This document shows positions 1 to 64,000 of a stretch of DNA of 64,000 nucleotides, piece after piece (position 1 is the stretch's first letter; each line of letters begins with the position of its first letter). Made by a program: the position numbers and the translations under genes. This stretch comes from Croceicoccus marinus (GTDB lineage: Bacteria > Pseudomonadota > Alphaproteobacteria > Sphingomonadales > Sphingomonadaceae). A model generated the notes under the pieces. It worked only from the letters and a program-made list of their open reading frames with translations, was not told the DNA's origin and did no database searches. The stretch lies in the NCBI RefSeq assembly GCF_001661675.2, contig NZ_CP019602.1:2567501-2631500 (forward strand). Direction: 5' to 3'.

Positions 1-128
1 GCGCCCAGCCCGACATCGGCCAGCAGGCCGGTCAGCACCGTGGGCGGCATCTGCAGCCCGGCAAAGGCCCCGCCGACGGCGCCGCCGGCACGCAATACGA
101 AGGCAATTATGCGAGTCATTCCGTTCAT
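1..128 (-). CDS. Hypothetical protein, N-terminal part only
   Basis: A reading frame on the minus strand opens with ATG at 128 and runs off the left edge of the window, giving 42 residues. The start reads MNGMTRIIAFVLRAGG and is hydrophobic and glycine/alanine rich, so it may be a membrane segment or signal-like N-terminus. A weak GGA sits about 5 bases upstream. The product cannot be recognised from this fragment. It is included because the opposite-strand frame over the same bases has no family-like features. The 130 bases up to the next gene hold nothing recognisable. Confidence 0.4.
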   Translation of the reverse strand, partial: MNGMTRIIAFVLRAGGAVGGAFAGLQMPPTVLTGLLADVGLG

Positions 129-258
129 TCGTCCATCATGCACCGGGGCGCACGAAGGCATCTTAAACGGACAAAGTAAACGCGGGCATAATCCGGTGGC
201 TCGCTTCCTCAAGGTCTGGGAAGCCAGGCCACCGTAAACAAAGGGGGATTTGCGTCCG

Positions 259-1503
259 CTAGGCGACCGCCTTCAACCTTGCGCGGGAATGATCTGCCAT
301 CCACTGCTCCACGATGGGCGCGATCTGACCGCGCCATTTCGAGCCGTTGAAGATGCCGTAGTGACCGACATCGGGATGGAGGTGATATTTCTTGAGGTCG
401 TCGTCCAGCCCCGGCGTCAGCTTCAGCGCCGAGCGTGTCTGGCCCACGCCCGAAATATCGTCGCGCTCACCCTCGATGCACAGCAGCGCGGTATCGTGGA
501 TCTTGCCCAGGTCGATCTTGCTGCCGCGATGGGTCAGCAGTCCGCGGGGCAGCAAATATTCCTTGAACACCGCGTTCACAGTCTGGAGGTAGAATTCCGC
601 CGTCATGTCGCAGACCGACAGATATTCGTCATAGAACGTCTTGGTCGCGTCGGCGCTCTCTCCGTCGCCCGCCACCAGATGCTTGAACATGCCGTAATGG
701 CTCATCAGATGGTTGCTGAGGTTCATCGACATGAAGCCGGAAAGCTGCAGGAAACCGGGATAGACCTCGCGGCCCGCGCCCGGATAATGCATTGGCACCG
801 TCTGGATCAGATATTGCTTGAACCAGTGCATCGGACGACCGACCGCCATCTCGTTCACTTCGGTCGGCCCTTCGCGCGTGTCGATCGGGCCGCCCATCAT
901 CGTCAGCGTGGCGGGGCGGCACGGATTGTCCTTTTCCGCCATCACGGCAGTCGCCGCAAAGGCCGGGACCGAGGGCTGGCAGACCGCCATCATGTGCGCG
1001 CCGGGGCCGATATGCTCAAGGAACTCGATCACGTAGTCGATATAGTCGTCGAGGTCGAACAGCCCTTCCGACATGGGGACGAGCTTCGCGTCGGCCCAGT
1101 CGGTGATATAGACTTCTGCGCCGTGGAGCATGCGCTCGACCGTGCCGCGCAGCAGCGTGGCGTAATGCCCGCTCATCGGCGCGACGATCAGCAGCCTGGG
1201 CGCGTCGGAGGGCAGTCCGCCATGTGTGAAGCGCTTGAGATTGCCGAACGGGCGGAACAGGACGTCCGCCTCGGTCACGTCATGCGTCTTGCCGTCGACG
1301 GTCACGGTGGGGATGCCGAAAACCGGCTTGCCGCGCGGTTCGGCGGCATGGGCGAACACTTCCAGCGCGGAGGAAATGCTGGGACCCATGCCGATCGAAC
1401 CCATCGGATTCTTCGGATGGTTGAGCCATTCGGCGGTCACCGAAGCCATGGTGGTCGCCGAAGCGCGCCAAGCCTGCTGGATTTCATAAAGCGAATAGAG
1501 CAC
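259..1503 (-). CDS. phaZ: Intracellular polyhydroxyalkanoate (PHB) depolymerase
   Basis: The 414-residue product matches the intracellular PHB depolymerase family that mobilises stored polyhydroxybutyrate granules in the cytoplasm. It begins MLYSLYEIQQAW, has the family block HYATLLRGTVERML and the nucleophile segment MAVCQPSVPA with Cys at about residue 175. Cys at this place rather than Ser is known for the Ralstonia PhaZa1 type. A later HYGIFNGSKWR block near the C-terminus supplies the likely catalytic His. Start is GTG at 1503, preceded by a clear GAGGAG eight bases upstream. Length is normal for the family. It is divergent from the ABC transporter gene; the 260 bases between them (1504-1763) must hold both promoters but no clear element was seen. 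Confidence 0.9.
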   Translation of the reverse strand: MLYSLYEIQQAWRASATTMASVTAEWLNHPKNPMGSIGMGPSISSALEVFAHAAEPRGKPVFGIPTVTVDGKTHDVTEADVLFRPFGNLKRFTHGGLPSDAPRLLIVAPMSGHYATLLRGTVERMLHGAEVYITDWADAKLVPMSEGLFDLDDYIDYVIEFLEHIGPGAHMMAVCQPSVPAFAATAVMAEKDNPCRPATLTMMGGPIDTREGPTEVNEMAVGRPMHWFKQYLIQTVPMHYPGAGREVYPGFLQLSGFMSMNLSNHLMSHYGMFKHLVAGDGESADATKTFYDEYLSVCDMTAEFYLQTVNAVFKEYLLPRGLLTHRGSKIDLGKIHDTALLCIEGERDDISGVGQTRSALKLTPGLDDDLKKYHLHPDVGHYGIFNGSKWRGQIAPIVEQWMADHSRARLKAVA

Positions 1504-1763
1504 GTATCAATTCTCCTCGCCGTCCCGTTCCCCCTGCAGCGCGATCCACGCATGTGCAACAAGGGCGGCTGGTCCATCGGCAACGCCGGGCGGAACAGCC
1601 GCAATAGACGGCCAATGCCCGCACAGTGTAGATCGTTCCCGAGCCGCGTTGCAATGCAGCAATTCCGGTTCGCCTCGTATTCCGGTCGAAGGAAGCATAA
1701 TTGCGCGGGGATCAGTCGGCGATAGCGCTTCAATCCCCGTACGCTTTGGTCTAGTCGGCTGCC

Positions 1764-3611
1764 ATGACCGAGCAGACCAGCCTTACGCGATCGGCAGAAC
1801 CGGCGGGGCAGCCGCCTTCGCCGCCGAGGTCGGGGGATCCGCATGTCGATGGCGCCGACGACGCGGCGGCAAAGCCGTCGCGCGCGATGGGGCCGCTGTG
1901 GATGCTGGTGAGGGCGGCGTGGCACTATCCCGGCCACATGGCGGGCGCCGGGCTGGCCCTGCTCACCACCTCTGCCGCGACGCTTGCGATCCCCTCGGGC
2001 TTCAAGCTGGTGATCGACCGCGGCTTTGGCGATGGCGAGATCACGCGCTGGTTCCAGTATCTGCTGATCCTGGTGCTGGTGCTGGCGATCGGGACGGCGT
2101 TCCGCTTCTATCTGGTGTCGTGGCTTTCCGAACGGGTCGTCGCCGATCTGCGGCTGAAGGTTTACGATAATCTCGTCACCCTGCCACCCTCGTTCTACGA
2201 GGATAACAACCCGCGCGAGATATCATCGCGCATGACTTCAGATACCGCGATCATCGAACAGGTGGTCGGATCGACCATCTCGGTCGCGCTGCGCAATGCG
2301 CTGACCGCGATCGGCGGCACGATCTACATGTTCATCCTGGCGCCGGGGCTGACGGTGTGGCTGCTGCTGGCGATCCCCGCGGTGATACTGCCGCTGGTGC
2401 TGATGGGACGCAGGGTACGGCTGCTGTCGAGGTCGAGCCAGGACCGTATCGCGGACCTGGGCGCGATGGTGAGCGAGGTGCTGGGCGGCATCCGCATCGT
2501 GCAGGTGTTCAACCAGGAACGGCGCGAGGCGGCCCGCTTTGGCGGCGCGGTCGAGCGGTCGTTCGAAACCGCCCGGCGGCGCATCCTGATGCGCGCCCTG
2601 CTGACCGCGCTCGCCATGGGGCTGGTGCTGGGCGCGCTGGTGGCGCTGATGTGGCGCGGCGCGCTCGACGTGCAGGCGGGCACGATCACCGGGGGCACCA
2701 TCGCGGCCTTCGTCATCACGGCCGGGCTGGTCGGCGGCGCTTTCGGTTCGCTGGCCGAAGTCTATGGCGAAGTCCTGCGCGCTGCCGGTGCGGCGCAGCG
2801 GCTGGGCGAACTGCTGGCGACGCGCGCGGTCATCGCCGCTCCGGCGCGTCCGCAGGCGCTGCCCAGTCCTCCGCGCGGATCGGTCGCGTTCCAGAACGTC
2901 ACCTTCCGCTATCCCACCCGGCCCGACGATAAGGCGCTGCGCGACTTCACCCTGACCGTCGAACCGGGAGAGACGGTCGCCGTCGTAGGACCGTCGGGCG
3001 CCGGCAAGTCGACCCTGTTCCAGCTGATCGCCCGGTTCTACGACCCGCAGTCCGGCAGCGTACGCGTCGACGGGATCGACCTCACCCGTGCCGACCCCGG
3101 GGAACTGCGCCAGCGCCTTGCCCTGGTACCGCAGGAAAGCGTGCTGTTCGCTGCGAGCGCCCGCGACAATCTGCGCTATGGCGCGTGGGACGCCAGCGAC
3201 GAGGCAATCTGGGAAGCCGCCCGCGCCGCCAATGCCGAGCAGTTCCTGCACGCCCTGCCCGACGGGCTGGACACGTTCATCGGTGACAGCGGCGCACGGC
3301 TTTCCGGCGGCCAGCGCCAGCGCGTGGCGATTGCCCGCGCCCTGCTGCGCGATGCGCCGCTGCTGCTGCTGGACGAAGCGACCAGCGCGCTCGACGCGCA
3401 GAGCGAGAAGCTGGTGCAATCGGCGCTCGAAACGCTGATGAAGGGGCGGACCACCATCGTGATCGCGCACCGGCTGGCGACCGTGCGCGCTGCGGACCGC
3501 ATCGTGGTGATGGAAAACGGCGCAATCGTCGAGCAGGGCACGCATGCACAGCTGGTCGAACGCGACGGCCTCTATGCCAATCTGGCGGCGTTGCAGTTCG
3601 AATCGGAATAG
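1764..3611 (+). CDS. ABC transporter, fused permease and ATPase (exporter type)
   Basis: This 615-residue half-transporter has an N-terminal six-helix membrane domain (about residues 50-340) and a C-terminal ATPase. Walker A is GPSGAGKS at 409-416, the signature LSGGQRQR starts at 513, and Walker B LLLLLDEATSALD follows near 533. The H-loop is present as IAHRLATVRAADRI. It would work as a homodimer in the inner membrane. The layout matches MsbA/lipid A and multidrug exporters, but the substrate cannot be read from sequence. A proline-rich hydrophilic tail of about 40 residues precedes the first helix. It is followed after 67 bases by a small stress-type membrane protein gene. Confidence 0.9.
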   Translation: MTEQTSLTRSAEPAGQPPSPPRSGDPHVDGADDAAAKPSRAMGPLWMLVRAAWHYPGHMAGAGLALLTTSAATLAIPSGFKLVIDRGFGDGEITRWFQYLLILVLVLAIGTAFRFYLVSWLSERVVADLRLKVYDNLVTLPPSFYEDNNPREISSRMTSDTAIIEQVVGSTISVALRNALTAIGGTIYMFILAPGLTVWLLLAIPAVILPLVLMGRRVRLLSRSSQDRIADLGAMVSEVLGGIRIVQVFNQERREAARFGGAVERSFETARRRILMRALLTALAMGLVLGALVALMWRGALDVQAGTITGGTIAAFVITAGLVGGAFGSLAEVYGEVLRAAGAAQRLGELLATRAVIAAPARPQALPSPPRGSVAFQNVTFRYPTRPDDKALRDFTLTVEPGETVAVVGPSGAGKSTLFQLIARFYDPQSGSVRVDGIDLTRADPGELRQRLALVPQESVLFAASARDNLRYGAWDASDEAIWEAARAANAEQFLHALPDGLDTFIGDSGARLSGGQRQRVAIARALLRDAPLLLLDEATSALDAQSEKLVQSALETLMKGRTTIVIAHRLATVRAADRIVVMENGAIVEQGTHAQLVERDGLYANLAALQFESE

Positions 3612-3678
3612 GCAGCGGCGGAACCAAGCGCCCGGCCTTGGGGTTTCCTTGACAAACGCAGTTCAAAGGAAACTTACG

Positions 3679-3933
3679 ATGGGTATCATCATCATGATCA
3701 TCGTCGGGGGTATCATCGGCTGGCTTGCCAGCATCGTGATGCGCACCGACGCGCAGCAGGGAATCCTGCTGAACGTGGTCGTCGGCGTCGTCGGCGCACT
3801 TATAGCTGGCCTTGTCGTCGGCGGGAATACCATCATGAACGGATTCAGCCTTTCGGCTCTTCTTTTCTCGTTCCTGGGTGCGGTCGTGCTGCTTGCGATC
3901 GTCAATCTGTTCCGTCGCGGCCGGGTGCGCTAA
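3679..3933 (+). CDS. GlsB/YeaQ/YmgE-family small membrane protein
   Basis: The 84-residue product has three hydrophobic segments, with the Gly-rich start MGIIIMIIVGGIIGWLAS and the mid-segment LNVVVGVVGALIAGLVVGG typical of the transglycosylase-associated GlsB/YeaQ family. These are tiny inner-membrane proteins often induced by stress; their biochemical role is unknown. Start chosen at 3679 because AAAGGA precedes it by about eight bases and the family usually begins with MGII. It ends 36 bases before a rho-independent terminator. Confidence 0.85.
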   Translation: MGIIIMIIVGGIIGWLASIVMRTDAQQGILLNVVVGVVGALIAGLVVGGNTIMNGFSLSALLFSFLGAVVLLAIVNLFRRGRVR

Positions 3934-3968
3934 TCCACCTGAAAAATAGACATAGGTAAAGATAACCG

Positions 3969-4007
3969 GCCGGGACGAAGGAACCTTTCAACGTCCCGGC
4001 ATTTTTT
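3969..4007 (+). terminator. Rho-independent terminator
   Basis: The arms GCCGGGACG (3969-3977) and CGTCCCGGC (3992-4000) pair perfectly over nine bases with a 14-base loop, followed by A and six Ts. It closes the transcript of the GlsB-type gene and possibly the ABC transporter. Confidence 0.85.
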
Positions 4008-4052
4008 AGGCCGAGCCGGCTTTATGGCCGGACCATTCGAGGGGAACGACTG

Positions 4053-4298
4053 ATGAAGAAGCTTATTGCCACCGCCAGCGCCGCAGCCCTCGGCCTTGCG
4101 CTTGCCGCGTGCGATAGCCCTGCCGAAAACCAGATGGAGGACCAAGCCGAAGCGGTCGAGGACCAGACCGAGATGCAGGCTGAATCGCTTGAAGACGCCG
4201 GCATGGAACAGCAGGCCGACATGGTCGAGGAACAGGGCGAAGAACGCTCCGACATGATGGAAGAGCAGGCAGACGACATGGGCGCCGCTCCGCAATAA
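4053..4298 (+). CDS. Small acidic lipoprotein
   Basis: The 81-residue product starts MKKLIATASAAALGLALAACDS: a signal peptide with an LAAC lipobox, so it should be cleaved and lipidated at Cys20. The mature part is almost wholly Glu, Asp, Gln, Met and Ala in repeating units such as EDQAEAVEDQ and EEQGEERSDMMEEQADDM, predicting a charged alpha-helical or coiled rod. No domain is recognised. AGGGGAACG lies just upstream of the ATG. Two similar small lipoproteins occur at 18829-19382. Confidence 0.75.
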   Translation: MKKLIATASAAALGLALAACDSPAENQMEDQAEAVEDQTEMQAESLEDAGMEQQADMVEEQGEERSDMMEEQADDMGAAPQ

Positions 4299-4448
4299 GT
4301 CGTCCACAAGACCGATTGGCGGCGTCGATCCCCGGGATCGGCGCCGCTTTTGGTTTCGGCGCGGAACCAAGCCTGTTTCCAGCACTTGATGATGGGTAGG
4401 ACAAAGGCCGCAACAGCGCCGGCCCCGATCTTTGGAGAGAGTTTCGCC

Positions 4449-4766
4449 ATGGGCACCAATGTCGCAGAAATGGTTCGCGGTGAGCGCGAGATGGAAGAAG
4501 TCGTCGCATCGCGCTACCGCGCGTTTCGCGCCACGTCGCCGGACAGGGCGGTCGATATCATCCCTACCGACCCGGTCGAAGCGGACCGTTTCGATTCGAT
4601 GCGTGCACACGGCGTGATCCGCGGTGCCGAGGGCGGCTTCTATCTCGACGAGGATGCGCTTGAGCGCGTACGCAAGAACCGCAAGGGCTGGCTGTTCGGC
4701 AGCGCGGGCGTCGCAGCGGTCGTGGGCGTTATCGCGGGCGTCCTTGTCGGCCGCCGCCAACGCTAG
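4449..4766 (+). CDS. Hypothetical protein with C-terminal membrane anchor
   Basis: The 105-residue product begins MGTNVAEMVRGEREMEE; GGAGAG about nine bases upstream supports this start over an in-frame ATG at 4350. The body is soluble and charged. The C-terminus has one hydrophobic segment, GWLFGSAGVAAVVGVIAGVL, followed by GRRQR, suggesting a tail-anchored inner-membrane protein. No family was recognised. The next 221 bases to rpmG hold nothing recognisable. Confidence 0.6.
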   Translation: MGTNVAEMVRGEREMEEVVASRYRAFRATSPDRAVDIIPTDPVEADRFDSMRAHGVIRGAEGGFYLDEDALERVRKNRKGWLFGSAGVAAVVGVIAGVLVGRRQR

Positions 4767-4987
4767 AAGGCCGATCGGGCGGCCGGACGGCAGCGCGAGA
4801 GGCCACGGATGGCTTGACTTGTGCGGTCATATCCAGCAAAGGCCGCCACGCTTTGGCAAGGTCTGCCGGTGATTCCGAGAGCAATCGCCGCTATCCTGCC
4901 ACGAGAATCGATTCTCAGACTTGAACCGGAACACAGCGCGGTAATGCCCTTGGGTGCTGCCCGCATCAGTATATTTAGGAATACGCC

Positions 4988-5155
4988 ATGGCGAAGCCCG
5001 CAACCGTCAAGATCCGGCTGGTCTCCACCGCCGACACCGGCTTCTTCTATGTCACGAAGAAGAACCCGCGCAACATGACCGAAAAGATGGTGCAGCGTAA
5101 GTACGACCCCGTCGTACGCAAGCACGTCGATTTCAAGGAAGCCAAGATCAAGTGA
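4988..5155 (+). CDS. rpmG: 50S ribosomal protein L33
   Basis: The 55-residue product [20 protein letters not shown]...KKNPRNM...[18 protein letters not shown] is a full-length bacterial L33, a component of the large ribosomal subunit near the E site. It lacks the two CxxC pairs of zinc-binding paralogues and so is the zinc-independent form. It stands alone, with 220 bases before it and about 155 after it. Confidence 0.97.
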
Positions 5156-5311
5156 TCTTGCGCGCGGGCGGCGCTTGCCGGCCCGCGCTCCTGCCTGTCG
5201 CGCCTCTGCCGACTGGCGAGGATGCCGATCTATGCAATGTCGGCCTGCGGAACCTGCCGGTTCACCACGGGTTCAATGGCGACACGCCATGACACCGGGA
5301 TGATTTCGGCA

Positions 5312-5962
5312 ATGTCTTCAAATATCCGCCGCGGGCGCCTGCTTGCTTATGCTGCCCTCGCTTCGTTGGCGGCACCGATGTCCTTTGCGCTTCCGGCAGC
5401 CCCCGCTGCTGCGCAGGCGGAAGGTGATCTCTCTCGCGCCGTCACCGCTCTTCGCGCGATCAAGACGATGAGCGCGGACTTCACGCAGGTCGACCGCAAC
5501 GGCCAGCAACTCACCGGCAAGATGGTGCTCAAGCGGCCCGGCAAGATCCGCTTCGAATATCAAAAGGACGTGCCCGTCCTGATCGTATCCGACGGTTCGC
5601 GCCTGACCATGCTGGACTATGAAGTCCGGCAGAAGCAAGTCTGGCCGATCAGCAACAGCCCCTTGGGCGCGCTGCTCGATCCCGGCAAGGACGTGATGCG
5701 GTTCGGCAAGCTCATGCCCACGCGCCACCCGGACCTGGTTAGCGTGCAGGTGAAGGATCCGAAGCACCCCGAATACGGCACGATCACGCTGATCTTCAAT
5801 CGCGACGCCTCGGCCCCCGGCGGGCTTCAGCTGGAAAGCTGGGTTTCGGTTGATTCGCAGAACAAGATCACCAAGATCTTCCTCAGCAACCAGCGCTATG
5901 GAATCCCTGTCAGCGACGGCACTTTTGCCTTCAAGGACATTCGTCCTAGGCAGAAACGCTGA
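5312..5962 (+). CDS. lolA: Outer-membrane lipoprotein carrier protein LolA
   Basis: LolA is the periplasmic shuttle that takes lipoproteins from the inner-membrane LolCDE complex to the outer membrane. The product has a signal peptide ending near ALPAAPAAAQA, then the LolA core: LRAIKTMSADFTQVDRNG, GKMVLKRPGKIRFEY, LDYEVRQKQVWP and the closing FKDIRP. The mature length is normal for the alphaproteobacterial form. Several in-frame ATGs lie upstream (5222, 5276, 5300); 5312 was chosen because MSSNIRRGRLL gives a standard signal peptide, but 5300 is also possible. Confidence 0.9.
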   Translation: MSSNIRRGRLLAYAALASLAAPMSFALPAAPAAAQAEGDLSRAVTALRAIKTMSADFTQVDRNGQQLTGKMVLKRPGKIRFEYQKDVPVLIVSDGSRLTMLDYEVRQKQVWPISNSPLGALLDPGKDVMRFGKLMPTRHPDLVSVQVKDPKHPEYGTITLIFNRDASAPGGLQLESWVSVDSQNKITKIFLSNQRYGIPVSDGTFAFKDIRPRQKR

Positions 5963-6165
5963 CCGTTCGCTCTCTTAAGGGCTAATTAACGGTCAATTGT
6001 GCGGGTATAGCGACGAACGCCTCTTTTCCTGACCCTTTCGTTCATCTATCCGACAGGCGTTCGGGCGTAGATATATCCGAACAAGATGCGAGGGAATCGG
6101 GTTTCCCCCCTGTTGCCCGCCCCAACAAACCGCATCTTGCCGAGCGTGACGAACGCGAATGGCGA

Positions 6166-6198
6166 CCCCCGACCCAATGCCCCCGGGTCGGGGGTTTT
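6166..6198 (+). terminator. Strong rho-independent terminator in a 308-base gap
   Basis: CCCCCGACCC (6166-6175) pairs perfectly with GGGTCGGGGG (6185-6194), followed by TTTT. It lies 200 bases after lolA and 74 bases before exonuclease III. The intervening 5963-6165 holds no gene, so it may end a long lolA 3' leader or a separate small RNA. Confidence 0.8.
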
Positions 6199-6271
6199 GC
6201 GTTTCCGGCGTCCCTGCAAACCTCTCCATCTACCCGCATCGTGACGATTGGACTTTGCCGCGGAAGGCCTT

Positions 6272-7078
6272 ATGGCCCGCTGCATGGTTACCGTTGCCAC
6301 CTGGAACATCAATTCCGTCCGCCTCCGCCTCGATCAGGTCGAGCGCTTTCTTGCCGAGCAGCAGCCCGACGTGCTGTGCCTGCAGGAGATCAAGGTGGCC
6401 GAACACCTCTTCCCGCATGCCGCGTTCGAGCGCATGGGATATGTCCACCGCGCCGTGCATGGGCAGAAGGGCTATCACGGTGTCGCGACCGTCTCGAAAC
6501 TACCGCTCACCGAACTGAGCCGCCATGACTGGCAGGACAATGGCGAGGCCCGCCATGTCGGCGTGGAAGTCGGCGGCGCGGGCAAGGGCCTGCTGATCGA
6601 GAATGTCTACATCCCCGCCGGCGGTGACGAGCCAGACCGCGAGGTCAATCCCAAGTTCGGCCAGAAGCTCGACTTCCTGGAACGCATGGCCCACTGGGCC
6701 GACACCGTCGATCGCCCCAGCCTGATCGTCGGCGATTTCAACGTCGCCCCGCTGGAACATGACGTGTGGAGCCACAAGGCGCTGCTCAAGGTCGTCAGCC
6801 ACACCCCGGTCGAGGTCGAGGCGCTTGAGCGTTTTCGCATTGCGCATGGCTGGGTCGACCTGGGCCGCGAATATGTGCCCGCCGACCAGAAGAGCTTTAG
6901 CTGGTGGAGCTATCGCAACAAGGACTGGAAGGCGTCCAATCGCGGGCGCAGGCTGGACCACATGTGGGCCTCTCCCGAACTGGCGCCGCAAGCGCGGGGG
7001 CATCGCGCGCTGACGGAGTGCCGCGACTGGGAACGGCCTTCGGACCATATCCCGCTGGTCACCCGTTTCGAGCTGTAG
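6272..7078 (+). CDS. xthA: Exodeoxyribonuclease III / AP endonuclease
   Basis: This enzyme cuts DNA 5' of abasic sites and removes 3' blocking groups in base-excision repair. The family motifs are present in order: TWNINSVRLR, LCLQEIKV with the metal-binding Glu, GYHGVATVSK, VGDFNVAP, and the final SDHIPLVTRFEL with the catalytic Asp-His. The length (268 residues) is normal. Start at 6272 is preceded by GGAAGG; ATGs at 6248 and 6284 are less well placed. It ends seven bases before ribA and they are probably co-transcribed. Confidence 0.93.
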   Translation: MARCMVTVATWNINSVRLRLDQVERFLAEQQPDVLCLQEIKVAEHLFPHAAFERMGYVHRAVHGQKGYHGVATVSKLPLTELSRHDWQDNGEARHVGVEVGGAGKGLLIENVYIPAGGDEPDREVNPKFGQKLDFLERMAHWADTVDRPSLIVGDFNVAPLEHDVWSHKALLKVVSHTPVEVEALERFRIAHGWVDLGREYVPADQKSFSWWSYRNKDWKASNRGRRLDHMWASPELAPQARGHRALTECRDWERPSDHIPLVTRFEL

Positions 7079-7085
7079 GCCCGAC

Positions 7086-8159
7086 ATGGCCGCCCCCTCC
7101 CCTTCCCGCCGGACGGCGCAGGCGGTCGATGCGCTGCGCCATGGCTGGCCCGTGCGGATCGCGGGCGGCGACGGCACGCTTTGCCTGCTGGCGGCCGAAA
7201 CGGGCCATGACGCGGGCGGAACCTGTGCGGACCGGCTGCTGGTTTCGGCTGCGCGGGCCGCGACGCTGAAGCTGATCAACCAGAAGGACGCCGCCGTGCC
7301 CGACGCGCCCGCGCTGATCCGCGCGGCGGAGCCCTTTACCCTGCAGGCCGCGCGCCAGCTGTCCGATCCCTCGCGCGATCTGGCCAATCCGCTGGCGGGA
7401 CCGTTTCGCGCCCAGCCGCTGGAAGCCGCCGAGGCCGCCAAGGCGGCGATGGCGCTGGCACGGATCGCGGGGATCCTGCCCGCCTTCCTGGTCGCGCCCG
7501 AACCTGCGGGCGAAGCGGTGGAGCTGTCCGCCGGCGACATCGCGGCGTTCGAGGATCCGGCCCGCCTCTCGGTTCAGGCCCGCGCCCATCTGCCGACCCG
7601 GGCGGCGGAATCGGCGGAGATCGTCGCCTTTCGCGCACCCGACGATCTGCGCGAGCATGTGGCGCTGGTCATCGGCAGCCAGACCGCCGAGCGCGTGCCT
7701 TTGGTGCGGCTTCACAGCGAATGCCTGACCGGCGACGTGCTGGGCAGCCTCAAATGCGATTGCGGGCCGCAGCTTGATGCCGCGCTGGCCGCGATGGCGC
7801 AGGAAGCGGCGCAGGGCGGCTGGGGCGTGCTGCTCTATCTGCGGCAGGAGGGGCGCGGGATCGGGCTGATCAACAAGCTGCGCGCCTATCGCCTGCAGGA
7901 CCAGGGGTTCGACACGGTGGACGCCAACAACCGGCTGGGCCTGCCCACCGATGCGCGCGATTTTCCGGTCGCGGCGCGCATGCTGGAACTGCTGGGCGTG
8001 CGGCGCATCCGGCTGCTGACCAACAACCCGATGAAGGTCGACACGCTGGCAGGGCTGGGCATCGAGGTGGCCGAGCGCGTGCCCCACGCGCTGCCGTCGA
8101 ACCCGCATAATGCGCGCTATCTGGATACCAAGCGGGACCGCACGGGGCACCTGTTGTAG
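7086..8159 (+). CDS. ribA: GTP cyclohydrolase II
   Basis: The product catalyses the first committed step of riboflavin synthesis, opening GTP to the diaminopyrimidinone. The C-terminal 200 residues carry the zinc ligands C-x10-C-x-C (ECLTGDVLGSLKCDCGPQ), the GTP-binding LYLRQEGRGIGLINK and the TNNPMK block. The N-terminal 160 residues resemble a degenerate RibB domain lacking a recognisable DHBP synthase active site, as is common for sphingomonad and rhizobial RibA forms. It follows xthA by seven bases. Confidence 0.92.
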   Translation: MAAPSPSRRTAQAVDALRHGWPVRIAGGDGTLCLLAAETGHDAGGTCADRLLVSAARAATLKLINQKDAAVPDAPALIRAAEPFTLQAARQLSDPSRDLANPLAGPFRAQPLEAAEAAKAAMALARIAGILPAFLVAPEPAGEAVELSAGDIAAFEDPARLSVQARAHLPTRAAESAEIVAFRAPDDLREHVALVIGSQTAERVPLVRLHSECLTGDVLGSLKCDCGPQLDAALAAMAQEAAQGGWGVLLYLRQEGRGIGLINKLRAYRLQDQGFDTVDANNRLGLPTDARDFPVAARMLELLGVRRIRLLTNNPMKVDTLAGLGIEVAERVPHALPSNPHNARYLDTKRDRTGHLL

Positions 8160-8181
8160 CGCACCGGTTGAGGCCCACCCT

Positions 8182-8360
8182 GGTTGACACAGGCGACACA
8201 TCCTACAACCGCTGTCACCTGCCGCTGACCCGCGGAAATGCGCGGGTTTCGCACCGCCGGTTGACACCGCGGGGGCCCCGGAAAAACGGGCGGGGAAAAT
8301 TCGACGATGGGAAGGAGCCTGATCGCGTACGGCTAGCGCGGCGGGGCCATGTAGGACAGG
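8182..8360. repeat. Dispersed intergenic repeat, copy 1
   Basis: This stretch between ribA and ktrA matches 33675-33841 base for base over several blocks: GGTTGACACAGGCGACA, TCCTACAACCGCTGTCAC, GGAAATGCGCGGGTTTCG, a second GGTTGACAC, GACGATGGGAA and TGTAGGACAG. TCCTACA and TGTAGGA at opposite ends are inverted. No protein function is supported; frames across it give look-alike short peptides in both copies only because the DNA is repeated. Confidence 0.8.
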
Positions 8361-8396
8361 AAAAATCCGGCGTGTGCTGGCCCCTGGGGCTGGCCG

Positions 8397-9074
8397 TCAG
8401 CGCTGCCTGAGGTTGTGGATCGCCGAGAAGCGTTCGATATCCTCGATCCGGCCAGACACGACCAGCTCGTCGTCGGGAAAGATGATGGTGTCGGGCACGG
8501 CATGGATGAAGTCCTGTCCGGTGCGCTTGACGCCCACGACCGTCACGCTGAACTTCTTGCGGCATTCGCTGGTCATCAGCGGAAGGCCGACAATCGGATC
8601 GGGCGCCTTCAGCCGGGCGATCGCGAAATCGTCGCCAAAGGCCAGGAAGTCCAGCAGCCGTTCGTTGAGGAGATGCGCGACGCGTTCGCCCATGCGCTGT
8701 TCGGGGAACACGACATGGCGCGCGCCGGTCCGTTCCAGGATGCGGGCGTGCTTGTCGTTGTTGGCCTTGGCCCAGATATTGGCAATGCCAAGATCGCATA
8801 GCGCCAGCACCGCCAGCACGCTTGCCTCGATATCGGTGCCGATGGCGACGACCGCGGCTTCGAAATCGGCGACGCCCAGCTGGTCGAGGGTCGCCATCTC
8901 GGTGCAGTCCGCCTCGACCACCTTGGTCAGCTGGCCCGCGAATTCGTGCACCAGCCGAGGATCGGTGTCGGCGCCCAGCACCTCGTGCCCCATGCGTTCG
9001 AGGGTCAGGGCGACCGCGCCGCCGAACCGGCCCAGCCCGATCACCAGCACGGGTTTTCGCTTGTCAGCCAACAA
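8397..9074 (-). CDS. ktrA: Potassium uptake regulatory subunit, TrkA/KtrA family
   Basis: The 225-residue cytoplasmic protein has an RCK N-domain with the NAD-binding GLGRFGG near residue 13, the acidic end of beta-2 at GADTDP, and a C-terminal RCK_C ligand-binding domain ending in DDELVVSGRIEDIERF. It gates the KtrB channel in response to nucleotides. The single RCK unit (not two as in TrkA of E. coli) fits the Ktr type. It overlaps the 3' end of ktrB by 11 bases and is certainly co-transcribed with it. Confidence 0.9.
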   Translation of the reverse strand: MLADKRKPVLVIGLGRFGGAVALTLERMGHEVLGADTDPRLVHEFAGQLTKVVEADCTEMATLDQLGVADFEAAVVAIGTDIEASVLAVLALCDLGIANIWAKANNDKHARILERTGARHVVFPEQRMGERVAHLLNERLLDFLAFGDDFAIARLKAPDPIVGLPLMTSECRKKFSVTVVGVKRTGQDFIHAVPDTIIFPDDELVVSGRIEDIERFSAIHNLRQR

Positions 9075-10392
9075 TGGGATTCTCCTCGGGATAACGGTAA
9101 GGGCGTTCGCGCCGGCCCAGCGCCAGCGCGGTGGCGACGGTGATGGTGCCCACGCGCCCCACGAACATCAGCGCGCACAGCACCAGCAATGCGCTGGGCG
9201 GCAGGTCGGCGGTGATGCCGGTCGACAGCCCCACCGTGGCAAAGGCCGAGATGCATTCGAACAATATGTCGCCGAGCGGCAGGGCGCTGACCGACGCGAT
9301 ATAGGTGGTCGCGGCGAAGATCAGCGTGGCGGCCAGCACGGTCACCGACAGCGCCTGGCGTTCGACAGCGCGGCCGAAGCGGCGCTGGAACAGCCCCGCG
9401 TCGCGGCGGCGCAGGGTTTCCGACAGCACGATGGCGAACAGCACGAAGAAAGTGGTAACCTTGATGCCGCCCGCGGTTCCGGCGCTGCCGCCGCCGATGA
9501 ACATCAGGAAGAAGTTCACCATGATCGTCTGATCATGGAAGGACCCGACGTCCAGGCTGTTGAACCCGGCGGTGCGCGGCATCACCGCATGGAACGCGGC
9601 ATTAAGCGCCTTGGCCCCCGCGCCCATCGGCCCCAGCGTGTCGGGATTGCTCCATTCCATCGCCAGTATCGCGGCGAAGCCCAGCGACAGCAGCGCGATC
9701 GTGCCGGTGACGGTGATGCGCGAATGAAGCGACCAGCGGCGCCAGCGCAGCCGGTGCGTGCGCAGGTCCTGCATCACCGGGAAACCCAGTGCGGCGAGGA
9801 TCACCGCCACCATGATCGGCACAAGGATGAAGGGATCGGCCTGGAAGCCCATAACGCTGTCGGAAAAGCTGGAGAAACCGGCATTGTTGAACGCGCTGAC
9901 CGCATGAAACAGCCCGTGCCACAGCGCGGCGGGCAGCGGCAGATCATAGGCGGTCGCAAAGCGGAGCGCGAGGATGGCCGCCGTGATCCCCTCTACCGCC
10001 AGGGTGACCGCGAACACCAGGCGGAGCACCGCCGCGGCATCTCCGCCGCCCAGCAGGCTGCGTTCCACCTGCGTCGCCATGCGGTCGCGCAGGCCGAAGC
10101 CGCGCCCCGCCATCAGCCCGAACAGGGTGGCGGCGGTCATGATGCCGAAGCCGCCGACCTGGAACAGCAGCAGGATGACGCCCTGGCCGAAAGCGGACCA
10201 GTAGACCGGCGTGTCGGTCACGATCAGCCCGGTCACCGCCACCGCCGATGTCGAGGTGAAGAGCGCGACCAGGACGGGCGCGCGGGTGCCGTCCGCCGTG
10301 GCGAGCGGAAGGCTGAGCAGGATCGTCCCTGCGGCGATCAGCGCGAGGAACAGGACCGGGATCAACCGAATCGGATCGCGCAGGCTCAGCAT
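9064..10392 (-). CDS. ktrB: Potassium uptake membrane subunit, TrkH/KtrB family
   Basis: The 442-residue integral inner-membrane protein has repeated M1-P-M2 units with characteristic pore segments such as FNNAGFS near the middle and FIGGGSAGTAGGIKVTT, which carries the selectivity-filter Gly and pore loop features of the Trk/Ktr superfamily. With KtrA it forms a sodium- or proton-linked potassium uptake system. Length and helix count suit KtrB. A Flp-like pilin gene lies upstream on the same strand after a 175-base repeat-bearing gap. Confidence 0.9.
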   Translation of the reverse strand: MLSLRDPIRLIPVLFLALIAAGTILLSLPLATADGTRAPVLVALFTSTSAVAVTGLIVTDTPVYWSAFGQGVILLLFQVGGFGIMTAATLFGLMAGRGFGLRDRMATQVERSLLGGGDAAAVLRLVFAVTLAVEGITAAILALRFATAYDLPLPAALWHGLFHAVSAFNNAGFSSFSDSVMGFQADPFILVPIMVAVILAALGFPVMQDLRTHRLRWRRWSLHSRITVTGTIALLSLGFAAILAMEWSNPDTLGPMGAGAKALNAAFHAVMPRTAGFNSLDVGSFHDQTIMVNFFLMFIGGGSAGTAGGIKVTTFFVLFAIVLSETLRRRDAGLFQRRFGRAVERQALSVTVLAATLIFAATTYIASVSALPLGDILFECISAFATVGLSTGITADLPPSALLVLCALMFVGRVGTITVATALALGRRERPYRYPEENPIVG

Positions 10393-10471
10393 CGAATCGC
10401 CCTTGGGCGCGAATGGCTTACGGGTAAAGGGCTTTGCCGCGCCGCCGGTTCAGAGGAGGTTTGGCGATGGT

Positions 10472-10563
10472 CGGATGATGGGGGGCCGGATGATGGGGGG
10501 CCGGATGATGGAGGGGCTTCCCGATGGAGGGGCCGGCGATGAAGGGGCTGGCGATGGAGGGGC
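10472..10563. repeat. Short purine-rich tandem repeats
   Basis: About six degenerate copies of a 13-18-base unit of the form GGATGATGGGGGGCC run in tandem; the first two full units are identical, later ones drift to CGATGGAGGGGC. They fill most of the gap between the pilin gene stop and ktrB. They look like slippage-prone sequence. Confidence 0.75.
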
Positions 10564-10567
10564 GGTA

Positions 10568-11092
10568 TCAGCCGGGGCCGTCCTCCGCATCGCCGTCGTC
10601 GTCGCCGTCGGGATCGAGGTCCGGCTCGGGGTCGGGGCTTATGCCGCCGTCGCCGCCGGGGATCTGCTCGCCCGAACCCGGTCCGCCGCCCCCGCCCGCA
10701 CTGCCGCCTTCCGAACCGCCGCTACCTGAATCGCCGCTACCCGGGCCGCCGCTGCCCGCGCCGTCCGGATTGCCTGCCCCGCCGCCGCTGCCCGAACCGC
10801 CCGTGCTGCCGCCGCCGCCGCTGCCGCCGGATGCGCCGCCCGAACCGCCATCCCCCGACGCACCGCCGCCCGAACCGCCCGCACTGCCGCCGCCCGAAGC
10901 GCCATCGGCGGGATTGTTGGTTTCGTAGATGCCATTCGCCACATTGCCGATCGCATGTTCGATATTCGCGCCCAGTTGAAACGAGGCATATCCAAGGCCA
11001 ATCACCATGACGCTGAGAACAAGTGCGTATTCCGCCGAGGATCCGCCGTCAGATTCGTGAAAAAACCTGTCAGTAAAGGGACAAATTTTCAT
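10568..11092 (-). CDS. Flp-like pilin N-terminus with long Gly/Ser-rich tail
   Basis: The first 60 residues match Flp/Fap-type pilin: a short charged leader, then DGGSSAEYALVLSVMVIGLGYA, where Gly before the Glu five residues into the hydrophobic segment is the usual prepilin pattern. From about residue 65 the 174-residue product is nearly only Gly, Ser, Ala, Pro and Asp (repeats of GSGGGASG type) and ends in DPEPDLDPDGDDDGDAEDGPG. Normal Flp pilins are 50-70 residues. AGGAG stands eight bases before the ATG. No prepilin peptidase or tad genes are nearby, so its role is uncertain; an adhesive or surface-exposed tail is only inference. Confidence 0.65.
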   Translation of the reverse strand: MKICPFTDRFFHESDGGSSAEYALVLSVMVIGLGYASFQLGANIEHAIGNVANGIYETNNPADGASGGGSAGGSGGGASGDGGSGGASGGSGGGGSTGGSGSGGGAGNPDGAGSGGPGSGDSGSGGSEGGSAGGGGGPGSGEQIPGGDGGISPDPEPDLDPDGDDDGDAEDGPG

Positions 11093-11183
11093 CGAATCAC
11101 TCCTGCGACAAGGGATGCGATGCTTATGGCACAGGTCGCCGCGATGCGGGAAACTTCGCGATTATTGGGGGGCCTCTGCCCGA

Positions 11184-12974
11184 TTACGAATGCTGCTGGA
11201 TCACGTCGAGGAAGTCCTCGCCATATTCGTCCAGCTTGCGCGCGCCGATGCCGGGAAGTTCGCCCAGCTCGTCCAGCGTCTGCGGGCGCAATCCGCACAT
11301 GTCGCGCAGCACGCTGTCGTGGAAGATCACATAGGGCGGGACGCCATTGTCCTTGGCAAGGTCGCGGCGAAGGCTGCGCAAAGCCTCGAACAGCGGGTCG
11401 CCGATGGGGTTTGGCGTGGCATCGCCGCCGCGCCGCTTCGTGCGCTGGCGCCGGGGCGGGAGGACGAGGTCCAGCGGCACCTCGCCCTTCAGGAACGCGC
11501 GGGCGTCGGGGCCCAGCATCAGCCCGCCATGCTCGGTCGGGAGCAGCGCACCGCGGACCTGCAGCGCGCGGCTGACGGGTTTGAGCATCGCGGCTTCCTC
11601 GCCCTCGACGATGCCGAAGACCGAGAGGCTTTCGTGCCCGTTCTGGCGGCTGCGGTCGGTGGACTGGCCGGTCAGGATGCTCTCGACATAGCCCGCGCCG
11701 AACATCTGGCGCGTGCGCGCGACGGCGGAGAGATATTTCTGCGCGATCACCGTGGCGTCGATCGACTTGGGCGGGGACAGGCAATTGTCGCAATTGCCGC
11801 AGGTTTCGGGCGGGCTCTCGCCGAAATGGCGCAGCAGGATCGCGCGGCGGCAGCCGGCGGTTTCGACCAGTGCGCCCAATGCGCCGAGGCGGGTACGCTC
11901 GCCCGCGATGCGGTCCTCGCCCATTTCGCCCAGCCGCATGCGCGCGCGGGCGAAATCGTCGGCGCCCCAGAACAGATGCGCGACCGATGGGTCTCCGTCG
12001 CGGCCCGCGCGGCCGGTTTCCTGGTAATAGGCCTCGATCGACTTGGGCAGGCCTGCGTGGATCACGAAGCGCACATCGGGCTTGTCGATGCCCATGCCAA
12101 AGGCGACGGTGGCGACCATCACCATGCTTTCGGATGCGACGAAATCGTGCTGGTTGCGGGCGCGCGTCTCTGGCGGAAGGCCCGCGTGATAGCAGCGGGT
12201 TTCGCGGCCCGATCTTCCCAGCGTTTCGGCCAGCCGCTCTGTCGCGGCGCGGGTCGGGGCATAGACGATGCCGGGGCCGGGCTGCGCGTCCATGATCTGC
12301 TGGATCTGGCGCGCAAGGCTGTCGCGCGGGGTGATGTGATAGCGGATATTCGGCCGGTCGAAGCCCGCGACGATCAGGCCGTCTTCCGGAATACCGAGCT
12401 GGGTCAGGATGTCGGCCCGCGTATGCGCGTCCGCCGTTGCCGTCAGCGCAAGGCGCGGGACCTGCGGAAACGCGTCCATCATCGGGGCGAGCAGGCGGTA
12501 GTCGGGGCGGAAATCGTGGCCCCATTCGGAGACGCAATGCGCCTCGTCGATCGCAAACAGGGCGATGCGGCACTGGGACAGCAGTTCGCGGAAATGCGGC
12601 TGGCTGGCGCGTTCGGGTGCGACATAGAGGAGGTCGAGATCGCCGTCTCGCAGGCGCTGCACGGTTTCGGCGCGGTTCTCGTCCACGCTGGTGAGGGTGG
12701 CGGCGCTTATGCCGTTCGCCTCGGCGCTGCGCAGCTGGTCGTGCATCAGCGCGATCAGCGGGCTGACGACGACGCAGGTGCCGTCCAGCATCAGGGCGGG
12801 CAGCTGGTAGCACAGCGACTTGCCCGCGCCGGTCGGCATCACCGCCAGCGTGGAGCGCCGGTCCAGCACGCGGTCGACCACCTGGCTCTGCACCCCGCGA
12901 AAGGCGGAGAAGCCGAAAGTGCGTTTGAGGGTGTCGAGCGCGCCTGCCAAGTTCTGGGCCATGGGGGACGCCAT
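11184..12974 (-). CDS. recQ: ATP-dependent DNA helicase RecQ
   Basis: The 596-residue helicase unwinds DNA 3' to 5' in recombination and fork repair. Motif Ia region and Walker A AVMPTGAGKSLCYQLPA, the DEAH box AIDEAHCVSEWGHDFRPDY, motif VI QETGRAGRDG, the zinc-ligand cysteines in CRRAILLRHFGE...CGNCDNC, and a C-terminal HRDC domain ending in the GIGARKLDEYGEDFL helix are all visible. Length is standard. It lies 44 bases downstream of metH, on the same strand, and may share its transcript. Confidence 0.95.
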   Translation of the reverse strand: MASPMAQNLAGALDTLKRTFGFSAFRGVQSQVVDRVLDRRSTLAVMPTGAGKSLCYQLPALMLDGTCVVVSPLIALMHDQLRSAEANGISAATLTSVDENRAETVQRLRDGDLDLLYVAPERASQPHFRELLSQCRIALFAIDEAHCVSEWGHDFRPDYRLLAPMMDAFPQVPRLALTATADAHTRADILTQLGIPEDGLIVAGFDRPNIRYHITPRDSLARQIQQIMDAQPGPGIVYAPTRAATERLAETLGRSGRETRCYHAGLPPETRARNQHDFVASESMVMVATVAFGMGIDKPDVRFVIHAGLPKSIEAYYQETGRAGRDGDPSVAHLFWGADDFARARMRLGEMGEDRIAGERTRLGALGALVETAGCRRAILLRHFGESPPETCGNCDNCLSPPKSIDATVIAQKYLSAVARTRQMFGAGYVESILTGQSTDRSRQNGHESLSVFGIVEGEEAAMLKPVSRALQVRGALLPTEHGGLMLGPDARAFLKGEVPLDLVLPPRRQRTKRRGGDATPNPIGDPLFEALRSLRRDLAKDNGVPPYVIFHDSVLRDMCGLRPQTLDELGELPGIGARKLDEYGEDFLDVIQQHS

Positions 12975-13018
12975 GACAGATCGCGCCCCCGCATGGAACG
13001 GCTGCGGGCGGATATTCC

Positions 13019-15652
<2,634 letters not shown>

Positions 15653-15672
15653 GATATTTCCTGTTTGGCCGC

Positions 15673-16749
15673 CTAGGCAGCCATGATGAAGGGTTCAAGT
15701 CCCGCCAGCCGCGTCTTGCGCGCCGGTTCGGGGATCTGGCGCGGGGCGATGCCCTTTACCGCTTTGGCCATGGCCGCAATATGCTGCGGCGTCGAACCGC
15801 AGCATCCGCCCAGCACGTTGACCAGCCCGCGCCTTGCCCAGTCGAGCACATAGCCTGCGGTGGTGTCGGGCATCTCGTCATATTCGCCCAGCTCGTTCGG
15901 CAGGCCCGCATTGGGATAATGCATGGTGCAGCAATCGGCGATCTTGGCGAGCGCGGCGACATGCGGGGCCAGCTGCGTCGCGCCGAACGAGCAGTTCAGC
16001 CCGACCGTCAGCGGATTGGCATGGCGCACAGCGTACCAGAACGCCTCCACCGTGTGGCCCGACAGATTGCGGCCCGACAGGTCGGTCAGCGTCATCGACA
16101 GCATGATCGGCACTTCGCGGCCCAGCGCCTGTTCCATCTGGCGCACCGCCATGATGCCCGCCTTGGCGTTCAGCGTGTCGAACACCGTCTCGATCAGGAT
16201 GAAATCCGCCCCGCCCTCTACCAGTGCCTCGCACTGTGCGCGGTAAATTTCTGTCAGATAGTCGAAATCGATCTCGCGGTAGCCGGGATCGTTGACGTCG
16301 GGCGACAGCGAGAGCGTCTTGTTGGTCGGCCCGATCGCGCCCGCCACGAAGCGGGGACGGCCATCCTTGTCAGCAAACTCGTCGGCCAAGCGCCGCGCCA
16401 GAGCCGCGCTTTCGCGGTTGATGTCGGCGACGAGGTCTTCGGCCGCGTAATCGGCTTGGCTGATCTTGTTGGCGCTGAACGTGTTGGTCTCGGCAATGTC
16501 GGCCCCGGCCTCGAAATAGGCGCGGTGGATCGATTCGGGCACCTCGGGCCTGGTCAGCGCGAGGATGTCGTTATTGCCCTTCTGGTCCTTCGCCAGGCCC
16601 AGGTCGCCTGCGTAATCGGCCTCGACCAGCCCCTTGGTCTGGATCTGCGTGCCGAACGCGCCATCGGTGATCAGGATGCGCTGCGACGCCTGTTCCAGGA
16701 AGGCGGCGCGGGCCTTGCTTGGCCGAATGCTTTGGAAGGTCATCGTCAT
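15673..16749 (-). CDS. metH: Methionine synthase, homocysteine-binding part
   Basis: The 358-residue product is the N-terminal homocysteine S-methyltransferase module of MetH. It begins with [13 protein letters not shown], continues with [32 protein letters not shown] split over this segment, and carries the zinc ligands in LNCSFGA and the [11 protein letters not shown] motif. It ends 20 bases before the folate/B12 part and starts inside the last codons of metF (ATGA overlap at 16746-16749), so translation is coupled. A two-gene MetH is known in several alphaproteobacteria. Confidence 0.93.
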
Positions 16750-17651
16750 GCTGCATTCTCCTGCACCAGCGCAGCTTCCCGTGGGCGCATGCCGAGAAGA
16801 TGGCACACCGCATAGGAAAGCTCGGCGCGGTTGAGTGTGTAGAAATGGAAGTCGCGCACGCCTTCTGCATAGAGGGTGCGGCACATTTCGGCGGCGATGG
16901 TGGCCGCGACCAGCTTGCGCGATTCGGGCCGGTTGTCGAGCCCTTCGAACAGTTCCTCCATCCATTTCGGGATTTCGGCACCGCAGGCATCGGCGAACTT
17001 GCGCGTCTGGGCGACGTTGGACACCGGCAATATGCCCGGCAGGATCGGCGCGTCGATCCCCTGCGCGGCGGCAAGGTCGCGGAAGCGCAGGAATTTCTCG
17101 GGCGCGAAGAAGAACTGGGTGATGGCGCGCGATGCGCCCGCATCCAGCTTGCGCTTCAGATTGTCGATGTCGGCCTGCGAATCCTGCGCCTCCGGGTGGG
17201 TTTCGGGGTAGGCGGCGACCGAGATGTCGAAGGGCGCGATGTCCTTGAGGCCCGCGACCAGGTCGGCAGCGCTGGCATAGCCGCCGGGATGGGGCACGAA
17301 GCGGTCGCCCATCGTCGGCGGATCGCCGCGCAGGGCGACGATATGGCGCACGCCCGCGTTCCAGAAGCCTTCGGCCACCTCGCGGATCTCGTCCCGGCTG
17401 GCGTCGACGCAGGTCAGGTGCGCGGCGGTCGGCAGGCCGGTTTCGCGGATGATGCGCGCCACGGTGCCATGGGTGCGCTCGCGCGTGCTGCCGCCCGCGC
17501 CATAGGTGACCGACACGAAATCGGGCCGCAGCGGCGCGAGCGCGAGGACGGTGTCCCACAGCTGCTCTTCCGACTTGTCGTTCTTGGGTGGGAAGAATTC
17601 GAACGACACGTCGATGTCGCCGGGCAGCGAGGCGAAGAGGGGTTTGCTCAT
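16746..17651 (-). CDS. metF: Methylenetetrahydrofolate reductase
   Basis: MetF reduces 5,10-methylene-THF to 5-methyl-THF, the methyl donor for the MetH proteins encoded next. The 301-residue flavoprotein has VSFEFFPPKND with the catalytic Glu, FVSVTYGAGGSTRERT, HLTCVDASRDEI, VALRGDPP and AITQFFF. Its start overlaps the stop of the preceding gene by four bases (ATGA, 17648-17651), and its stop overlaps the start of metH, giving a tightly coupled operon. Confidence 0.95.
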   Translation of the reverse strand: MSKPLFASLPGDIDVSFEFFPPKNDKSEEQLWDTVLALAPLRPDFVSVTYGAGGSTRERTHGTVARIIRETGLPTAAHLTCVDASRDEIREVAEGFWNAGVRHIVALRGDPPTMGDRFVPHPGGYASAADLVAGLKDIAPFDISVAAYPETHPEAQDSQADIDNLKRKLDAGASRAITQFFFAPEKFLRFRDLAAAQGIDAPILPGILPVSNVAQTRKFADACGAEIPKWMEELFEGLDNRPESRKLVAATIAAEMCRTLYAEGVRDFHFYTLNRAELSYAVCHLLGMRPREAALVQENAA

Positions 17652-18700
17652 GGTCGGGTTCGCACTTTCGTGTCGCCGCCGCGCCGGGTTCCGGCGGTTT
17701 TGGCGGCAATCTGGGGAATAAGGTCGCGGCGGGTGCCGGTCCAGATGCGGACGGTAAGCTCCTCGCCTTTCAGCGATGCGGTGTCGCCGAGGACGAAGCC
17801 TGCGTCGCCCAGCAGCCTGTCGATCTGCGCGTCGGTAAAGCCCAGGCGGGCATGGGCGTCGCGTTCGCGCAGTTCCTCGAACGCATGGGCGGCGAAATCG
17901 ACGATGGCCACGCGCCCGCCGGGGCGGGTGACCCGTGCCGCTTCGGCCAGGGCCAGTTCGGGCAATTGCGCGTAATGCAGCACCTGGTGGAACAGCACGG
18001 TGTCGAAGCTGGCATCGTCGAACGGCAGGTCGGTGAAATCGCCCTGCAACAGGTCCAGCCGCGCGGGCGGCAGGTCCTGCAGCCGGGCGCGGGCGACGCG
18101 CAGCATGTCGTTGCTCTTGTCGATGGCGCTGACGTGGCTGGCGAAGGGGGCGAACAGTTCGGCGATGCGGCCCGTGCCGGTCCCGATGTCGAGCATGCGG
18201 CCCAGCGGCGCGGCATCGCGCGCGGCGGGATCGATCCGCAGCAGGCCCGCCAGCTTCGCCTCGACCCGCTTGTCGTCGCTGTGGAGCGAGCGCAGCCGGT
18301 CCCATTCGTCGGCGTGGCGCGCGAAATAGAATTCGGCGCTCGCCTCGCGCGCGGTGCGGATTGCGGAGAGGCGGCGCATGTCGCCGGCGCAGAGCTCGCC
18401 GAACGCCTCGTCCTCGCGCTCTGCCGCAGCCAGCATCCGGTCTGCCGCAGCCAGCATCGGCGAATCGCTGTCGTCCAGCCGGGTTTTCAGGAACACCCAG
18501 CTGCCCTCCTTGCGCTTTTCGACCAGCGCGGCCTCGGTCAGGATGCGGATGTGGCGCGAGATGCGCGGCTGGCTCTGTTCCAGCACTTCCGCCAGTTCAC
18601 CCACCGCCAGCTCCATGCGCGAGAGCAGGCGCAACAGGCGCAGGCGCGAGGGATCGTCGATCGCGCGCAGCAACTCTGTCAAAGGCGGGGCGGTGGTCAT
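17648..18700 (-). CDS. ArsR-type regulator fused to SAM-dependent methyltransferase
   Basis: Residues 1-100 form an ArsR-family winged helix (LTELLRAIDDPSRLRLLRLLSRMELAVGELAEVL with recognition helix QPRISRHIRILTEAALV). Residues about 150-300 are a class I methyltransferase with motif I LDIGTGTGRIAELF near 167-180 and DFTDLPFDDASFDTV. This fusion is repeatedly found at the head of metF-metH loci in alphaproteobacteria, where ArsR proteins such as SahR/SamR sense S-adenosyl compounds. A perfect palindrome nine bases before its ATG (18709-18730) is the likely autoregulatory operator. Whether the methyltransferase part is catalytic or only a SAM/SAH sensor is not known. Confidence 0.85.
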   Translation of the reverse strand: MTTAPPLTELLRAIDDPSRLRLLRLLSRMELAVGELAEVLEQSQPRISRHIRILTEAALVEKRKEGSWVFLKTRLDDSDSPMLAAADRMLAAAEREDEAFGELCAGDMRRLSAIRTAREASAEFYFARHADEWDRLRSLHSDDKRVEAKLAGLLRIDPAARDAAPLGRMLDIGTGTGRIAELFAPFASHVSAIDKSNDMLRVARARLQDLPPARLDLLQGDFTDLPFDDASFDTVLFHQVLHYAQLPELALAEAARVTRPGGRVAIVDFAAHAFEELRERDAHARLGFTDAQIDRLLGDAGFVLGDTASLKGEELTVRIWTGTRRDLIPQIAAKTAGTRRGGDTKVRTRP

Positions 18701-18708
18701 GGACAGAG

Positions 18709-18730
18709 CATATAAAGAAAGCTTTATATG
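18709..18730. promoter_or_regulatory. Palindromic operator before methionine operon
   Basis: CATATAAAG (18709-18717) and CTTTATATG (18722-18730) are perfect inverted arms separated by AAAG. It lies nine bases upstream of the regulator start codon, in an otherwise GC-rich region. Size and position suit an ArsR-family dimer site that controls the whole regulator-metF-metH transcript. Confidence 0.8.
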
Positions 18731-18828
18731 TTGGCAACGATTGCCTGCGTGGTCTTGCGCGCCTAAATTCCGTCCGCGCCCGACCGGCGCCCAGTTCAAC
18801 GGTCCCAGTTCAACGGAGTGACCCCGAG

Positions 18829-19146
18829 ATGAAGATGATGATTGCCCGTGTCGCGCTTGTCGCCGCGCCTGCCCTGCTGCTTGCCGCCTGCGGATCGACC
18901 GACGAGGCTGATGCACCGGCAGAGGCCGACAATGTCGAGATGCCCGCTGCCGAAGTGATGGCGCAGCCCGGCATGGAAGGCGATGCCGCCATGGATCCCT
19001 CGATGGCCGACATGACCGACGAGGATGCCGCCGCCGCCGCAACCACCGAACCTGTCGAGCCGGTCGTCGACCCGACCGCCGAAGCCGCCGCCGATGCGGC
19101 CGACGATGCCGCCGCCGATCTGTCGGCAGCGATGGAAGGCGAATAA
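18829..19146 (+). CDS. Small acidic Ala-rich lipoprotein
   Basis: The 105-residue product starts MKMMIARVALVAAPALLLAACGS, a lipoprotein signal with lipobox LAAC (Cys near 21). The mature part is composed almost entirely of Ala, Asp, Glu, Met and Pro and has no recognised domain. GGAG lies about ten bases upstream, after a short direct repeat CCAGTTCAACGG at 18791-18816. Its stop codon overlaps the start of the next lipoprotein gene (TAATG), so the two are translationally coupled. It is divergent from the methionine operon. Confidence 0.75.
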   Translation: MKMMIARVALVAAPALLLAACGSTDEADAPAEADNVEMPAAEVMAQPGMEGDAAMDPSMADMTDEDAAAAATTEPVEPVVDPTAEAAADAADDAAADLSAAMEGE

Positions 19147-19382
19147 TGCCATCCCGCCTCGCCGCATCGGTCTGCGCGGCCTTCCCGGCCCTGCTGCTGA
19201 CCGGCTGCGGCGAGGCGATCGGCGATCCGCCGGCCCCCGACGCGACCGAGCGCGAGGTGCTGGCGGACGCGGCGGAGATGTTGCCTGAGCCGCCAGCCGC
19301 GCCCGATGGCGATGCGCGGGAGGGTGCTGCGCCGTTGCGGGGTGAGGCTGCGCCGTTGCGGGGCGATAACGCGCCGGAATGA
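19146..19382 (+). CDS. Small lipoprotein, coupled to the preceding one
   Basis: The 78-residue product begins MPSRLAASVCAAFPALLLTGCGE, with lipobox LLTGC. The mature region is Pro/Ala/Asp rich and ends with a duplicated unit of the form AAPLRGE, reflecting a short DNA duplication near 19330. No domain is recognised. ATG shares its A with the TAA stop of the gene before it. Confidence 0.65.
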   Translation: MPSRLAASVCAAFPALLLTGCGEAIGDPPAPDATEREVLADAAEMLPEPPAAPDGDAREGAAPLRGEAAPLRGDNAPE

Positions 19383-19456
19383 TCTTACGAATGGCATGAT
19401 GATCTGAAACGAAGCCGAGGCTGGCGCGTTGATGGGGCAAAGAAGGAGAATTCCAA

Positions 19457-19711
19457 ATGGCTTTGCTTAAACTCGCCGCCCTGGGCGCAATCGGTTATGC
19501 CGGTTACCGCTATTACCAATCCAGCCAGAACGATTCGCCCGCCGCTTTCGCGGGGGGCCAGCCGCGCGACTATGACAAGACCGACGAGGTGACGCCGGTT
19601 CGCGATTCAGGCCCCGCATCGATGCGCGACAAGCCGCGCCGCGACTGGACCAAGACCGACGAATCGAGTGACCAGAGCTTCCCGGCCAGCGATCCGCCGG
19701 CGAATTACTGA
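19457..19711 (+). CDS. Hypothetical protein, sphingomonad-type, N-terminal anchor
   Basis: The 84-residue product has a short hydrophobic start (MALLKLAALGAIGYAGYRYY) followed by a hydrophilic tail containing two related units, YDKTDEVTPVRDSG and WTKTDESSDQSFPASDPP. The closing phrase resembles a common motif of small uncharacterised sphingomonad proteins. AAGGAG stands eight bases before ATG. Its last seven bases overlap the convergent gene's 3' end. Confidence 0.75.
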   Translation: MALLKLAALGAIGYAGYRYYQSSQNDSPAAFAGGQPRDYDKTDEVTPVRDSGPASMRDKPRRDWTKTDESSDQSFPASDPPANY

Positions 19712-19977
19712 CCCCGGTCGGTGACGCCGCCGGGTCGGGCCATGCGCCCTGCCTGACGCGTCACCAGCCACACCCGGATCGCACTGGCGAGCCCCGGCGG
19801 GGTTTCGCTGGCGATGCGTTCGGCGTCTATCCGCGCGACAATCGCGTTGATCGGCGCCTTTTCGCGTTCGGCCTCTTCAAGCAGCATGTCCCAGAACACC
19901 GGTTCCAGGCTGATCGAGGTCTTGTGCCCGGCGATTTCGACCGAGCGTTTGACCGGCGGGTGGTAGAGCGGCGTCAT
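19705..19977 (-). CDS. Ribbon-helix-helix domain protein
   Basis: The 90-residue product (MTPLYHPPVKRSVEIAGHKTS...) has the RHH_4-type core: a short beta strand ending in KTSISLEPVFWDMLLEEAEREKAPINAIVARID, predicted to form a ribbon-helix-helix DNA-binding dimer. This family is widespread in alphaproteobacteria with unknown targets. The start at 19977 was chosen because upstream in-frame codons run into the divergent trmB leader. Confidence 0.75.
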   Translation of the reverse strand: MTPLYHPPVKRSVEIAGHKTSISLEPVFWDMLLEEAEREKAPINAIVARIDAERIASETPPGLASAIRVWLVTRQAGRMARPGGVTDRGQ

Positions 19978-20059
19978 GTCCGGGGCGCATAGCGCAGTTG
20001 CGCGCCGGGTGCACTCTCGCACTCGACGAGCGGGCGTTCGGGCGCTAACGGCCTCGCCC

Positions 20060-20761
20060 ATGACTGCGCACAAGGAAGGCGATCCCACCACGCTCAGCCG
20101 GCTGTATGGCCGGTCGAAAGGCAAGGCCCTGCGCGCGTCGCAGCAGGAACTGGTCGACAATCTGCTGCCCCGGATCGCGGTGCCGAACGAGGGTCCGGTG
20201 TCATCGCGCAGCCTGTTCGGCGACGACCGCCCGCTGCATTTCGAGATCGGCTTCGGCGGGGGCGAGCATCTGGCCTATCGCGCCGACCTGCTGCCCGATC
20301 ACGGCTTCGTGGGTTGCGAGCCGTTCCTGAACGGCGTCGCGCAGGCGCTGACCCATGTACGCGACGATGCGCTGGGCAATGTGCGGCTGCACATGGGCGA
20401 TGCGCTGCAGGTGCTGGCGCGCGTGCCGGACCGGGCGCTGTCCTTCGCCTATCTGCTGCATCCCGATCCCTGGCCCAAGGCGCGCCATGCCAAGCGGCGC
20501 ATGATGAACGACGGGCCGGTCGAACTGATCGCGGCCAAGCTGAAACCGGGCGGCGAGTTTCGTTTCGGCACCGACCACCCGGTCTATCTGCGCCACGCGC
20601 TGATGGTGATGCAGCGTCATGCGGACACATTCGAATGGCTGTGCGAGACGCCCGCGGATTTCCTGACCCGCCCGGGCGGCTGGCCCGAGACGCGTTATGA
20701 AGCCAAGGCGCGCCGGCTGGGACACGAGGTGTGGTATTTCCGCTATCGCCGGCGCGGCTGA
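20060..20761 (+). CDS. trmB: tRNA (guanine-N7)-methyltransferase
   Basis: TrmB makes m7G46 in the variable loop of tRNAs. The 233-residue product shows LYGRSKGKALRASQQ, motif I HFEIGFGGGEHLAYRA, VGCEPFLNGVAQAL, and the tRNA-binding/catalytic segment LLHPDPWPKARHAKRRMM, all family hallmarks. The end of the protein, TRYEAKARRLGHEVWYFRYRR, is also typical. No strong ribosome site is seen before 20060. Confidence 0.93.
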   Translation: MTAHKEGDPTTLSRLYGRSKGKALRASQQELVDNLLPRIAVPNEGPVSSRSLFGDDRPLHFEIGFGGGEHLAYRADLLPDHGFVGCEPFLNGVAQALTHVRDDALGNVRLHMGDALQVLARVPDRALSFAYLLHPDPWPKARHAKRRMMNDGPVELIAAKLKPGGEFRFGTDHPVYLRHALMVMQRHADTFEWLCETPADFLTRPGGWPETRYEAKARRLGHEVWYFRYRRRG

Positions 20762-20897
20762 CGGCGTGCTCGCCGATGGGTGGAGCGGCGGGTCGGGCAA
20801 GATATTTCGCCTTTCACCCCCTCTCACAAAATTGTTTCGCTTAAATCGGGGCTGCCGATAATCTTCCGTTCCGGTTCCATTGCCGGGATGTAATTAG

Positions 20898-21659
20898 ATG
20901 GCCGCTGAATTTCTGGCCGACCTCGTTCCCTTCATCATCGTCGGATTTGCCGCGCAGCTGGTCGACGGCGCGCTGGGCATGGCGTTCGGCGTCATCTGCA
21001 ATTCGCTGCTGGTGGGCGTGCTGGGCTTTCCGCCCGCGCTGGCGTCGGCCAAGGTGCATCTGGTCGAATGCTTCACCACCGGGGCGAGCGGGATCAGCCA
21101 TCTGGCTCATCGCAATATCGACAAGTCGCTGTTCTTCCGCCTGGCGGGAGCGGGCGTGCTGGGCGGAGTGGCGGGCGCCTATCTGCTCAGCAACATAGAC
21201 GCGGCGATCGTGAAGCCGATCGTGCTGGCCTATCTGGCGATCATCGGCCTGTGGCTGATCGTGCGCGGCGTGCTCTATCCCCCAGAGGCGAAGCCGGCGC
21301 GCTTCGTCGCGCCGCTGGGGGCCGTGGGCGGTTTCCTCGACGCGGCGGGCGGCGGTGGATGGGGGCCGGTGGTCACCTCTAACCTGCTGGTGCAGGGCGT
21401 GGAGCCGCGCCGCGTGATCGGCACGGTCAGCGCGGCGGAGTTCTTCCTGACGGTGGCGATCTCGATCACCTTCATCTCGCAGATCGGGCTGGCGGATCTG
21501 GCGGGCGCGACATTGGGGCTGGTGATCGGCGGCGTGTGCGCGGCCCCGATCGGCGCCTATGCCGCCAAGCGCATTCCGATCAAGCCGCTGCTGATCTTCG
21601 TCGGCGTTGTGCTGACGATCACCAGCATCGTGGGCATCGTGACGGCGCTGCGGGGGTGA
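20898..21659 (+). CDS. TauE/SafE-family anion permease
   Basis: The 253-residue product is a polytopic inner-membrane protein of about eight helices with the two family repeats: FAAQLVDGALGMAFGVICNSLL and the later GGFLDAAGGGGWGPVVTSNLL. Members export or import sulfite, sulfonates or other organic anions; the substrate here is unknown. It is monocistronic, with a repeat-bearing gap downstream. Confidence 0.85.
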   Translation: MAAEFLADLVPFIIVGFAAQLVDGALGMAFGVICNSLLVGVLGFPPALASAKVHLVECFTTGASGISHLAHRNIDKSLFFRLAGAGVLGGVAGAYLLSNIDAAIVKPIVLAYLAIIGLWLIVRGVLYPPEAKPARFVAPLGAVGGFLDAAGGGGWGPVVTSNLLVQGVEPRRVIGTVSAAEFFLTVAISITFISQIGLADLAGATLGLVIGGVCAAPIGAYAAKRIPIKPLLIFVGVVLTITSIVGIVTALRG

Positions 21660-21667
21660 TGGGTGGG

Positions 21668-21789
21668 AGCGTTTGCCCGGGAGCGTCGATAGAAAGCCGA
21701 CCGCTGGGGCATGCGAGGTTGCGGAAGGTCGGCTATCGGTAGGGCCGGCCGGTTGGCTTGAATGGCCGGAATGGGGTGGGAAGCGGACA
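21668..21789. repeat. Imperfect palindromic repeat next to a small gene
   Basis: The stretch ends ATGGCCGGAATGGGGTGGGAAGCGGACAT split over 21761-21790, matching the 3' end of the island repeats (for example 57811-57838: GACCGAAATGAG...AAGCGGACGTG). It abuts the TAA stop of the minus-strand gene at 21790. The match is by eye and its 5' limit is approximate. Confidence 0.5.
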
Positions 21790-22038
21790 TTAAAGACTTC
21801 GGGCCAATAGCATCCCGGCAAACCAAGCGATGCCGCTCATTGCGACCAACCCAAGAATCGCTTGAACCACAACCAGCCCCCATTGGTCACCCGTAATGAC
21901 CCTTAAGGCCGCAACGTAGGCGAGCGCTATCGTAAGAGCGGCCCAAAGCAGCGCGGTATTGTCGTAGGCGAGTGCAACCCAAAGGAGGATAATCACTCCA
22001 ACAACTACCAGCGTAGTGTTTAACAACGTCCGTCCCAT
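21790..22038 (-). CDS. Small hypothetical membrane protein
   Basis: The 82-residue product has three hydrophobic stretches (TLLNTTLVVVGVIILLWVALAY; TALLWAALTIALAYVAALRV; GLVVVQAILGLVAMSGIAWFAGMLL) and almost no soluble part. No family is recognised. Both sides carry repeat DNA of the type that separates genes in the island at 51.9-58.5 kb, and base use is less GC-rich than in neighbours, so it may be a transferred gene. Confidence 0.55.
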   Translation of the reverse strand: MGRTLLNTTLVVVGVIILLWVALAYDNTALLWAALTIALAYVAALRVITGDQWGLVVVQAILGLVAMSGIAWFAGMLLARSL

Positions 22039-22132
22039 GCTTGCGGATGTTGGCCGTTTTGCTGCACGTCAGCAACCGGTCGTATCCGGGCTGGCAGCTT
22101 TCGATAAAACCTGGTGCTTAGCGGACCCGCAG
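22039..22132. repeat. Imperfect palindromic repeat, second flank of the small gene
   Basis: Directly upstream of the minus-strand start at 22038 the sequence reads through CAACCGGTCGTATCC, GGCTGGCAGCTTTCG and GCTTAGCGGACC, resembling in order the blocks CAATCGGTCGTTTGC, GGGCAGCTTTTGG and GTTAGCGG of the island repeats. Similarity is lower than among the island copies. Confidence 0.4.
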
Positions 22133-22142
22133 CACTGACATC

Positions 22143-22349
22143 CTAAGCAATGATATCCGGGATCAGCGCGTCCTCCAGCTGCAGGATCTGGTCCTTGAGC
22201 AGGAGCTTGCGTTTTTTCAGGCGGGCGACGCGCAGCTGGTCGGTCGGGTTTTCCGACAGGGCGGCGATCGCGGCGTCGAGGTCGCGGTGCTCCACGCGCA
22301 GAATTTCCAGCCGCTTGCGCATCTCGTCTTCGGTCATGGCCATGCTCAT
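22143..22349 (-). CDS. YdcH/DUF465-family protein
   Basis: The 68-residue product (MSMAMTEDEMRKRLEILRVEHRDLDAAI...LKKRKLLLKDQILQLEDALIPDIIA) is a typical YdcH protein: a short helical hairpin with the RLKKRKLLLKDQI signature. Function is unknown. Three nearby ATGs (22349, 22343, 22337) are possible; the first is used. A second YdcH gene lies 260 bases away on the opposite strand. Confidence 0.8.
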   Translation of the reverse strand: MSMAMTEDEMRKRLEILRVEHRDLDAAIAALSENPTDQLRVARLKKRKLLLKDQILQLEDALIPDIIA

Positions 22350-22611
22350 GCCCCGTTCGCCGCGCGCAGGCAACGGCTGTTGCGGCCTGTCGCATCTGCG
22401 CGGGACTTTCGTCGCGATCATCCCGGATTGCCCCTTCGCAAGATGACAGATTTATGATTGTCTTGGCGCTGTCGGCAATGCGACCGCCACGAGTCGCCGC
22501 CGGCCGCTTAAGTTGGCTTCGATCATGAGGGGACCTTGGCACGGGGAAACGAACCCGCGCCCGGGAATCGACCGCCAGATCCGAAACACGCGAACGCAGG
22601 AGACTGACTTC

Positions 22612-22767
22612 ATGGAATCCACGCACATCAGCGCGCTCAACACCAAGCACGCCGGACTTGAACGGCAAATCCACGAGGAAATGACGCGGCCCGCGCCCGA
22701 TGCTGCGAAGATACAGGCTCTCAAGCGAAAGAAGCTGAGGATCAAGGAAGAGATTGCGCTGAACTAG
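22612..22767 (+). CDS. YdcH/DUF465-family protein, short form
   Basis: The 51-residue product MESTHISALNTKHAGLERQI...IQALKRKKLRIKEEIALN carries the conserved LKRKKLRIKEEI of the YdcH family. CAGGAG precedes the ATG by about nine bases. It is divergent from the longer YdcH gene at 22143, with a 262-base shared upstream region in which no defined promoter was recognised. Confidence 0.85.
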   Translation: MESTHISALNTKHAGLERQIHEEMTRPAPDAAKIQALKRKKLRIKEEIALN

Positions 22768-22915
22768 GCGCTCTTCGCTGACAGACATTGGCGCCCCCGG
22801 CATCCGAACTGGATTTCCGGGGGCGTATCGATTGCGGCACCGGGGGCACGGACGCAGCGCGGGACGCGCGCATTTGTGATTTGGCGCGGGGGCGGCTTTG
22901 CTATAACCGGAAGCC

Positions 22916-25189
22916 ATGCCATCAGCCGTTTCAGCAGCACGACAGATCCTTACCAGCCTGCACGAGGTGATGGCCTCGCGCCATAACGCGCAGGCCAAGC
23001 TGAACCAGGTGGTCGAGCTGATCGGCGAAAGCCTCCATAGCGAGGTGTGTTCGATCTATCTGCTGCGCGAAGGCATGCTGGAACTGTTCGCCACGCGCGG
23101 CCTGAACCAGGACGCGGTCCACGTCACGCGGCTGGCCATAGGCGAAGGCCTGGTGGGATCGCTGGCCGAGCATGTCGAGACGCTGAACCTGGCCGAGGCG
23201 GCGGCGCATCCTGACTTTTCCTATCGGCCCGAGACGGGGGAGGACAAGTTCCACTCGTTCGCGGGCGTTCCCATCGTGCGGATGGAGCGCGCGGTCGGCG
23301 TGCTGGCGGTGCAGCATGTCGAGCCGCGCCGCTATGAAGAGGTCGAGATCGAGGCGCTGCAGACCGTGGCCATGGTGCTGTCGGAGCTGATCGCCAATGC
23401 CGGGCTGATCGACGATGCCGATACGGTCGCGGCCAGCCCGATGCTGACCGATCCGCGGCAGGTGTCGGGCCTGTCGCTGGTCAAGGGGCTGGCGGCGGGG
23501 CATGCGGTGTTCCACCAGCCGCGCATCACCATCGAACATGTCGTGGCCGAGGATACCGAGGCCGAGCGTGCGCGCGTATTGTCGGCCTTTGACAAGATGC
23601 GCGAGCAGATCGAGACCATGTCGAACCAGGCCGAGTTCGGCGTGGGGGACGAGCATGACGAGGTGCTCGAGACCTACAAGATGTTCGCCTATGACGAGGG
23701 CTGGACTCGCCGCATCAACGAGGCGATCGATTCCGGCCTGACCGCCGAGGCCGCGATCGAGCGCGTGCAGCAGCGCACCCGCATGCGCATGCGCCAGATC
23801 GACGATCCGCTGCTGGCCGACCGGATGCACGATCTTGAGGATCTGGCCAACCGCCTGCTGCGCATCGTGTCGGGGCAGGTATCGACCGCCGCGCGGCTGG
23901 GCCTGCGCGACGATACGATATTGATCGCGCGAAACCTGGGCCCGGCGGAACTGCTGGAATATGACCGGCGGCGGCTGAAGGGCGTGATCCTGGAGGAAGG
24001 ATCGCTCACCAGCCATGTCGTCATCGTGGCGCGCGCGATGGGCGTTCCCGTGCTGGGCCGGATAAGGGGTCTGCGCGGCATGATCCGCGAGGGGGACCTG
24101 ATCCTGGTCGACGGGGCGCAGGGCATCGCCAATGTCCGCCCGACCCAGTCGGTGGTCGAGGCGTTCGAGGCGCGATCGGCCCGCAGCCGCGAGCGGCAGG
24201 CCCGCTATGCGGCGCTCCGCGATGTCGAACCCTTCACGAAGGACGGCGAGCGGATCAATTTGATGATCAACGCCGGGCTGCGCGACGACGTGCCGCTGCT
24301 GAACCTGACCGGCGCGGACGGCATCGGCCTGTTCCGGACCGAGTTCCAGTTCCTGGTGTCCGCCGCCCTGCCCCAGCGCGACCGGCAGACGCGGCTCTAC
24401 CGCGACGTGCTGGACACCGCGGGCGACAAGCCGGTGATCTTCCGCACCGTGGATGTTGGGGGCGACAAGTCGCTGCCCTATCTGCGCGCCGAGGGCGAGA
24501 ACGGCGACGAGAACCCGGCGATGGGCTGGCGCGCGCTGCGCCTGGCGCTTGAGCGCGAGGGGCTGATGAAGGCGCAGGCCCGCTCCCTGCTCGAGGCATC
24601 GGCGGGCCGCACGCTGAACGTGATGTTCCCGATGGTGTCCGAACCGTGGGAATTCGATGCGGCCAAGGCCGTGTTCGACGCGCAGATCGCCTTCCTGCGC
24701 GGCCGGCGCAAGGTACTACCCGAACAGATTCGCTATGGCGTGATGCTGGAAGTGCCCGCGCTGGCCGAGATGCTGGACGTGCTGGCGCCCAAGCTGTCGT
24801 TCATCTCGATCGGCACCAACGATCTGACCCAGTTCCTGTTCGCCGCCGACCGGTCGAACCCCAAGCTGGCCGAACGTTATGACTGGCTGAACCCGTCGAT
24901 CCTGCGCTTCATTCGCCGCGTCATACGCACGCTGGCGGGTCAGCAGATCGACATCACCGTCTGCGGCGAGATGGGCGGCCGCCCGCTGGAGGCGCTGGCG
25001 CTGGTCGGCATCGGCATCCGCCGCCTGTCGATCACGCCCGCATCGATCGGGCCGCACAAGGCGATGTTCCGCAAGATCGACACGCGCGAACTGACCGAGC
25101 AGATGGAACTGTGGCTGAACGAACCCGTCGGCGACCTGCGCGGCGCGCTGACCGAATGGGCGGACGAGCGGGACATCGACTGGGAATAG
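22916..25189 (+). CDS. ptsP: PEP-protein phosphotransferase of the nitrogen PTS (EI-Ntr)
   Basis: The 757-residue enzyme starts the PTS-Ntr phosphorelay, moving phosphate from PEP to NPr. Residues about 10-165 form a GAF sensor domain (KLNQVVELIGESLHSEVCSIYLL ... FAGVPIVRMERAVGVLAVQ in two parts). Then comes the EI N-domain, the swivelling domain with active His at about 367 (EGSLTSHVVIVAR), and the PEP-binding barrel with GLFRTEFQFL, FPMVSEPWEF, FISIGTNDLTQF and the catalytic Cys in ITVCGEMGGRP. Length and order are normal for PtsP. It is preceded by about 150 bases with no recognised signal. Confidence 0.95.
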   Translation: MPSAVSAARQILTSLHEVMASRHNAQAKLNQVVELIGESLHSEVCSIYLLREGMLELFATRGLNQDAVHVTRLAIGEGLVGSLAEHVETLNLAEAAAHPDFSYRPETGEDKFHSFAGVPIVRMERAVGVLAVQHVEPRRYEEVEIEALQTVAMVLSELIANAGLIDDADTVAASPMLTDPRQVSGLSLVKGLAAGHAVFHQPRITIEHVVAEDTEAERARVLSAFDKMREQIETMSNQAEFGVGDEHDEVLETYKMFAYDEGWTRRINEAIDSGLTAEAAIERVQQRTRMRMRQIDDPLLADRMHDLEDLANRLLRIVSGQVSTAARLGLRDDTILIARNLGPAELLEYDRRRLKGVILEEGSLTSHVVIVARAMGVPVLGRIRGLRGMIREGDLILVDGAQGIANVRPTQSVVEAFEARSARSRERQARYAALRDVEPFTKDGERINLMINAGLRDDVPLLNLTGADGIGLFRTEFQFLVSAALPQRDRQTRLYRDVLDTAGDKPVIFRTVDVGGDKSLPYLRAEGENGDENPAMGWRALRLALEREGLMKAQARSLLEASAGRTLNVMFPMVSEPWEFDAAKAVFDAQIAFLRGRRKVLPEQIRYGVMLEVPALAEMLDVLAPKLSFISIGTNDLTQFLFAADRSNPKLAERYDWLNPSILRFIRRVIRTLAGQQIDITVCGEMGGRPLEALALVGIGIRRLSITPASIGPHKAMFRKIDTRELTEQMELWLNEPVGDLRGALTEWADERDIDWE

Positions 25190-25410
25190 GGCCCCCGGAT
25201 CGGCGTGCGCCGGGGTCTGTCATTGAAGCTGCTGGCAAAATTTTGCGCCGAATCGCATTTCTGCTGGGAAAGATCGTGGGGGGCGGGGTGCAATCGCCCG
25301 CGCAATATCGTATCGCATGGCCGTGCAAGCAGGATTTGCTGCGCGGCATGAAGCCCAGCAGCACCCCGCCAGCCAGGAACCGACCCGTCGGTGCGAGAGG
25401 TTAGGGACGA

Positions 25411-26247
25411 GTGGACGAGAACGAAATCGACGAAAGGGCCCCGACCGGCAGGACCGTGTCCGACACGCTGCGGCAGGAGCGTGAGCGACAGGGCATGAGC
25501 CGCAAGGACCTGTCCGATCGCACCAAGATTTCCGAACGACATCTGATCGCCATCGACGAAGGCGATTTCTCGGCGATGCCCAGCCGGACCTATATCATCG
25601 GCTTCGTGCGCAGCTATGCCAATGCGCTGGGGCTTGACGCCCCGGTGCTGGTGCAGCGCCTGCGGGACGAGATGGGGATGGCCGAGAAGGTTCGCCCCGA
25701 GCGCAATCTCGACCACATGGAGCCGGGCGATCCCGAACGCAATCCGTCGGGCAGGCTGACCTGGATCGTTCTGGCCGCGGTGATCGCGGTGATGGTAATC
25801 GTCGTGGTAGCGTGGCGCGGGCTGTTCATGCCCGCCGCGCAATTGCCCCCGCTTGAGGACGAGCAGCAGCAGGCCCCCGTCGCCGCTGCCCCGCAGCCCG
25901 CGCAGGCCGACGCCGCCGCCGCAGACCCCGCATCGCAGGAAGTCGTGTTCACCGCGACCGTCGACGGGGTCTGGGTGAAATTCTACGACCGCAGCGGCAG
26001 CCAGCTGTTCCAGAAGCAGATGGCCCTGAACGAAAGCTTCACCATCCCGGCCGATGCCGAAGGTCCGCAGATCTGGACCGGCCGCCCCGAAGCGCTGCGC
26101 ATCACCGTCGGTGGCCGCGCGGTGCCGCCGCTGGCCGAGGAGCAATCGGTGGTGCGCGACATACCCGTCGATTCCGCCGCGCTGCTTGCCCGGCCGGCCG
26201 GCCCCGGCCTTCCGCAGCCCGGTGCCGCCGGCACCACGGGCGGCTGA
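25411..26247 (+). CDS. RodZ-like helix-turn-helix membrane protein
   Basis: The 278-residue product starts with GTG at 25411. Residues about 15-85 are a Cro/RodZ-type HTH (VSDTLRQERERQGMSRKDLSDRTKIS ... GDFSAMPSRTYIIGFVRSYA), then a single membrane helix LTWIVLAAVIAVMVIVVVAW at about 113-132, an Ala/Pro/Gln linker, and a periplasmic DUF4115-like domain with VWVKFYDRSGSQLFQKQM. This is the RodZ/YfgA architecture, linked to cell-shape control by MreB in model bacteria. It precedes the YbgF-like gene by 91 bases. Confidence 0.85.
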   Translation: MDENEIDERAPTGRTVSDTLRQERERQGMSRKDLSDRTKISERHLIAIDEGDFSAMPSRTYIIGFVRSYANALGLDAPVLVQRLRDEMGMAEKVRPERNLDHMEPGDPERNPSGRLTWIVLAAVIAVMVIVVVAWRGLFMPAAQLPPLEDEQQQAPVAAAPQPAQADAAAADPASQEVVFTATVDGVWVKFYDRSGSQLFQKQMALNESFTIPADAEGPQIWTGRPEALRITVGGRAVPPLAEEQSVVRDIPVDSAALLARPAGPGLPQPGAAGTTGG

Positions 26248-26338
26248 TCCGCCGGGCCGGCGTCACGTTCATCCGCGGTTCCGGCGCCCGGTGCCACTAT
26301 TCCCTTTTCGTGTCATGACTTCCACGAGGTTGCCTTTC

Positions 26339-27280
26339 ATGTTCGCCAGCCCGCGTTCCCCCCTTATGACGGCCCTTCCCCGATCCCTGTCCGGTTCCTG
26401 GCGCCGCACCGCCCTGTTGCTGGGCGGCGCGATGGCGCTGACCCTGCCGGTCGCGGCCCCCGCCTCGGCGCAGGACGACGTGCGCATCCGCAAGCTGGAA
26501 CAGGAAGTGAAGGCGCTGCAGCGCAAGGTCTTCCCCGGCGGCAGCGGCCCCTATTTCGAGCCAGAGATCGTCGCTCCGCAGGCGCAGCCGGTGGGGCCCA
26601 GCAATACGGCGGGGCCGGTCACCGACCTGCTCGCGCGCATGGACGCGGTGGAATCGGCGCTGCAGAGCCTGACTTCGCAGGTCGAGATGAACTCGAACAC
26701 GCTGCGCCTGATGAACGAGCGGGTGCAGTCCCTGGAAGCAGCGGCAATGCCGCCCGAACCGATGATGCCCGTTCAGGATCCAGCTGCCGCCCCCCCCGCC
26801 TCAGGGGCCGCCACGGGCAGCAATATCGCGGCGATGACCGGCGGAGCGACCGCGGCGACGGTCGCCACGGTCGACAAGCCCTCGACCGGCGACGACGCCG
26901 ACGATACCTATGTCTATGGCTTCCGCCTGTGGGAAGCGCAGCAATACCCCGCCGCCCGCGAGCAGCTGCAGAAGGTGGTCAACGTCTATCCCAACCATCG
27001 CCGGGCCAGCTGGGCGCGCAACCTGATCGGCCGCTCGTGGCTGGACGAGGGGCAGCCCAGCAAGGCGGGCGAGGTCTTCCTGCAGAACTATCTTGCCGAC
27101 CGCAGCGGCGAGCGGGCACCGGACAGCCTGCTCTATCTGTCGCGCGCGACCCTGGCGCTGGGCAACAAGGCGAAGAGCTGCGAGGCGCTGGCCGAATTCC
27201 GCCGCGTCTATCCGGGCGAGGCAAATGGCCGCCTGTCCTCGCTGGACCTGCAGACGGGGCGTGAGGCGGGATGCAATTGA
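26339..27280 (+). CDS. YbgF/CpoB-like periplasmic TPR protein
   Basis: The 313-residue product has a signal peptide ending APASAQDD, a coiled segment (VRIRKLEQEVKALQRKVF), a second heptad-rich stretch near residue 100, a Pro/Ala linker and C-terminal TPR repeats starting at YVYGFRLWEAQQYPAAREQLQKV. This is the CpoB (YbgF) layout, a Tol-Pal partner that coordinates peptidoglycan synthesis with outer-membrane constriction. No tol or pal gene is in view. Start 26339 is preceded by GAGG; ATG at 26315 is possible. Its end overlaps tilS by 20 bases. Confidence 0.85.
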   Translation: MFASPRSPLMTALPRSLSGSWRRTALLLGGAMALTLPVAAPASAQDDVRIRKLEQEVKALQRKVFPGGSGPYFEPEIVAPQAQPVGPSNTAGPVTDLLARMDAVESALQSLTSQVEMNSNTLRLMNERVQSLEAAAMPPEPMMPVQDPAAAPPASGAATGSNIAAMTGGATAATVATVDKPSTGDDADDTYVYGFRLWEAQQYPAAREQLQKVVNVYPNHRRASWARNLIGRSWLDEGQPSKAGEVFLQNYLADRSGERAPDSLLYLSRATLALGNKAKSCEALAEFRRVYPGEANGRLSSLDLQTGREAGCN

Positions 27281-28280
27281 TACGCCGGACGATCTGCCAG
27301 ATCATCTGAACGCCGACGCGGCGCGCTTCGCCCGCGATTGCGCGCCGCTGGCCGCGCCAGATGCGCGGATCGGCCTGGCCGTATCGGGCGGGCCGGATTC
27401 GCTGGCAATGCTGGTGCTGGCGGCACGGGCCCTTCCAGATCGCGTCGAAGCCGCCACCGTCGATCACCGATTGCGCCCCGAAAGCGCGGATGAGGCCGCG
27501 ATGGTCGCGTGCATCTGCGCCGATCTGGGCGTGCCGCATGCGACGCTGACGGTCAGCGTCGAGCGCACCGGCAATATCCAGGCGAATGCACGTGCGGCGC
27601 GTTACCGGGCGCTGGGCGATTGGGCGCGCGAACGCGGGCTGGCCGCGGTGGCGGCCGCGCATCATGCCGACGACGAGGCGGAAAACCTGCTGATGCGGCT
27701 GAACCGCGGCGCCGGGCTGAAGGGGCTGGCGGCCATGCGCGCGGCAAGGCCGATGCCGATGGCCGGCGAATTTGTACTGATCCGCCCGCTGCTGGGCTGG
27801 CGGCGGTCGGAGCTGGCCATCGTATGCGAGCGGGCCGGTCTGACACCCGCGCAGGACCCGTCGAACGAGGACGACCGATACGATCGCGCGCGCATCCGCG
27901 CGGCCATGGCGCGGCAGGACTGGCTGAACCCTTGGCACCTGGCACAAAGTGCCAAGCATCTGCGCGAGGCGTTCGACGCGCTTGAGCATTTCGCCGAGGC
28001 AGAGATCGCATCGCGAGTCGAACGCGGCGCGGCCGGTGCGCTCTACCGCCCCTCGCCCGATCCCTTCCCCCGCGCGGTCCGCTACCGCGTGGTGGAGCGG
28101 CTGTTGGAGGCGCTCGGCACGGCCCGCGGCGCGGCGCGCGGGGCCGAGATCGAGCGTCTGCTGGCCGCCCTCGAATCGGGGGGCGGCGGCACGCTGGGCG
28201 GGCTTTATTGCGTCTCGCGGCGCGGCCGCGATGGCCCGGAATGGACGTTTACCCCGGAACCGCCCCGAAAAACCGGCTGA
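27261..28280 (+). CDS. tilS: tRNA(Ile)-lysidine synthetase
   Basis: TilS converts C34 to lysidine in the CAU anticodon of tRNA-Ile2, making it read AUA. The product shows the PP-loop [30 protein letters not shown], the family block [28 protein letters not shown] and [11 protein letters not shown]. No ATG is available at the correct place; GTG at 27261 ([12 protein letters not shown]) is the best start and overlaps the upstream gene by 20 bases. The C-terminal tRNA-binding part is short but normal for alphaproteobacteria (339 residues). Confidence 0.9.
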
Positions 28281-28366
28281 ATCGTGGTCAGACTGCCCTT
28301 TCGTTTGCTTGCCATTCACCATCACGCGCCTATCTTGGGTGCCTGAAAGGATTTCCGGCAGAAACC

Positions 28367-30304
<1,938 letters not shown>

Positions 30305-30365
30305 TTTGGCGGAATTGCAAATCGATGGAGGGCGGGCGGCTTCGGCTTCCCGCCCTCTTCTCGTT

Positions 30366-30839
30366 TCAGCGCAGGTCCAGATGCAGGAACTGGTTGAAGG
30401 GGCTGGCGATATAGTCGGCAAACGCCTCGCCATTCGTGAAGCCGTGTTTGCGATAGAGAGTGAGCGCCGCCTCGAAGGCGGGGCCGCTGCCGGTTTCGAG
30501 GCTGAGGCGATCGAGCCCCTCGCCGCGTGCGATGGCGTCGATTGCGTCCAGCAGCGCCGCCGCCGCGCCCTGCCGCAGATGATCGGGATGGGTGCGCATC
30601 GATTTTATCTCGCCCCGCCCGCCAGCCAGCCGCTTCAGCGCGCCCATCGCCGCCAGCCGTCCATCCTGGGTCCAAGCGCCAAGCAGGGTCAGTTCCGGGC
30701 CCGACAGGCCGGTCAGGTCGAGCGCGAAGACCGAGCCAGGCGGCGAGTTCCGGTGCATCGCCGCCAGGTGCAATTCCAGCAGATCGCGGAACTGCGGGTC
30801 GTCCAGCGCAACCGGGCCTATGGCAAAGCGCGCATTCAT
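30366..30839 (-). CDS. GNAT-family N-acetyltransferase
   Basis: The 157-residue product has the GNAT fold signals: GRLAAMGALKRLAGGRGEIKSMRTHPDHLRQGAAAALLDA split across motif A, with the acetyl-CoA loop HLRQGAAAALL, and a C-terminal FEAALTLYRKHGFTNGEAF. Substrate is unknown; these small forms resemble PhnO/ElaA-type acetyltransferases. Its ATG overlaps the stop of the DUF3667 gene (30836-30839), so the two are co-translated. Confidence 0.85.
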   Translation of the reverse strand: MNARFAIGPVALDDPQFRDLLELHLAAMHRNSPPGSVFALDLTGLSGPELTLLGAWTQDGRLAAMGALKRLAGGRGEIKSMRTHPDHLRQGAAAALLDAIDAIARGEGLDRLSLETGSGPAFEAALTLYRKHGFTNGEAFADYIASPFNQFLHLDLR

Positions 30840-31885
30840 CCCCAAATGCCCAGCAGAAACAGGATGCTGAGGAACAGGATCAGCACCAGCGACACGAACA
30901 CCAGCGCGGCCGATGTGCGAACCAGCGCCCCGGCCCGGGTCAGCAGGTAGCCGTAGCGCAGCTGCTTGTAGATATGCAGCACCGGCACTGCGGTGCACAA
31001 GGTGGTGACGATCCAGCCTGGCGCGCCCGCCACGGCGAGCAGGCTCGCGACGATGAACAGCAGCGACATGAACGCGATCGAATAGGTCACGAAGACCGAG
31101 TGATCATACATGCCGAACTGCGGCTTCCAGAAGAACATCAGCCACATGAACGGCAGCGACAGCGGGATCAGCAGCCATGAGAACTTGTACCCGCTCGACT
31201 GCAGCTTGTAGATCATCAGCGACGGGTTCTCGCGCCACTTGGTCAGGCCCTTGTCGATCTGGGCGATCCCGGTGCCGCCAAGGTTGAACCGGGCCGTTTG
31301 CTCCCCGCTGAAGCCCTGCAGCACGTTGCGTGCGGTTTCAAGGTTCTCGACCCGGGTGGCGGCGATGGCATAGTCCTCGCTGCCTTCCTCCAGCGTGGCC
31401 AGCCTGGCGCGCGCGGCTTCGAGCTCGGCTTCTGCGTCCTCGATCGAAACGGGCACGTCGCCTTCCGCGGTGCCGTTGCGCAAATCGGTCGGCACCGACA
31501 GGCCCACCATCGAAAAGACCGCGAACATGGCGAAGACCGAGAACAGGAACAGCGCTATCGGCGAGACGTGGCTGCGGCGCTTTCCGTCGATATATTCGCG
31601 GGTCAGATGGCCCGGCTTCAGCACCAGCATCGGCAGGGTGCGCCAGATCTTGCCGTCGAGATGCAGAACGCCGTGCATCATATCGTGCAGGAATGCCCCG
31701 ACCGTGCGGTGCAGATGCGCCTCCTGGCCGCATTCGTGGCAATGCGATCCGACCAGCTGCGTGCCGCAATTGAGGCATGTAGTCTCGTGGAAATGACCGT
31801 CGCCGGCGTTCGGCTGAGGCCCGGCAGCGCGGCTGTGGCTGCCGCCCATGGCCGTCCCGCCGATGCCATCGGATATGTCGTTCAC
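30836..31885 (-). CDS. DUF3667 membrane protein with zinc ribbon
   Basis: The 349-residue product has an N-terminal zinc ribbon (CLNCGTQLVGSHCHECGQ, residues about 37-54) followed by the DUF3667 signature HDMMHGVLHLDGKIWRTLPML and REYIDGKRRSHVSPIALFLFSVF. Five or so membrane helices follow, interrupted by a charged coiled segment (EDAEAELEAARARLATLEEG). The function of this family is unknown. It forms a two-gene operon with the acetyltransferase. Confidence 0.85.
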   Translation of the reverse strand: MNDISDGIGGTAMGGSHSRAAGPQPNAGDGHFHETTCLNCGTQLVGSHCHECGQEAHLHRTVGAFLHDMMHGVLHLDGKIWRTLPMLVLKPGHLTREYIDGKRRSHVSPIALFLFSVFAMFAVFSMVGLSVPTDLRNGTAEGDVPVSIEDAEAELEAARARLATLEEGSEDYAIAATRVENLETARNVLQGFSGEQTARFNLGGTGIAQIDKGLTKWRENPSLMIYKLQSSGYKFSWLLIPLSLPFMWLMFFWKPQFGMYDHSVFVTYSIAFMSLLFIVASLLAVAGAPGWIVTTLCTAVPVLHIYKQLRYGYLLTRAGALVRTSAALVFVSLVLILFLSILFLLGIWG

Positions 31886-31946
31886 CAGAACCCCCTCGCT
31901 AGTCCCGGCCTTGCCTTATAGCGGGTGGCGGCGGATCGTGAACATG

Positions 31947-31974
31947 AAAAGGGCCGCCAGATGGCAGCCCTTTT
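31947..31974. terminator. Bidirectional stem-loop terminator
   Basis: AAAAGGGC (31947-31954) pairs with GCCCTTTT (31967-31974), with an inner GCC/GGC pairing around AGAT. With A-run on one side and T-run on the other it can act on both strands; the likely user is rpoZ, which ends 28 bases away on the minus strand. Confidence 0.75.
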
Positions 31975-32001
31975 CCTTAACTCGCAATGTAACGCCCAGG
32001 A

Positions 32002-32346
32002 TCAGCCGTCGTAATCGGACCCGATCGAGGTGTTGCGCGTCGGCGCGGCAGCGGTGAGGCGCAGCGCCTCGGCCGAGCGCGACAGCGAGCCGACTTCATC
32101 GACCTCGTCATCGTCGTCCACGGCGACCTTCTGCATGCCCTGCACCAGGGTTTCCTTGAGGTCCTTGGGCTTCACCGTCTGCTCGGCGATTTCGCGCAGC
32201 GCGACGACCGGGTTCTTGTCGCGGTCGCGGTCGACGGTCAGCTCGCTGCCCGCCGAAATTTCGCGCGCACGCTGGGCAGCCAGCAGCACGAGGTCGAAAC
32301 GGTTCGGGATCTTGTCGACGCAATCTTCGACGGTAACGCGCGCCAT
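32002..32346 (-). CDS. rpoZ: RNA polymerase omega subunit
   Basis: The 114-residue product [30 protein letters not shown] is a textbook omega subunit N-terminus, followed by the [11 protein letters not shown] core. Omega wraps the beta-prime C-terminus and helps polymerase assembly and ppGpp binding. The acidic C-terminal extension ([15 protein letters not shown]) is usual in alphaproteobacteria. In many relatives it sits beside spoT/relA; here it stands alone between a terminator and the divergent phospholipase-D-type gene. Confidence 0.97.
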
Positions 32347-32468
32347 AGGGCACCTCGGGTAAAAAGTTGGTCCTGTCGGAAAGCGCGGCGAATAGGCAAA
32401 AGCGCCCCGCGAGTCAAGGAAAGCCGCCTCTTGCCCTGCCCTGCGCGAGCGGCCATCATCGCGCCTGC

Positions 32469-33653
32469 ATGAACAGGGCCCAGCCGATCAGCACCGAAGC
32501 GCAGCCCTGGCGGGACCCGCCGCCCTTCCACGTCAGCGCGCAGGGCCACCGGCTTGGCTTCCATCCGGCGGGCCGCGACCGGCTTCAGGCGTTGCTGCAG
32601 CTGATCGAGGGGGCGGAGCGCTCTCTTCGCATGTGCTTCTATATCTTTGCCGAGGACGAGGTGTCGTACCTGGTGCGCGATGCGCTGATCGCGGCGGCAC
32701 GGCGCGGGGTGCGGGTGACGCTGATCCTCGACGGGTTCGGGGCCACCGCCAGCGAGCAGTTCGTCGAGCCGTTGACCGAGGCCGGCGGGCGAACGGTGCG
32801 CTTCATGGCGCACTGGTCGCAGCGCTATCTGATCCGCAACCACCAGAAGATGGTGGTCGCGGACGAGGCGCTGGGCATGATCGGCGGCTTCAATATCGAG
32901 AACGACTACTTCCAGCCGCCCGCGATGAACGGTTGGAACGACCTGGCCGTCACGGTCGAGGGCGAGGCAGTGCAAGCGCTGGTGCGCTGGTACGACCTGC
33001 TGCTGGAATGGACCGCCAATACGAAATCGCGCTGGTCGGGCATAAGGCGGATCGTGCGCGGCTGGGACGCGGGGCACGGACCGGTGCGGCTGCTGGTGGG
33101 CGGGCCGACCCGCGGGCTGTCCAGCTGGGCGCGCTGCGTGTCGCAGGACCTGATCGAGGGCGACCGGCTCGACATGATGATGGCCTATTTCTCGCCGCCC
33201 AAACGGCTGCAGCGGCGGATCGGCAAGATCGCGGAAAAGGGCGACACGCGGCTGGTGATGGCGGGCAAGTCCGACAACAATGCCACCATCGGGGCGACGC
33301 GGGCGCTGTACCGCTATCTGCTGCGGCACCATGTGCGGATCTGGGAATTCGAGGCGTGCAAGCTGCACACCAAGCTGATCGTGCTGGACGATGCGGTCTA
33401 TATCGGCAGCGCCAATTTCGACATGCGCAGCCTGTACCTCAACCTGGAACTGATGCTGCGGATCGAGGATGCGGCGCTGGCGGACCGGATGCGCGATTTC
33501 GTGGCGCAGCACCTGCCCGCCAGCAAGGCGATCACGCCCGAACTGCACAAGCGGCAATCGACCTTGTGGAACCGCTTTCGCTGGCGGCTGAGCTGGTTTC
33601 TGGTCGCGGTGATGGACTATACCGTGACGCGGCGGCTGAACCTGGGGCTGTGA
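32469..33653 (+). CDS. Phospholipase-D-type cardiolipin synthase-like protein
   Basis: The 394-residue product has two HKD motifs: [21 protein letters not shown] near residue 130 and [22 protein letters not shown] near 300, each with the H-x-K-x4-D core. This places it in the PLD superfamily, closest in layout to ClsB-type cardiolipin synthases, which join phosphatidylglycerol with a second lipid. There is no N-terminal membrane helix pair, unlike ClsA. The C-terminus ends with a basic amphipathic stretch ([18 protein letters not shown]) that may bind membrane. Confidence 0.85.
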
Positions 33654-33674
33654 CCGGCCGGCATCCGGCGCGGC

Positions 33675-33841
33675 GGTTGACACAGGCGACATCTCCTACA
33701 ACCGCTGTCACCCGGCGCTCTGCCCCGGAAATGCGCGGGTTTCGCCCGCCCGGTTGACACCATGGGGGGTGCGGAAAAATCCTGACGATGGGAAAGAGCG
33801 GTACCATTGCCTTTTGCCGCGCAACCGGCGTGTAGGACAGC
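33675..33841. repeat. Dispersed intergenic repeat, copy 2
   Basis: Homologous to 8182-8360 with the same block order, ending in GTGTAGGACAG. It fills the gap between the phospholipase-D-type gene and the next operon. Block identity is near perfect for the first 45 bases and for the GGAAATGCGCGGGTTTCG core, with small insertions between. It directly precedes a promoter-like sequence at 33875. Confidence 0.8.
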
Positions 33842-33874
33842 GATATTCCGTCTTTCCTTTGCAAAGCACTCTGC

Positions 33875-33902
33875 TTGACAGAGCATCGTTATCTGTTACT
33901 CT
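33875..33902 (+). promoter_or_regulatory. Sigma-70-type promoter
   Basis: TTGACA (33875-33880) is followed after 16 bases by TACTCT (33897-33902), about 30 bases before the start of the membrane protein gene. The -35 is perfect and the -10 is weak. A start just downstream would give a short leader with the ribosome site AAGGAG. Confidence 0.5.
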
Positions 33903-33931
33903 ATCCCGCAGAGCAGACAAGGAGAGAGCAC

Positions 33932-34489
33932 ATGATTTCGCAGCAAGAGGCGAGTTCCGTCCTGCGGGACGTCGAGGCGACCCAGACCCGAACGGTCCGG
34001 TCGGGGCTTTATGCCGCCGCCAGCCCGCATCTGCTGCTGTGGGGCGCCGTCTGGGCCTGCGGCTATGCGCTGTGCCAGTTCACCGGGGCCGAGCAATGGC
34101 CGATCGTCTGGGGAGTGCTGACCGCGACCGGCGTCGCGGCCGCCTTCCTGCTGAGCTGGCGGCAGGGGCGCGGCCATGACCGCCGCGACCGGTCGGTCGG
34201 CGCGATCGCGATCATGACGCTGACCGTGGGCCTGTTCATCATTGCGAGCCTGGTGCTGTTCGCGCCGGTCGATCCAAGGGCGGCGCTGGCCTTTCCGTCG
34301 CTGGTGATGGGGCTGGTCTATATCATGATGGGCTATTCCGCGATGCCGCGGCTGGCGGTGGTCGGCGCGGGAATCGCGGCGGTGGTGATGGCGGGGTTCC
34401 TGCTGGCGCCGGAGTGGACCGCTCTGTTCGCGGCGGCGGCCGGAGGCGGCGGGCTGATGCTGGGCGGGTTGTGGCTGCCAGAGGTGTGA
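33932..34489 (+). CDS. Hypothetical membrane protein
   Basis: The 185-residue product has about five hydrophobic helices (HLLLWGAVWACGYALCQF; WPIVWGVLTATGVAAAFLL; AIAIMTLTVGLFIIASLVLF; and two more) after a soluble N-terminal stretch MISQQEASSVLRDVEATQTRT. No named family was recognised. AAGGAG lies eight bases before ATG. Its TGA overlaps the ATG of the downstream winged-helix regulator by one base; membrane protein/regulator pairs of this sort are usually autoregulated. Confidence 0.75.
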   Translation: MISQQEASSVLRDVEATQTRTVRSGLYAAASPHLLLWGAVWACGYALCQFTGAEQWPIVWGVLTATGVAAAFLLSWRQGRGHDRRDRSVGAIAIMTLTVGLFIIASLVLFAPVDPRAALAFPSLVMGLVYIMMGYSAMPRLAVVGAGIAAVVMAGFLLAPEWTALFAAAAGGGGLMLGGLWLPEV

Positions 34490-34788
34490 TGGAAGGCTTC
34501 GACGACATCATCCACCAGCCGCTGCGCCTGCGGATCATGGCGGCGCTGCATGCCGCGCGAAAGTTCGAACCGCTGGAATTCGCGCGGCTGAAGCGTCTGA
34601 CCGGAGCGACCGACGGCAACCTCGGCAGTCACCTGAATGCACTGGAAGGCGCGGGCTATCTGGCGATCACCAAGGATTTCGTCGGCAAGCGCCCCCGCAC
34701 CCGCGCCGCGATCACCATGGCAGGCGAACGCGCGTTCCGCGGCCACACCGATTGCCTGCGCGACCTGATCGACGAGGCGCGGGAGTGA
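34489..34788 (+). CDS. Winged-helix transcriptional regulator
   Basis: The 99-residue product (MEGFDDIIHQPLRLRIMAALHAARKFEPLEFARLKRLTGATDGNLGSHLNALE in parts) matches the small 'winged helix DNA-binding domain' family related to MarR/ArsR: HQPLRLRIMAAL, then the recognition helix TDGNLGSHLNALEGAGYL and the wing FVGKRPRTRAAIT. It is translationally coupled to the membrane protein before it and probably controls that operon. Confidence 0.85.
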   Translation: MEGFDDIIHQPLRLRIMAALHAARKFEPLEFARLKRLTGATDGNLGSHLNALEGAGYLAITKDFVGKRPRTRAAITMAGERAFRGHTDCLRDLIDEARE

Positions 34789-34898
34789 GGTAGGGGGCAA
34801 CGGGGTATCGCCATGCTTCCGAGGCGGGAGTTTCCCGGGAAGCGGCCACCGCGACACGCATAATCTTTCCGAAACCGGTTTGAAATATCATCCGTTCG

Positions 34899-35441
34899 AT
34901 GAACGCAATACCCGAACAGCCTGTGCCGATTCCGATCGCGAACAATTGGGGCGCGATCTATACTGCGGTGAACGCATGGCGCGGTGAGTGCATGCACCAT
35001 TTCTCAAGCGTGGAACTCGCTGTCACGCGTACACTTCTGGCATTGGAAGCAGCCAGGCCGGACGACACGACCATCCAGCTGCGCCATCTGATCGGGCAGC
35101 GTTTCGAGGATCTGGCCAAAGCTATCGGACCCGGTGGTCCGTTTGCGCATGAAGGTGGCGGCGCGGCAGGCTATCTGGCGCATTTTCGCGAGAGGCAGGA
35201 AGCATTCCGCGCCTGGCTTTGTCACGGGAATATCTCGGTTTCGGTAGATTCAAGCGGGCACTGGGTATTGGTGCTACGCACGCTGTCCATCCGAGGGCGC
35301 CAGGCGGAAACCGGACTGGACGTGATTGACCAGTCGACTGCCGAAAGACGTCTTCAGGAACTCAGAACTGATGGTCGGAAGCTGACTGCAGCGCTGGGTA
35401 ATTTGCGAGAAGCGGCCGCCACCAGGCAAGCGGCGAAATGA
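34899..35441 (+). CDS. Hypothetical protein
   Basis: The 180-residue soluble product (MNAIPEQPVPIPIANNWGAIYTAVNAWRGECMHHFSSVELAVTR in parts) is predicted mainly helical, with a central FEDLAKAIGPGGPFAHEGGGA and a Gln/Arg-rich helical C-terminus. No domain was recognised. Base composition is a little lower in GC than neighbours, so transfer is possible. The 107 bases after it to the MipA-type gene hold no recognised element. Confidence 0.6.
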   Translation: MNAIPEQPVPIPIANNWGAIYTAVNAWRGECMHHFSSVELAVTRTLLALEAARPDDTTIQLRHLIGQRFEDLAKAIGPGGPFAHEGGGAAGYLAHFRERQEAFRAWLCHGNISVSVDSSGHWVLVLRTLSIRGRQAETGLDVIDQSTAERRLQELRTDGRKLTAALGNLREAAATRQAAK

Positions 35442-35548
35442 TCGGGAATGTGCCGGACCGAAAATCTGCCATTGGCCTGCAATCGATGATCGCCGCCTGC
35501 CATTCATTGCCGCGGCAATGCCATCGGCTTCTTCGCGCTACCGCCCCC

Positions 35549-36406
35549 CTAAAGGTTGAACCGGTAGCCATAGCCGACGCCCACCGACATCTGCAGGCGC
35601 TGGCCGCGTTCCTCGATCAGGGGGGAATTGCCCGGTTCGCTGCCCAGATATTCGACATTGCCGAAAGCGCTGATCGCGCTGCGGCGGCTGAGCGGCTGGA
35701 CCAGGCTGGCGCCTGCGCCCCATGACAGCACGCCGCCGTCGGCGTCGTAAACGGGGAGGCCGGTGCCCGCCGATTGCGCTTCGTCGATGCCGAAGAATGT
35801 GTCGTTGAAATCGCCGCTGACCAGATTGAGCCGCGGGCCGACGCGCAGGCTGGCCAGCCCCAGCCGCTTGCGATAGTCGAGCGATGTATAGGCCACCACC
35901 CCGTCGTGGCCGCCGAAGCCCTTCAGCACTTCGGCGCGGGCTTCCCATTGGCCGTCCGACCCGAAGCGCTTTTCGGCGAAGCCGCCGATCTCGGCCGAGG
36001 CGTTCACGTCGCCCATGCCGCGCAGATCGTTGCTGCGCCCGAAGATCTGGAAGGGCGATCCGCCGTTCTCCTCGCTGCGGCCAAAGCGGATCTTGGCGAG
36101 CGGGCCGATCTTCCAGCCGTCGCCCCGGATCGCGTTCCAGCCCACCCCCTCGGGGATGGAGGCGAAGAACTTGTCGCCATATTGCACGCGCACGTCGGGC
36201 ACGAGCGAGAGCGACATGTCGTTCGACCCCAGCCACGACGGCGTCAGCAGCGCGGCCCCGCGCAGGCTGACGACCCATTCGTCCGGTTCCTCGACGGGCC
36301 GCCCGCGCACTTCGGGCGCGAGGATTTCCTGGCCTGCCGCCGGCGCGGCCAGCGCGGCAGATGCCAGCAAAGCGGCCCCTGCGGCCAGTGCGGAATTGCG
36401 CGTCAT
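35549..36406 (-). CDS. MipA/OmpV-family outer-membrane protein
   Basis: The 285-residue product has a signal peptide (MTRNSALAAGAALLASAALAAPAAGQ) and a body of alternating beta strands typical of MipA/OmpV: EWVVSLRGAALLTPSWLGS near the start, LVPDVRVQYGDKFFASIPEGVGWN, and a C-terminal VGVGYGYRFNL ending in an aromatic-x-Leu that suits outer-membrane insertion. The founding member scaffolds murein synthesis and hydrolysis enzymes. Start 36406 follows AAGGACG; a longer start at 36439 is less likely. Confidence 0.88.
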   Translation of the reverse strand: MTRNSALAAGAALLASAALAAPAAGQEILAPEVRGRPVEEPDEWVVSLRGAALLTPSWLGSNDMSLSLVPDVRVQYGDKFFASIPEGVGWNAIRGDGWKIGPLAKIRFGRSEENGGSPFQIFGRSNDLRGMGDVNASAEIGGFAEKRFGSDGQWEARAEVLKGFGGHDGVVAYTSLDYRKRLGLASLRVGPRLNLVSGDFNDTFFGIDEAQSAGTGLPVYDADGGVLSWGAGASLVQPLSRRSAISAFGNVEYLGSEPGNSPLIEERGQRLQMSVGVGYGYRFNL

Positions 36407-36515
36407 CGTCCTTGGACCTCGCTGTCGGTTTGGGGTCATCGGTTTGCGATCAACAGCTTACACGCTAGCAGATCGGCTGGCGCTTCCAAAGCGGGGGCCT
36501 GCCACCTGGGTGCGG

Positions 36516-37193
36516 TCAGCGCCCCCTGGGCTTGTCCAGCACCTTGTCCCTGTACCCGCACAGATCGACCACCGGGCAGCGCCAGCATTCGGGCGTGCGC
36601 GCCTTGCACAGATAGCGGCCGTGCAGGATCAGCCAGTGATGCGCGCCCATGCGGAAGGGTTCGGGGACCTTCTTCTCCAGCTGCGCCTCGACCTTGTCGG
36701 GGGTCTTTCCTTTCGCCACGCCGGTGCGGTTGCAGACGCGGAAGACATGAGTATCGACCGCGAAGGTCGGCTGGCCGAACGCGCAGTTCAGCACGACATT
36801 GGCGGTCTTGCGCCCGACGCCGGGCAGCCTGACCAGCGAATCGCGGTCGCCGGGCACGGTGCCGCCGAAATCGCCCACCAGCATTTGCGACAGGGCGATC
36901 ACGTTCTTCGCCTTGGAATTGAACAGGCCGATGGTCTTGATGTGCTCCTTCAGCCCGTCCTCGCCCAGGTCGAGCATCTGCTGCGGGGTCTTTACCTCGG
37001 CGAACAGTTTCCTCGTCGCCTTGTTGACGCCGACATCGGTAGCCTGCGCCGACAAGGCGACCGCGACGACGAGCTGGTAGTCGTTGCCGAATTCCAGCTC
37101 GGTCTGCGGGTCGGGATTATCCTCGGCCAGCAGGCGGAAGAATTCGAACACCTCCGCCTTGTTCTTCGGTGCGTGGCCCCGTCGTTCTGGCAT
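36516..37193 (-). CDS. nth: Endonuclease III
   Basis: Nth is a DNA glycosylase/AP lyase for oxidised pyrimidines. The 225-residue product has LSAQATDVGVNKATRKLF, the helix-hairpin-helix LPGVGRKTANVVLN with the catalytic Lys, the catalytic Asp in FAVDTHVFRVCNR and the 4Fe-4S ligands C-x6-C-x2-C-x5-C in CKARTPECWRCPVVDLC. Its start codon shares one base with the dapB stop (TAATG), so nth follows dapB in one transcript. Confidence 0.95.
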   Translation of the reverse strand: MPERRGHAPKNKAEVFEFFRLLAEDNPDPQTELEFGNDYQLVVAVALSAQATDVGVNKATRKLFAEVKTPQQMLDLGEDGLKEHIKTIGLFNSKAKNVIALSQMLVGDFGGTVPGDRDSLVRLPGVGRKTANVVLNCAFGQPTFAVDTHVFRVCNRTGVAKGKTPDKVEAQLEKKVPEPFRMGAHHWLILHGRYLCKARTPECWRCPVVDLCGYRDKVLDKPRGR

Positions 37194-37921
37194 TACAGGC
37201 CCAGCAAATCGTTCATGGTGTAGCGGCCTGCGGGCTGGCCGATCAGCCATTTGGCGCCCTTGACCGCACCGCGCGCGAAGATCGCGCGGTTCTCGGCGCT
37301 GTGCGAGATGGTGATGCGCTCCTGCTCTCCGGCCAGGATGACGCTGTGTTCGCCCGCCACCGTGCCGCCGCGCAGCGCCGCGAAGCCGATCGCGCCGGTC
37401 GCCCGCGCGCCGGTGTGGCAGTCGCGCCCGCTTTCGGTGTGGGCGGCAAGATCGATGCCGCGTCCCCTGGCGGCCGCCTCGCCCAGCAGGATCGCGGTGC
37501 CCGAGGGGGCGTCGACCTTCATGCGGTGGTGCATCTCGACAATCTCGATGTCCCAGTCGTCGCCCAACCGCGCGGCGGCCTGCTCGACCAGAGCGGCGAG
37601 CATGGTGACGCCCAGCGAGGTATTGCCGGTCTGCAGCACGGGGATGGTGCGCGCCGCCGCGTCGATGGCGGCGTGGTTGTCCGCGCTGAGCCCGGTGGTG
37701 CCGATCAGCAGCGGGATGCCCGCCTTTACGCAGGCATCCAGCGTATCCGCCAGCGCGCCCGGCGTGGAGAAATCGACCAGCGCATCGGCCTTGCCCGCCA
37801 GCGCGCCGACGTCGTCGCCCCGGTCGGCGCCGCCCGCCCGTGTCTCGCCCGCCTCGTCTATGGCGGCGGCCAGCGCCTGCCCCATGCGCCCTGCCGAGCC
37901 GACGATACCGATAGCTGCCAT
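37193..37921 (-). CDS. dapB: 4-hydroxy-tetrahydrodipicolinate reductase
   Basis: DapB makes tetrahydrodipicolinate in lysine and diaminopimelate synthesis. The 242-residue product has the dinucleotide site IGIVGSAGRMGQAL, LIGTTGLS, and the active-site segment EMHHRMKVDAPSGTAILLGE with the catalytic His-His and Lys. Length is normal for alphaproteobacteria. It is divergent from the disrupted sirtuin gene 27 bases away. Confidence 0.95.
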   Translation of the reverse strand: MAAIGIVGSAGRMGQALAAAIDEAGETRAGGADRGDDVGALAGKADALVDFSTPGALADTLDACVKAGIPLLIGTTGLSADNHAAIDAAARTIPVLQTGNTSLGVTMLAALVEQAAARLGDDWDIEIVEMHHRMKVDAPSGTAILLGEAAARGRGIDLAAHTESGRDCHTGARATGAIGFAALRGGTVAGEHSVILAGEQERITISHSAENRAIFARGAVKGAKWLIGQPAGRYTMNDLLGL

Positions 37922-37947
37922 TGCATTCTCCTTGGTCGGCGTGCTTC

Positions 37948-38418
37948 ATGGCGGTCATGGAGCGAGTTCGCAATATCGTGATCCTGACCGGCGCGGGTGT
38001 ATCCGCCGAAAGCGGGATCGACACGTTTCGTTCGGCAGGCGGGCTGTGGGAACAGCACCGGGTGGAGGATGTCGCCACGCCCGAGGGCTTTGCGCGCGAT
38101 CCCGACCTTGTGCTGCGGTTCTATGACATGCGGCGCGAGGCGATCCAGCAGAAGCGGCCCAACCCGGCGCATGACGCGCTGGCGCGGCTGGACGGCGCGT
38201 GGGACGGCGATCTGCTGCTGGTGACGCAGAACGTGGACGATCTGCACGAGCGGGCGGGCGCGGCGAATGTGCTGCACATGCATGGCGAGCATTTGAACGC
38301 GTGGTGCACCGCCTGCGACCTGCGCAGCCCATGGACCGGGCCGCTGATCACGCGCCCGCCCTGCCCCGAATGCGGCGAAAGCGCGCTGCGACCCGATGTC
38401 GTGTGGTTCGGCGAAAGC
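37948..38418 (+). pseudogene. cobB: NAD-dependent protein deacylase (sirtuin), 3' part lost
   Basis: About 157 residues of a CobB sirtuin are intact: the NAD site ILTGAGVSAESGIDTFR, LVTQNVDDLHERAG, the catalytic His in VLHMHGE, the zinc cysteines CTAC...CPEC and RPDVVWFGE. Immediately after GE at 38415 the frame leaves the family (SHRFHICCIF) and stops at 38490. Roughly 70-80 residues of the Rossmann fold, including the closing NAD-binding motifs, are missing. The break coincides with the start of the recombinase-bearing island. The missing 3' part does not appear in the window. Confidence 0.9.
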
Positions 38419-38419
38419 C

Positions 38420-38487
38420 ACCGGTTTCATATATGTTGCATTTTCGCAATTCCGTTCTGCAACAAGCAAAATTCTAAAGACCGGTTT
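38420..38487. other. Candidate recombination site at the island end
   Basis: The AT-rich 100 bases before ginA contain TGTTGCA (38434-38440) and its inverse TGCAACA (38458-38464), and two direct copies of ACCGGTTT at 38420-38427 and 38480-38487, exactly 60 bases apart. Paired inverted and direct arms around a spacer are what tyrosine recombinases use, but the actual crossover point is not provable from one end. Confidence 0.5.
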
Positions 38488-39639
38488 TAGCTGTTGTAGT
38501 CGCGGTTCGTTTAGGGCCTAATGCGGTATGCCGCGTCTGCGCCTTCGCTCCCCTGATCTACCCCCGTCGCTTTCCGCGTGGGTGTTAGTTGACCAAGAGA
38601 GCCGACCACGATTCTGGGCAACCGTTTGGGAAGGAATTCTCACCAACGGAAAAGACGGCACAGCTGCTCGTCACCTCGCGAATGTCGAACGGTTCTACCA
38701 AGCAGCAGCCCGAACTTTGGGTAGCGACTCCCTAGATCGAGTCATCGCGTCTCGGGATTTTCAAAGCCTCGAAAGCTGCCTCAGTGCCTATCTCTCCAGT
38801 CTTCAGAATAGCGCAGCTAGGCGCCGCGTCGATCTTTCCGATCCATGGCAGTCGGCTTTGCGTTTTGTCACGGACGTATTGCGTCATTTAGGCGTCGATG
38901 AAGCCGATGAGGTGCAGCGTCTCGAAGCGCGCCTGACGCGCATTGAGGCTCTATATTCCCAGATAGCACCGAAGAAAAAGAAGGCGGCCGCACCAATTCG
39001 CGCACTTCCGGCCATAGTGGTGGAAGAGTTATACGAGATTTTTGACCCACTGTCTCAACGTAACCCCTTTAAAACTGTTCAGATCAGATCACGGAATTAC
39101 CTTCTATTCATATTATACCTACATTTAGGTTTGAGAAGGGGTGAGGCACTTCTCCTGTCGGCTTCAGCAATAAGATCTGACTACGACCTGATAACGGGGC
39201 GGGAATATCGTTGGATCAACGTAACGACTCTGGAAGGGGAGGATCCACGTTATCTCCAGCCTGCTTTAAAGACGGAGCAGTCGCAACGGCAACTGCCGGT
39301 AACCCCTGAACTAGTTGCCCTTTTTGACAACTACGTCGGAAATTACAGGATCCATTCGAAATACGGCCATCTGTTTATATCGCAAAAAAAGACCCCACTC
39401 GCGCTACAGACAGTGAACGACATTTTTAACGTGGCTACTACTTCACTGTCTCCTGCGGCGAAGGCGGCCCTAGAGGTCCGGGGTTGGGCAAAAATCCCGG
39501 CAAGGGGAAAGGGAAGCCAAGACGAGCGAGAGGGGAAGAGATGGATTTCACCACATGACCTTCGCCATACCGCTGCGGTCCTGCGTTTGAAGCGGTTCGT
39601 TGACAGCGGAGATGAGATGGAGAAAGCCATCGGCAAGCT

Positions 39640-40936
39640 GGACACCCGTAATAACCTCTCGCTTTGAGACCGCTGCTGTGATTCATTCGGTGCATTGTAA
39701 GGAGAGCATCGATGCAGCCACGCAGCCTGTTTTCGCTGGCGGAGCACCTAGACCGGCTGAGCAAGGACGGCGATCCGCTCGAGGTTTTGGCGGGCACGGT
39801 GGATTTCGAGCGTTTCCGGCCGCTACTGACCCGCGGCCTAGGGTATAGCAACGGCGCAAAAGGCGGTCGGCCGCCGTTCGATCCGGTCGCGATGTTCAAG
39901 GTGCTGGTGGTTCAGGCACAGCATAATCTGTCGGATGCGCGCATGGAGTTCATGATCCGCGATCGCTTGAGCTGGATGCGCTTTTTCGGCTTCGATCTGG
40001 GTGGCGCGATGCCCGACGAGAACACCATCCGTCACTATCGCAACCGGCTAACCGGGAGCGGGACGCTCGAGGCATTGATGCAGGCGTTCGAGCGGCAACT
40101 GCACGAGGCAGGTTATCTCGCCATGGGCGGCCAGATCGTGGATGCCACGCTGGTGCCCGCGCCCAAGCAGCGCAACACCGAGGACGAGAAGGCCGCCATC
40201 AAGGCGGGCAAGTCGGCGAAGCAGATCTGGCGCGGCAAGCCAAACAAGGCGCACCAGAAGGATGTCGACGCGCGCTGGACGGTGAAGATCGGCGGCAAGA
40301 TCCGATATCGCCCGGATGGGACACCGCTGCCGCAGATCGCCACGCCGGTGTTCGGTTACAAATCCCATATCAGCATCGACCGCCGCTTCGGCTTTATTCG
40401 CAGGGCAGCGGTGACATCGGCGGCGCATAGCGACGGGCGTCAGTTGCGCTGCGTGATCGACACCAGCAACACCGCCAGCGACGTCTGGGCCGACAGCGCC
40501 TATCGCAGCCAGAAGAACGAGACATGGCTGGCGCGCAACATGCTCACGAGCCGCATCCATCGCAGAAAGCCCAAGGGCAAACCGATGCCCGAGCGCATCG
40601 CGCGCGCCAATGCCGCGAAATCGGCCGTGCGGGCCAAGGTGGAGCACGTCTTTGCGCACCAGAAGAATCGCTATGGTCTATTCATCCGGACCATTGGGCT
40701 CGCCAGGGCGCAGGCCAAACTTACGCTGGCCAACCTGGTCTACAATTTCGACCGCCTGATCTTCCACGAGCGGCGGGCAGCCACAGGATAGGTGCGCCTG
40801 AATGCAGGAAATGGGCTGACCAGCGACGAAAATACAACCTCAGAAGGCCCAGCGCCGTCATGAAATGGCACTCCTCACGCTACGCACCTCAAGCCGCCCA
40901 ATCACGCGGCCAAAATCAGAGTTGTTGCGGGTGTCC
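39640..40936 (+). mobile_element. IS5-family insertion sequence, copy 1
   Basis: The 1,297-bp element has ends GGACACCCGTAATAAC and (reverse complement) GGACACCCGCAACAAC, and is flanked by the 4-bp duplication AGCT (39636-39639 and 40937-40940). A second element of exactly the same length lies at 46432-47728. Confidence 0.92.
39712..40791 (+). CDS. IS5-family transposase, copy 1
   Basis: The 359-residue DDE transposase has the IS5 N-terminal domain (GGRPPFDPVAMFKVLVVQAQHNLSD, DRLSWMRFFGFDL), the first Asp in GGQIVDATLVPAPKQRN, the second in DVWADSAYRSQKNE and the C-terminal VEHVFAHQKNRYGLFIRTIG with the Glu. The frame is intact and probably active. It shares a 212-bp identical tract with copy 2 although the rest of the genes differ by roughly a tenth. 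Confidence 0.93.
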   Translation: MQPRSLFSLAEHLDRLSKDGDPLEVLAGTVDFERFRPLLTRGLGYSNGAKGGRPPFDPVAMFKVLVVQAQHNLSDARMEFMIRDRLSWMRFFGFDLGGAMPDENTIRHYRNRLTGSGTLEALMQAFERQLHEAGYLAMGGQIVDATLVPAPKQRNTEDEKAAIKAGKSAKQIWRGKPNKAHQKDVDARWTVKIGGKIRYRPDGTPLPQIATPVFGYKSHISIDRRFGFIRRAAVTSAAHSDGRQLRCVIDTSNTASDVWADSAYRSQKNETWLARNMLTSRIHRRKPKGKPMPERIARANAAKSAVRAKVEHVFAHQKNRYGLFIRTIGLARAQAKLTLANLVYNFDRLIFHERRAATG

Positions 40937-41096
40937 AGCTGCGAGTATTTTTTGGCTGGTCTTATAAATCCGCCATGCCATCCCATTACGCGCGAGCTTA
41001 CTGGCAGACTGACGCGGCCGACGTGTCGGATAATCGGTTTGAGCGACACGTTGACGCTCTTCGAGAATTAGACGCCTCCCTCATTGAGTATGATAA

Positions 41097-42623
41097 ATGA
41101 TGGAACCGGCGCCCCAACATTCACCTACTCCGATAGAACGCCCGGTCAAGGTTGCGCAGCTACTTAACCATCTACCGTCATTGCCGAGCAATCTTCGATA
41201 TTACGATAGTGTTCAAGACAAGCACCACACGTTAAAGAATTACCCGGAATGGAAAACCCTAAGCCTTTGCATAGATGGCCGAACGCGAGGGCATGATTTC
41301 AGTCACTTCGGTGAAGATACTGCGGTTCTGTTCCGCTACGTAATAGCAGATCTTTTTTCCCGCGTTGATGCAAAGACGGTGTCGACGCATTTAGGGAATT
41401 TAAAAAACGTCAAATTTAGCGAAGAGCTTATTGTTAAGGCGTCAACGCTTTCGCCAGCGGAGTTTCGATCGTGGTGGATCGAACAATGCGCTACACAATT
41501 GTCGGAACGAAAGTGTGGCGCCTTCAAGGCGGTCCTCCGTAGCTTTTGTCGATTAGTCATAGGGCATTGGAATTCAGACTATCTAAAATTTGTTTCTGGG
41601 CTGCCGTCGCCACCCAAGAATAGATATGCGGCCATCGATGCTGGCACCTGCTTCGTGCCCATTCACAGCCAAGCAAAATTAACAGATTGGCTCGACGAAC
41701 TAGCGGTGGAAACAGCATCTAACCCATTGGGTGCCCGCTTAAAGCGCCTGCGTGAGGCATGCGGACTTACGCTGGGTTATCAGCTCGGATTGCGTCCAGT
41801 CCAGATCGCCAGCGTCAAAGAGGACGACGTGTCGATGCGAGATGGCCGAGTTTACGTTCGCATTCTAGTAGCAAAGCAACGCGACAAAGCACCTTTCCAC
41901 GTCACGCGAAGGCTCAAGCCAGAGTGGTCCGCCTTCTGGATCGAATTTGCACGCCGCCGCCCCAATATGATACCTGGCCTTCACGCGCACCCGAACAGTT
42001 TCCTTGGATTACCACCTGAAAGAATTTCCCGCGAATTCACAGATGCAGTGGAGCGGATCACCGGGGAGAGGTGGACCCCGAACGACTTTCGGCACAGTGC
42101 GGCACAGCGGCTTGCAGACGCAGGTGCCTCACATGCCGAGATCCAAGACTTCCTGATGCATGGCACTGATGGGGCCGCGAACGCTTACTTTACAGGTTCG
42201 GCCGCACAAGCCGAAAAGATCAACCAGGCTATGGGACTGTCACAAGTCTACCAAGCCGTTGCGGAAATCGCGCGGATTGGAATGATAGACAGACAAACAC
42301 TGGAAACGCTTCCGGAAGACCAACAAATTGGCGGCGCGCCGCATGGGATCCCAATTGCGGGTATCGGTGCCTGCCGTCTTGGGCAGTCTCAATGTACAAA
42401 AAACCCAATATTGAGTTGCTACGGATGCCGGAGTTTCCTGCCCTTGAACGATCCGCCAGTACATCAGGAAGTCGCTAATGATCTTAGAAATGTGGTCAAA
42501 GAGTTTCTTGCGGTCGCAAGCGATGTGGATGCATCGCCTGCCTTCGGGCAATTGCGCCGCACTATCGAAGCCGCTGATCGCGTAGCGGCTCAGGCAACGG
42601 CCTCGAGGCAAGTTTCCGGATGA
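41097..42623 (+). CDS. ginB: GInt tyrosine recombinase GinB
   Basis: The 508-residue product is the second integrase of the operon. Catalytic residues are visible: Arg in GLRPVQIASV, NDFRHSAAQRLADAG near 329-333, His in FLMHGTDG and the Tyr nucleophile at about residue 364 (AANAYFTG). A C-terminal extension of about 130 residues carries cysteines in a GACRLGQSQCTKNPILSCYGC pattern, probably a zinc-binding tail. Both ends overlap neighbours by ATGA (41097-41100 and 42620-42623). Codon use is lower in GC than in the core. Confidence 0.85.
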   Translation: MMEPAPQHSPTPIERPVKVAQLLNHLPSLPSNLRYYDSVQDKHHTLKNYPEWKTLSLCIDGRTRGHDFSHFGEDTAVLFRYVIADLFSRVDAKTVSTHLGNLKNVKFSEELIVKASTLSPAEFRSWWIEQCATQLSERKCGAFKAVLRSFCRLVIGHWNSDYLKFVSGLPSPPKNRYAAIDAGTCFVPIHSQAKLTDWLDELAVETASNPLGARLKRLREACGLTLGYQLGLRPVQIASVKEDDVSMRDGRVYVRILVAKQRDKAPFHVTRRLKPEWSAFWIEFARRRPNMIPGLHAHPNSFLGLPPERISREFTDAVERITGERWTPNDFRHSAAQRLADAGASHAEIQDFLMHGTDGAANAYFTGSAAQAEKINQAMGLSQVYQAVAEIARIGMIDRQTLETLPEDQQIGGAPHGIPIAGIGACRLGQSQCTKNPILSCYGCRSFLPLNDPPVHQEVANDLRNVVKEFLAVASDVDASPAFGQLRRTIEAADRVAAQATASRQVSG

Positions 42624-45079
42624 CTGCCGCTCTTCGTCAATTCATCGACACTGCTCGCAGGCTTGCGTTGGAGCGGGGCCTTTCTTGGAATCCGCCATTC
42701 GACGAGAACGGCGTTATCGATCATGAACACAGATGGAACCTGAGCGGCCTGCTCGCCTCCCCTTCACCTGTTTGGTTCTCAAGCTTCGGCTGGCGGCCAA
42801 AGATGTTGAAGGCGCTAGAGAGTCTTGATCTGGAAAGCATTTGCGCGCGCCCGAAGCAAAATTTCCTCGAGGCGGCTTGGCGTGAATTCTGTCAAGCCGC
42901 CTTGATCGACCTAGTCTTAGTTCAAAACCAGGCGCCACACGGCACTTACCGTTTGGCAAAGACGGTAAAGCTTCTGGCGTGGGTTGCGGGGGATGGGGGC
43001 CCAGCAGACATCACGGGAGATCACGTCCGCCTCGCATATAATATTGCCCTCAGGATGGGGGATGTGGAAGCCGCAAGGGTGTTCCCTGGCGTTGTACGCA
43101 AGCTCTTCGACCATCAACACCTGGCATTGAGGCCCAACCTCGCGTCGAGCTGCACCCCTTATGCGGACGCTGATTCGTTGGCAGCACAGGCTCTTACTGA
43201 CGCAGCCAACGCTCGCACAAATTCGAAAGGCTATCGCAGCAACTCGATTCTGAAACATCCAAATGAACGGAAAGAAGCGTCGAAGCTCCCAGACCACCGT
43301 GCCTTTTGGGAGTTGTGTCGTATCGTTTTTACTGAGGAACCCCGCTCCCTTCATGACCTTCAACTTTTTGCATGCGCCAGGTTGCACATCATTACGGGTC
43401 TGCGCGCGGCGGAGATTGCTCTTCTTCCATATAACTGGGAGAAATGGCGCGAGTGGACCGACATTGATGGAAATCCAGCAGGTCTAAAAGGTGGCATCAC
43501 AAGATCGCTTGCCATCCGCCATTTTGCTGGAAAGCAAGGTGCAAAATCAAAGGGAGGCGGAACACGTCAGCTTGTGCCGAAGCTACAAGATGTCCCCAAA
43601 ATGTTCGAGGACATTGTGTTAGACACGCTGCACGAGGTTGAAAATGCCACCCTGCCGCTCCGCCGGACATATGGGGACCAAATCGCATCAGGAAGACTAT
43701 TTCCTGACTTGCCAATAGATGCGCTCGTACCAATTTGGGAGGTATACGTACGAGTGTTTGGAAACATTCAGATCGCATCCCATCCAATTCCAAAAGAGCT
43801 GCTAACTCGGTACAAGCAAGGCTCGTTTCATAATAACTTCGAAAAACGCAATTTTCGCTTCGATCCTTCAGCGCTGGATGAAATCAGGTTCCAGCAAATG
43901 CGAGCCCTAGGCCTGGCGGATAGCAATATTCCGACGGAACCGCTGAACTGGAAGATAGGCCAATACTTTAGCGACAGCAGGTCAAAGATCTCTTCATCTT
44001 TTTTTCGTGATGAGACCGGCTCGTTTTTCCGACCTGAGCGGGCTGAATGGGGACGTATCCATTTTCGCGTAGGTGAGGTAGAGGCAGAACTTAGTCGCAA
44101 GGGCTTCAGAAAAACGCTCTTGGAGCCTAGCATGCCGGTACACTCGGAAGATGCAATTGCGCCGCATCAATTTCTCTTTTTAACCGCTTATGATAAAGGT
44201 GGCATCAGGACAGATACGAATACCTTTGATGCTGCAAAATTCTTTGCTGTTCGCCGCTTCAATACCGATGAAGTTACACTAGCCTTAGGCAATAGTAAAA
44301 ATATTAGACACTTAACATTATTTTCTAGATACGGCCGCAATGACGAAGACAGGAGTCTTTATTTAGAGACTCACTCACTACGCCATCTTCAGAATACAGA
44401 GCTATTTAGGAAGGGACTGGCAGACGCCATAATCACCAAGCGATTTGACCGCGTCAGCGTACAGCAGTCGTATGTATATGACCATCGAAGTCTCGCGGAA
44501 CATTTGGATAACATCGACATATCAGATGATATCGAAGAGCGCTTAGGCGCAAAGGCCAGCACCACTTATAGGTTGATCCTGTCTGGTCGGGTTTCAGGAC
44601 CATTAGTTGATCGTTTCCAAAAAATTCAGGTGGAAGAGGGGGATGACCAAGCATTCGAATTTTTAGTGGCTGAGGCAGACGGACTTCATGCGACTCCCTA
44701 CGGATTTTGTCTAAATTCTTTCACTGTCGACCCCTGCCCCAACCACTTGGAATGCTTCAACGGTTGCCTCCACTTGGCGCGGACAGACTTACCATCCGAG
44801 CAACAAAGGCTGACCACCCTCAGAGCCCGAACTGCCAATATCCTCCAGAAAGCGCGTGATTGTCCTGGTGGAAGCGTAGGTCGCCGCAATCAGATTGCGC
44901 ATGCGCAAAATCGGCTGGACAATATCGATAAAGCGCTTGCCACTGCTCCGGGAGACCAGCCATTTCCCGATGGTTCTGATCTTTCAAATCCAGTGGATGT
45001 GATTGCTAGAGCCACAACGGTTGATCGTGCGCCCCCACTCAACGACTTCAATTCTAGCCCGGACGCAGCGGATGGGTAA
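42620..45079 (+). CDS. ginC: GInt tyrosine recombinase GinC
   Basis: The 819-residue product is the largest of the three integrases. The catalytic Arg lies in GLRAAEIALLPYNW, the second Arg in HSLRHLQNTELFRKG (residue 588), and the tyrosine is in the QQSYVYDHRS segment (Tyr618 or Tyr620). The C-terminus has a Cys-rich stretch (YGFCLNSFTVDPCPNHLECFNGCLH) resembling the zinc-binding end of GinB. It overlaps the ginD start by eight bases. GC content is clearly lower than in flanking core genes. Confidence 0.85.
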   Translation: MTAALRQFIDTARRLALERGLSWNPPFDENGVIDHEHRWNLSGLLASPSPVWFSSFGWRPKMLKALESLDLESICARPKQNFLEAAWREFCQAALIDLVLVQNQAPHGTYRLAKTVKLLAWVAGDGGPADITGDHVRLAYNIALRMGDVEAARVFPGVVRKLFDHQHLALRPNLASSCTPYADADSLAAQALTDAANARTNSKGYRSNSILKHPNERKEASKLPDHRAFWELCRIVFTEEPRSLHDLQLFACARLHIITGLRAAEIALLPYNWEKWREWTDIDGNPAGLKGGITRSLAIRHFAGKQGAKSKGGGTRQLVPKLQDVPKMFEDIVLDTLHEVENATLPLRRTYGDQIASGRLFPDLPIDALVPIWEVYVRVFGNIQIASHPIPKELLTRYKQGSFHNNFEKRNFRFDPSALDEIRFQQMRALGLADSNIPTEPLNWKIGQYFSDSRSKISSSFFRDETGSFFRPERAEWGRIHFRVGEVEAELSRKGFRKTLLEPSMPVHSEDAIAPHQFLFLTAYDKGGIRTDTNTFDAAKFFAVRRFNTDEVTLALGNSKNIRHLTLFSRYGRNDEDRSLYLETHSLRHLQNTELFRKGLADAIITKRFDRVSVQQSYVYDHRSLAEHLDNIDISDDIEERLGAKASTTYRLILSGRVSGPLVDRFQKIQVEEGDDQAFEFLVAEADGLHATPYGFCLNSFTVDPCPNHLECFNGCLHLARTDLPSEQQRLTTLRARTANILQKARDCPGGSVGRRNQIAHAQNRLDNIDKALATAPGDQPFPDGSDLSNPVDVIARATTVDRAPPLNDFNSSPDAADG

Positions 45080-45533
45080 CTCAGCTCGAACGCTCCAGAT
45101 TCTCGAGGAGACTCTCGAAGTCATGGTGCTGGAAAATGAGAAGATCACAGCGCGTGCAGTTATCGCGCGTATGGACGGCGTGCTGAAGCACCCATCTGAC
45201 ATCACGCGCAATGCTGAAAGAGGTAGACTTTTTAACAAGTACAAGGACCGGCAGGAGCGGGTTCGCGCCTTGTTGAAGAGCAGGAACGGAAGATCAGCCC
45301 AAAGCCTGTCCACCGAGATCGCTAGGCTTTCCGCAGAGGTCGAAGTGCTTAGGTCCGAAAGGAGCCTGCTAATCGCCAGCCACCGGGTGGCAATTCTCGC
45401 GGTTGGGGAACTAGGTGGAGCGTCGGCTTGGCTGAAGTTTTTTAAAGGATACAACTCGGCAGTGGAGCATCTCCAGGAAATCGGAGCTATTCCCGAGAAC
45501 GAAACCGACATTAATAAAAAGATAGACTTGTAA
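45072..45533 (+). CDS. ginD: GInt small coiled-coil/helix protein GinD
   Basis: The 153-residue product (MGNSARTLQILEETLEVMVLENEKITARAVIARM...) has no catalytic motif; it is helical with a coiled segment AQSLSTEIARLSAEVEVLRSERSLLIASH split over residues 75-105. Position, size and helical nature match GinD, the fourth gene reported as essential for GInt integration and excision. The ATG at 45072 lies inside the last codons of ginC (overlap ATGGGTAA). Confidence 0.8.
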   Translation: MGNSARTLQILEETLEVMVLENEKITARAVIARMDGVLKHPSDITRNAERGRLFNKYKDRQERVRALLKSRNGRSAQSLSTEIARLSAEVEVLRSERSLLIASHRVAILAVGELGGASAWLKFFKGYNSAVEHLQEIGAIPENETDINKKIDL

Positions 45534-46431
45534 AGGCTTTTGTAAACGTGTGGCCGAGGCGGTTCATAGTCACCTGAATCCAAAGTTCGGCTCATTGTTT
45601 TTTGGCAGAAGCGTGAGGTGGTGCCTGGTCTGAGCCCGAAGTTTCTACCAGTTACGAGTAGAGCCTTGGGCCGTTTTGATGCCCATGCTTGGGCGTGATG
45701 GCAACAACCGTATCGGGGGCATGCCCCCGATACGGTTTGCCGCTTAATCCTGCCCCGATCTCGGTCGGAGTTCTGTTTCCGAGGCTCGAGTGGGGCCGGA
45801 AGTGGTTGTAGTCGTGTCGCCATGCCTCCAACTCCTGGCGGGCATGGGCGAGGCTGGTGAAGATCGTCTCGTTCAAGAACTCATCCCGCAGCCGCGCGTT
45901 GAAGCTCTCGATGAACCCGTTCTGGTATGGCTTGCCCGGCGCAATGTAGTGCCATTCCACATTGCGCTCCTTGGACCAGCGCAGGATCGCCATGCTGGTG
46001 AGTTCTGTCCCATTGTCGCTGACAATCGTGTGGGGCCGCGCCATCCGATCAAAGACCGCTGCATCGAGCTCCCGCCCGACCCTAGCGCCGGAGATCGATG
46101 TGTCGGCGATTAGTCGTATCCATCCGGTGAAGGCCGCGGTGTGACGCCGGCCGAGGCGTAGCCGAAGTTACGCGGCGATTGCGTCGGGGAGCGGCGCCCA
46201 GTTCCATGGCAGAAGCTCGTCGAGCCTGGTGGCGGGGTGATCGGCAATGCGGGCGAGGACATCGGCGAGCCAGGCCTGCGGATCGACGTCATTGAGCTTG
46301 GCGGTCTGGATCAGCGTGTAGATGATGGCGGCGCGTTGCCCGCCGCGGTCGGACCCGCAGAACAGCCATGCCTTGCGGCCGAGCGGGATGCAGCGCAACG
46401 CGCGTTCGGCAGCATTGTTGGTGAGGCAGAT

Positions 46432-47728
46432 GGACACCCGCAAAAACCCCTCGCTTTGAGGCACGTGCTGTGATTCACTCGGGGCATTGGAAGGAGAGCA
46501 TCGATGCAGCCACACAGCCTGTTTTCGCTTGCGGAGCACTTGGACCGGCTGAGCAAGGACGGCGATCCGCTGGAGGTTTTGGCGGGCACGGTTGAGTTTG
46601 AACGCTTCCGGCCGCTTCTGACCCGCGGGCTTGGCTATAGCGATGGCGCCAAGGGCGGTCGCCCGGCCTTCGATCCCGTGGCGATGTTCAAAGTGCTGGT
46701 GGTTCAGGCGCAGCATAATCTGTCGGATGCGCGCATGGAGTTCATGATCAGAGATCGCCTGAGCTGGATGCGCTTCTTCGGCTTCGACCTTGGCGGCGCG
46801 ATGCCGGACGAGAACACCATCCGTCACTATCGCAACCGGCTCACCGAGAGCGGCACGCTTGAGGCGTTGATGCAGGCGTTCGAACAGCAACTGCGCGAGG
46901 CAGGATACCTGGCGATGGGCGGTCAGATCGTCGATGCCACGCTGGTGCCCGCGCCCAAGCAGCGCAACACCGAGGACGAGAAGGCCGCGATCAAAGCCGG
47001 CAAGTCAGCCAGGCAGATCTGGCGCAGCAAGCCGAACAAGGCTCACCAGAAGGATGTCGATGCACGCTGGACGTTGAAGATCGGCGGCAAGGTCCGCTAT
47101 CGTCCCGACGGCACCCCGCTGCCGCAGATCGCCACACCCGTGTTTGGCTACAAGTCGCATATCAGCATCGACCGGCGCTTCGGCTTTATTCGCAAAGCAG
47201 CGGTGACATCGGCCGCCGACAGCGACGGGCGCCAGTTGCGCCGGGTGATCGACACCGCCAACACCGCTGGCGATGTCTGGGCCGACAGCGCCTATCGCAG
47301 CCAGAAGAACGAGACATGGCTGGCGCGCAACATGCTCACGAGCCGCATCCATCGCAGAAAGCCCAAGGGCAAACCGATGCCCGAGCGCATCGCGCGCGCC
47401 AATGCCGCGAAATCGGCCGTGCGGGCCAAGGTGGAGCACGTCTTTGCGCACCAGAAGAATCGCTATGGTCTATTCATCCGGACCATCGGGCTCGCCAGGG
47501 CGCAGGCAAAACTCACGCTGGCTAATCTCGCCTACAACTTCGACCGCCTGATCTTCCATGAGCGATGTGCAGCCACGGGATAGGTGCGCCTGAAATCGAC
47601 AAAAAGGCCCGGAAGCCCAAAGACATCACCGAAAATTGGCCAATCCAACCTTTCCAATAGCGTCTCTCGCGGCAATCCCCGCAACCCGCCCAATCACGGC
47701 GCCAAAATCATGGTTGTTGCGGGTGTCC
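46432..47728 (+). mobile_element. IS5-family insertion sequence, copy 2
   Basis: The 1,297-bp element has the same ends (GGACACCCGCAAAAAC and GGACACCCGCAACAAC reversed) and same length as copy 1. It is flanked by the 4-bp duplication AGAT (46428-46431, 47729-47732) and sits inside tnpC. Both known target sites fit AGNT. Confidence 0.92.
46504..47583 (+). CDS. IS5-family transposase, copy 2
   Basis: The 359-residue protein is colinear with copy 1 at 39712 and differs at scattered residues, for example LTESGTLEALMQAFEQQL against LTGSGTLEALMQAFERQL. All DDE-region blocks are intact, so the gene looks functional. Bases 47275-47486 are identical to 40483-40694 in copy 1. Confidence 0.93.
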   Translation: MQPHSLFSLAEHLDRLSKDGDPLEVLAGTVEFERFRPLLTRGLGYSDGAKGGRPAFDPVAMFKVLVVQAQHNLSDARMEFMIRDRLSWMRFFGFDLGGAMPDENTIRHYRNRLTESGTLEALMQAFEQQLREAGYLAMGGQIVDATLVPAPKQRNTEDEKAAIKAGKSARQIWRSKPNKAHQKDVDARWTLKIGGKVRYRPDGTPLPQIATPVFGYKSHISIDRRFGFIRKAAVTSAADSDGRQLRRVIDTANTAGDVWADSAYRSQKNETWLARNMLTSRIHRRKPKGKPMPERIARANAAKSAVRAKVEHVFAHQKNRYGLFIRTIGLARAQAKLTLANLAYNFDRLIFHERCAATG

Positions 47729-49193
47729 AGATCCTGCCGTCGTCAAGGAAGCGGGTGAACGCGTCCCAGCGCTTCAGCATGTAGAGGCAGGCCTTGGTCA
47801 GATCATGGCCGCGCGACAGCTTGGCCACCTGCGCGGTGAGCCAGGTGTGGAGCTCGGACATCAGCGGTGCGCTGAGTTCCTGGCGAACGGCAATCCGCTC
47901 GGCCGGAGCCGTGCCATTGATGCCCCGCTCGATATCGAACAGGGCGTCGAGGCGCTGCACGGCTTCCAGCGCGATCGGATAGGTCATGCTGCTGCGCTGG
48001 CCACGGCTCTTCTTGCGGGCTGAGCTTACGACATCGGCCAGCTCGAAGAACTTGCGGCGCGCATGGGCAAAGCATCCAGCTTCCAGCACGGGACCGGGAT
48101 CACGGCCTTCGCGATAGAGCTCGTTGTAGCCGCCATAGGCATCGGCCTGCAGGATACCGGACCATGCCGCGAGATGGGTCTGCGGGTGCTCGCCGCGCCG
48201 ATCGCGCGAGTAATGGAACAGGGCAGCTGGTGGATCAGATCCGGCGAACGGGCGATCATCGCGAACGTAAACCCATAATCGAGCCGTATCGGTCTTGCCC
48301 CTGGCCATGACCGGCACGGTGGTATCGTCACCATGGATGCGGTCCGAAGCAAGGACGTGCGCTTCAATCAGCTTGTAGAGCGGCATCAGCGCATGGGCAG
48401 CCGCGCCGACCTGATCGGCGAGGGTCGAGACGCTGAGCGGCACGCCTTCGCGGGCAAAGCGCTCGGCCTGCCGGTTGAGCGGTTGGTGCTGCCCATACTT
48501 CTCGAACAATAGCATCGCCAGGAAGCTTGGTCCGGCCCATCCGCGCGGGACGACATGGAACGGCGCAGGGGCCTGCGCGATCTTCTCGCAGTCCCGGCAC
48601 GAGAACTTCTCGCGCACCGTCTGGATCACCTTCCACGAGCGCGGGATCACCTCGAGCGTCTCGGTGACGTCTTCGCCGAGCTTGGAGAGCCGATCCCCGC
48701 CGCAGGCCGGGCAGGAACATGGGGCGGGCACCACGACGCGCTCGCGCGGCAGATGATCGGGAAACGGCTTCCTTGCCGGGCGCTTGCGCTCGAGGGCGGT
48801 GACGGTGGTGGTCCTGGCTGCCGCTTCCTCGGCGATCAGATCGTCCTCAGCGGCATCAGCCTCGAGATCTTCGAGCTGCAGCTCCATCTGATCCAGCAGG
48901 CGGCGGCTGCGCTCGGCGCTGGCGCCATACTGCTCGCGCCTGAGCTTGGCGATCTGCAGCTTGAGGTGGGCGATCACCGCTTCGATGGCGCTCTCGCGGG
49001 CATGGGCGTTGGCCAGTTCGGCTGCGACAGTGGCGGCGTGCTGCTCGGCCTCCTCGGCTCTGCGGGCCATCGTCGCCACCAGCGCCTTGAGCGCTTCGAC
49101 ATCGTCCGGAACGGGCGAGATGGCGGCTTCCATGACGCAGAGTGAATCACGTGGGATGCCCTGCTGCAAGAGCAAAATGCCACCTTCTGACGA

Positions 49194-49535
49194 TTATCCT
49201 GCGCTCTGCGGCCGCCACGTATACTGCGGGTTGCGCCAGTCGATCCCCTCCAGCAGGCAGGCCAGCTGGGACGGGGTCAAGGATACCGTTCCGTCCTTCG
49301 CCGAGGGCCATACAAACCGGCCCTTCTCGAGCCGCTTGGCATAGAGCGACATGCCGATCCCGTCGTGCCAGATGATCTTGATCAGCGATCCCGCGCGGCC
49401 GCGAAACACGAACAGATCGCCGCTATGAGGATTACGCTTGAGACCCTGCTGCACCAGCAGGGCCAGGCCCTGCATGCCCTTCCGCATGTCCGTGTGGCCC
49501 AGCGCGATCCACACCCGCGCGCTCGGAGGGATCAT
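49194..49535 (-). CDS. tnpB: IS66 accessory protein TnpB
   Basis: The 113-residue product carries the IS66 Orf2 signature HTDMRKGMQGLALLVQQGL, GDLFVFRGRAGSLIKIIWHDG and LPSQL-like TPSQLACLLEGIDWRNP. It is needed with TnpA and TnpC for IS66 movement. Start overlaps the tnpA stop by four bases. Confidence 0.93.
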   Translation of the reverse strand: MIPPSARVWIALGHTDMRKGMQGLALLVQQGLKRNPHSGDLFVFRGRAGSLIKIIWHDGIGMSLYAKRLEKGRFVWPSAKDGTVSLTPSQLACLLEGIDWRNPQYTWRPQSAG

Positions 49536-49930
49536 CGCAGAGCCTTCAATGCGGCAGCAACCAGCGCCGGTGATGCCGCAGGATAAATGCTCAGCCGCTT
49601 GCCGCGCGGCAGATCAATGATCATCACGGGGTGCTCGACCGTGCTGGTCGCCGCTGCGTCCTCATCCACCACCGCTTCGGCAAACACCGGCGCCGGCAAC
49701 GCCTCGGATAAGCTGCTTGCCCGTTCGCCTGCCTCGCGCAGCTTGCGCCGCCAGGTGTAGATCAGCGCCGAAGAAATATCGTGACGTCGGCACACCTCGG
49801 CAACGCAGGCGCCCGGCGCGAAAGCATCGGAAAGTATCCGCAGCCGCTCTTCCTCGCTCCAACGTCGGCGCCGCTCTGGCCCCGAAAACACCGTCACCTG
49901 ACCCATCGACCACTCCATAAGCGCGCTCAC
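49532..49930 (-). CDS. tnpA: IS66 accessory protein TnpA
   Basis: The 132-residue product is IS66 Orf1: a helix-turn-helix of the form RRRWSEEERLRILSDAF...VAEVCRRHDISSALIYTWRRKLR, then an acidic linker and a short C-terminal domain (MIIDLPRGKRLSIYPAASPALVAAAL). A shorter start at 49906 (MGQVTVFSG) is possible. Confidence 0.9.
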   Translation of the reverse strand: MSALMEWSMGQVTVFSGPERRRRWSEEERLRILSDAFAPGACVAEVCRRHDISSALIYTWRRKLREAGERASSLSEALPAPVFAEAVVDEDAAATSTVEHPVMIIDLPRGKRLSIYPAASPALVAAALKALR

Positions 49931-50047
49931 AAGAGCACGCTAAAGAGCGCTCAATACCTACCCAGACAAGGCGGTCCCCGCCGGATGGATACGATTAGTC
50001 GGACGCACTCTCGGCTATAATCATCAACCACGGCGAAGATCCGGAAC

Positions 50048-51354
50048 CTGGACACCTCGAAGAACCGTTTGTTTTGGTCAAGATGGCGGCAGGAGGGGGC
50101 TGATGACAGCCTTGGGGCGGTGAGGGTCGGCCTTTGACCTCATTCCCTTAGTTTTCTGGGCTGGAGCGCCACTCGGCACCCCGTTTTTGCGCTATGCTGG
50201 CGCACCTCGCCCCTCAAGCCAGGCGAGGCGCTGGAAGTTATAGGCTAGGTTCGCCATGCCGATCTTGATGCGCGCGCGGGCGATGCCGATGGTGCGGATG
50301 AACAGGCCCATGCGGTGCTTCTGACCAGCGAACACGTGCTCGACCGCTGAGCGGACAGCGGAGCGCCTGGCATTGGCCCGGGCGATGTGCTCGGGCAGCG
50401 GCCGGCGCGGCATCCGCCGCTGGTGGATGTTGCTCTTGAACATGCCGCGCTCGAGGAACGCTTCGTTCTTCTTCGACCGATAGGCCGTGTCCGCCCATAC
50501 GCCTGAGCCGGTGTTTTGCTTGCTGATGAGCTCGGGCAGCCGCGCCCCGTCATGGGCGTTGGCCGCGCTGGCATCCCAGGTCCTGATCAGCCCATGCGCT
50601 CGGTCGATGCCGATGTGGTTTTTGTAGCCGAACATCGGGATGGCAAGATCGACCGGCTTGAAGCCCTTGGGGTCGCCGCCCTCCTTCACCTTGGCCTTGG
50701 AGTATTTGACCGTCCAGCGCGCATCGCGATCCTTCTGCCGGACCTTGGCAGGCCTGGTCTTCCAGCGCTCCGGGATCTTGCCCTCTTTGATTGCCGCTTT
50801 CTCTTCGTCGGTGTTGCGCTGCTTGGGAGCCGGCACCACGGTCGCATCGATGATCTGCCCGCCCATCGCCAGATAACCGCGTTCAGTCAGCGCCGCATCG
50901 AAGCGCGCAAAGAGCTTGTCGATCGCCTTGGCCTTCACGAGCCGCTCGCGGAACAGCCACACTGTGGTCGCGTCCGGGACCCTGCCATCGAGCCCTAGCC
51001 CAAGGAACCGCTGGAACGACAAACGATCCTTGATCTGGAACTCGCATCCCTCGTCAGAGAGCGAGTAAAGCGCCTGCAGCACCAGGATCTTGAACATCAT
51101 CACCGGATCGAACGGCGGCCGGCCTCCCTTGCACCGGTCGCTCCGTCGGAGCGCCGCTATCAACGGACCGCGGAACACCTCGAAATCCAACACCGCTGAC
51201 AAACGCTCCAGCGGATCTCCCGCCGCACTCAGCGCCGCATACCGATCCGACAGATCAAAGAAACCAGGCTGACCCACCATCATCACTCCGCTCACTGCAA
51301 AGGTGATTGAATCAGATCAGCCCATCAAAGGCGAGGGTTTTTCGAGGCATCCAG
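50048..51354 (-). mobile_element. IS5-family element, third and different type
   Basis: Ends CTGGACACCTCGAAGAACC (from 50048) and, reversed, CTGGATGCCTCGAAAAACC (to 51354) form an imperfect inverted repeat. No target duplication is visible (flanks GAAC and ATTA), which suggests that recombination or deletion has joined different flanks. It truncates the IS3 gene on one side and lies three bases before a lipoprotein start on the other. Confidence 0.75.
50192..51283 (-). CDS. IS5-family transposase, third element
   Basis: The 363-residue transposase shows GGRPPFDPVMMFKILVLQALYSLSDE, GGQIIDATVVPAPKQRN with the first Asp, SGVWADTAYRSKKNE with the second and VEHVFAGQKHRMGLFIRTIG with the Glu. It is related to, but clearly distinct from, the two 1,297-bp copies. 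ATG at 51283 follows GGAG; GTG at 51295 is an alternative. Confidence 0.92.
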   Translation of the reverse strand: MMVGQPGFFDLSDRYAALSAAGDPLERLSAVLDFEVFRGPLIAALRRSDRCKGGRPPFDPVMMFKILVLQALYSLSDEGCEFQIKDRLSFQRFLGLGLDGRVPDATTVWLFRERLVKAKAIDKLFARFDAALTERGYLAMGGQIIDATVVPAPKQRNTDEEKAAIKEGKIPERWKTRPAKVRQKDRDARWTVKYSKAKVKEGGDPKGFKPVDLAIPMFGYKNHIGIDRAHGLIRTWDASAANAHDGARLPELISKQNTGSGVWADTAYRSKKNEAFLERGMFKSNIHQRRMPRRPLPEHIARANARRSAVRSAVEHVFAGQKHRMGLFIRTIGIARARIKIGMANLAYNFQRLAWLEGRGAPA

Positions 51355-51357
51355 ATT

Positions 51358-51912
51358 ATGCGCGATACGATCCTCTTGATCATTCTCTCGGTGTCGATAC
51401 CGGGTTGTTCGGAAAAAAATCTTTTTGACCGGCGACCCTCTTCAGACCGTGAACTTAAAGAGCAGGACGTCGGCTTTGGATGGAATGGCGTTTCAAAAGA
51501 TATGGGTCCACACTATGTGGGTCTGACTATCCACCCCAACGATCGTTACGAATTTGAGTTAGGAAAGTATCGATCAAACGGCAGCACGTTTGGATCCAAA
51601 GACTCCCAAATTCTTCGAAAATATACGGGAATGCTACGTGCTTCCGACGCCTCTGAATTGCGAAGAGAACTAGCTCGATTGGAGCCGCCTGCCGGTTCCG
51701 GTTACTATGCCACGATTCCCGGCTGCCCATATAGGCCGCACTCTGATATCGAATACTACGTAGCCTTTGGATCAGGAGATAAGATCGACTTGGCGGCGGT
51801 CGAGAAAAGCTGCGCAACAGGTAAGGCAGCAGAGGCTCGACATATCTTAAACGGAATTGCCGCCAAATTTCGAAAGATCGACGACGACTTTCCAATCAAA
51901 GGCGTCAGCTAA
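51358..51912 (+). CDS. Hypothetical lipoprotein (island cargo)
   Basis: The 184-residue product starts MRDTILLIILSVSIPGCSE, a lipoprotein signal with lipobox SIPGC. The mature part is hydrophilic with GCPYRPHSDIEYYVAFGSGDKIDLAA near the end, and no family was recognised. The ATG is three bases from the end of an IS, so its native promoter is gone; an outward promoter in the IS would be needed. GC is much lower than in the core. Its TAA stop lies inside the repeat that follows. Confidence 0.65.
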   Translation: MRDTILLIILSVSIPGCSEKNLFDRRPSSDRELKEQDVGFGWNGVSKDMGPHYVGLTIHPNDRYEFELGKYRSNGSTFGSKDSQILRKYTGMLRASDASELRRELARLEPPAGSGYYATIPGCPYRPHSDIEYYVAFGSGDKIDLAAVEKSCATGKAAEARHILNGIAAKFRKIDDDFPIKGVS

Positions 51913-52013
51913 CCACCCCGAACTCGCCATCAGCGGAATTCTGGGGGGCTGCCAAAAGCTGCCCGGCAGCAAACGACCGGTTTCGGTCAAACTCGATTGC
52001 GGTTAAGTCAGAC
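51904..52013 (-). repeat. Cassette-type palindromic repeat R1
   Basis: Reverse complement of the R2 repeat at 56545: GTTTGCTGCCGGGCAGCTTTTGG, GATGGCGAGTTCGGGGTGGTTAG and CCGCAATCG blocks are shared in order. It contains two hairpins, GCTGCC/GGCAGC and GACCG/CGGTC. The ends CTAACC and GGTTAAG are inverted. It starts within the stop codon of the upstream gene and ends two bases before the next ATG. Confidence 0.8.
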
Positions 52014-52014
52014 T

Positions 52015-52533
52015 ATGCTTGCACTAAATGATCCGCGTTGGGCCACTTTATCGCACGCCTATGGAAGTGCCCAAGACATACCGGAGATGCTCCGCGTTCT
52101 GGGACAGGATGCGGGCCGCATAACCTCTATCGACAGCGAACCGTGGTTCGGGCTCTGGTCTAGTCTTTGTCATCAAGACGATGTGTTCGAGGCGTCTTAT
52201 GCGGCCGTTCCACACGTTGTGGAAATTGGCACCAACGCCAATGGCCCTATTAGTTTCAGCTTTTTTCAGTTCCCTGCTGCGGTCGAGGTCGCGCGGAAGA
52301 GCGGACGAGGCCCTGAAGTGCCATTTGATCTGAAATTTGCCTATTTTGCAGCCACCAAGAAAATCGACGATCTAATCGCTGCACATCGGAACGAGGATTG
52401 GGATATCGACACGCTCTTGTCGGTGCTCGCCGCGCAGGCTGTGGCGAAGGGAAATCACCGAGTTGCAGCAGCTATCATGAATTTGGACGACGTGCTGATA
52501 CAGCGCTTAATAGATTTCGATTTCGCTAACTGA
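52015..52533 (+). CDS. Hypothetical protein, immunity-like (island cargo)
   Basis: The 172-residue product begins MLALNDPRWATLSHAYGSAQDIPEMLRVL and contains WFGLWSSLCHQDDVFEASYAAVPHVVEI. That phrase resembles a widespread family of helical-repeat proteins with LW..L.HQGDV..ASYAAVPHLV, often found beside polymorphic toxins and suspected to be immunity proteins. This is recalled resemblance, not a search. No toxin gene is adjacent. It begins right after repeat R1. Confidence 0.6.
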   Translation: MLALNDPRWATLSHAYGSAQDIPEMLRVLGQDAGRITSIDSEPWFGLWSSLCHQDDVFEASYAAVPHVVEIGTNANGPISFSFFQFPAAVEVARKSGRGPEVPFDLKFAYFAATKKIDDLIAAHRNEDWDIDTLLSVLAAQAVAKGNHRVAAAIMNLDDVLIQRLIDFDFAN

Positions 52534-52669
52534 TCAGCGACCGGTATCCACCCTGATCAGCTTGAGGGCGTGCATTTTGGCTTCGCATTGAATAACATCC
52601 GCCAGTTGTCAGTTCGGCTCCAACAAGCACGCCCAGAAAAAGGCGTTGACCAGACCTACCTAAACAAAA

Positions 52670-52972
52670 CTATCTCTCATTAACAAATTTAGAGAAAGCA
52701 TTCCAAAAACCATCGTCAAATACACTTTCTATATTCAGGCCAAGATCTTGCCCCAAAATAAAATATTTTTCCTTTTCGGCCTCACTTAAAACTATTTCCG
52801 CGTCTATTAGCTCGATAAACAGGCCTTCGAACGCCATTTCATATTCTCTATGAGTTAGGTATTCTTTTACAAATCTAATCGTTTCCAAATCGAGATGTTT
52901 TGAAAATTTCGTAAGCAGTTCTCCAATACTTTTTTCAGCTTGGAGCCACTGATGCTTCGAAAGGTTGGCCAT
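52670..52972 (-). CDS. MafI-like immunity protein (island cargo)
   Basis: The 100-residue product (MANLSKHQWLQAEKSIGELLTKF...HREYEMAFEGLFIELID...GQDLGLNIESVFDDGFWNAF) resembles the MafI family of immunity proteins: a helical protein with a mid-block YEMAFEGL and a C-terminal GLNIESVFDDGFW. Those proteins neutralise MafB-type secreted toxins. It is very AT-rich for this genome. No partner toxin is in view. GTG at 52978 is an alternative start; AGGTG lies upstream of the ATG. Confidence 0.55.
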   Translation of the reverse strand: MANLSKHQWLQAEKSIGELLTKFSKHLDLETIRFVKEYLTHREYEMAFEGLFIELIDAEIVLSEAEKEKYFILGQDLGLNIESVFDDGFWNAFSKFVNER

Positions 52973-53079
52973 AGACACACCTATGAATTTGGAAACGAGA
53001 CTTACATTCTAGACCGCCATTCATACGGCATCGGAGCGGCGAGATCATGTTACTCTAAAGTTTAGCTCTGTTGGCTTAA

Positions 53080-53197
53080 CGTCCGTTATCCACCCCGTTC
53101 CGGTCTCAAATGTAGCATTAACCAATCGCCAAAACCTGACAATTCTGGACGATTGCGGACCGACAGCTTCTGGGCATTTTTTTGTCGAAAGCGGACG
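53080..53197 (-). repeat. Cassette-type repeat R6, degenerate
   Basis: CGTCCG at the left and GCGGACG at the right are inverted; inside are TATCCACCCCGTTCCGG, CGCCAAAACC and GACGATTGCGGAC, in the order seen in R1. It fills part of the 442-base gap 52973-53414; the remaining 53198-53414 shows nothing recognisable. Confidence 0.55.
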
Positions 53198-53414
53198 ATC
53201 ACCTTTGTTGATCGCTTTGCTTGATGTGCGCACGTAGATAGAGAGCCGACCCACGTGGCAATGCCGACATCCCGATGGCGTCTGGCACCATGTTGATCAT
53301 TGTCGCCTAACCACTGCTCGCTCCCAATAGAAATGCCAGCTCAGCAGCGTTTTTCCTCTGGCCATTATCCGAAGGCGACCTCCGGTGTGCGAGCAAAAAG
53401 CCCGTACCTAAGAG

Positions 53415-54404
53415 CTATATCTGCCTGAAAACACGGTTCGCTAAGCTCCCCACTGCCCCAAGCCTAGAGCGGGGGCGGTTTCGATGATCGGGACCGTCAA
53501 CGACTTCGCCCAGATAGGTGTTCGGCTTTGGTGTCTGGTCGGCAATCGAGACGAGATTGCGAAGAGCCAGTCGGCCAAGCGCTTCGTCGGAAAAGGCGGG
53601 CGTGTAATAGATGCAGTCGTCGAAGAAATAATGCGTGACCTGCGACCAGCGCGTCAGCGTCCGGTCGGTCTGTCGGCTGCCGCCGTGGAGCAGGTTGGCC
53701 GTCCAGATGAGCGCCTGCCCCTTGCGTGCCAGAAAAGGCTCTGCGCTCTTCCCATTGGCGTCGCAAAGGGCCTGCCATGCGTCGGCATAGGGGTCCTGCG
53801 CCGAATTAAGTTCGCTGCCATATCCACGCCGCCCTATCATGCCGTTCGTGATGATCGGCCAGCGGTGCGATCCCCGGACGTAGAACAGCGGTCCTGCTTC
53901 GGCGGGAATATCCTCCATCGCAAGCCAGACGCCGCACATGAACCGTTCGGGTAGGCTGGAGAAATGCACAGAATCCGTATGCGCTGCCTGCTGCGTTCCG
54001 ACCGCGAAATTCAGGGTCTGGAACGGAAAGGCGCGGCGGCCATAAAGCTTTGATAAGAGGTTCAGAATAGCGGGATTGGATGCGATCGCGTGGACGTCCT
54101 CGTCGGTCGTCCATGCGTCCTGAATGCGCGGATCACCCTTTGTCTTTTCCGCCGCGGGATCGTCCAGCGGGATGTCGTAGCGGGGTCCCAGATTGCGCTT
54201 GATCCGATCGATCCGTGCATCGATTTCGGGGTCGGGGAAGTCGACGACGCCAAAGCCATCGGCGTGCAGCGATCGGGCCAGCGTCTTTTCCTGCTCCGTA
54301 AACCCTTCCAGCGTCTCGCTTTCGAATACCGGGGATTCGATCAGGGGGACGCCGGGAAACAGCCGGGCCGATTTCGTTTCCGGACTTGCGGTTGATTCTG
54401 GCAC
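53415..54404 (-). CDS. Phytanoyl-CoA dioxygenase-like Fe(II)/2-oxoglutarate oxygenase
   Basis: The 329-residue product has the PhyH-family iron ligands: AAHTDSVHFSS (His-x-Asp, about residues 141-143) and the distal His in NLLHGGSRQTDRTLTRWSQVTHYFF, with the Arg that holds 2-oxoglutarate. YVRGSHRWPII is another family block. Such enzymes hydroxylate small molecules or glycan/lipid substrates. Start is GTG at 54404. It lies 15 bases after the methyltransferase gene and is GC-rich, unlike the small genes around it, so the two probably arrived together. Confidence 0.8.
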   Translation of the reverse strand: MPESTASPETKSARLFPGVPLIESPVFESETLEGFTEQEKTLARSLHADGFGVVDFPDPEIDARIDRIKRNLGPRYDIPLDDPAAEKTKGDPRIQDAWTTDEDVHAIASNPAILNLLSKLYGRRAFPFQTLNFAVGTQQAAHTDSVHFSSLPERFMCGVWLAMEDIPAEAGPLFYVRGSHRWPIITNGMIGRRGYGSELNSAQDPYADAWQALCDANGKSAEPFLARKGQALIWTANLLHGGSRQTDRTLTRWSQVTHYFFDDCIYYTPAFSDEALGRLALRNLVSIADQTPKPNTYLGEVVDGPDHRNRPRSRLGAVGSLANRVFRQI

Positions 54405-54419
54405 TTGAATGGCTTGCCT

Positions 54420-55751
54420 TTAATTCAGCACTTCCGTGCGAAGCATGCGTAGCAGATCTTGCAACGCACCGTGATGCATGACCGGGATACCGCCCGCACG
54501 GGGCCAGAAGGCTCCGGTATGCCCGTGCAGATAATGCCCCGTCAGCGGGCGGCCCAGTTCCTCGAACCGGTCGAGCACGGGCGGGATGGGATTGTCGGGA
54601 CGCGGCGCGTTCGCGATCTCTCCTTCCGAAAACATGTCGGCGGTGCATTCATGGCTGAACAGGCTGCCCTTGGGGTCGAGGCGATCGGCGACGACCACGA
54701 GGTCCCTGGCCGACACTTCGAGGTCGACGTCCATCCACAGGCACATTAGATGCGGCGGCCGGTATTGGCGGAACGTGTCGGCGTAGAAGCCCTTGTGAAA
54801 CGTCACCTGCTCTAGCGATCCCATGCGACGGATATTCTCCGTCACCTCATCTAGGCTGCCGGCATAATCGCCTTCGGTATAGCCGCTATGCTTGGCTTCC
54901 GGCAGGCCCTCGAATGAATCGAAGATATGCATCTTGAGGCCGAGCTGCTTGCAGGCAAAACTCAGCATAGAAGAGCTGAACCCCTTGAAGCAGCCGAACT
55001 CCGCAAAATCGCCTTCAATGCCATGGGCCTTAAGGACATAAAGCTGATGCGCGATGGAGATGATCTCGGCCACCGAATTGGGCTTGCCGTGAAAATCGGC
55101 CGAGCCGGGCCGTGCCAGCTTGTTGGCGGTGGGGAAAAACCGGTCGACGAAAATGAAATGCGAGGAGACCGCCTGCAGATACCGGACATAATCGGCGAGC
55201 GCAGGCAGCTCGCGCAGAGAGGGCACGAGGAGGATCCTGCGCAGTGCATGAACGAACCGCTTTTGCCCGGAGAGCGAGCCGAGATCGCCCACCACATCGG
55301 GCGCAAAGACCGCGACGATGTCAATGACCTCCGGAGGAAACGGGCCGACGATTCCGGACTTCGGCGCGGAGGCGAGCTTCTCCAGAAGGGCGCCGCCTAC
55401 AAGACTGGCCGTGCCCAGCCAGGCCTTGGGTGCCAGCGTTCCGCCTCCGCGCGCCATGATCTTCACGTCGACCACGCGGTCCTGCGCAATCGCGCTTTCG
55501 GGCACTTCCAGCGTAAAACCGCTGAAACGCGCCCTTCGATAACCGGGCAGCTTGCTTTCGACATCGGGGCGTTCACCGCCCGTCATGGTCGAGGACGCCA
55601 TCCTGCCGTCTATCCATGCCTCGATCTGCAGGTCCTTGCCGTGACGCGCGGCGGCCCAACCCGAGAACCGGTTAAGCGCATTGGTATCAAGATGACCTCT
55701 CGTCCCCGCCATGCGGCTCAATTGGCGCACCAGACCTCTTGGGCGTTTCAT
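54420..55751 (-). CDS. TylF/MycF-like methyltransferase
   Basis: The C-terminal 240 residues of this 443-residue protein match the TylF (macrocin O-methyltransferase) family: HGIEGDFAEFGCFKGFSSSMLSFA (SAM site), MHIFDSFEGLPEA, VTFHKGFYADTF and LWMDVDLEVSARD with metal-binding Asp residues. The N-terminal 200 residues contain an all-beta segment (LDTNALNRFSGWAAARHGKDLQIEAWIDG) seen in some glycan-modifying proteins. Family members methylate sugar hydroxyls. With the neighbouring dioxygenase it may modify a surface polysaccharide; the substrate is unknown. Confidence 0.8.
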   Translation of the reverse strand: MKRPRGLVRQLSRMAGTRGHLDTNALNRFSGWAAARHGKDLQIEAWIDGRMASSTMTGGERPDVESKLPGYRRARFSGFTLEVPESAIAQDRVVDVKIMARGGGTLAPKAWLGTASLVGGALLEKLASAPKSGIVGPFPPEVIDIVAVFAPDVVGDLGSLSGQKRFVHALRRILLVPSLRELPALADYVRYLQAVSSHFIFVDRFFPTANKLARPGSADFHGKPNSVAEIISIAHQLYVLKAHGIEGDFAEFGCFKGFSSSMLSFACKQLGLKMHIFDSFEGLPEAKHSGYTEGDYAGSLDEVTENIRRMGSLEQVTFHKGFYADTFRQYRPPHLMCLWMDVDLEVSARDLVVVADRLDPKGSLFSHECTADMFSEGEIANAPRPDNPIPPVLDRFEELGRPLTGHYLHGHTGAFWPRAGGIPVMHHGALQDLLRMLRTEVLN

Positions 55752-55959
55752 GGATATTCCTTGTTGAGATTTGGCGACCGACTGACATCCAAGGACGAAA
55801 GTATGCAGCCTCGATGGAATGCTGCGACCTGCACTGGAAAAGCCAGCTTTGGCAATTCGTTATGTCGCCCCTAATCTCAAATCAAGTGTCCCATAGCTGA
55901 AAACAGGCCGCTAATGCCGCCTTTGCACGAGGTTGGGTCGTTCAGGCATTCCAGTCCGA

Positions 55960-56222
55960 ACGCCATGCTGCTGCTTAACGTCCCGCCGGTCGCCAAGACG
56001 GCCGGTTTTAGGGGAACGCATCGGGTGGTCGATTGTAGGCTATGTCGGCGGTTGCTGATCATTGCGCCCGGGGGGCGTTCTAATGTCAGCTTTCCTTGCT
56101 TCGGGCCCAAACACTGCCGGCCCGTAGTCGCCCACTTCCGTCGGCTGACAGCGGTTCTCCGCTGCCACTTTTGCGGCAGGAACGGGGTGGATTGAGGACA
56201 TTGACCATCCAAACCAGACCCT
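55960..56222. repeat. Repeat-derived intergenic DNA (R7), no gene seen
   Basis: The 559-base gap 55752-56310 holds no convincing gene. From 55975 it shows CTTAACGTCCCGCCGGTCG, TTTGCGGCAGGAACGGGGTGG and other blocks of the cassette repeats, apparently two rearranged copies. Short frames on both strands here lack any protein features. Confidence 0.5.
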
Positions 56223-56310
56223 ACTATGATTTGACATGGTCACTACCACTCTGATTGTTGATGGTATGATGTCGGGCACCGGCATTTGAGATGCTATTGA
56301 TGGGGGCTAT

Positions 56311-56544
56311 GTGGAGCCCTTTGAACTCAACATTTCTCCTGGATTGGCGAGAACCCTTTCGCAATGGGTGTCTGAATATCGCGCTGCTAGCATTGGTGGC
56401 CTTAGCGACTCAGATATCATTGCCGCATTGGACGAGAAAGGCCTATCGCTCAGAAGCCAGATTGCTGATGAATTGCCTAATCAGGTCGTGGGCTACTACT
56501 CCGATGCGCGATTGAGACGGCTGGACAGTTTCCCGCACGTGTAA
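56311..56544 (+). CDS. Small hypothetical protein (island cargo)
   Basis: The 77-residue product starts with GTG and reads VEPFELNISPGLARTLSQW...GLSDSDIIAALDEKGLSLRSQIADELP...; GGGGG six bases upstream could serve as ribosome site. The body is a regular amphipathic helix pattern. No family was recognised. In-frame codons upstream reach a stop at 56287, so it could be a fragment of a longer protein. TAA (56542-56544) is directly followed by repeat R2. Confidence 0.45.
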   Translation: MEPFELNISPGLARTLSQWVSEYRAASIGGLSDSDIIAALDEKGLSLRSQIADELPNQVVGYYSDARLRRLDSFPHV

Positions 56545-56630
56545 TGTCCGCAATCGGTCGTTTGCTGCCGGGCAGCTTTTGGCGCCGCCTAGAATGTCGC
56601 TGATGGCGAGTTCGGGGTGGTTAGCGGTCA
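56545..56630 (+). repeat. Cassette-type repeat R2
   Basis: Begins TGTCCGCAATCGGTCG exactly after a stop codon, continues GCTGCCGGGCAGCTTTTGG (hairpin) and GCGAGTTCGGGGTGG, and ends GTTAGCGGTCAC six bases before the next, convergent gene's stop. Confidence 0.8.
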
Positions 56631-56636
56631 CTAGTT

Positions 56637-57122
56637 TTAATCGCCATTCAAGGGAGGCTTTGCCTCACGAAGAACTGTGGTCGGGTCGTTGACGAACCTG
56701 ATTGCTCTGGATTGCATCATCACCCTCAGCAACGGCTCGTAGCATGGCTGGATGACAGCCCCGCCATCTCTTGCAACGAAAACACATGAAAGGTCACGCG
56801 CAAGCGCGCATACGCCATTCATCAAGGTTGGAGTTGGGTCTCTGACATCCAAGCGACACTGCACGAGTTCGATCCAACAAGCATCAAAATGCACTTGGAT
56901 GTCGTGCGCGCGCTCATCGCCCCAAATGCGAAGTCCATCTGCCCAAGACTGCTTCTCTGGAAGCAACTGATTGAGGCGAGCATAAAGCAAATTTGTGTCC
57001 TGCAAAGCGAACCCAAACTTTACGCCATTAAGCTGATTGCGGTCTGTTCGAACTACATACACTTCCGCGTTCGTCACCGCAAAAGCAGGGACCAAATCAA
57101 AGACGAATTGCCAAAGCGCCAT
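56637..57122 (-). CDS. Hypothetical protein (island cargo)
   Basis: The 161-residue product begins MALWQFVFDLVPAFAVTNAEVYVVRTDRNQLNGVKFGFAL split, and includes WADGLRIWGDERAHDIQVHFDACWIELVQCRLDV. It is soluble, mixed alpha/beta, of immunity-protein size, with no recognised family. The frame continues upstream to 57230, but that part is translated repeat DNA (PPVGKRPIADISAND), so ATG at 57122 is preferred. It lies between repeats R2 and R3. Confidence 0.6.
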   Translation of the reverse strand: MALWQFVFDLVPAFAVTNAEVYVVRTDRNQLNGVKFGFALQDTNLLYARLNQLLPEKQSWADGLRIWGDERAHDIQVHFDACWIELVQCRLDVRDPTPTLMNGVCALARDLSCVFVARDGGAVIQPCYEPLLRVMMQSRAIRFVNDPTTVLREAKPPLNGD

Positions 57123-57148
57123 TCTTAGTATGGTATCATTTGCCGAAA

Positions 57149-57269
57149 TGTCCGCAATCGGTCGTTTACCGACAGGCGGCTTTTGGACCAAAAACGCAAT
57201 TAGCTGCCAGTCCGCTTTCGGGAAGCTCACCGACCAGTCAGTATGACCGAAATAGGGTGGTTAGCTGAC
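57149..57269 (+). repeat. Cassette-type repeat R3
   Basis: Starts TGTCCGCAATCGGTCG, contains CTTTTGGACCAAAAACGC and AATTAGCTGCCAGTCCGCT, and ends GGTGGTTAGCTGAC. Nearly identical to R4 across the middle 60 bases. It separates two small divergent genes. Confidence 0.85.
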
Positions 57270-57292
57270 AATAGCTCGATTACCAGAAAGCA

Positions 57293-57715
57293 ATGAGAAT
57301 TGCTCCAATTGTGGCCGCTGGGGTCTTAGCTTCATGCGGTATGCCTTCGGACAGCCTGCTCGTCGCTGACTTGATCATCGAATGCCCTTTGGTGCCAACT
57401 GATGAAATGAGAGACGTCCTTATCTCCTTCGCAGAACGGAACAGTCAAAAAGCGGATGTTCAGGAAATCTCGCCGTCCTACCTCCGAATGCACATGGATG
57501 GGGCCGGCTTCGGGCACAGTATTTTCGTCGAGCAATGGACGCTTGAGGGAAACTCAGAGAACAATAGATGTAGCTCTCGATCCTCAGTTTGCGTAAATGC
57601 CATGGTCTTCGCCGGTGGCTCGATACCGGAAGACGAGCTGACCGAGAATACGGCCCGTCAAAGGCAGGTTGCGCATCTGCTTGAGGAGGCCCTTACCGGC
57701 ACATGTGAACGCTAG
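57293..57715 (+). CDS. Hypothetical lipoprotein (island cargo)
   Basis: The 140-residue product begins MRIAPIVAAGVLASCGMPS, a short lipoprotein signal with lipobox LASC. The mature part is hydrophilic with four further cysteines (SNNR-C, CVNAM, TGTC and EC), suggesting disulfides. No family was recognised. Stop TAG (57713-57715) is directly followed by repeat R4. Confidence 0.6.
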   Translation: MRIAPIVAAGVLASCGMPSDSLLVADLIIECPLVPTDEMRDVLISFAERNSQKADVQEISPSYLRMHMDGAGFGHSIFVEQWTLEGNSENNRCSSRSSVCVNAMVFAGGSIPEDELTENTARQRQVAHLLEEALTGTCER

Positions 57716-57840
57716 TGTCCGCAATCGGTCGTTTGCAGACATTCCGCTTTTGGACCAAAAACGCAATTAGCTGCCAGTCCGCTATTGGGAAGCTCGCCGA
57801 CCGATCGGGATGACCGAAATGAGTTGGTAAGCGGACGTGT
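57716..57840 (+). repeat. Cassette-type repeat R4
   Basis: Starts TGTCCGCAATCGGTCG right after a stop codon and ends GTAAGCGGACGTG, so GTCCGC and GCGGAC form inverted ends about 115 bases apart. The middle CTTTTGGACCAAAAACGC is shared with R3. This is the most complete copy. Confidence 0.85.
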
Positions 57841-57851
57841 CGACACTGCCA

Positions 57852-58496
57852 TCAGCAGAGGTCGCTCGCAAGCCTTTCGTCGATGTTCGGCACACTAAGA
57901 TCAAGTAATTCCTCAGCTTGTGTACCGACGAAAATTGCCGCAAGATTACCGAGAGCATCGTAGTGACAAGGGTGGTTGCCCATGCCTGAAGTTGTCATGC
58001 CGCCTCGTTTGCGTTCGAAGCCTAAGGGTGTTCCGTCCGTGAACATGCTAAGACTGCCCCAATAGTTGTCTGTCTGAGCATCCCATCTCTTCGTCAGATG
58101 GTCGAAGTCCGACTGATCCACTTGAAGGGTCCGCTTACTCACTGATCCAGTCTCGCGTTCAAGAACCGCCAACTGGCCGGATACCCGGCCATTTGTCTTT
58201 GAAAGTGAAACGGCCATCCACCGATCCCCAAATGAAGGCATTGCCACGAAACGCAAGCTGTCATCGGAAAGGGCCGATAGCGGCGTTAGGTTCGCGAGCA
58301 GGTCTTCACCCTCGTCTAAGACGATATTCTTGGAGTGAGACGACAATGGCCCGTAGGTGGTCGCTCCCATCGCGCGAAGCATAGGTCGGGCGACAAAAAC
58401 GTATGCGAGCACGAACAGCACTAGCAAGGCAACTGCTAGGATACCGGGCTTCCGCTTAAAAAAATTAGTCAGGACCATCGCGCCGACTTTAGGCAT
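57852..58496 (-). CDS. Hypothetical membrane-anchored protein (island cargo)
   Basis: The 214-residue product has one N-terminal helix (GILAVALLVLFVLAYVFVARPML) after a short basic cytoplasmic stretch, then a soluble extracytoplasmic domain with SLRFVAMPSFGDRWMAVSLS and GNHPCHYDALGNLAAIFV. No family recognised. The frame extends upstream only through repeat R5, so ATG at 58496 or 58478 is the real start. Confidence 0.6.
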   Translation of the reverse strand: MPKVGAMVLTNFFKRKPGILAVALLVLFVLAYVFVARPMLRAMGATTYGPLSSHSKNIVLDEGEDLLANLTPLSALSDDSLRFVAMPSFGDRWMAVSLSKTNGRVSGQLAVLERETGSVSKRTLQVDQSDFDHLTKRWDAQTDNYWGSLSMFTDGTPLGFERKRGGMTTSGMGNHPCHYDALGNLAAIFVGTQAEELLDLSVPNIDERLASDLC

Positions 58497-58503
58497 TGAT
58501 TGA

Positions 58504-58535
58504 ACGTCCGCAATCGGTCGTTTGCAGACATTCCG
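58504..58535 (-). repeat. Cassette-type repeat R5, truncated
   Basis: ACGTCCGCAATCGGTCG and TTGCAGACATTCCG match R4 exactly for about 30 bases, then similarity stops, about 28 bases before the end of the next transposable element. Confidence 0.75.
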
Positions 58536-58651
58536 TGTCGCGCGACATTCACGGTGAGAAACGTATTGCCTCACGGAGAGATGTTCCCGACCGATGTTTC
58601 GGTTGCCTCACCTAAATGTTCCCTTAGCAGTCTTGTATTCCGTCAGCCAGA

Positions 58652-60196
58652 TTAAGGGAATGTGGGGCGAGAGCCGGCGGAGCGTAGCGCAGCCGGCTCT
58701 CGCCCCACATGTGCAAAAATTTCGCCAGTCTCGGTCCGGGGGCCGAAGACCAGGCGCTGTGCTTCATCGGCTCGCCATATCTTGAGGCGGCGCTGAATGG
58801 TCCGCAAAAGCTTGTCTGGATATTGGCCAGGGTGCTCCCGCTGCAAACGTTCCATAAGTTCGCGCCCTGTCCGCCATGGCTCGGCCTGATACCAGGCGTG
58901 GAGCTGATCTGTGACGGCCACCACCGGGTCCGGCCGGCGTCGACCGCGCTTGGGTTGCGGTTTTGCTCGAGCCGTTGGTCTTGCCTCTCCGACCTGCCAG
59001 GCAGTCCGCAAACCCGCAAAGAACTGATCAAGCGTTGTGTCATTCGCCACGACGGCCTCGCCGGGTTTGTCGGCCAGCACGACAAGCCGCTCCTGACAGT
59101 CGCGGATTTGGCGCAGCAACTTCACGGGATCCAGGCGTTCCAGTGTTTCGGCGAGCTGAGCGCGAACGGCATCGGTCGTCCTGGGGTCATCGATCAGGCG
59201 TTGGGCTGGCGTCGCTGGCGTATGATATCGTTTCGTCACCTTAGCGCCGTCGCGGCGCTTTTCCGCGAGCTTGAAGGATGGCTGGAAGAAGTTCCCGTAA
59301 AACCGTTGCAAAGCATACAGTTCGGCCAACACGCTGGTCGCCGCGATACCCTCGAAGCGGCGATAACCCACTATGCGGCGCACAATGGCCCCATTTTTCT
59401 GTTCGACCCAAGCCTGGTCATTCTTGCGGTAGGGTCGGCAACGGGTGAAGGTGATTGAGTTCGCCGCGCACCAGTCGCGCACCGTCGGATTGAGGAAGAC
59501 GCTGTCATTGTCGGTGTCGAAGCCAAGCACCACCATCGGCAGCTGTCCGCGCAATTCGTTGAGCACCGCCACAAGTAAATTTTGCTCGCGGAACAACAGT
59601 GGCGCGCATTCGGTCCAGCCGGTGGCGATATCCGTCAAAACCAGTGTTTGTGCAAAGCTTCCTTTCGCCACTGGCCCGCTATGCGAGACCAGATCCGCCT
59701 CAAAATGACCGGGCGCCGGATCGTCCCAGTCGTCGAATGTCCGGATAGGGATACTACGCCGTAGGGCGGATTGACCGGCAGTCCGGCGCCGCGGGGCGCC
59801 CGTCGCCGTCGCGCGGCGATCCTTCAAGGCGCGGTCGATCGTCGCCGGGCTCATCTGCAACAGTCGCTCTTTCACTTCACTGTCGAGCTCTAGATGACCG
59901 CTGCGTTCCATCGCGCGCACCAAAATCGGAATCATCACCTTCAATCGTTTCGAACAGATCCGGTCGGAGGCCTCCCACAGCACCGTCAGCGCCTCACGGA
60001 CCGCATCATTGTAAATGCGTTGACCAGGACGAGAGCTTTGGCGCGCGGCCCGCTCTGCTCGCATCAGACGCATCCCATGCTTGCGGCAATGGCCTGTGAT
60101 CCGGACAAATTCATCGAGTATGCGGCTCTTTTCCCCGCGCCCTGCTGACCGATATCGATCTCGGACCGCCGAGATCAACTCCTCCCGTGTTGCCAT
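58652..60196 (-). CDS. Integrase-core (DDE) transposase
   Basis: The 514-residue product starts MATREELISAVRDRYRSAGRGEKS with an HTH region, then an rve-type DDE domain: GHFEADLVSHSG (Asp), VVLGFDTDNDSVFLN (Asp) and QAWVEQKNGAIVRRIVGY (Glu). A basic C-terminal domain follows. AGGAAGGTG precedes ATG at 60196. It resembles transposases filed among unclassified (ISNCY-like) sphingomonad and rhizobial elements. A 19-bp perfect hairpin lies in its last codons. Confidence 0.85.
   Translation of the reverse strand: MATREELISAVRDRYRSAGRGEKSRILDEFVRITGHCRKHGMRLMRAERAARQSSRPGQRIYNDAVREALTVLWEASDRICSKRLKVMIPILVRAMERSGHLELDSEVKERLLQMSPATIDRALKDRRATATGAPRRRTAGQSALRRSIPIRTFDDWDDPAPGHFEADLVSHSGPVAKGSFAQTLVLTDIATGWTECAPLLFREQNLLVAVLNELRGQLPMVVLGFDTDNDSVFLNPTVRDWCAANSITFTRCRPYRKNDQAWVEQKNGAIVRRIVGYRRFEGIAATSVLAELYALQRFYGNFFQPSFKLAEKRRDGAKVTKRYHTPATPAQRLIDDPRTTDAVRAQLAETLERLDPVKLLRQIRDCQERLVVLADKPGEAVVANDTTLDQFFAGLRTAWQVGEARPTARAKPQPKRGRRRPDPVVAVTDQLHAWYQAEPWRTGRELMERLQREHPGQYPDKLLRTIQRRLKIWRADEAQRLVFGPRTETGEIFAHVGREPAALRSAGSRPTFP
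58660..58710. other. 19-bp perfect hairpin in the 3' end of the transposase gene
   Basis: ATGTGGGGCGAGAGCCGGC (58660-58678) and its exact complement (58692-58710) are separated by 13 bases. There is no T-run on either side; on the minus strand it sits 8 bases before the stop codon. Confidence 0.85.
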
Positions 60197-60312
60197 GCTC
60201 ACCTTCCTCATTCTGATTCTCCCGACGCCGCTGGCTCGAGAACATTTCCGATGAGGCAACACTCATTTCAAAGGAGCATTTCTGGCGAGGCAATGCGGGA
60301 GGCCGGAGATGA

Positions 60313-62696
<2,384 letters not shown>

Positions 62697-62702
62697 ACCT
62701 TG

Positions 62703-64000
62703 CCGCATTGCCTCGCCAGAAATGCTCCTTTGAAATGAGTGTTGCCTCATCGGAAATGTTCTCGAGCCAGCGGCGTCGGGAGAATCAGAATGAGGAAGGT
62801 GAGCATGGCAACACGGGAGGAGTTGATCTCGGCGGTCCGAGATCGATATCGGTCAGCAGGGCGCGGGGAAAAGAGCCGCATACTCGATGAATTTGTCCGG
62901 ATCACAGGCCATTGCCGCAAGCATGGGATGCGTCTGATGCGAGCAGAGCGGGCCGCGCGCCAAAGCTCTCGTCCTGGTCAACGCATTTACAATGATGCGG
63001 TCCGTGAGGCGCTGACGGTGCTGTGGGAGGCCTCCGACCGGATCTGTTCGAAACGATTGAAGGTGATGATTCCGATTTTGGTGCGCGCGATGGAACGCAG
63101 CGGTCATCTAGAGCTCGACAGTGAAGTGAAAGAGCGACTGTTGCAGATGAGCCCGGCGACGATCGACCGCGCCTTGAAGGATCGCCGCGCGACGGCGACG
63201 GGCGCCCCGCGGCGCCGGACTGCCGGTCAATCCGCCCTACGGCGTAGTATCCCTATCCGGACATTCGACGACTGGGACGATCCGGCGCCCGGTCATTTTG
63301 AGGCGGATCTGGTCTCGCATAGCGGGCCAGTGGCGAAAGGAAGCTTTGCACAAACACTGGTTTTGACGGATATCGCCACCGGCTGGACCGAATGCGCGCC
63401 ACTGTTGTTCCGCGAGCAAAATTTACTTGTGGCGGTGCTCAACGAATTGCGCGGACAGCTGCCGATGGTGGTGCTTGGCTTCGACACCGACAATGACAGC
63501 GTCTTCCTCAATCCGACGGTGCGCGACTGGTGCGCGGCGAACTCAATCACCTTCACCCGTTGCCGACCCTACCGCAAGAATGACCAGGCTTGGGTCGAAC
63601 AGAAAAATGGGGCCATTGTGCGCCGCATAGTGGGTTATCGCCGCTTCGAGGGTATCGCGGCGACCAGCGTGTTGGCCGAACTGTATGCTTTGCAACGGTT
63701 TTACGGGAACTTCTTCCAGCCATCCTTCAAGCTCGCGGAAAAGCGCCGCGACGGCGCTAAGGTGACGAAACGATATCATACGCCAGCGACGCCAGCCCAA
63801 CGCCTGATCGATGACCCCAGGACGACCGATGCCGTTCGCGCTCAGCTCGCCGAAACACTGGAACGCCTGGATCCCGTGAAGTTGCTGCGCCAAATCCGCG
63901 ACTGTCAGGAGCGGCTTGTCGTGCTGGCCGACAAACCCGGCGAGGCCGTCGTGGCGAATGACACAACGCTTGATCAGTTCTTTGCGGGTTTGCGGACTGC
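62703..64000 (+). mobile_element. DDE-transposase element, right inverted copy, cut by window end
   Basis: Mirror image of 59001-60298 (position x pairs with 123001 minus x); all compared stretches are identical. The rest of the element lies past the window. Confidence 0.9.
62805..64000 (+). CDS. Integrase-core transposase, second copy, C-terminus outside window
   Basis: ATG at 62805 (MATREELIS) opens a frame with no stop before 64000, about 398 residues, identical as far as seen to residues 1-398 of the left copy, including all three acidic catalytic blocks. The upstream ribosome site AGGAAGGTG is also duplicated. Confidence 0.9.
   Translation, partial: MATREELISAVRDRYRSAGRGEKSRILDEFVRITGHCRKHGMRLMRAERAARQSSRPGQRIYNDAVREALTVLWEASDRICSKRLKVMIPILVRAMERSGHLELDSEVKERLLQMSPATIDRALKDRRATATGAPRRRTAGQSALRRSIPIRTFDDWDDPAPGHFEADLVSHSGPVAKGSFAQTLVLTDIATGWTECAPLLFREQNLLVAVLNELRGQLPMVVLGFDTDNDSVFLNPTVRDWCAANSITFTRCRPYRKNDQAWVEQKNGAIVRRIVGYRRFEGIAATSVLAELYALQRFYGNFFQPSFKLAEKRRDGAKVTKRYHTPATPAQRLIDDPRTTDAVRAQLAETLERLDPVKLLRQIRDCQERLVVLADKPGEAVVANDTTLDQFFAGLRT

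Follow-up and report, generated by a model that had tools for sequence, protein, structure and literature searches.

Single-gene cassettes between palindromic half-elements in Croceicoccus marinus and other sphingomonads: a possible gene-capture system

Toward one end of the window (the whole 64,000-nucleotide stretch of Croceicoccus marinus DNA that was analysed), small genes lie between palindromic repeats of 85-125 bp, here called R, which raises the question of whether these repeats are incidental or are the joints of a system that captures genes one at a time. A preliminary description had proposed modular gene capture; that idea is supported, with a revised anatomy in which the mobile block would be core-gene-core and R the junction of two elements. 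The preferred reading, to which a probability of about 0.7 is assigned, is a mobile gene-cassette system in which single genes recombine at a palindromic core.

Repeats and genes of the window

Four full copies of R, all sharing the sequence blocks first noted in them, are junctions of a left half (LH) and a right half (RH): R1 (51904-51991, minus strand, opposite to R2-R4; E 1.3e-9 with the full-R model, and matched by the half models), R2 (56543-56630, plus strand, the short form; full-R model E 2.4e-10), and two copies of the long form on the plus strand, R3 (57147-57270, LH 57148-57208, RH 57210-57270; full-R model E 1.2e-29) and R4 (57714-57837, LH 57716-57775, RH 57777-57836; full-R model E 2.3e-30). 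A fifth copy that had been counted as clear, at 58504, is a truncated LH closing the array (58504-58535, plus strand), which matches LH positions 1-33 only, homology stopping near 58535; the tally is therefore four full copies and one half. Two degenerate copies had also been proposed, of which the one at 53080 was recovered (53081-53200, minus strand; full-R model E 9.7e-7; half models weak, E 0.016 and 0.024), and the one at 55960 matched neither the full-R model nor the half models. When the left block is relaxed to a 15-nt version, it matches 14 times in the window against 13.1 expected, which is not above chance, and the signal therefore resides in the longer block. At three or fewer mismatches, GTCCGCAATCGGTCGTTT is found at 16 places in the same genome, versus none for the reversed motif. 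Of the inverted ends and internal hairpins that had been ascribed to R, the hairpins fold only weakly as single strands (six copies, z between -0.97 and -2.97), so that strong single-strand structure is unsupported. There were no Rfam matches at gathering score in the window, and no match to R-like DNA in plasmids or phages.

The genes of the densest part of the array are a gene with its stop codon TAA directly abutting R2 (56311-56544, plus strand), a 161-aa gene with no Pfam family (56637-57122, minus strand), a 140-aa gene with its stop codon TAG directly abutting R4 (57293-57715, plus strand), and the 214-aa gene of cassette W (57852-58496, minus strand), which has a 93% identical counterpart in a different array of genome G013. 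The alternating orientation of these four genes had been recognized correctly, and the passages from TAA to TGTCCGC at 56545 and from TAG to TGTCCGC at 57716 are exact. Two further cassette-type genes (52015-52533, plus strand, about 172 aa, no Pfam family; 52670-52978, minus strand, about 102 aa) follow R1, and beside the RH of R1 is a small listed ORF without a Pfam family (51358-51912, plus strand), whose far half was not detected; ahead of it, at 51295, is the end of a transposase-like ORF. Defence-system libraries returned nothing for nine window proteins, and the window is without the recombinase gene int discussed below.

The window also contains an extra unit, missed in the preliminary description, at 21728-22126. 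It consists of an RH holding the core GGGGTGGGAAGCGGACATT (21728-21789, plus strand; RH model E 1.3e-8), a gene for an 82-aa predicted membrane protein (judged by eye), which is the longest ORF between the halves (21793-22038, minus strand), and a closing LH (22066-22126, plus strand; LH model E 4.4e-7).

Anatomy of the unit and a model of insertion

Comparison of sequences resolves R into two abutting half-elements, and the unit into RH, a single gene and LH. When 23 left halves were tested, 18 had an RH on their own strand, 0.25-2.1 kb upstream; none had one downstream, and none had one on the opposite strand. In 84 distinct units, the longest ORF takes up a median of 90% of the DNA that separates the halves, bearing out the gene-flanking position attributed to the repeat. 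By the half models, arrays open with RH and close with LH, and a profile search detected the repeat in all 14 genomes of the genus. The whole R was rejected as the moving unit because the outer halves differ among copies of the same cassette.

In the proposed mechanism, a cassette would be one small gene whose joined ends form a palindromic core of about 31 nt, laid out as AATGTCCGC, a 12-13-nt spacer centred on GGGTGG or GGGTCG, and GCGGACATT. Its target, E, would be a palindromic element of about 95 nt, starting at about GKCNGCTTTCGGG and ending at about CAAAAGCTGCC, with the partner core in mid-element. We infer recombination itself, a circular intermediate and strand exchange in the spacer: the cassette would enter the spacer of E's core by conservative site-specific recombination, splitting E so that its two pieces become the outer portions of RH and LH, and the occupied site would therefore read, in order, E-left, core, gene, core and E-right. 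Where occupied elements stand in tandem, the result would be arrays with E-right set against E-left, that junction together with two cores being R.

RH and LH have inner arms close to AATGTCCGC and GCGGACATT and outer arms that are E-like, as an arm swap predicts. The RH and LH cores are in direct orientation, and tandem junctions have 0-1 nt between elements, with no target duplication seen. The inconstant spacer length, either 12 or 13 nt, counts against the model. Gene-free E elements were predicted and then found (L085:8880-8970, L074:8703-8797, and in L166, L167 and L160), two of them standing in tandem at L168:2032-2214.

Cassettes in different genera and a linked recombinase

A cassette carrying a VOC gene is present in 18 copies, 84-100% identical, which are spread over 12 genera and are enclosed by halves at differing sites. 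The shared block starts and stops inside the core, outside of which lie halves of E: majority-base conservation is 0.44 outside versus 0.89 inside at the left boundary (18 copies) and 0.75 inside versus 0.47 outside at the right boundary (16 copies), and the spacer GG is conserved at 0.94-1.00. Cassette X of genome G001 is 94.7% identical over 303 nt to its counterpart in another genus, and the alignment spans core to core. The left boundary of a lipoprotein cassette is the core in three of three genomes, its right boundary not being resolved to the core; the left boundary of cassette W is the stop codon of its ORF, not the core. Cassette W was rejected as a widespread marker, being present in only 2 of 298 genomes.

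The suggestion that one repeat might border different genes in different strains also held, since at one site with homology on both flanks the genes differ (L096 in G000 versus L107 in G011). No clean orthologous pair of empty and occupied sites was found among the sites compared: at the L096 site, G005 and G012 have other small ORFs without halves, and at an L100 site G000, G005 and G006 are without the unit, yet the next gene is absent too. Among 66 cargo proteins, Pfam named one DDE transposase and one arm-binding integrase domain, and a few of the apparent units may therefore be other elements; defence-system libraries identified three families with one member each, and the cargo includes immunity-like genes.

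A candidate for a dedicated recombinase adjoins arrays in two genomes; recombinases near arrays were sought by regular expression, which yields many chance matches. The candidate, int, is a 210-aa tyrosine recombinase (PF00589 at residues 27-197, E 4.7e-21) that has the catalytic domain only, with the residues H-x-x-R, H and Y present as read by eye. A core lies downstream of int at 17 of 49 loci, versus 3 of 49 when the motif is reversed and none antisense (binomial p 9e-14 against the 3.2% of random 300-nt windows that contain a core). Counted from the start of the int stop codon, the core is 76-81 nt away in 11 of the 17 and lies off this usual distance, at 105-149 nt, in four; E-left and core at this near-constant distance behind int in several loci would form an attI-like docking site. 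Relatives of int at about 70% identity (most of L276-L296) have no core downstream, and the link between int and core therefore holds for one clade. Three int platforms have a common tail (77-94% identical) and different cassettes, reading int (frame broken), VOC and tail in G001 (L066), int (at 7930-8562, from Croceicoccus sediminis), two cassettes and tail in G001 (L068), and int, a 136-aa gene and tail in G013 (L248). We infer from these arrangements that int is the likely cassette enzyme. Against this, the gene was found in only 71 of 199 genomes of the family and in only 22 of the 43 with an exact core (Fisher p 0.014).

Alternative explanations, significance and known systems

The proposed recombination could be the work of another enzyme, with int a passenger or neighbour, as the 21 of 43 core genomes without int and an array of G010 adjoining a different tyrosine-recombinase-like gene (L070, by eye) would suggest; the near-constant spacing from int stop codon to core in 11 loci and the platforms with common int and tail speak against this, and it is considered unlikely, though worth serious attention. 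Xer recombinases are, to our knowledge, present in all bacteria of the group, and XerC and XerD of the host might act on the cores as on the dif modules of Acinetobacter: core arms are palindromic around a short spacer, cassettes hold single genes, and arrays exist in genomes for which int was either undetected or unsampled. However, the spacer is 12-13 nt between 9-nt arms that are unlike the general dif layout of 11+6+11, and the cores are direct, not alternating, making host Xer activity very improbable. Homologous recombination would need no dedicated enzyme, E being an ordinary dispersed repeat over which RecA-type exchange swaps genes. Direct repeats can recombine, every genome has multiple E halves, and some neighbouring R copies within one array are more than 90% alike; yet such exchange would scatter breakpoints over the outer halves of about 45 nt, whereas those of the VOC cassette (18 copies) and cassette X fall in the core, even between genera with differing E copies, and a recombinase gene adjoins some arrays. 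RecA-type exchange is thus rather improbable.

If R were a REP-like or MITE repeat, inserting near gene ends with the intervening genes accidental, its intergenic position, often close to gene 3' ends, and the palindromic E with its inverted ends would be explained. This reading is already contradicted by the core-to-core blocks common across genera, for genes travel between genera with the inner repeat ends, and RH and LH pair in a single order and strand; its probability is remote. A degenerate integron or CALIN, with R as attC and IntI as the missing integrase, would resemble these loci in its arrays of single small genes, palindromic junction repeat and immunity-like cargo, but IntI (TIGR02249) is above cut-off in none of 14 genus genomes, weaker matches occurring also in 14 of 14 control genomes; the attC boxes RYYYAAC and GTTRRRY occur in one unit each of 109, a set in which overlapping loci are counted twice; half sites stand at both array ends; and gene orientation is mixed (59 versus 25 among 84 units). 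The probability of an integron origin is close to negligible.

The core pattern was found in 71 stretches from 84,980 species genomes, 14 of them with non-sphingomonad titles (five Caulobacterales, three unspecified Alphaproteobacteria and six others). Paired units occur in 23 of the 71, all with sphingomonad titles, and in none of the 14; the core pattern therefore gives no case for wider spread. No such cassette system appeared among the matches listed from the open PMC literature, at the level of titles and the beginnings of abstracts, and novelty is provisional because the search covered open PMC papers only. If the cassette reading is correct, sphingomonads own a cassette traffic invisible to integron finders, since neither the sites nor the enzyme are those of integrons. 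The turnover of small orphan genes at fixed intergenic places would then have an explanation, and single genes would have a transfer route between genera, the VOC cassette reaching 100% identity between species. The system would also provide a very small recombinase whose sites are short and can be defined, and would allow a test of how little machinery gene capture needs. There is perhaps an even chance that this is a third independent cassette system, besides integrons and dif modules, in which a tyrosine recombinase reduced to its catalytic domain places circles of one gene each in tandem E elements and so distributes genes of immunity, defence and membrane types among sphingomonads; related systems may sit unseen in Proteobacteria, because plasmids of many of them carry relatives of int.

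Like integrons, these loci combine arrays of single small genes, content mixed between strains, palindromic sites and a tyrosine recombinase with a core beside it that may act as a docking site; unlike integrons, they have no IntI above cut-off, no attC consensus and an int of about 210 aa with the catalytic domain only, and they show breakpoints at both gene ends within a 31-nt core, half-elements at array ends, scattered single cassettes and both gene orientations. The dif (pdif) modules of Acinetobacter plasmids likewise place single genes between recombinase core sites and are shuffled among replicons. Those modules depend on host XerCD acting at 11+6+11 sites with a 6-nt spacer in alternating orientation, whereas here the cores are direct, arms and spacer are different, and the recombinase is separate and linked. 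Mobile insertion cassettes and MITEs with passenger genes are similarly non-autonomous, with a gene between palindromic ends, but the ends described here do not move whole, and tandem junctions have no target duplication. With RIT elements and simple tyrosine recombinases the system shares the broad enzyme superfamily PF00589; RITs, according to passages of PMC3414803 and PMC8138268, are trios of larger recombinases, whereas int is a single short enzyme.

Repeat units and their anatomy

Of the copies of the 85-125-bp repeat (R) that the preliminary description listed for the window, four are confirmed as full, one as a half and one as degenerate; the copy at 55960 was not found. Across the 4.11-Mb genome of C. 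marinus, the longer left block of R occurs at 16 places, far above chance, and the reversed motif at none; a loose 15-nt version of this block was not above chance within the window. A profile of the left 42 nt, used at a threshold of E up to 1 (some matches near E 1 being due to chance), matched all 14 genus genomes and 25 places in C. marinus, often in same-strand clusters at 0.4-1.4 kb spacing. On both sides of the cassette stretch of the window, transposase-like ORFs that we take to be of the IS66, IS5 and IS21 types (47694-51295 and 58652-61863) seem to truncate the first and last cassettes. Genes for a PhyH dioxygenase and a TylF-type methyltransferase (53415-55751) lie within the stretch without halves of their own, and are probably a separate insertion; among nine window proteins compared with Pfam, only PhyH and TylF/methyltransferase scored above cut-off, both in this 53.4-55.8-kb stretch.

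According to a 123-nt profile run on the window and on 19 stretches (11 to 20 kb each), the first element of an array is a right half of R and the last a left half, and full R occurs at inner junctions only. The earlier picture of single genes separated by repeats is thereby refined, the rule of half-bounded arrays being beyond what its reader could see. The array of genome G010 (stretch L070) has the order right half, full, full, left half; directly 3' of it, a different, phage-type tyrosine recombinase-like gene was read by eye (L070:9640-10600). With separate models of the halves, single units consist of right half, gene and left half. In 20 stretches fetched for a left-half match alone, 18 of the 23 testable left halves are preceded on the same strand by a right half, none has one downstream or on the opposite strand, and five have no right half. 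Altogether 109 units were called across 182 loci, overlapping loci being counted twice (84 once repeats are removed), with a median inner length of 529 nt, of which the longest ORF covers a median of 90%. Immediately 5' of the right half in many units of genome G011 (L099, L100, L101, L103, L105, L081, L082, L077 and others) is a REP-like palindrome, AACGTGACAGCCGCGGCTTTGCCGTGGCTGC; in one case (L102) it is inverted and follows the left half. The element E described below may lie preferentially beside it.

Each half contains a palindromic core of about 31 nt (two 9-nt arms round a 12-13-nt spacer), and excision of a gene block at its two cores would be expected to leave outer halves that together form an element (E) of about 95 nt. 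A profile of the joined halves found contiguous, gene-free copies of E (L085:8880-8970, L074:8703-8797, and in L166, L167 and L160), including a tandem pair (L168:2032-2121 and 2127-2214); many further matches were parts of occupied units. The inner arms are near-perfect AATGTCCGC/GCGGACATT and the outer arms E-like, a pattern that agrees with exchange within the spacer.

Occurrence, boundaries and cargo of cassettes

At one site, C. marinus (L096) and G011 (L107) carry different cassettes between flanks that are homologous on both sides (79-83% identical); another pair, L097 and L105, has the left flank in common. In genomes G005 and G012 the same convergent intergenic place (5' of L096:6412) is occupied by different small ORFs that lack halves; it is a hot spot beyond this cassette system.

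The VOC cassette block has some match in 71 of 298 family genomes, many of them weak, as of homologous genes. Eighteen copies were fetched, from 12 genera; they show 84-100% identity across the block, non-coding edges included, and their flanks differ between sites. The shared block starts at GG-TGG within AATGNCCGN-AATGGGGTGGNAA-GCGGACATT and ends at AATGTCCGC-NAT, before GGG-TCG. Mean majority-base conservation is 0.89 inside versus 0.44 outside the left edge (18 copies), and 0.75 versus 0.47 at the right edge (16 copies, two having been dropped, one of them at a contig end), where the left-side 40 nt are blurred by small gaps. A five-cassette array of 3.2 kb, used as a further query, matched 12 of the 298 genomes. 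In G276, of another genus, cassette X has a counterpart 94.7% identical over 303 nt; the aligned segment extends from one core to AGTCCGCAA at the following core. For the lipoprotein cassette, matched in three genomes (81, 71 and 69%), the left boundary coincides with the core in all three, and the right end is not resolved to the core. Cassette W (window 57852..58496) was found in only two of the 298 genomes (93% in G013). Its shared segment runs from the stop codon and finishes about 20 nt inside the left half, which places the left boundary away from the core.

Among 66 cassette proteins, 34 Pfam families were matched; the 25 listed include Imm8, Barstar, Tdi1 immunity, TIR, rhomboid and several DUFs, with one member each. 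One DDE transposase and one arm-binding domain were also matched.

The candidate recombinase

The candidate enzyme, a short tyrosine recombinase (int), has a PF00589 domain at residues 27-197 of 210; it scored far below every NCBIfam cut-off, those of IntI and Xer included, and aligns with XerD over the catalytic part only. C. sediminis has two copies of int, one frame-broken, each located upstream of an array, with 30-36 nt between the end of the gene and the first right half; C. marinus has one open copy (72%, on contig C2) and one broken copy, and none within the window.

Relatives of int (E up to 1e-20) were found in 71 of 199 family genomes and exact cores in 43 (reversed control, none); int is present in 22 of these 43, with 15 expected (Fisher p 0.014). 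Among 49 loci with at least 250 nt downstream of int, a same-strand core follows within 300 nt in 17. Measured from the first base of the stop codon, its distance is 76-81 nt in 11, 46-47 in two and 105-149 in four. Controls gave three for the reversed motif, none antisense, and 3.2% for random 300-nt windows of array loci. The downstream core is absent in most of the approximately 70%-identical int clade. Three platforms have int and a distal tail (77-94%) in common and differ in contents: VOC, two membrane-type genes, or a 136-aa gene.

Range and comparison with integrons

The exact 18-base core was found in 71 stretches among 84,980 species genomes, by title 57 sphingomonad and 14 not, Actirhodobacter being counted with the former. 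Paired units, called with models trained on Croceicoccus, are present in 23 of the 71 and in none of the 14. Another array, in a different genus, has five consecutive exact cores on one strand in a 3.8-kb region (G154:C1:2343417-2347202). The VOC cassette occurs at 86% on a Sphingomonas plasmid, and int relatives in 412 of 72,556 plasmid records, Enterobacterales among them. On a Sphingopyxis plasmid (L297), a core lies 78 nt from the int stop; no core was found near int on the Agrobacterium and Rhizobium plasmids viewed. An Escherichia coli plasmid (L316, 72075-80665) carries an int relative of about 200 aa, about 52% identical, amid unrelated genes.

We consider a site-specific gene-cassette system served by int to be about 70% probable, and any kind of site-specific cassette system more probable still. 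No description of such a system was found in open papers, an absence that cannot establish novelty. Although two defining features of integrons that were tested are absent here, the system resembles an integron in its mode of working.
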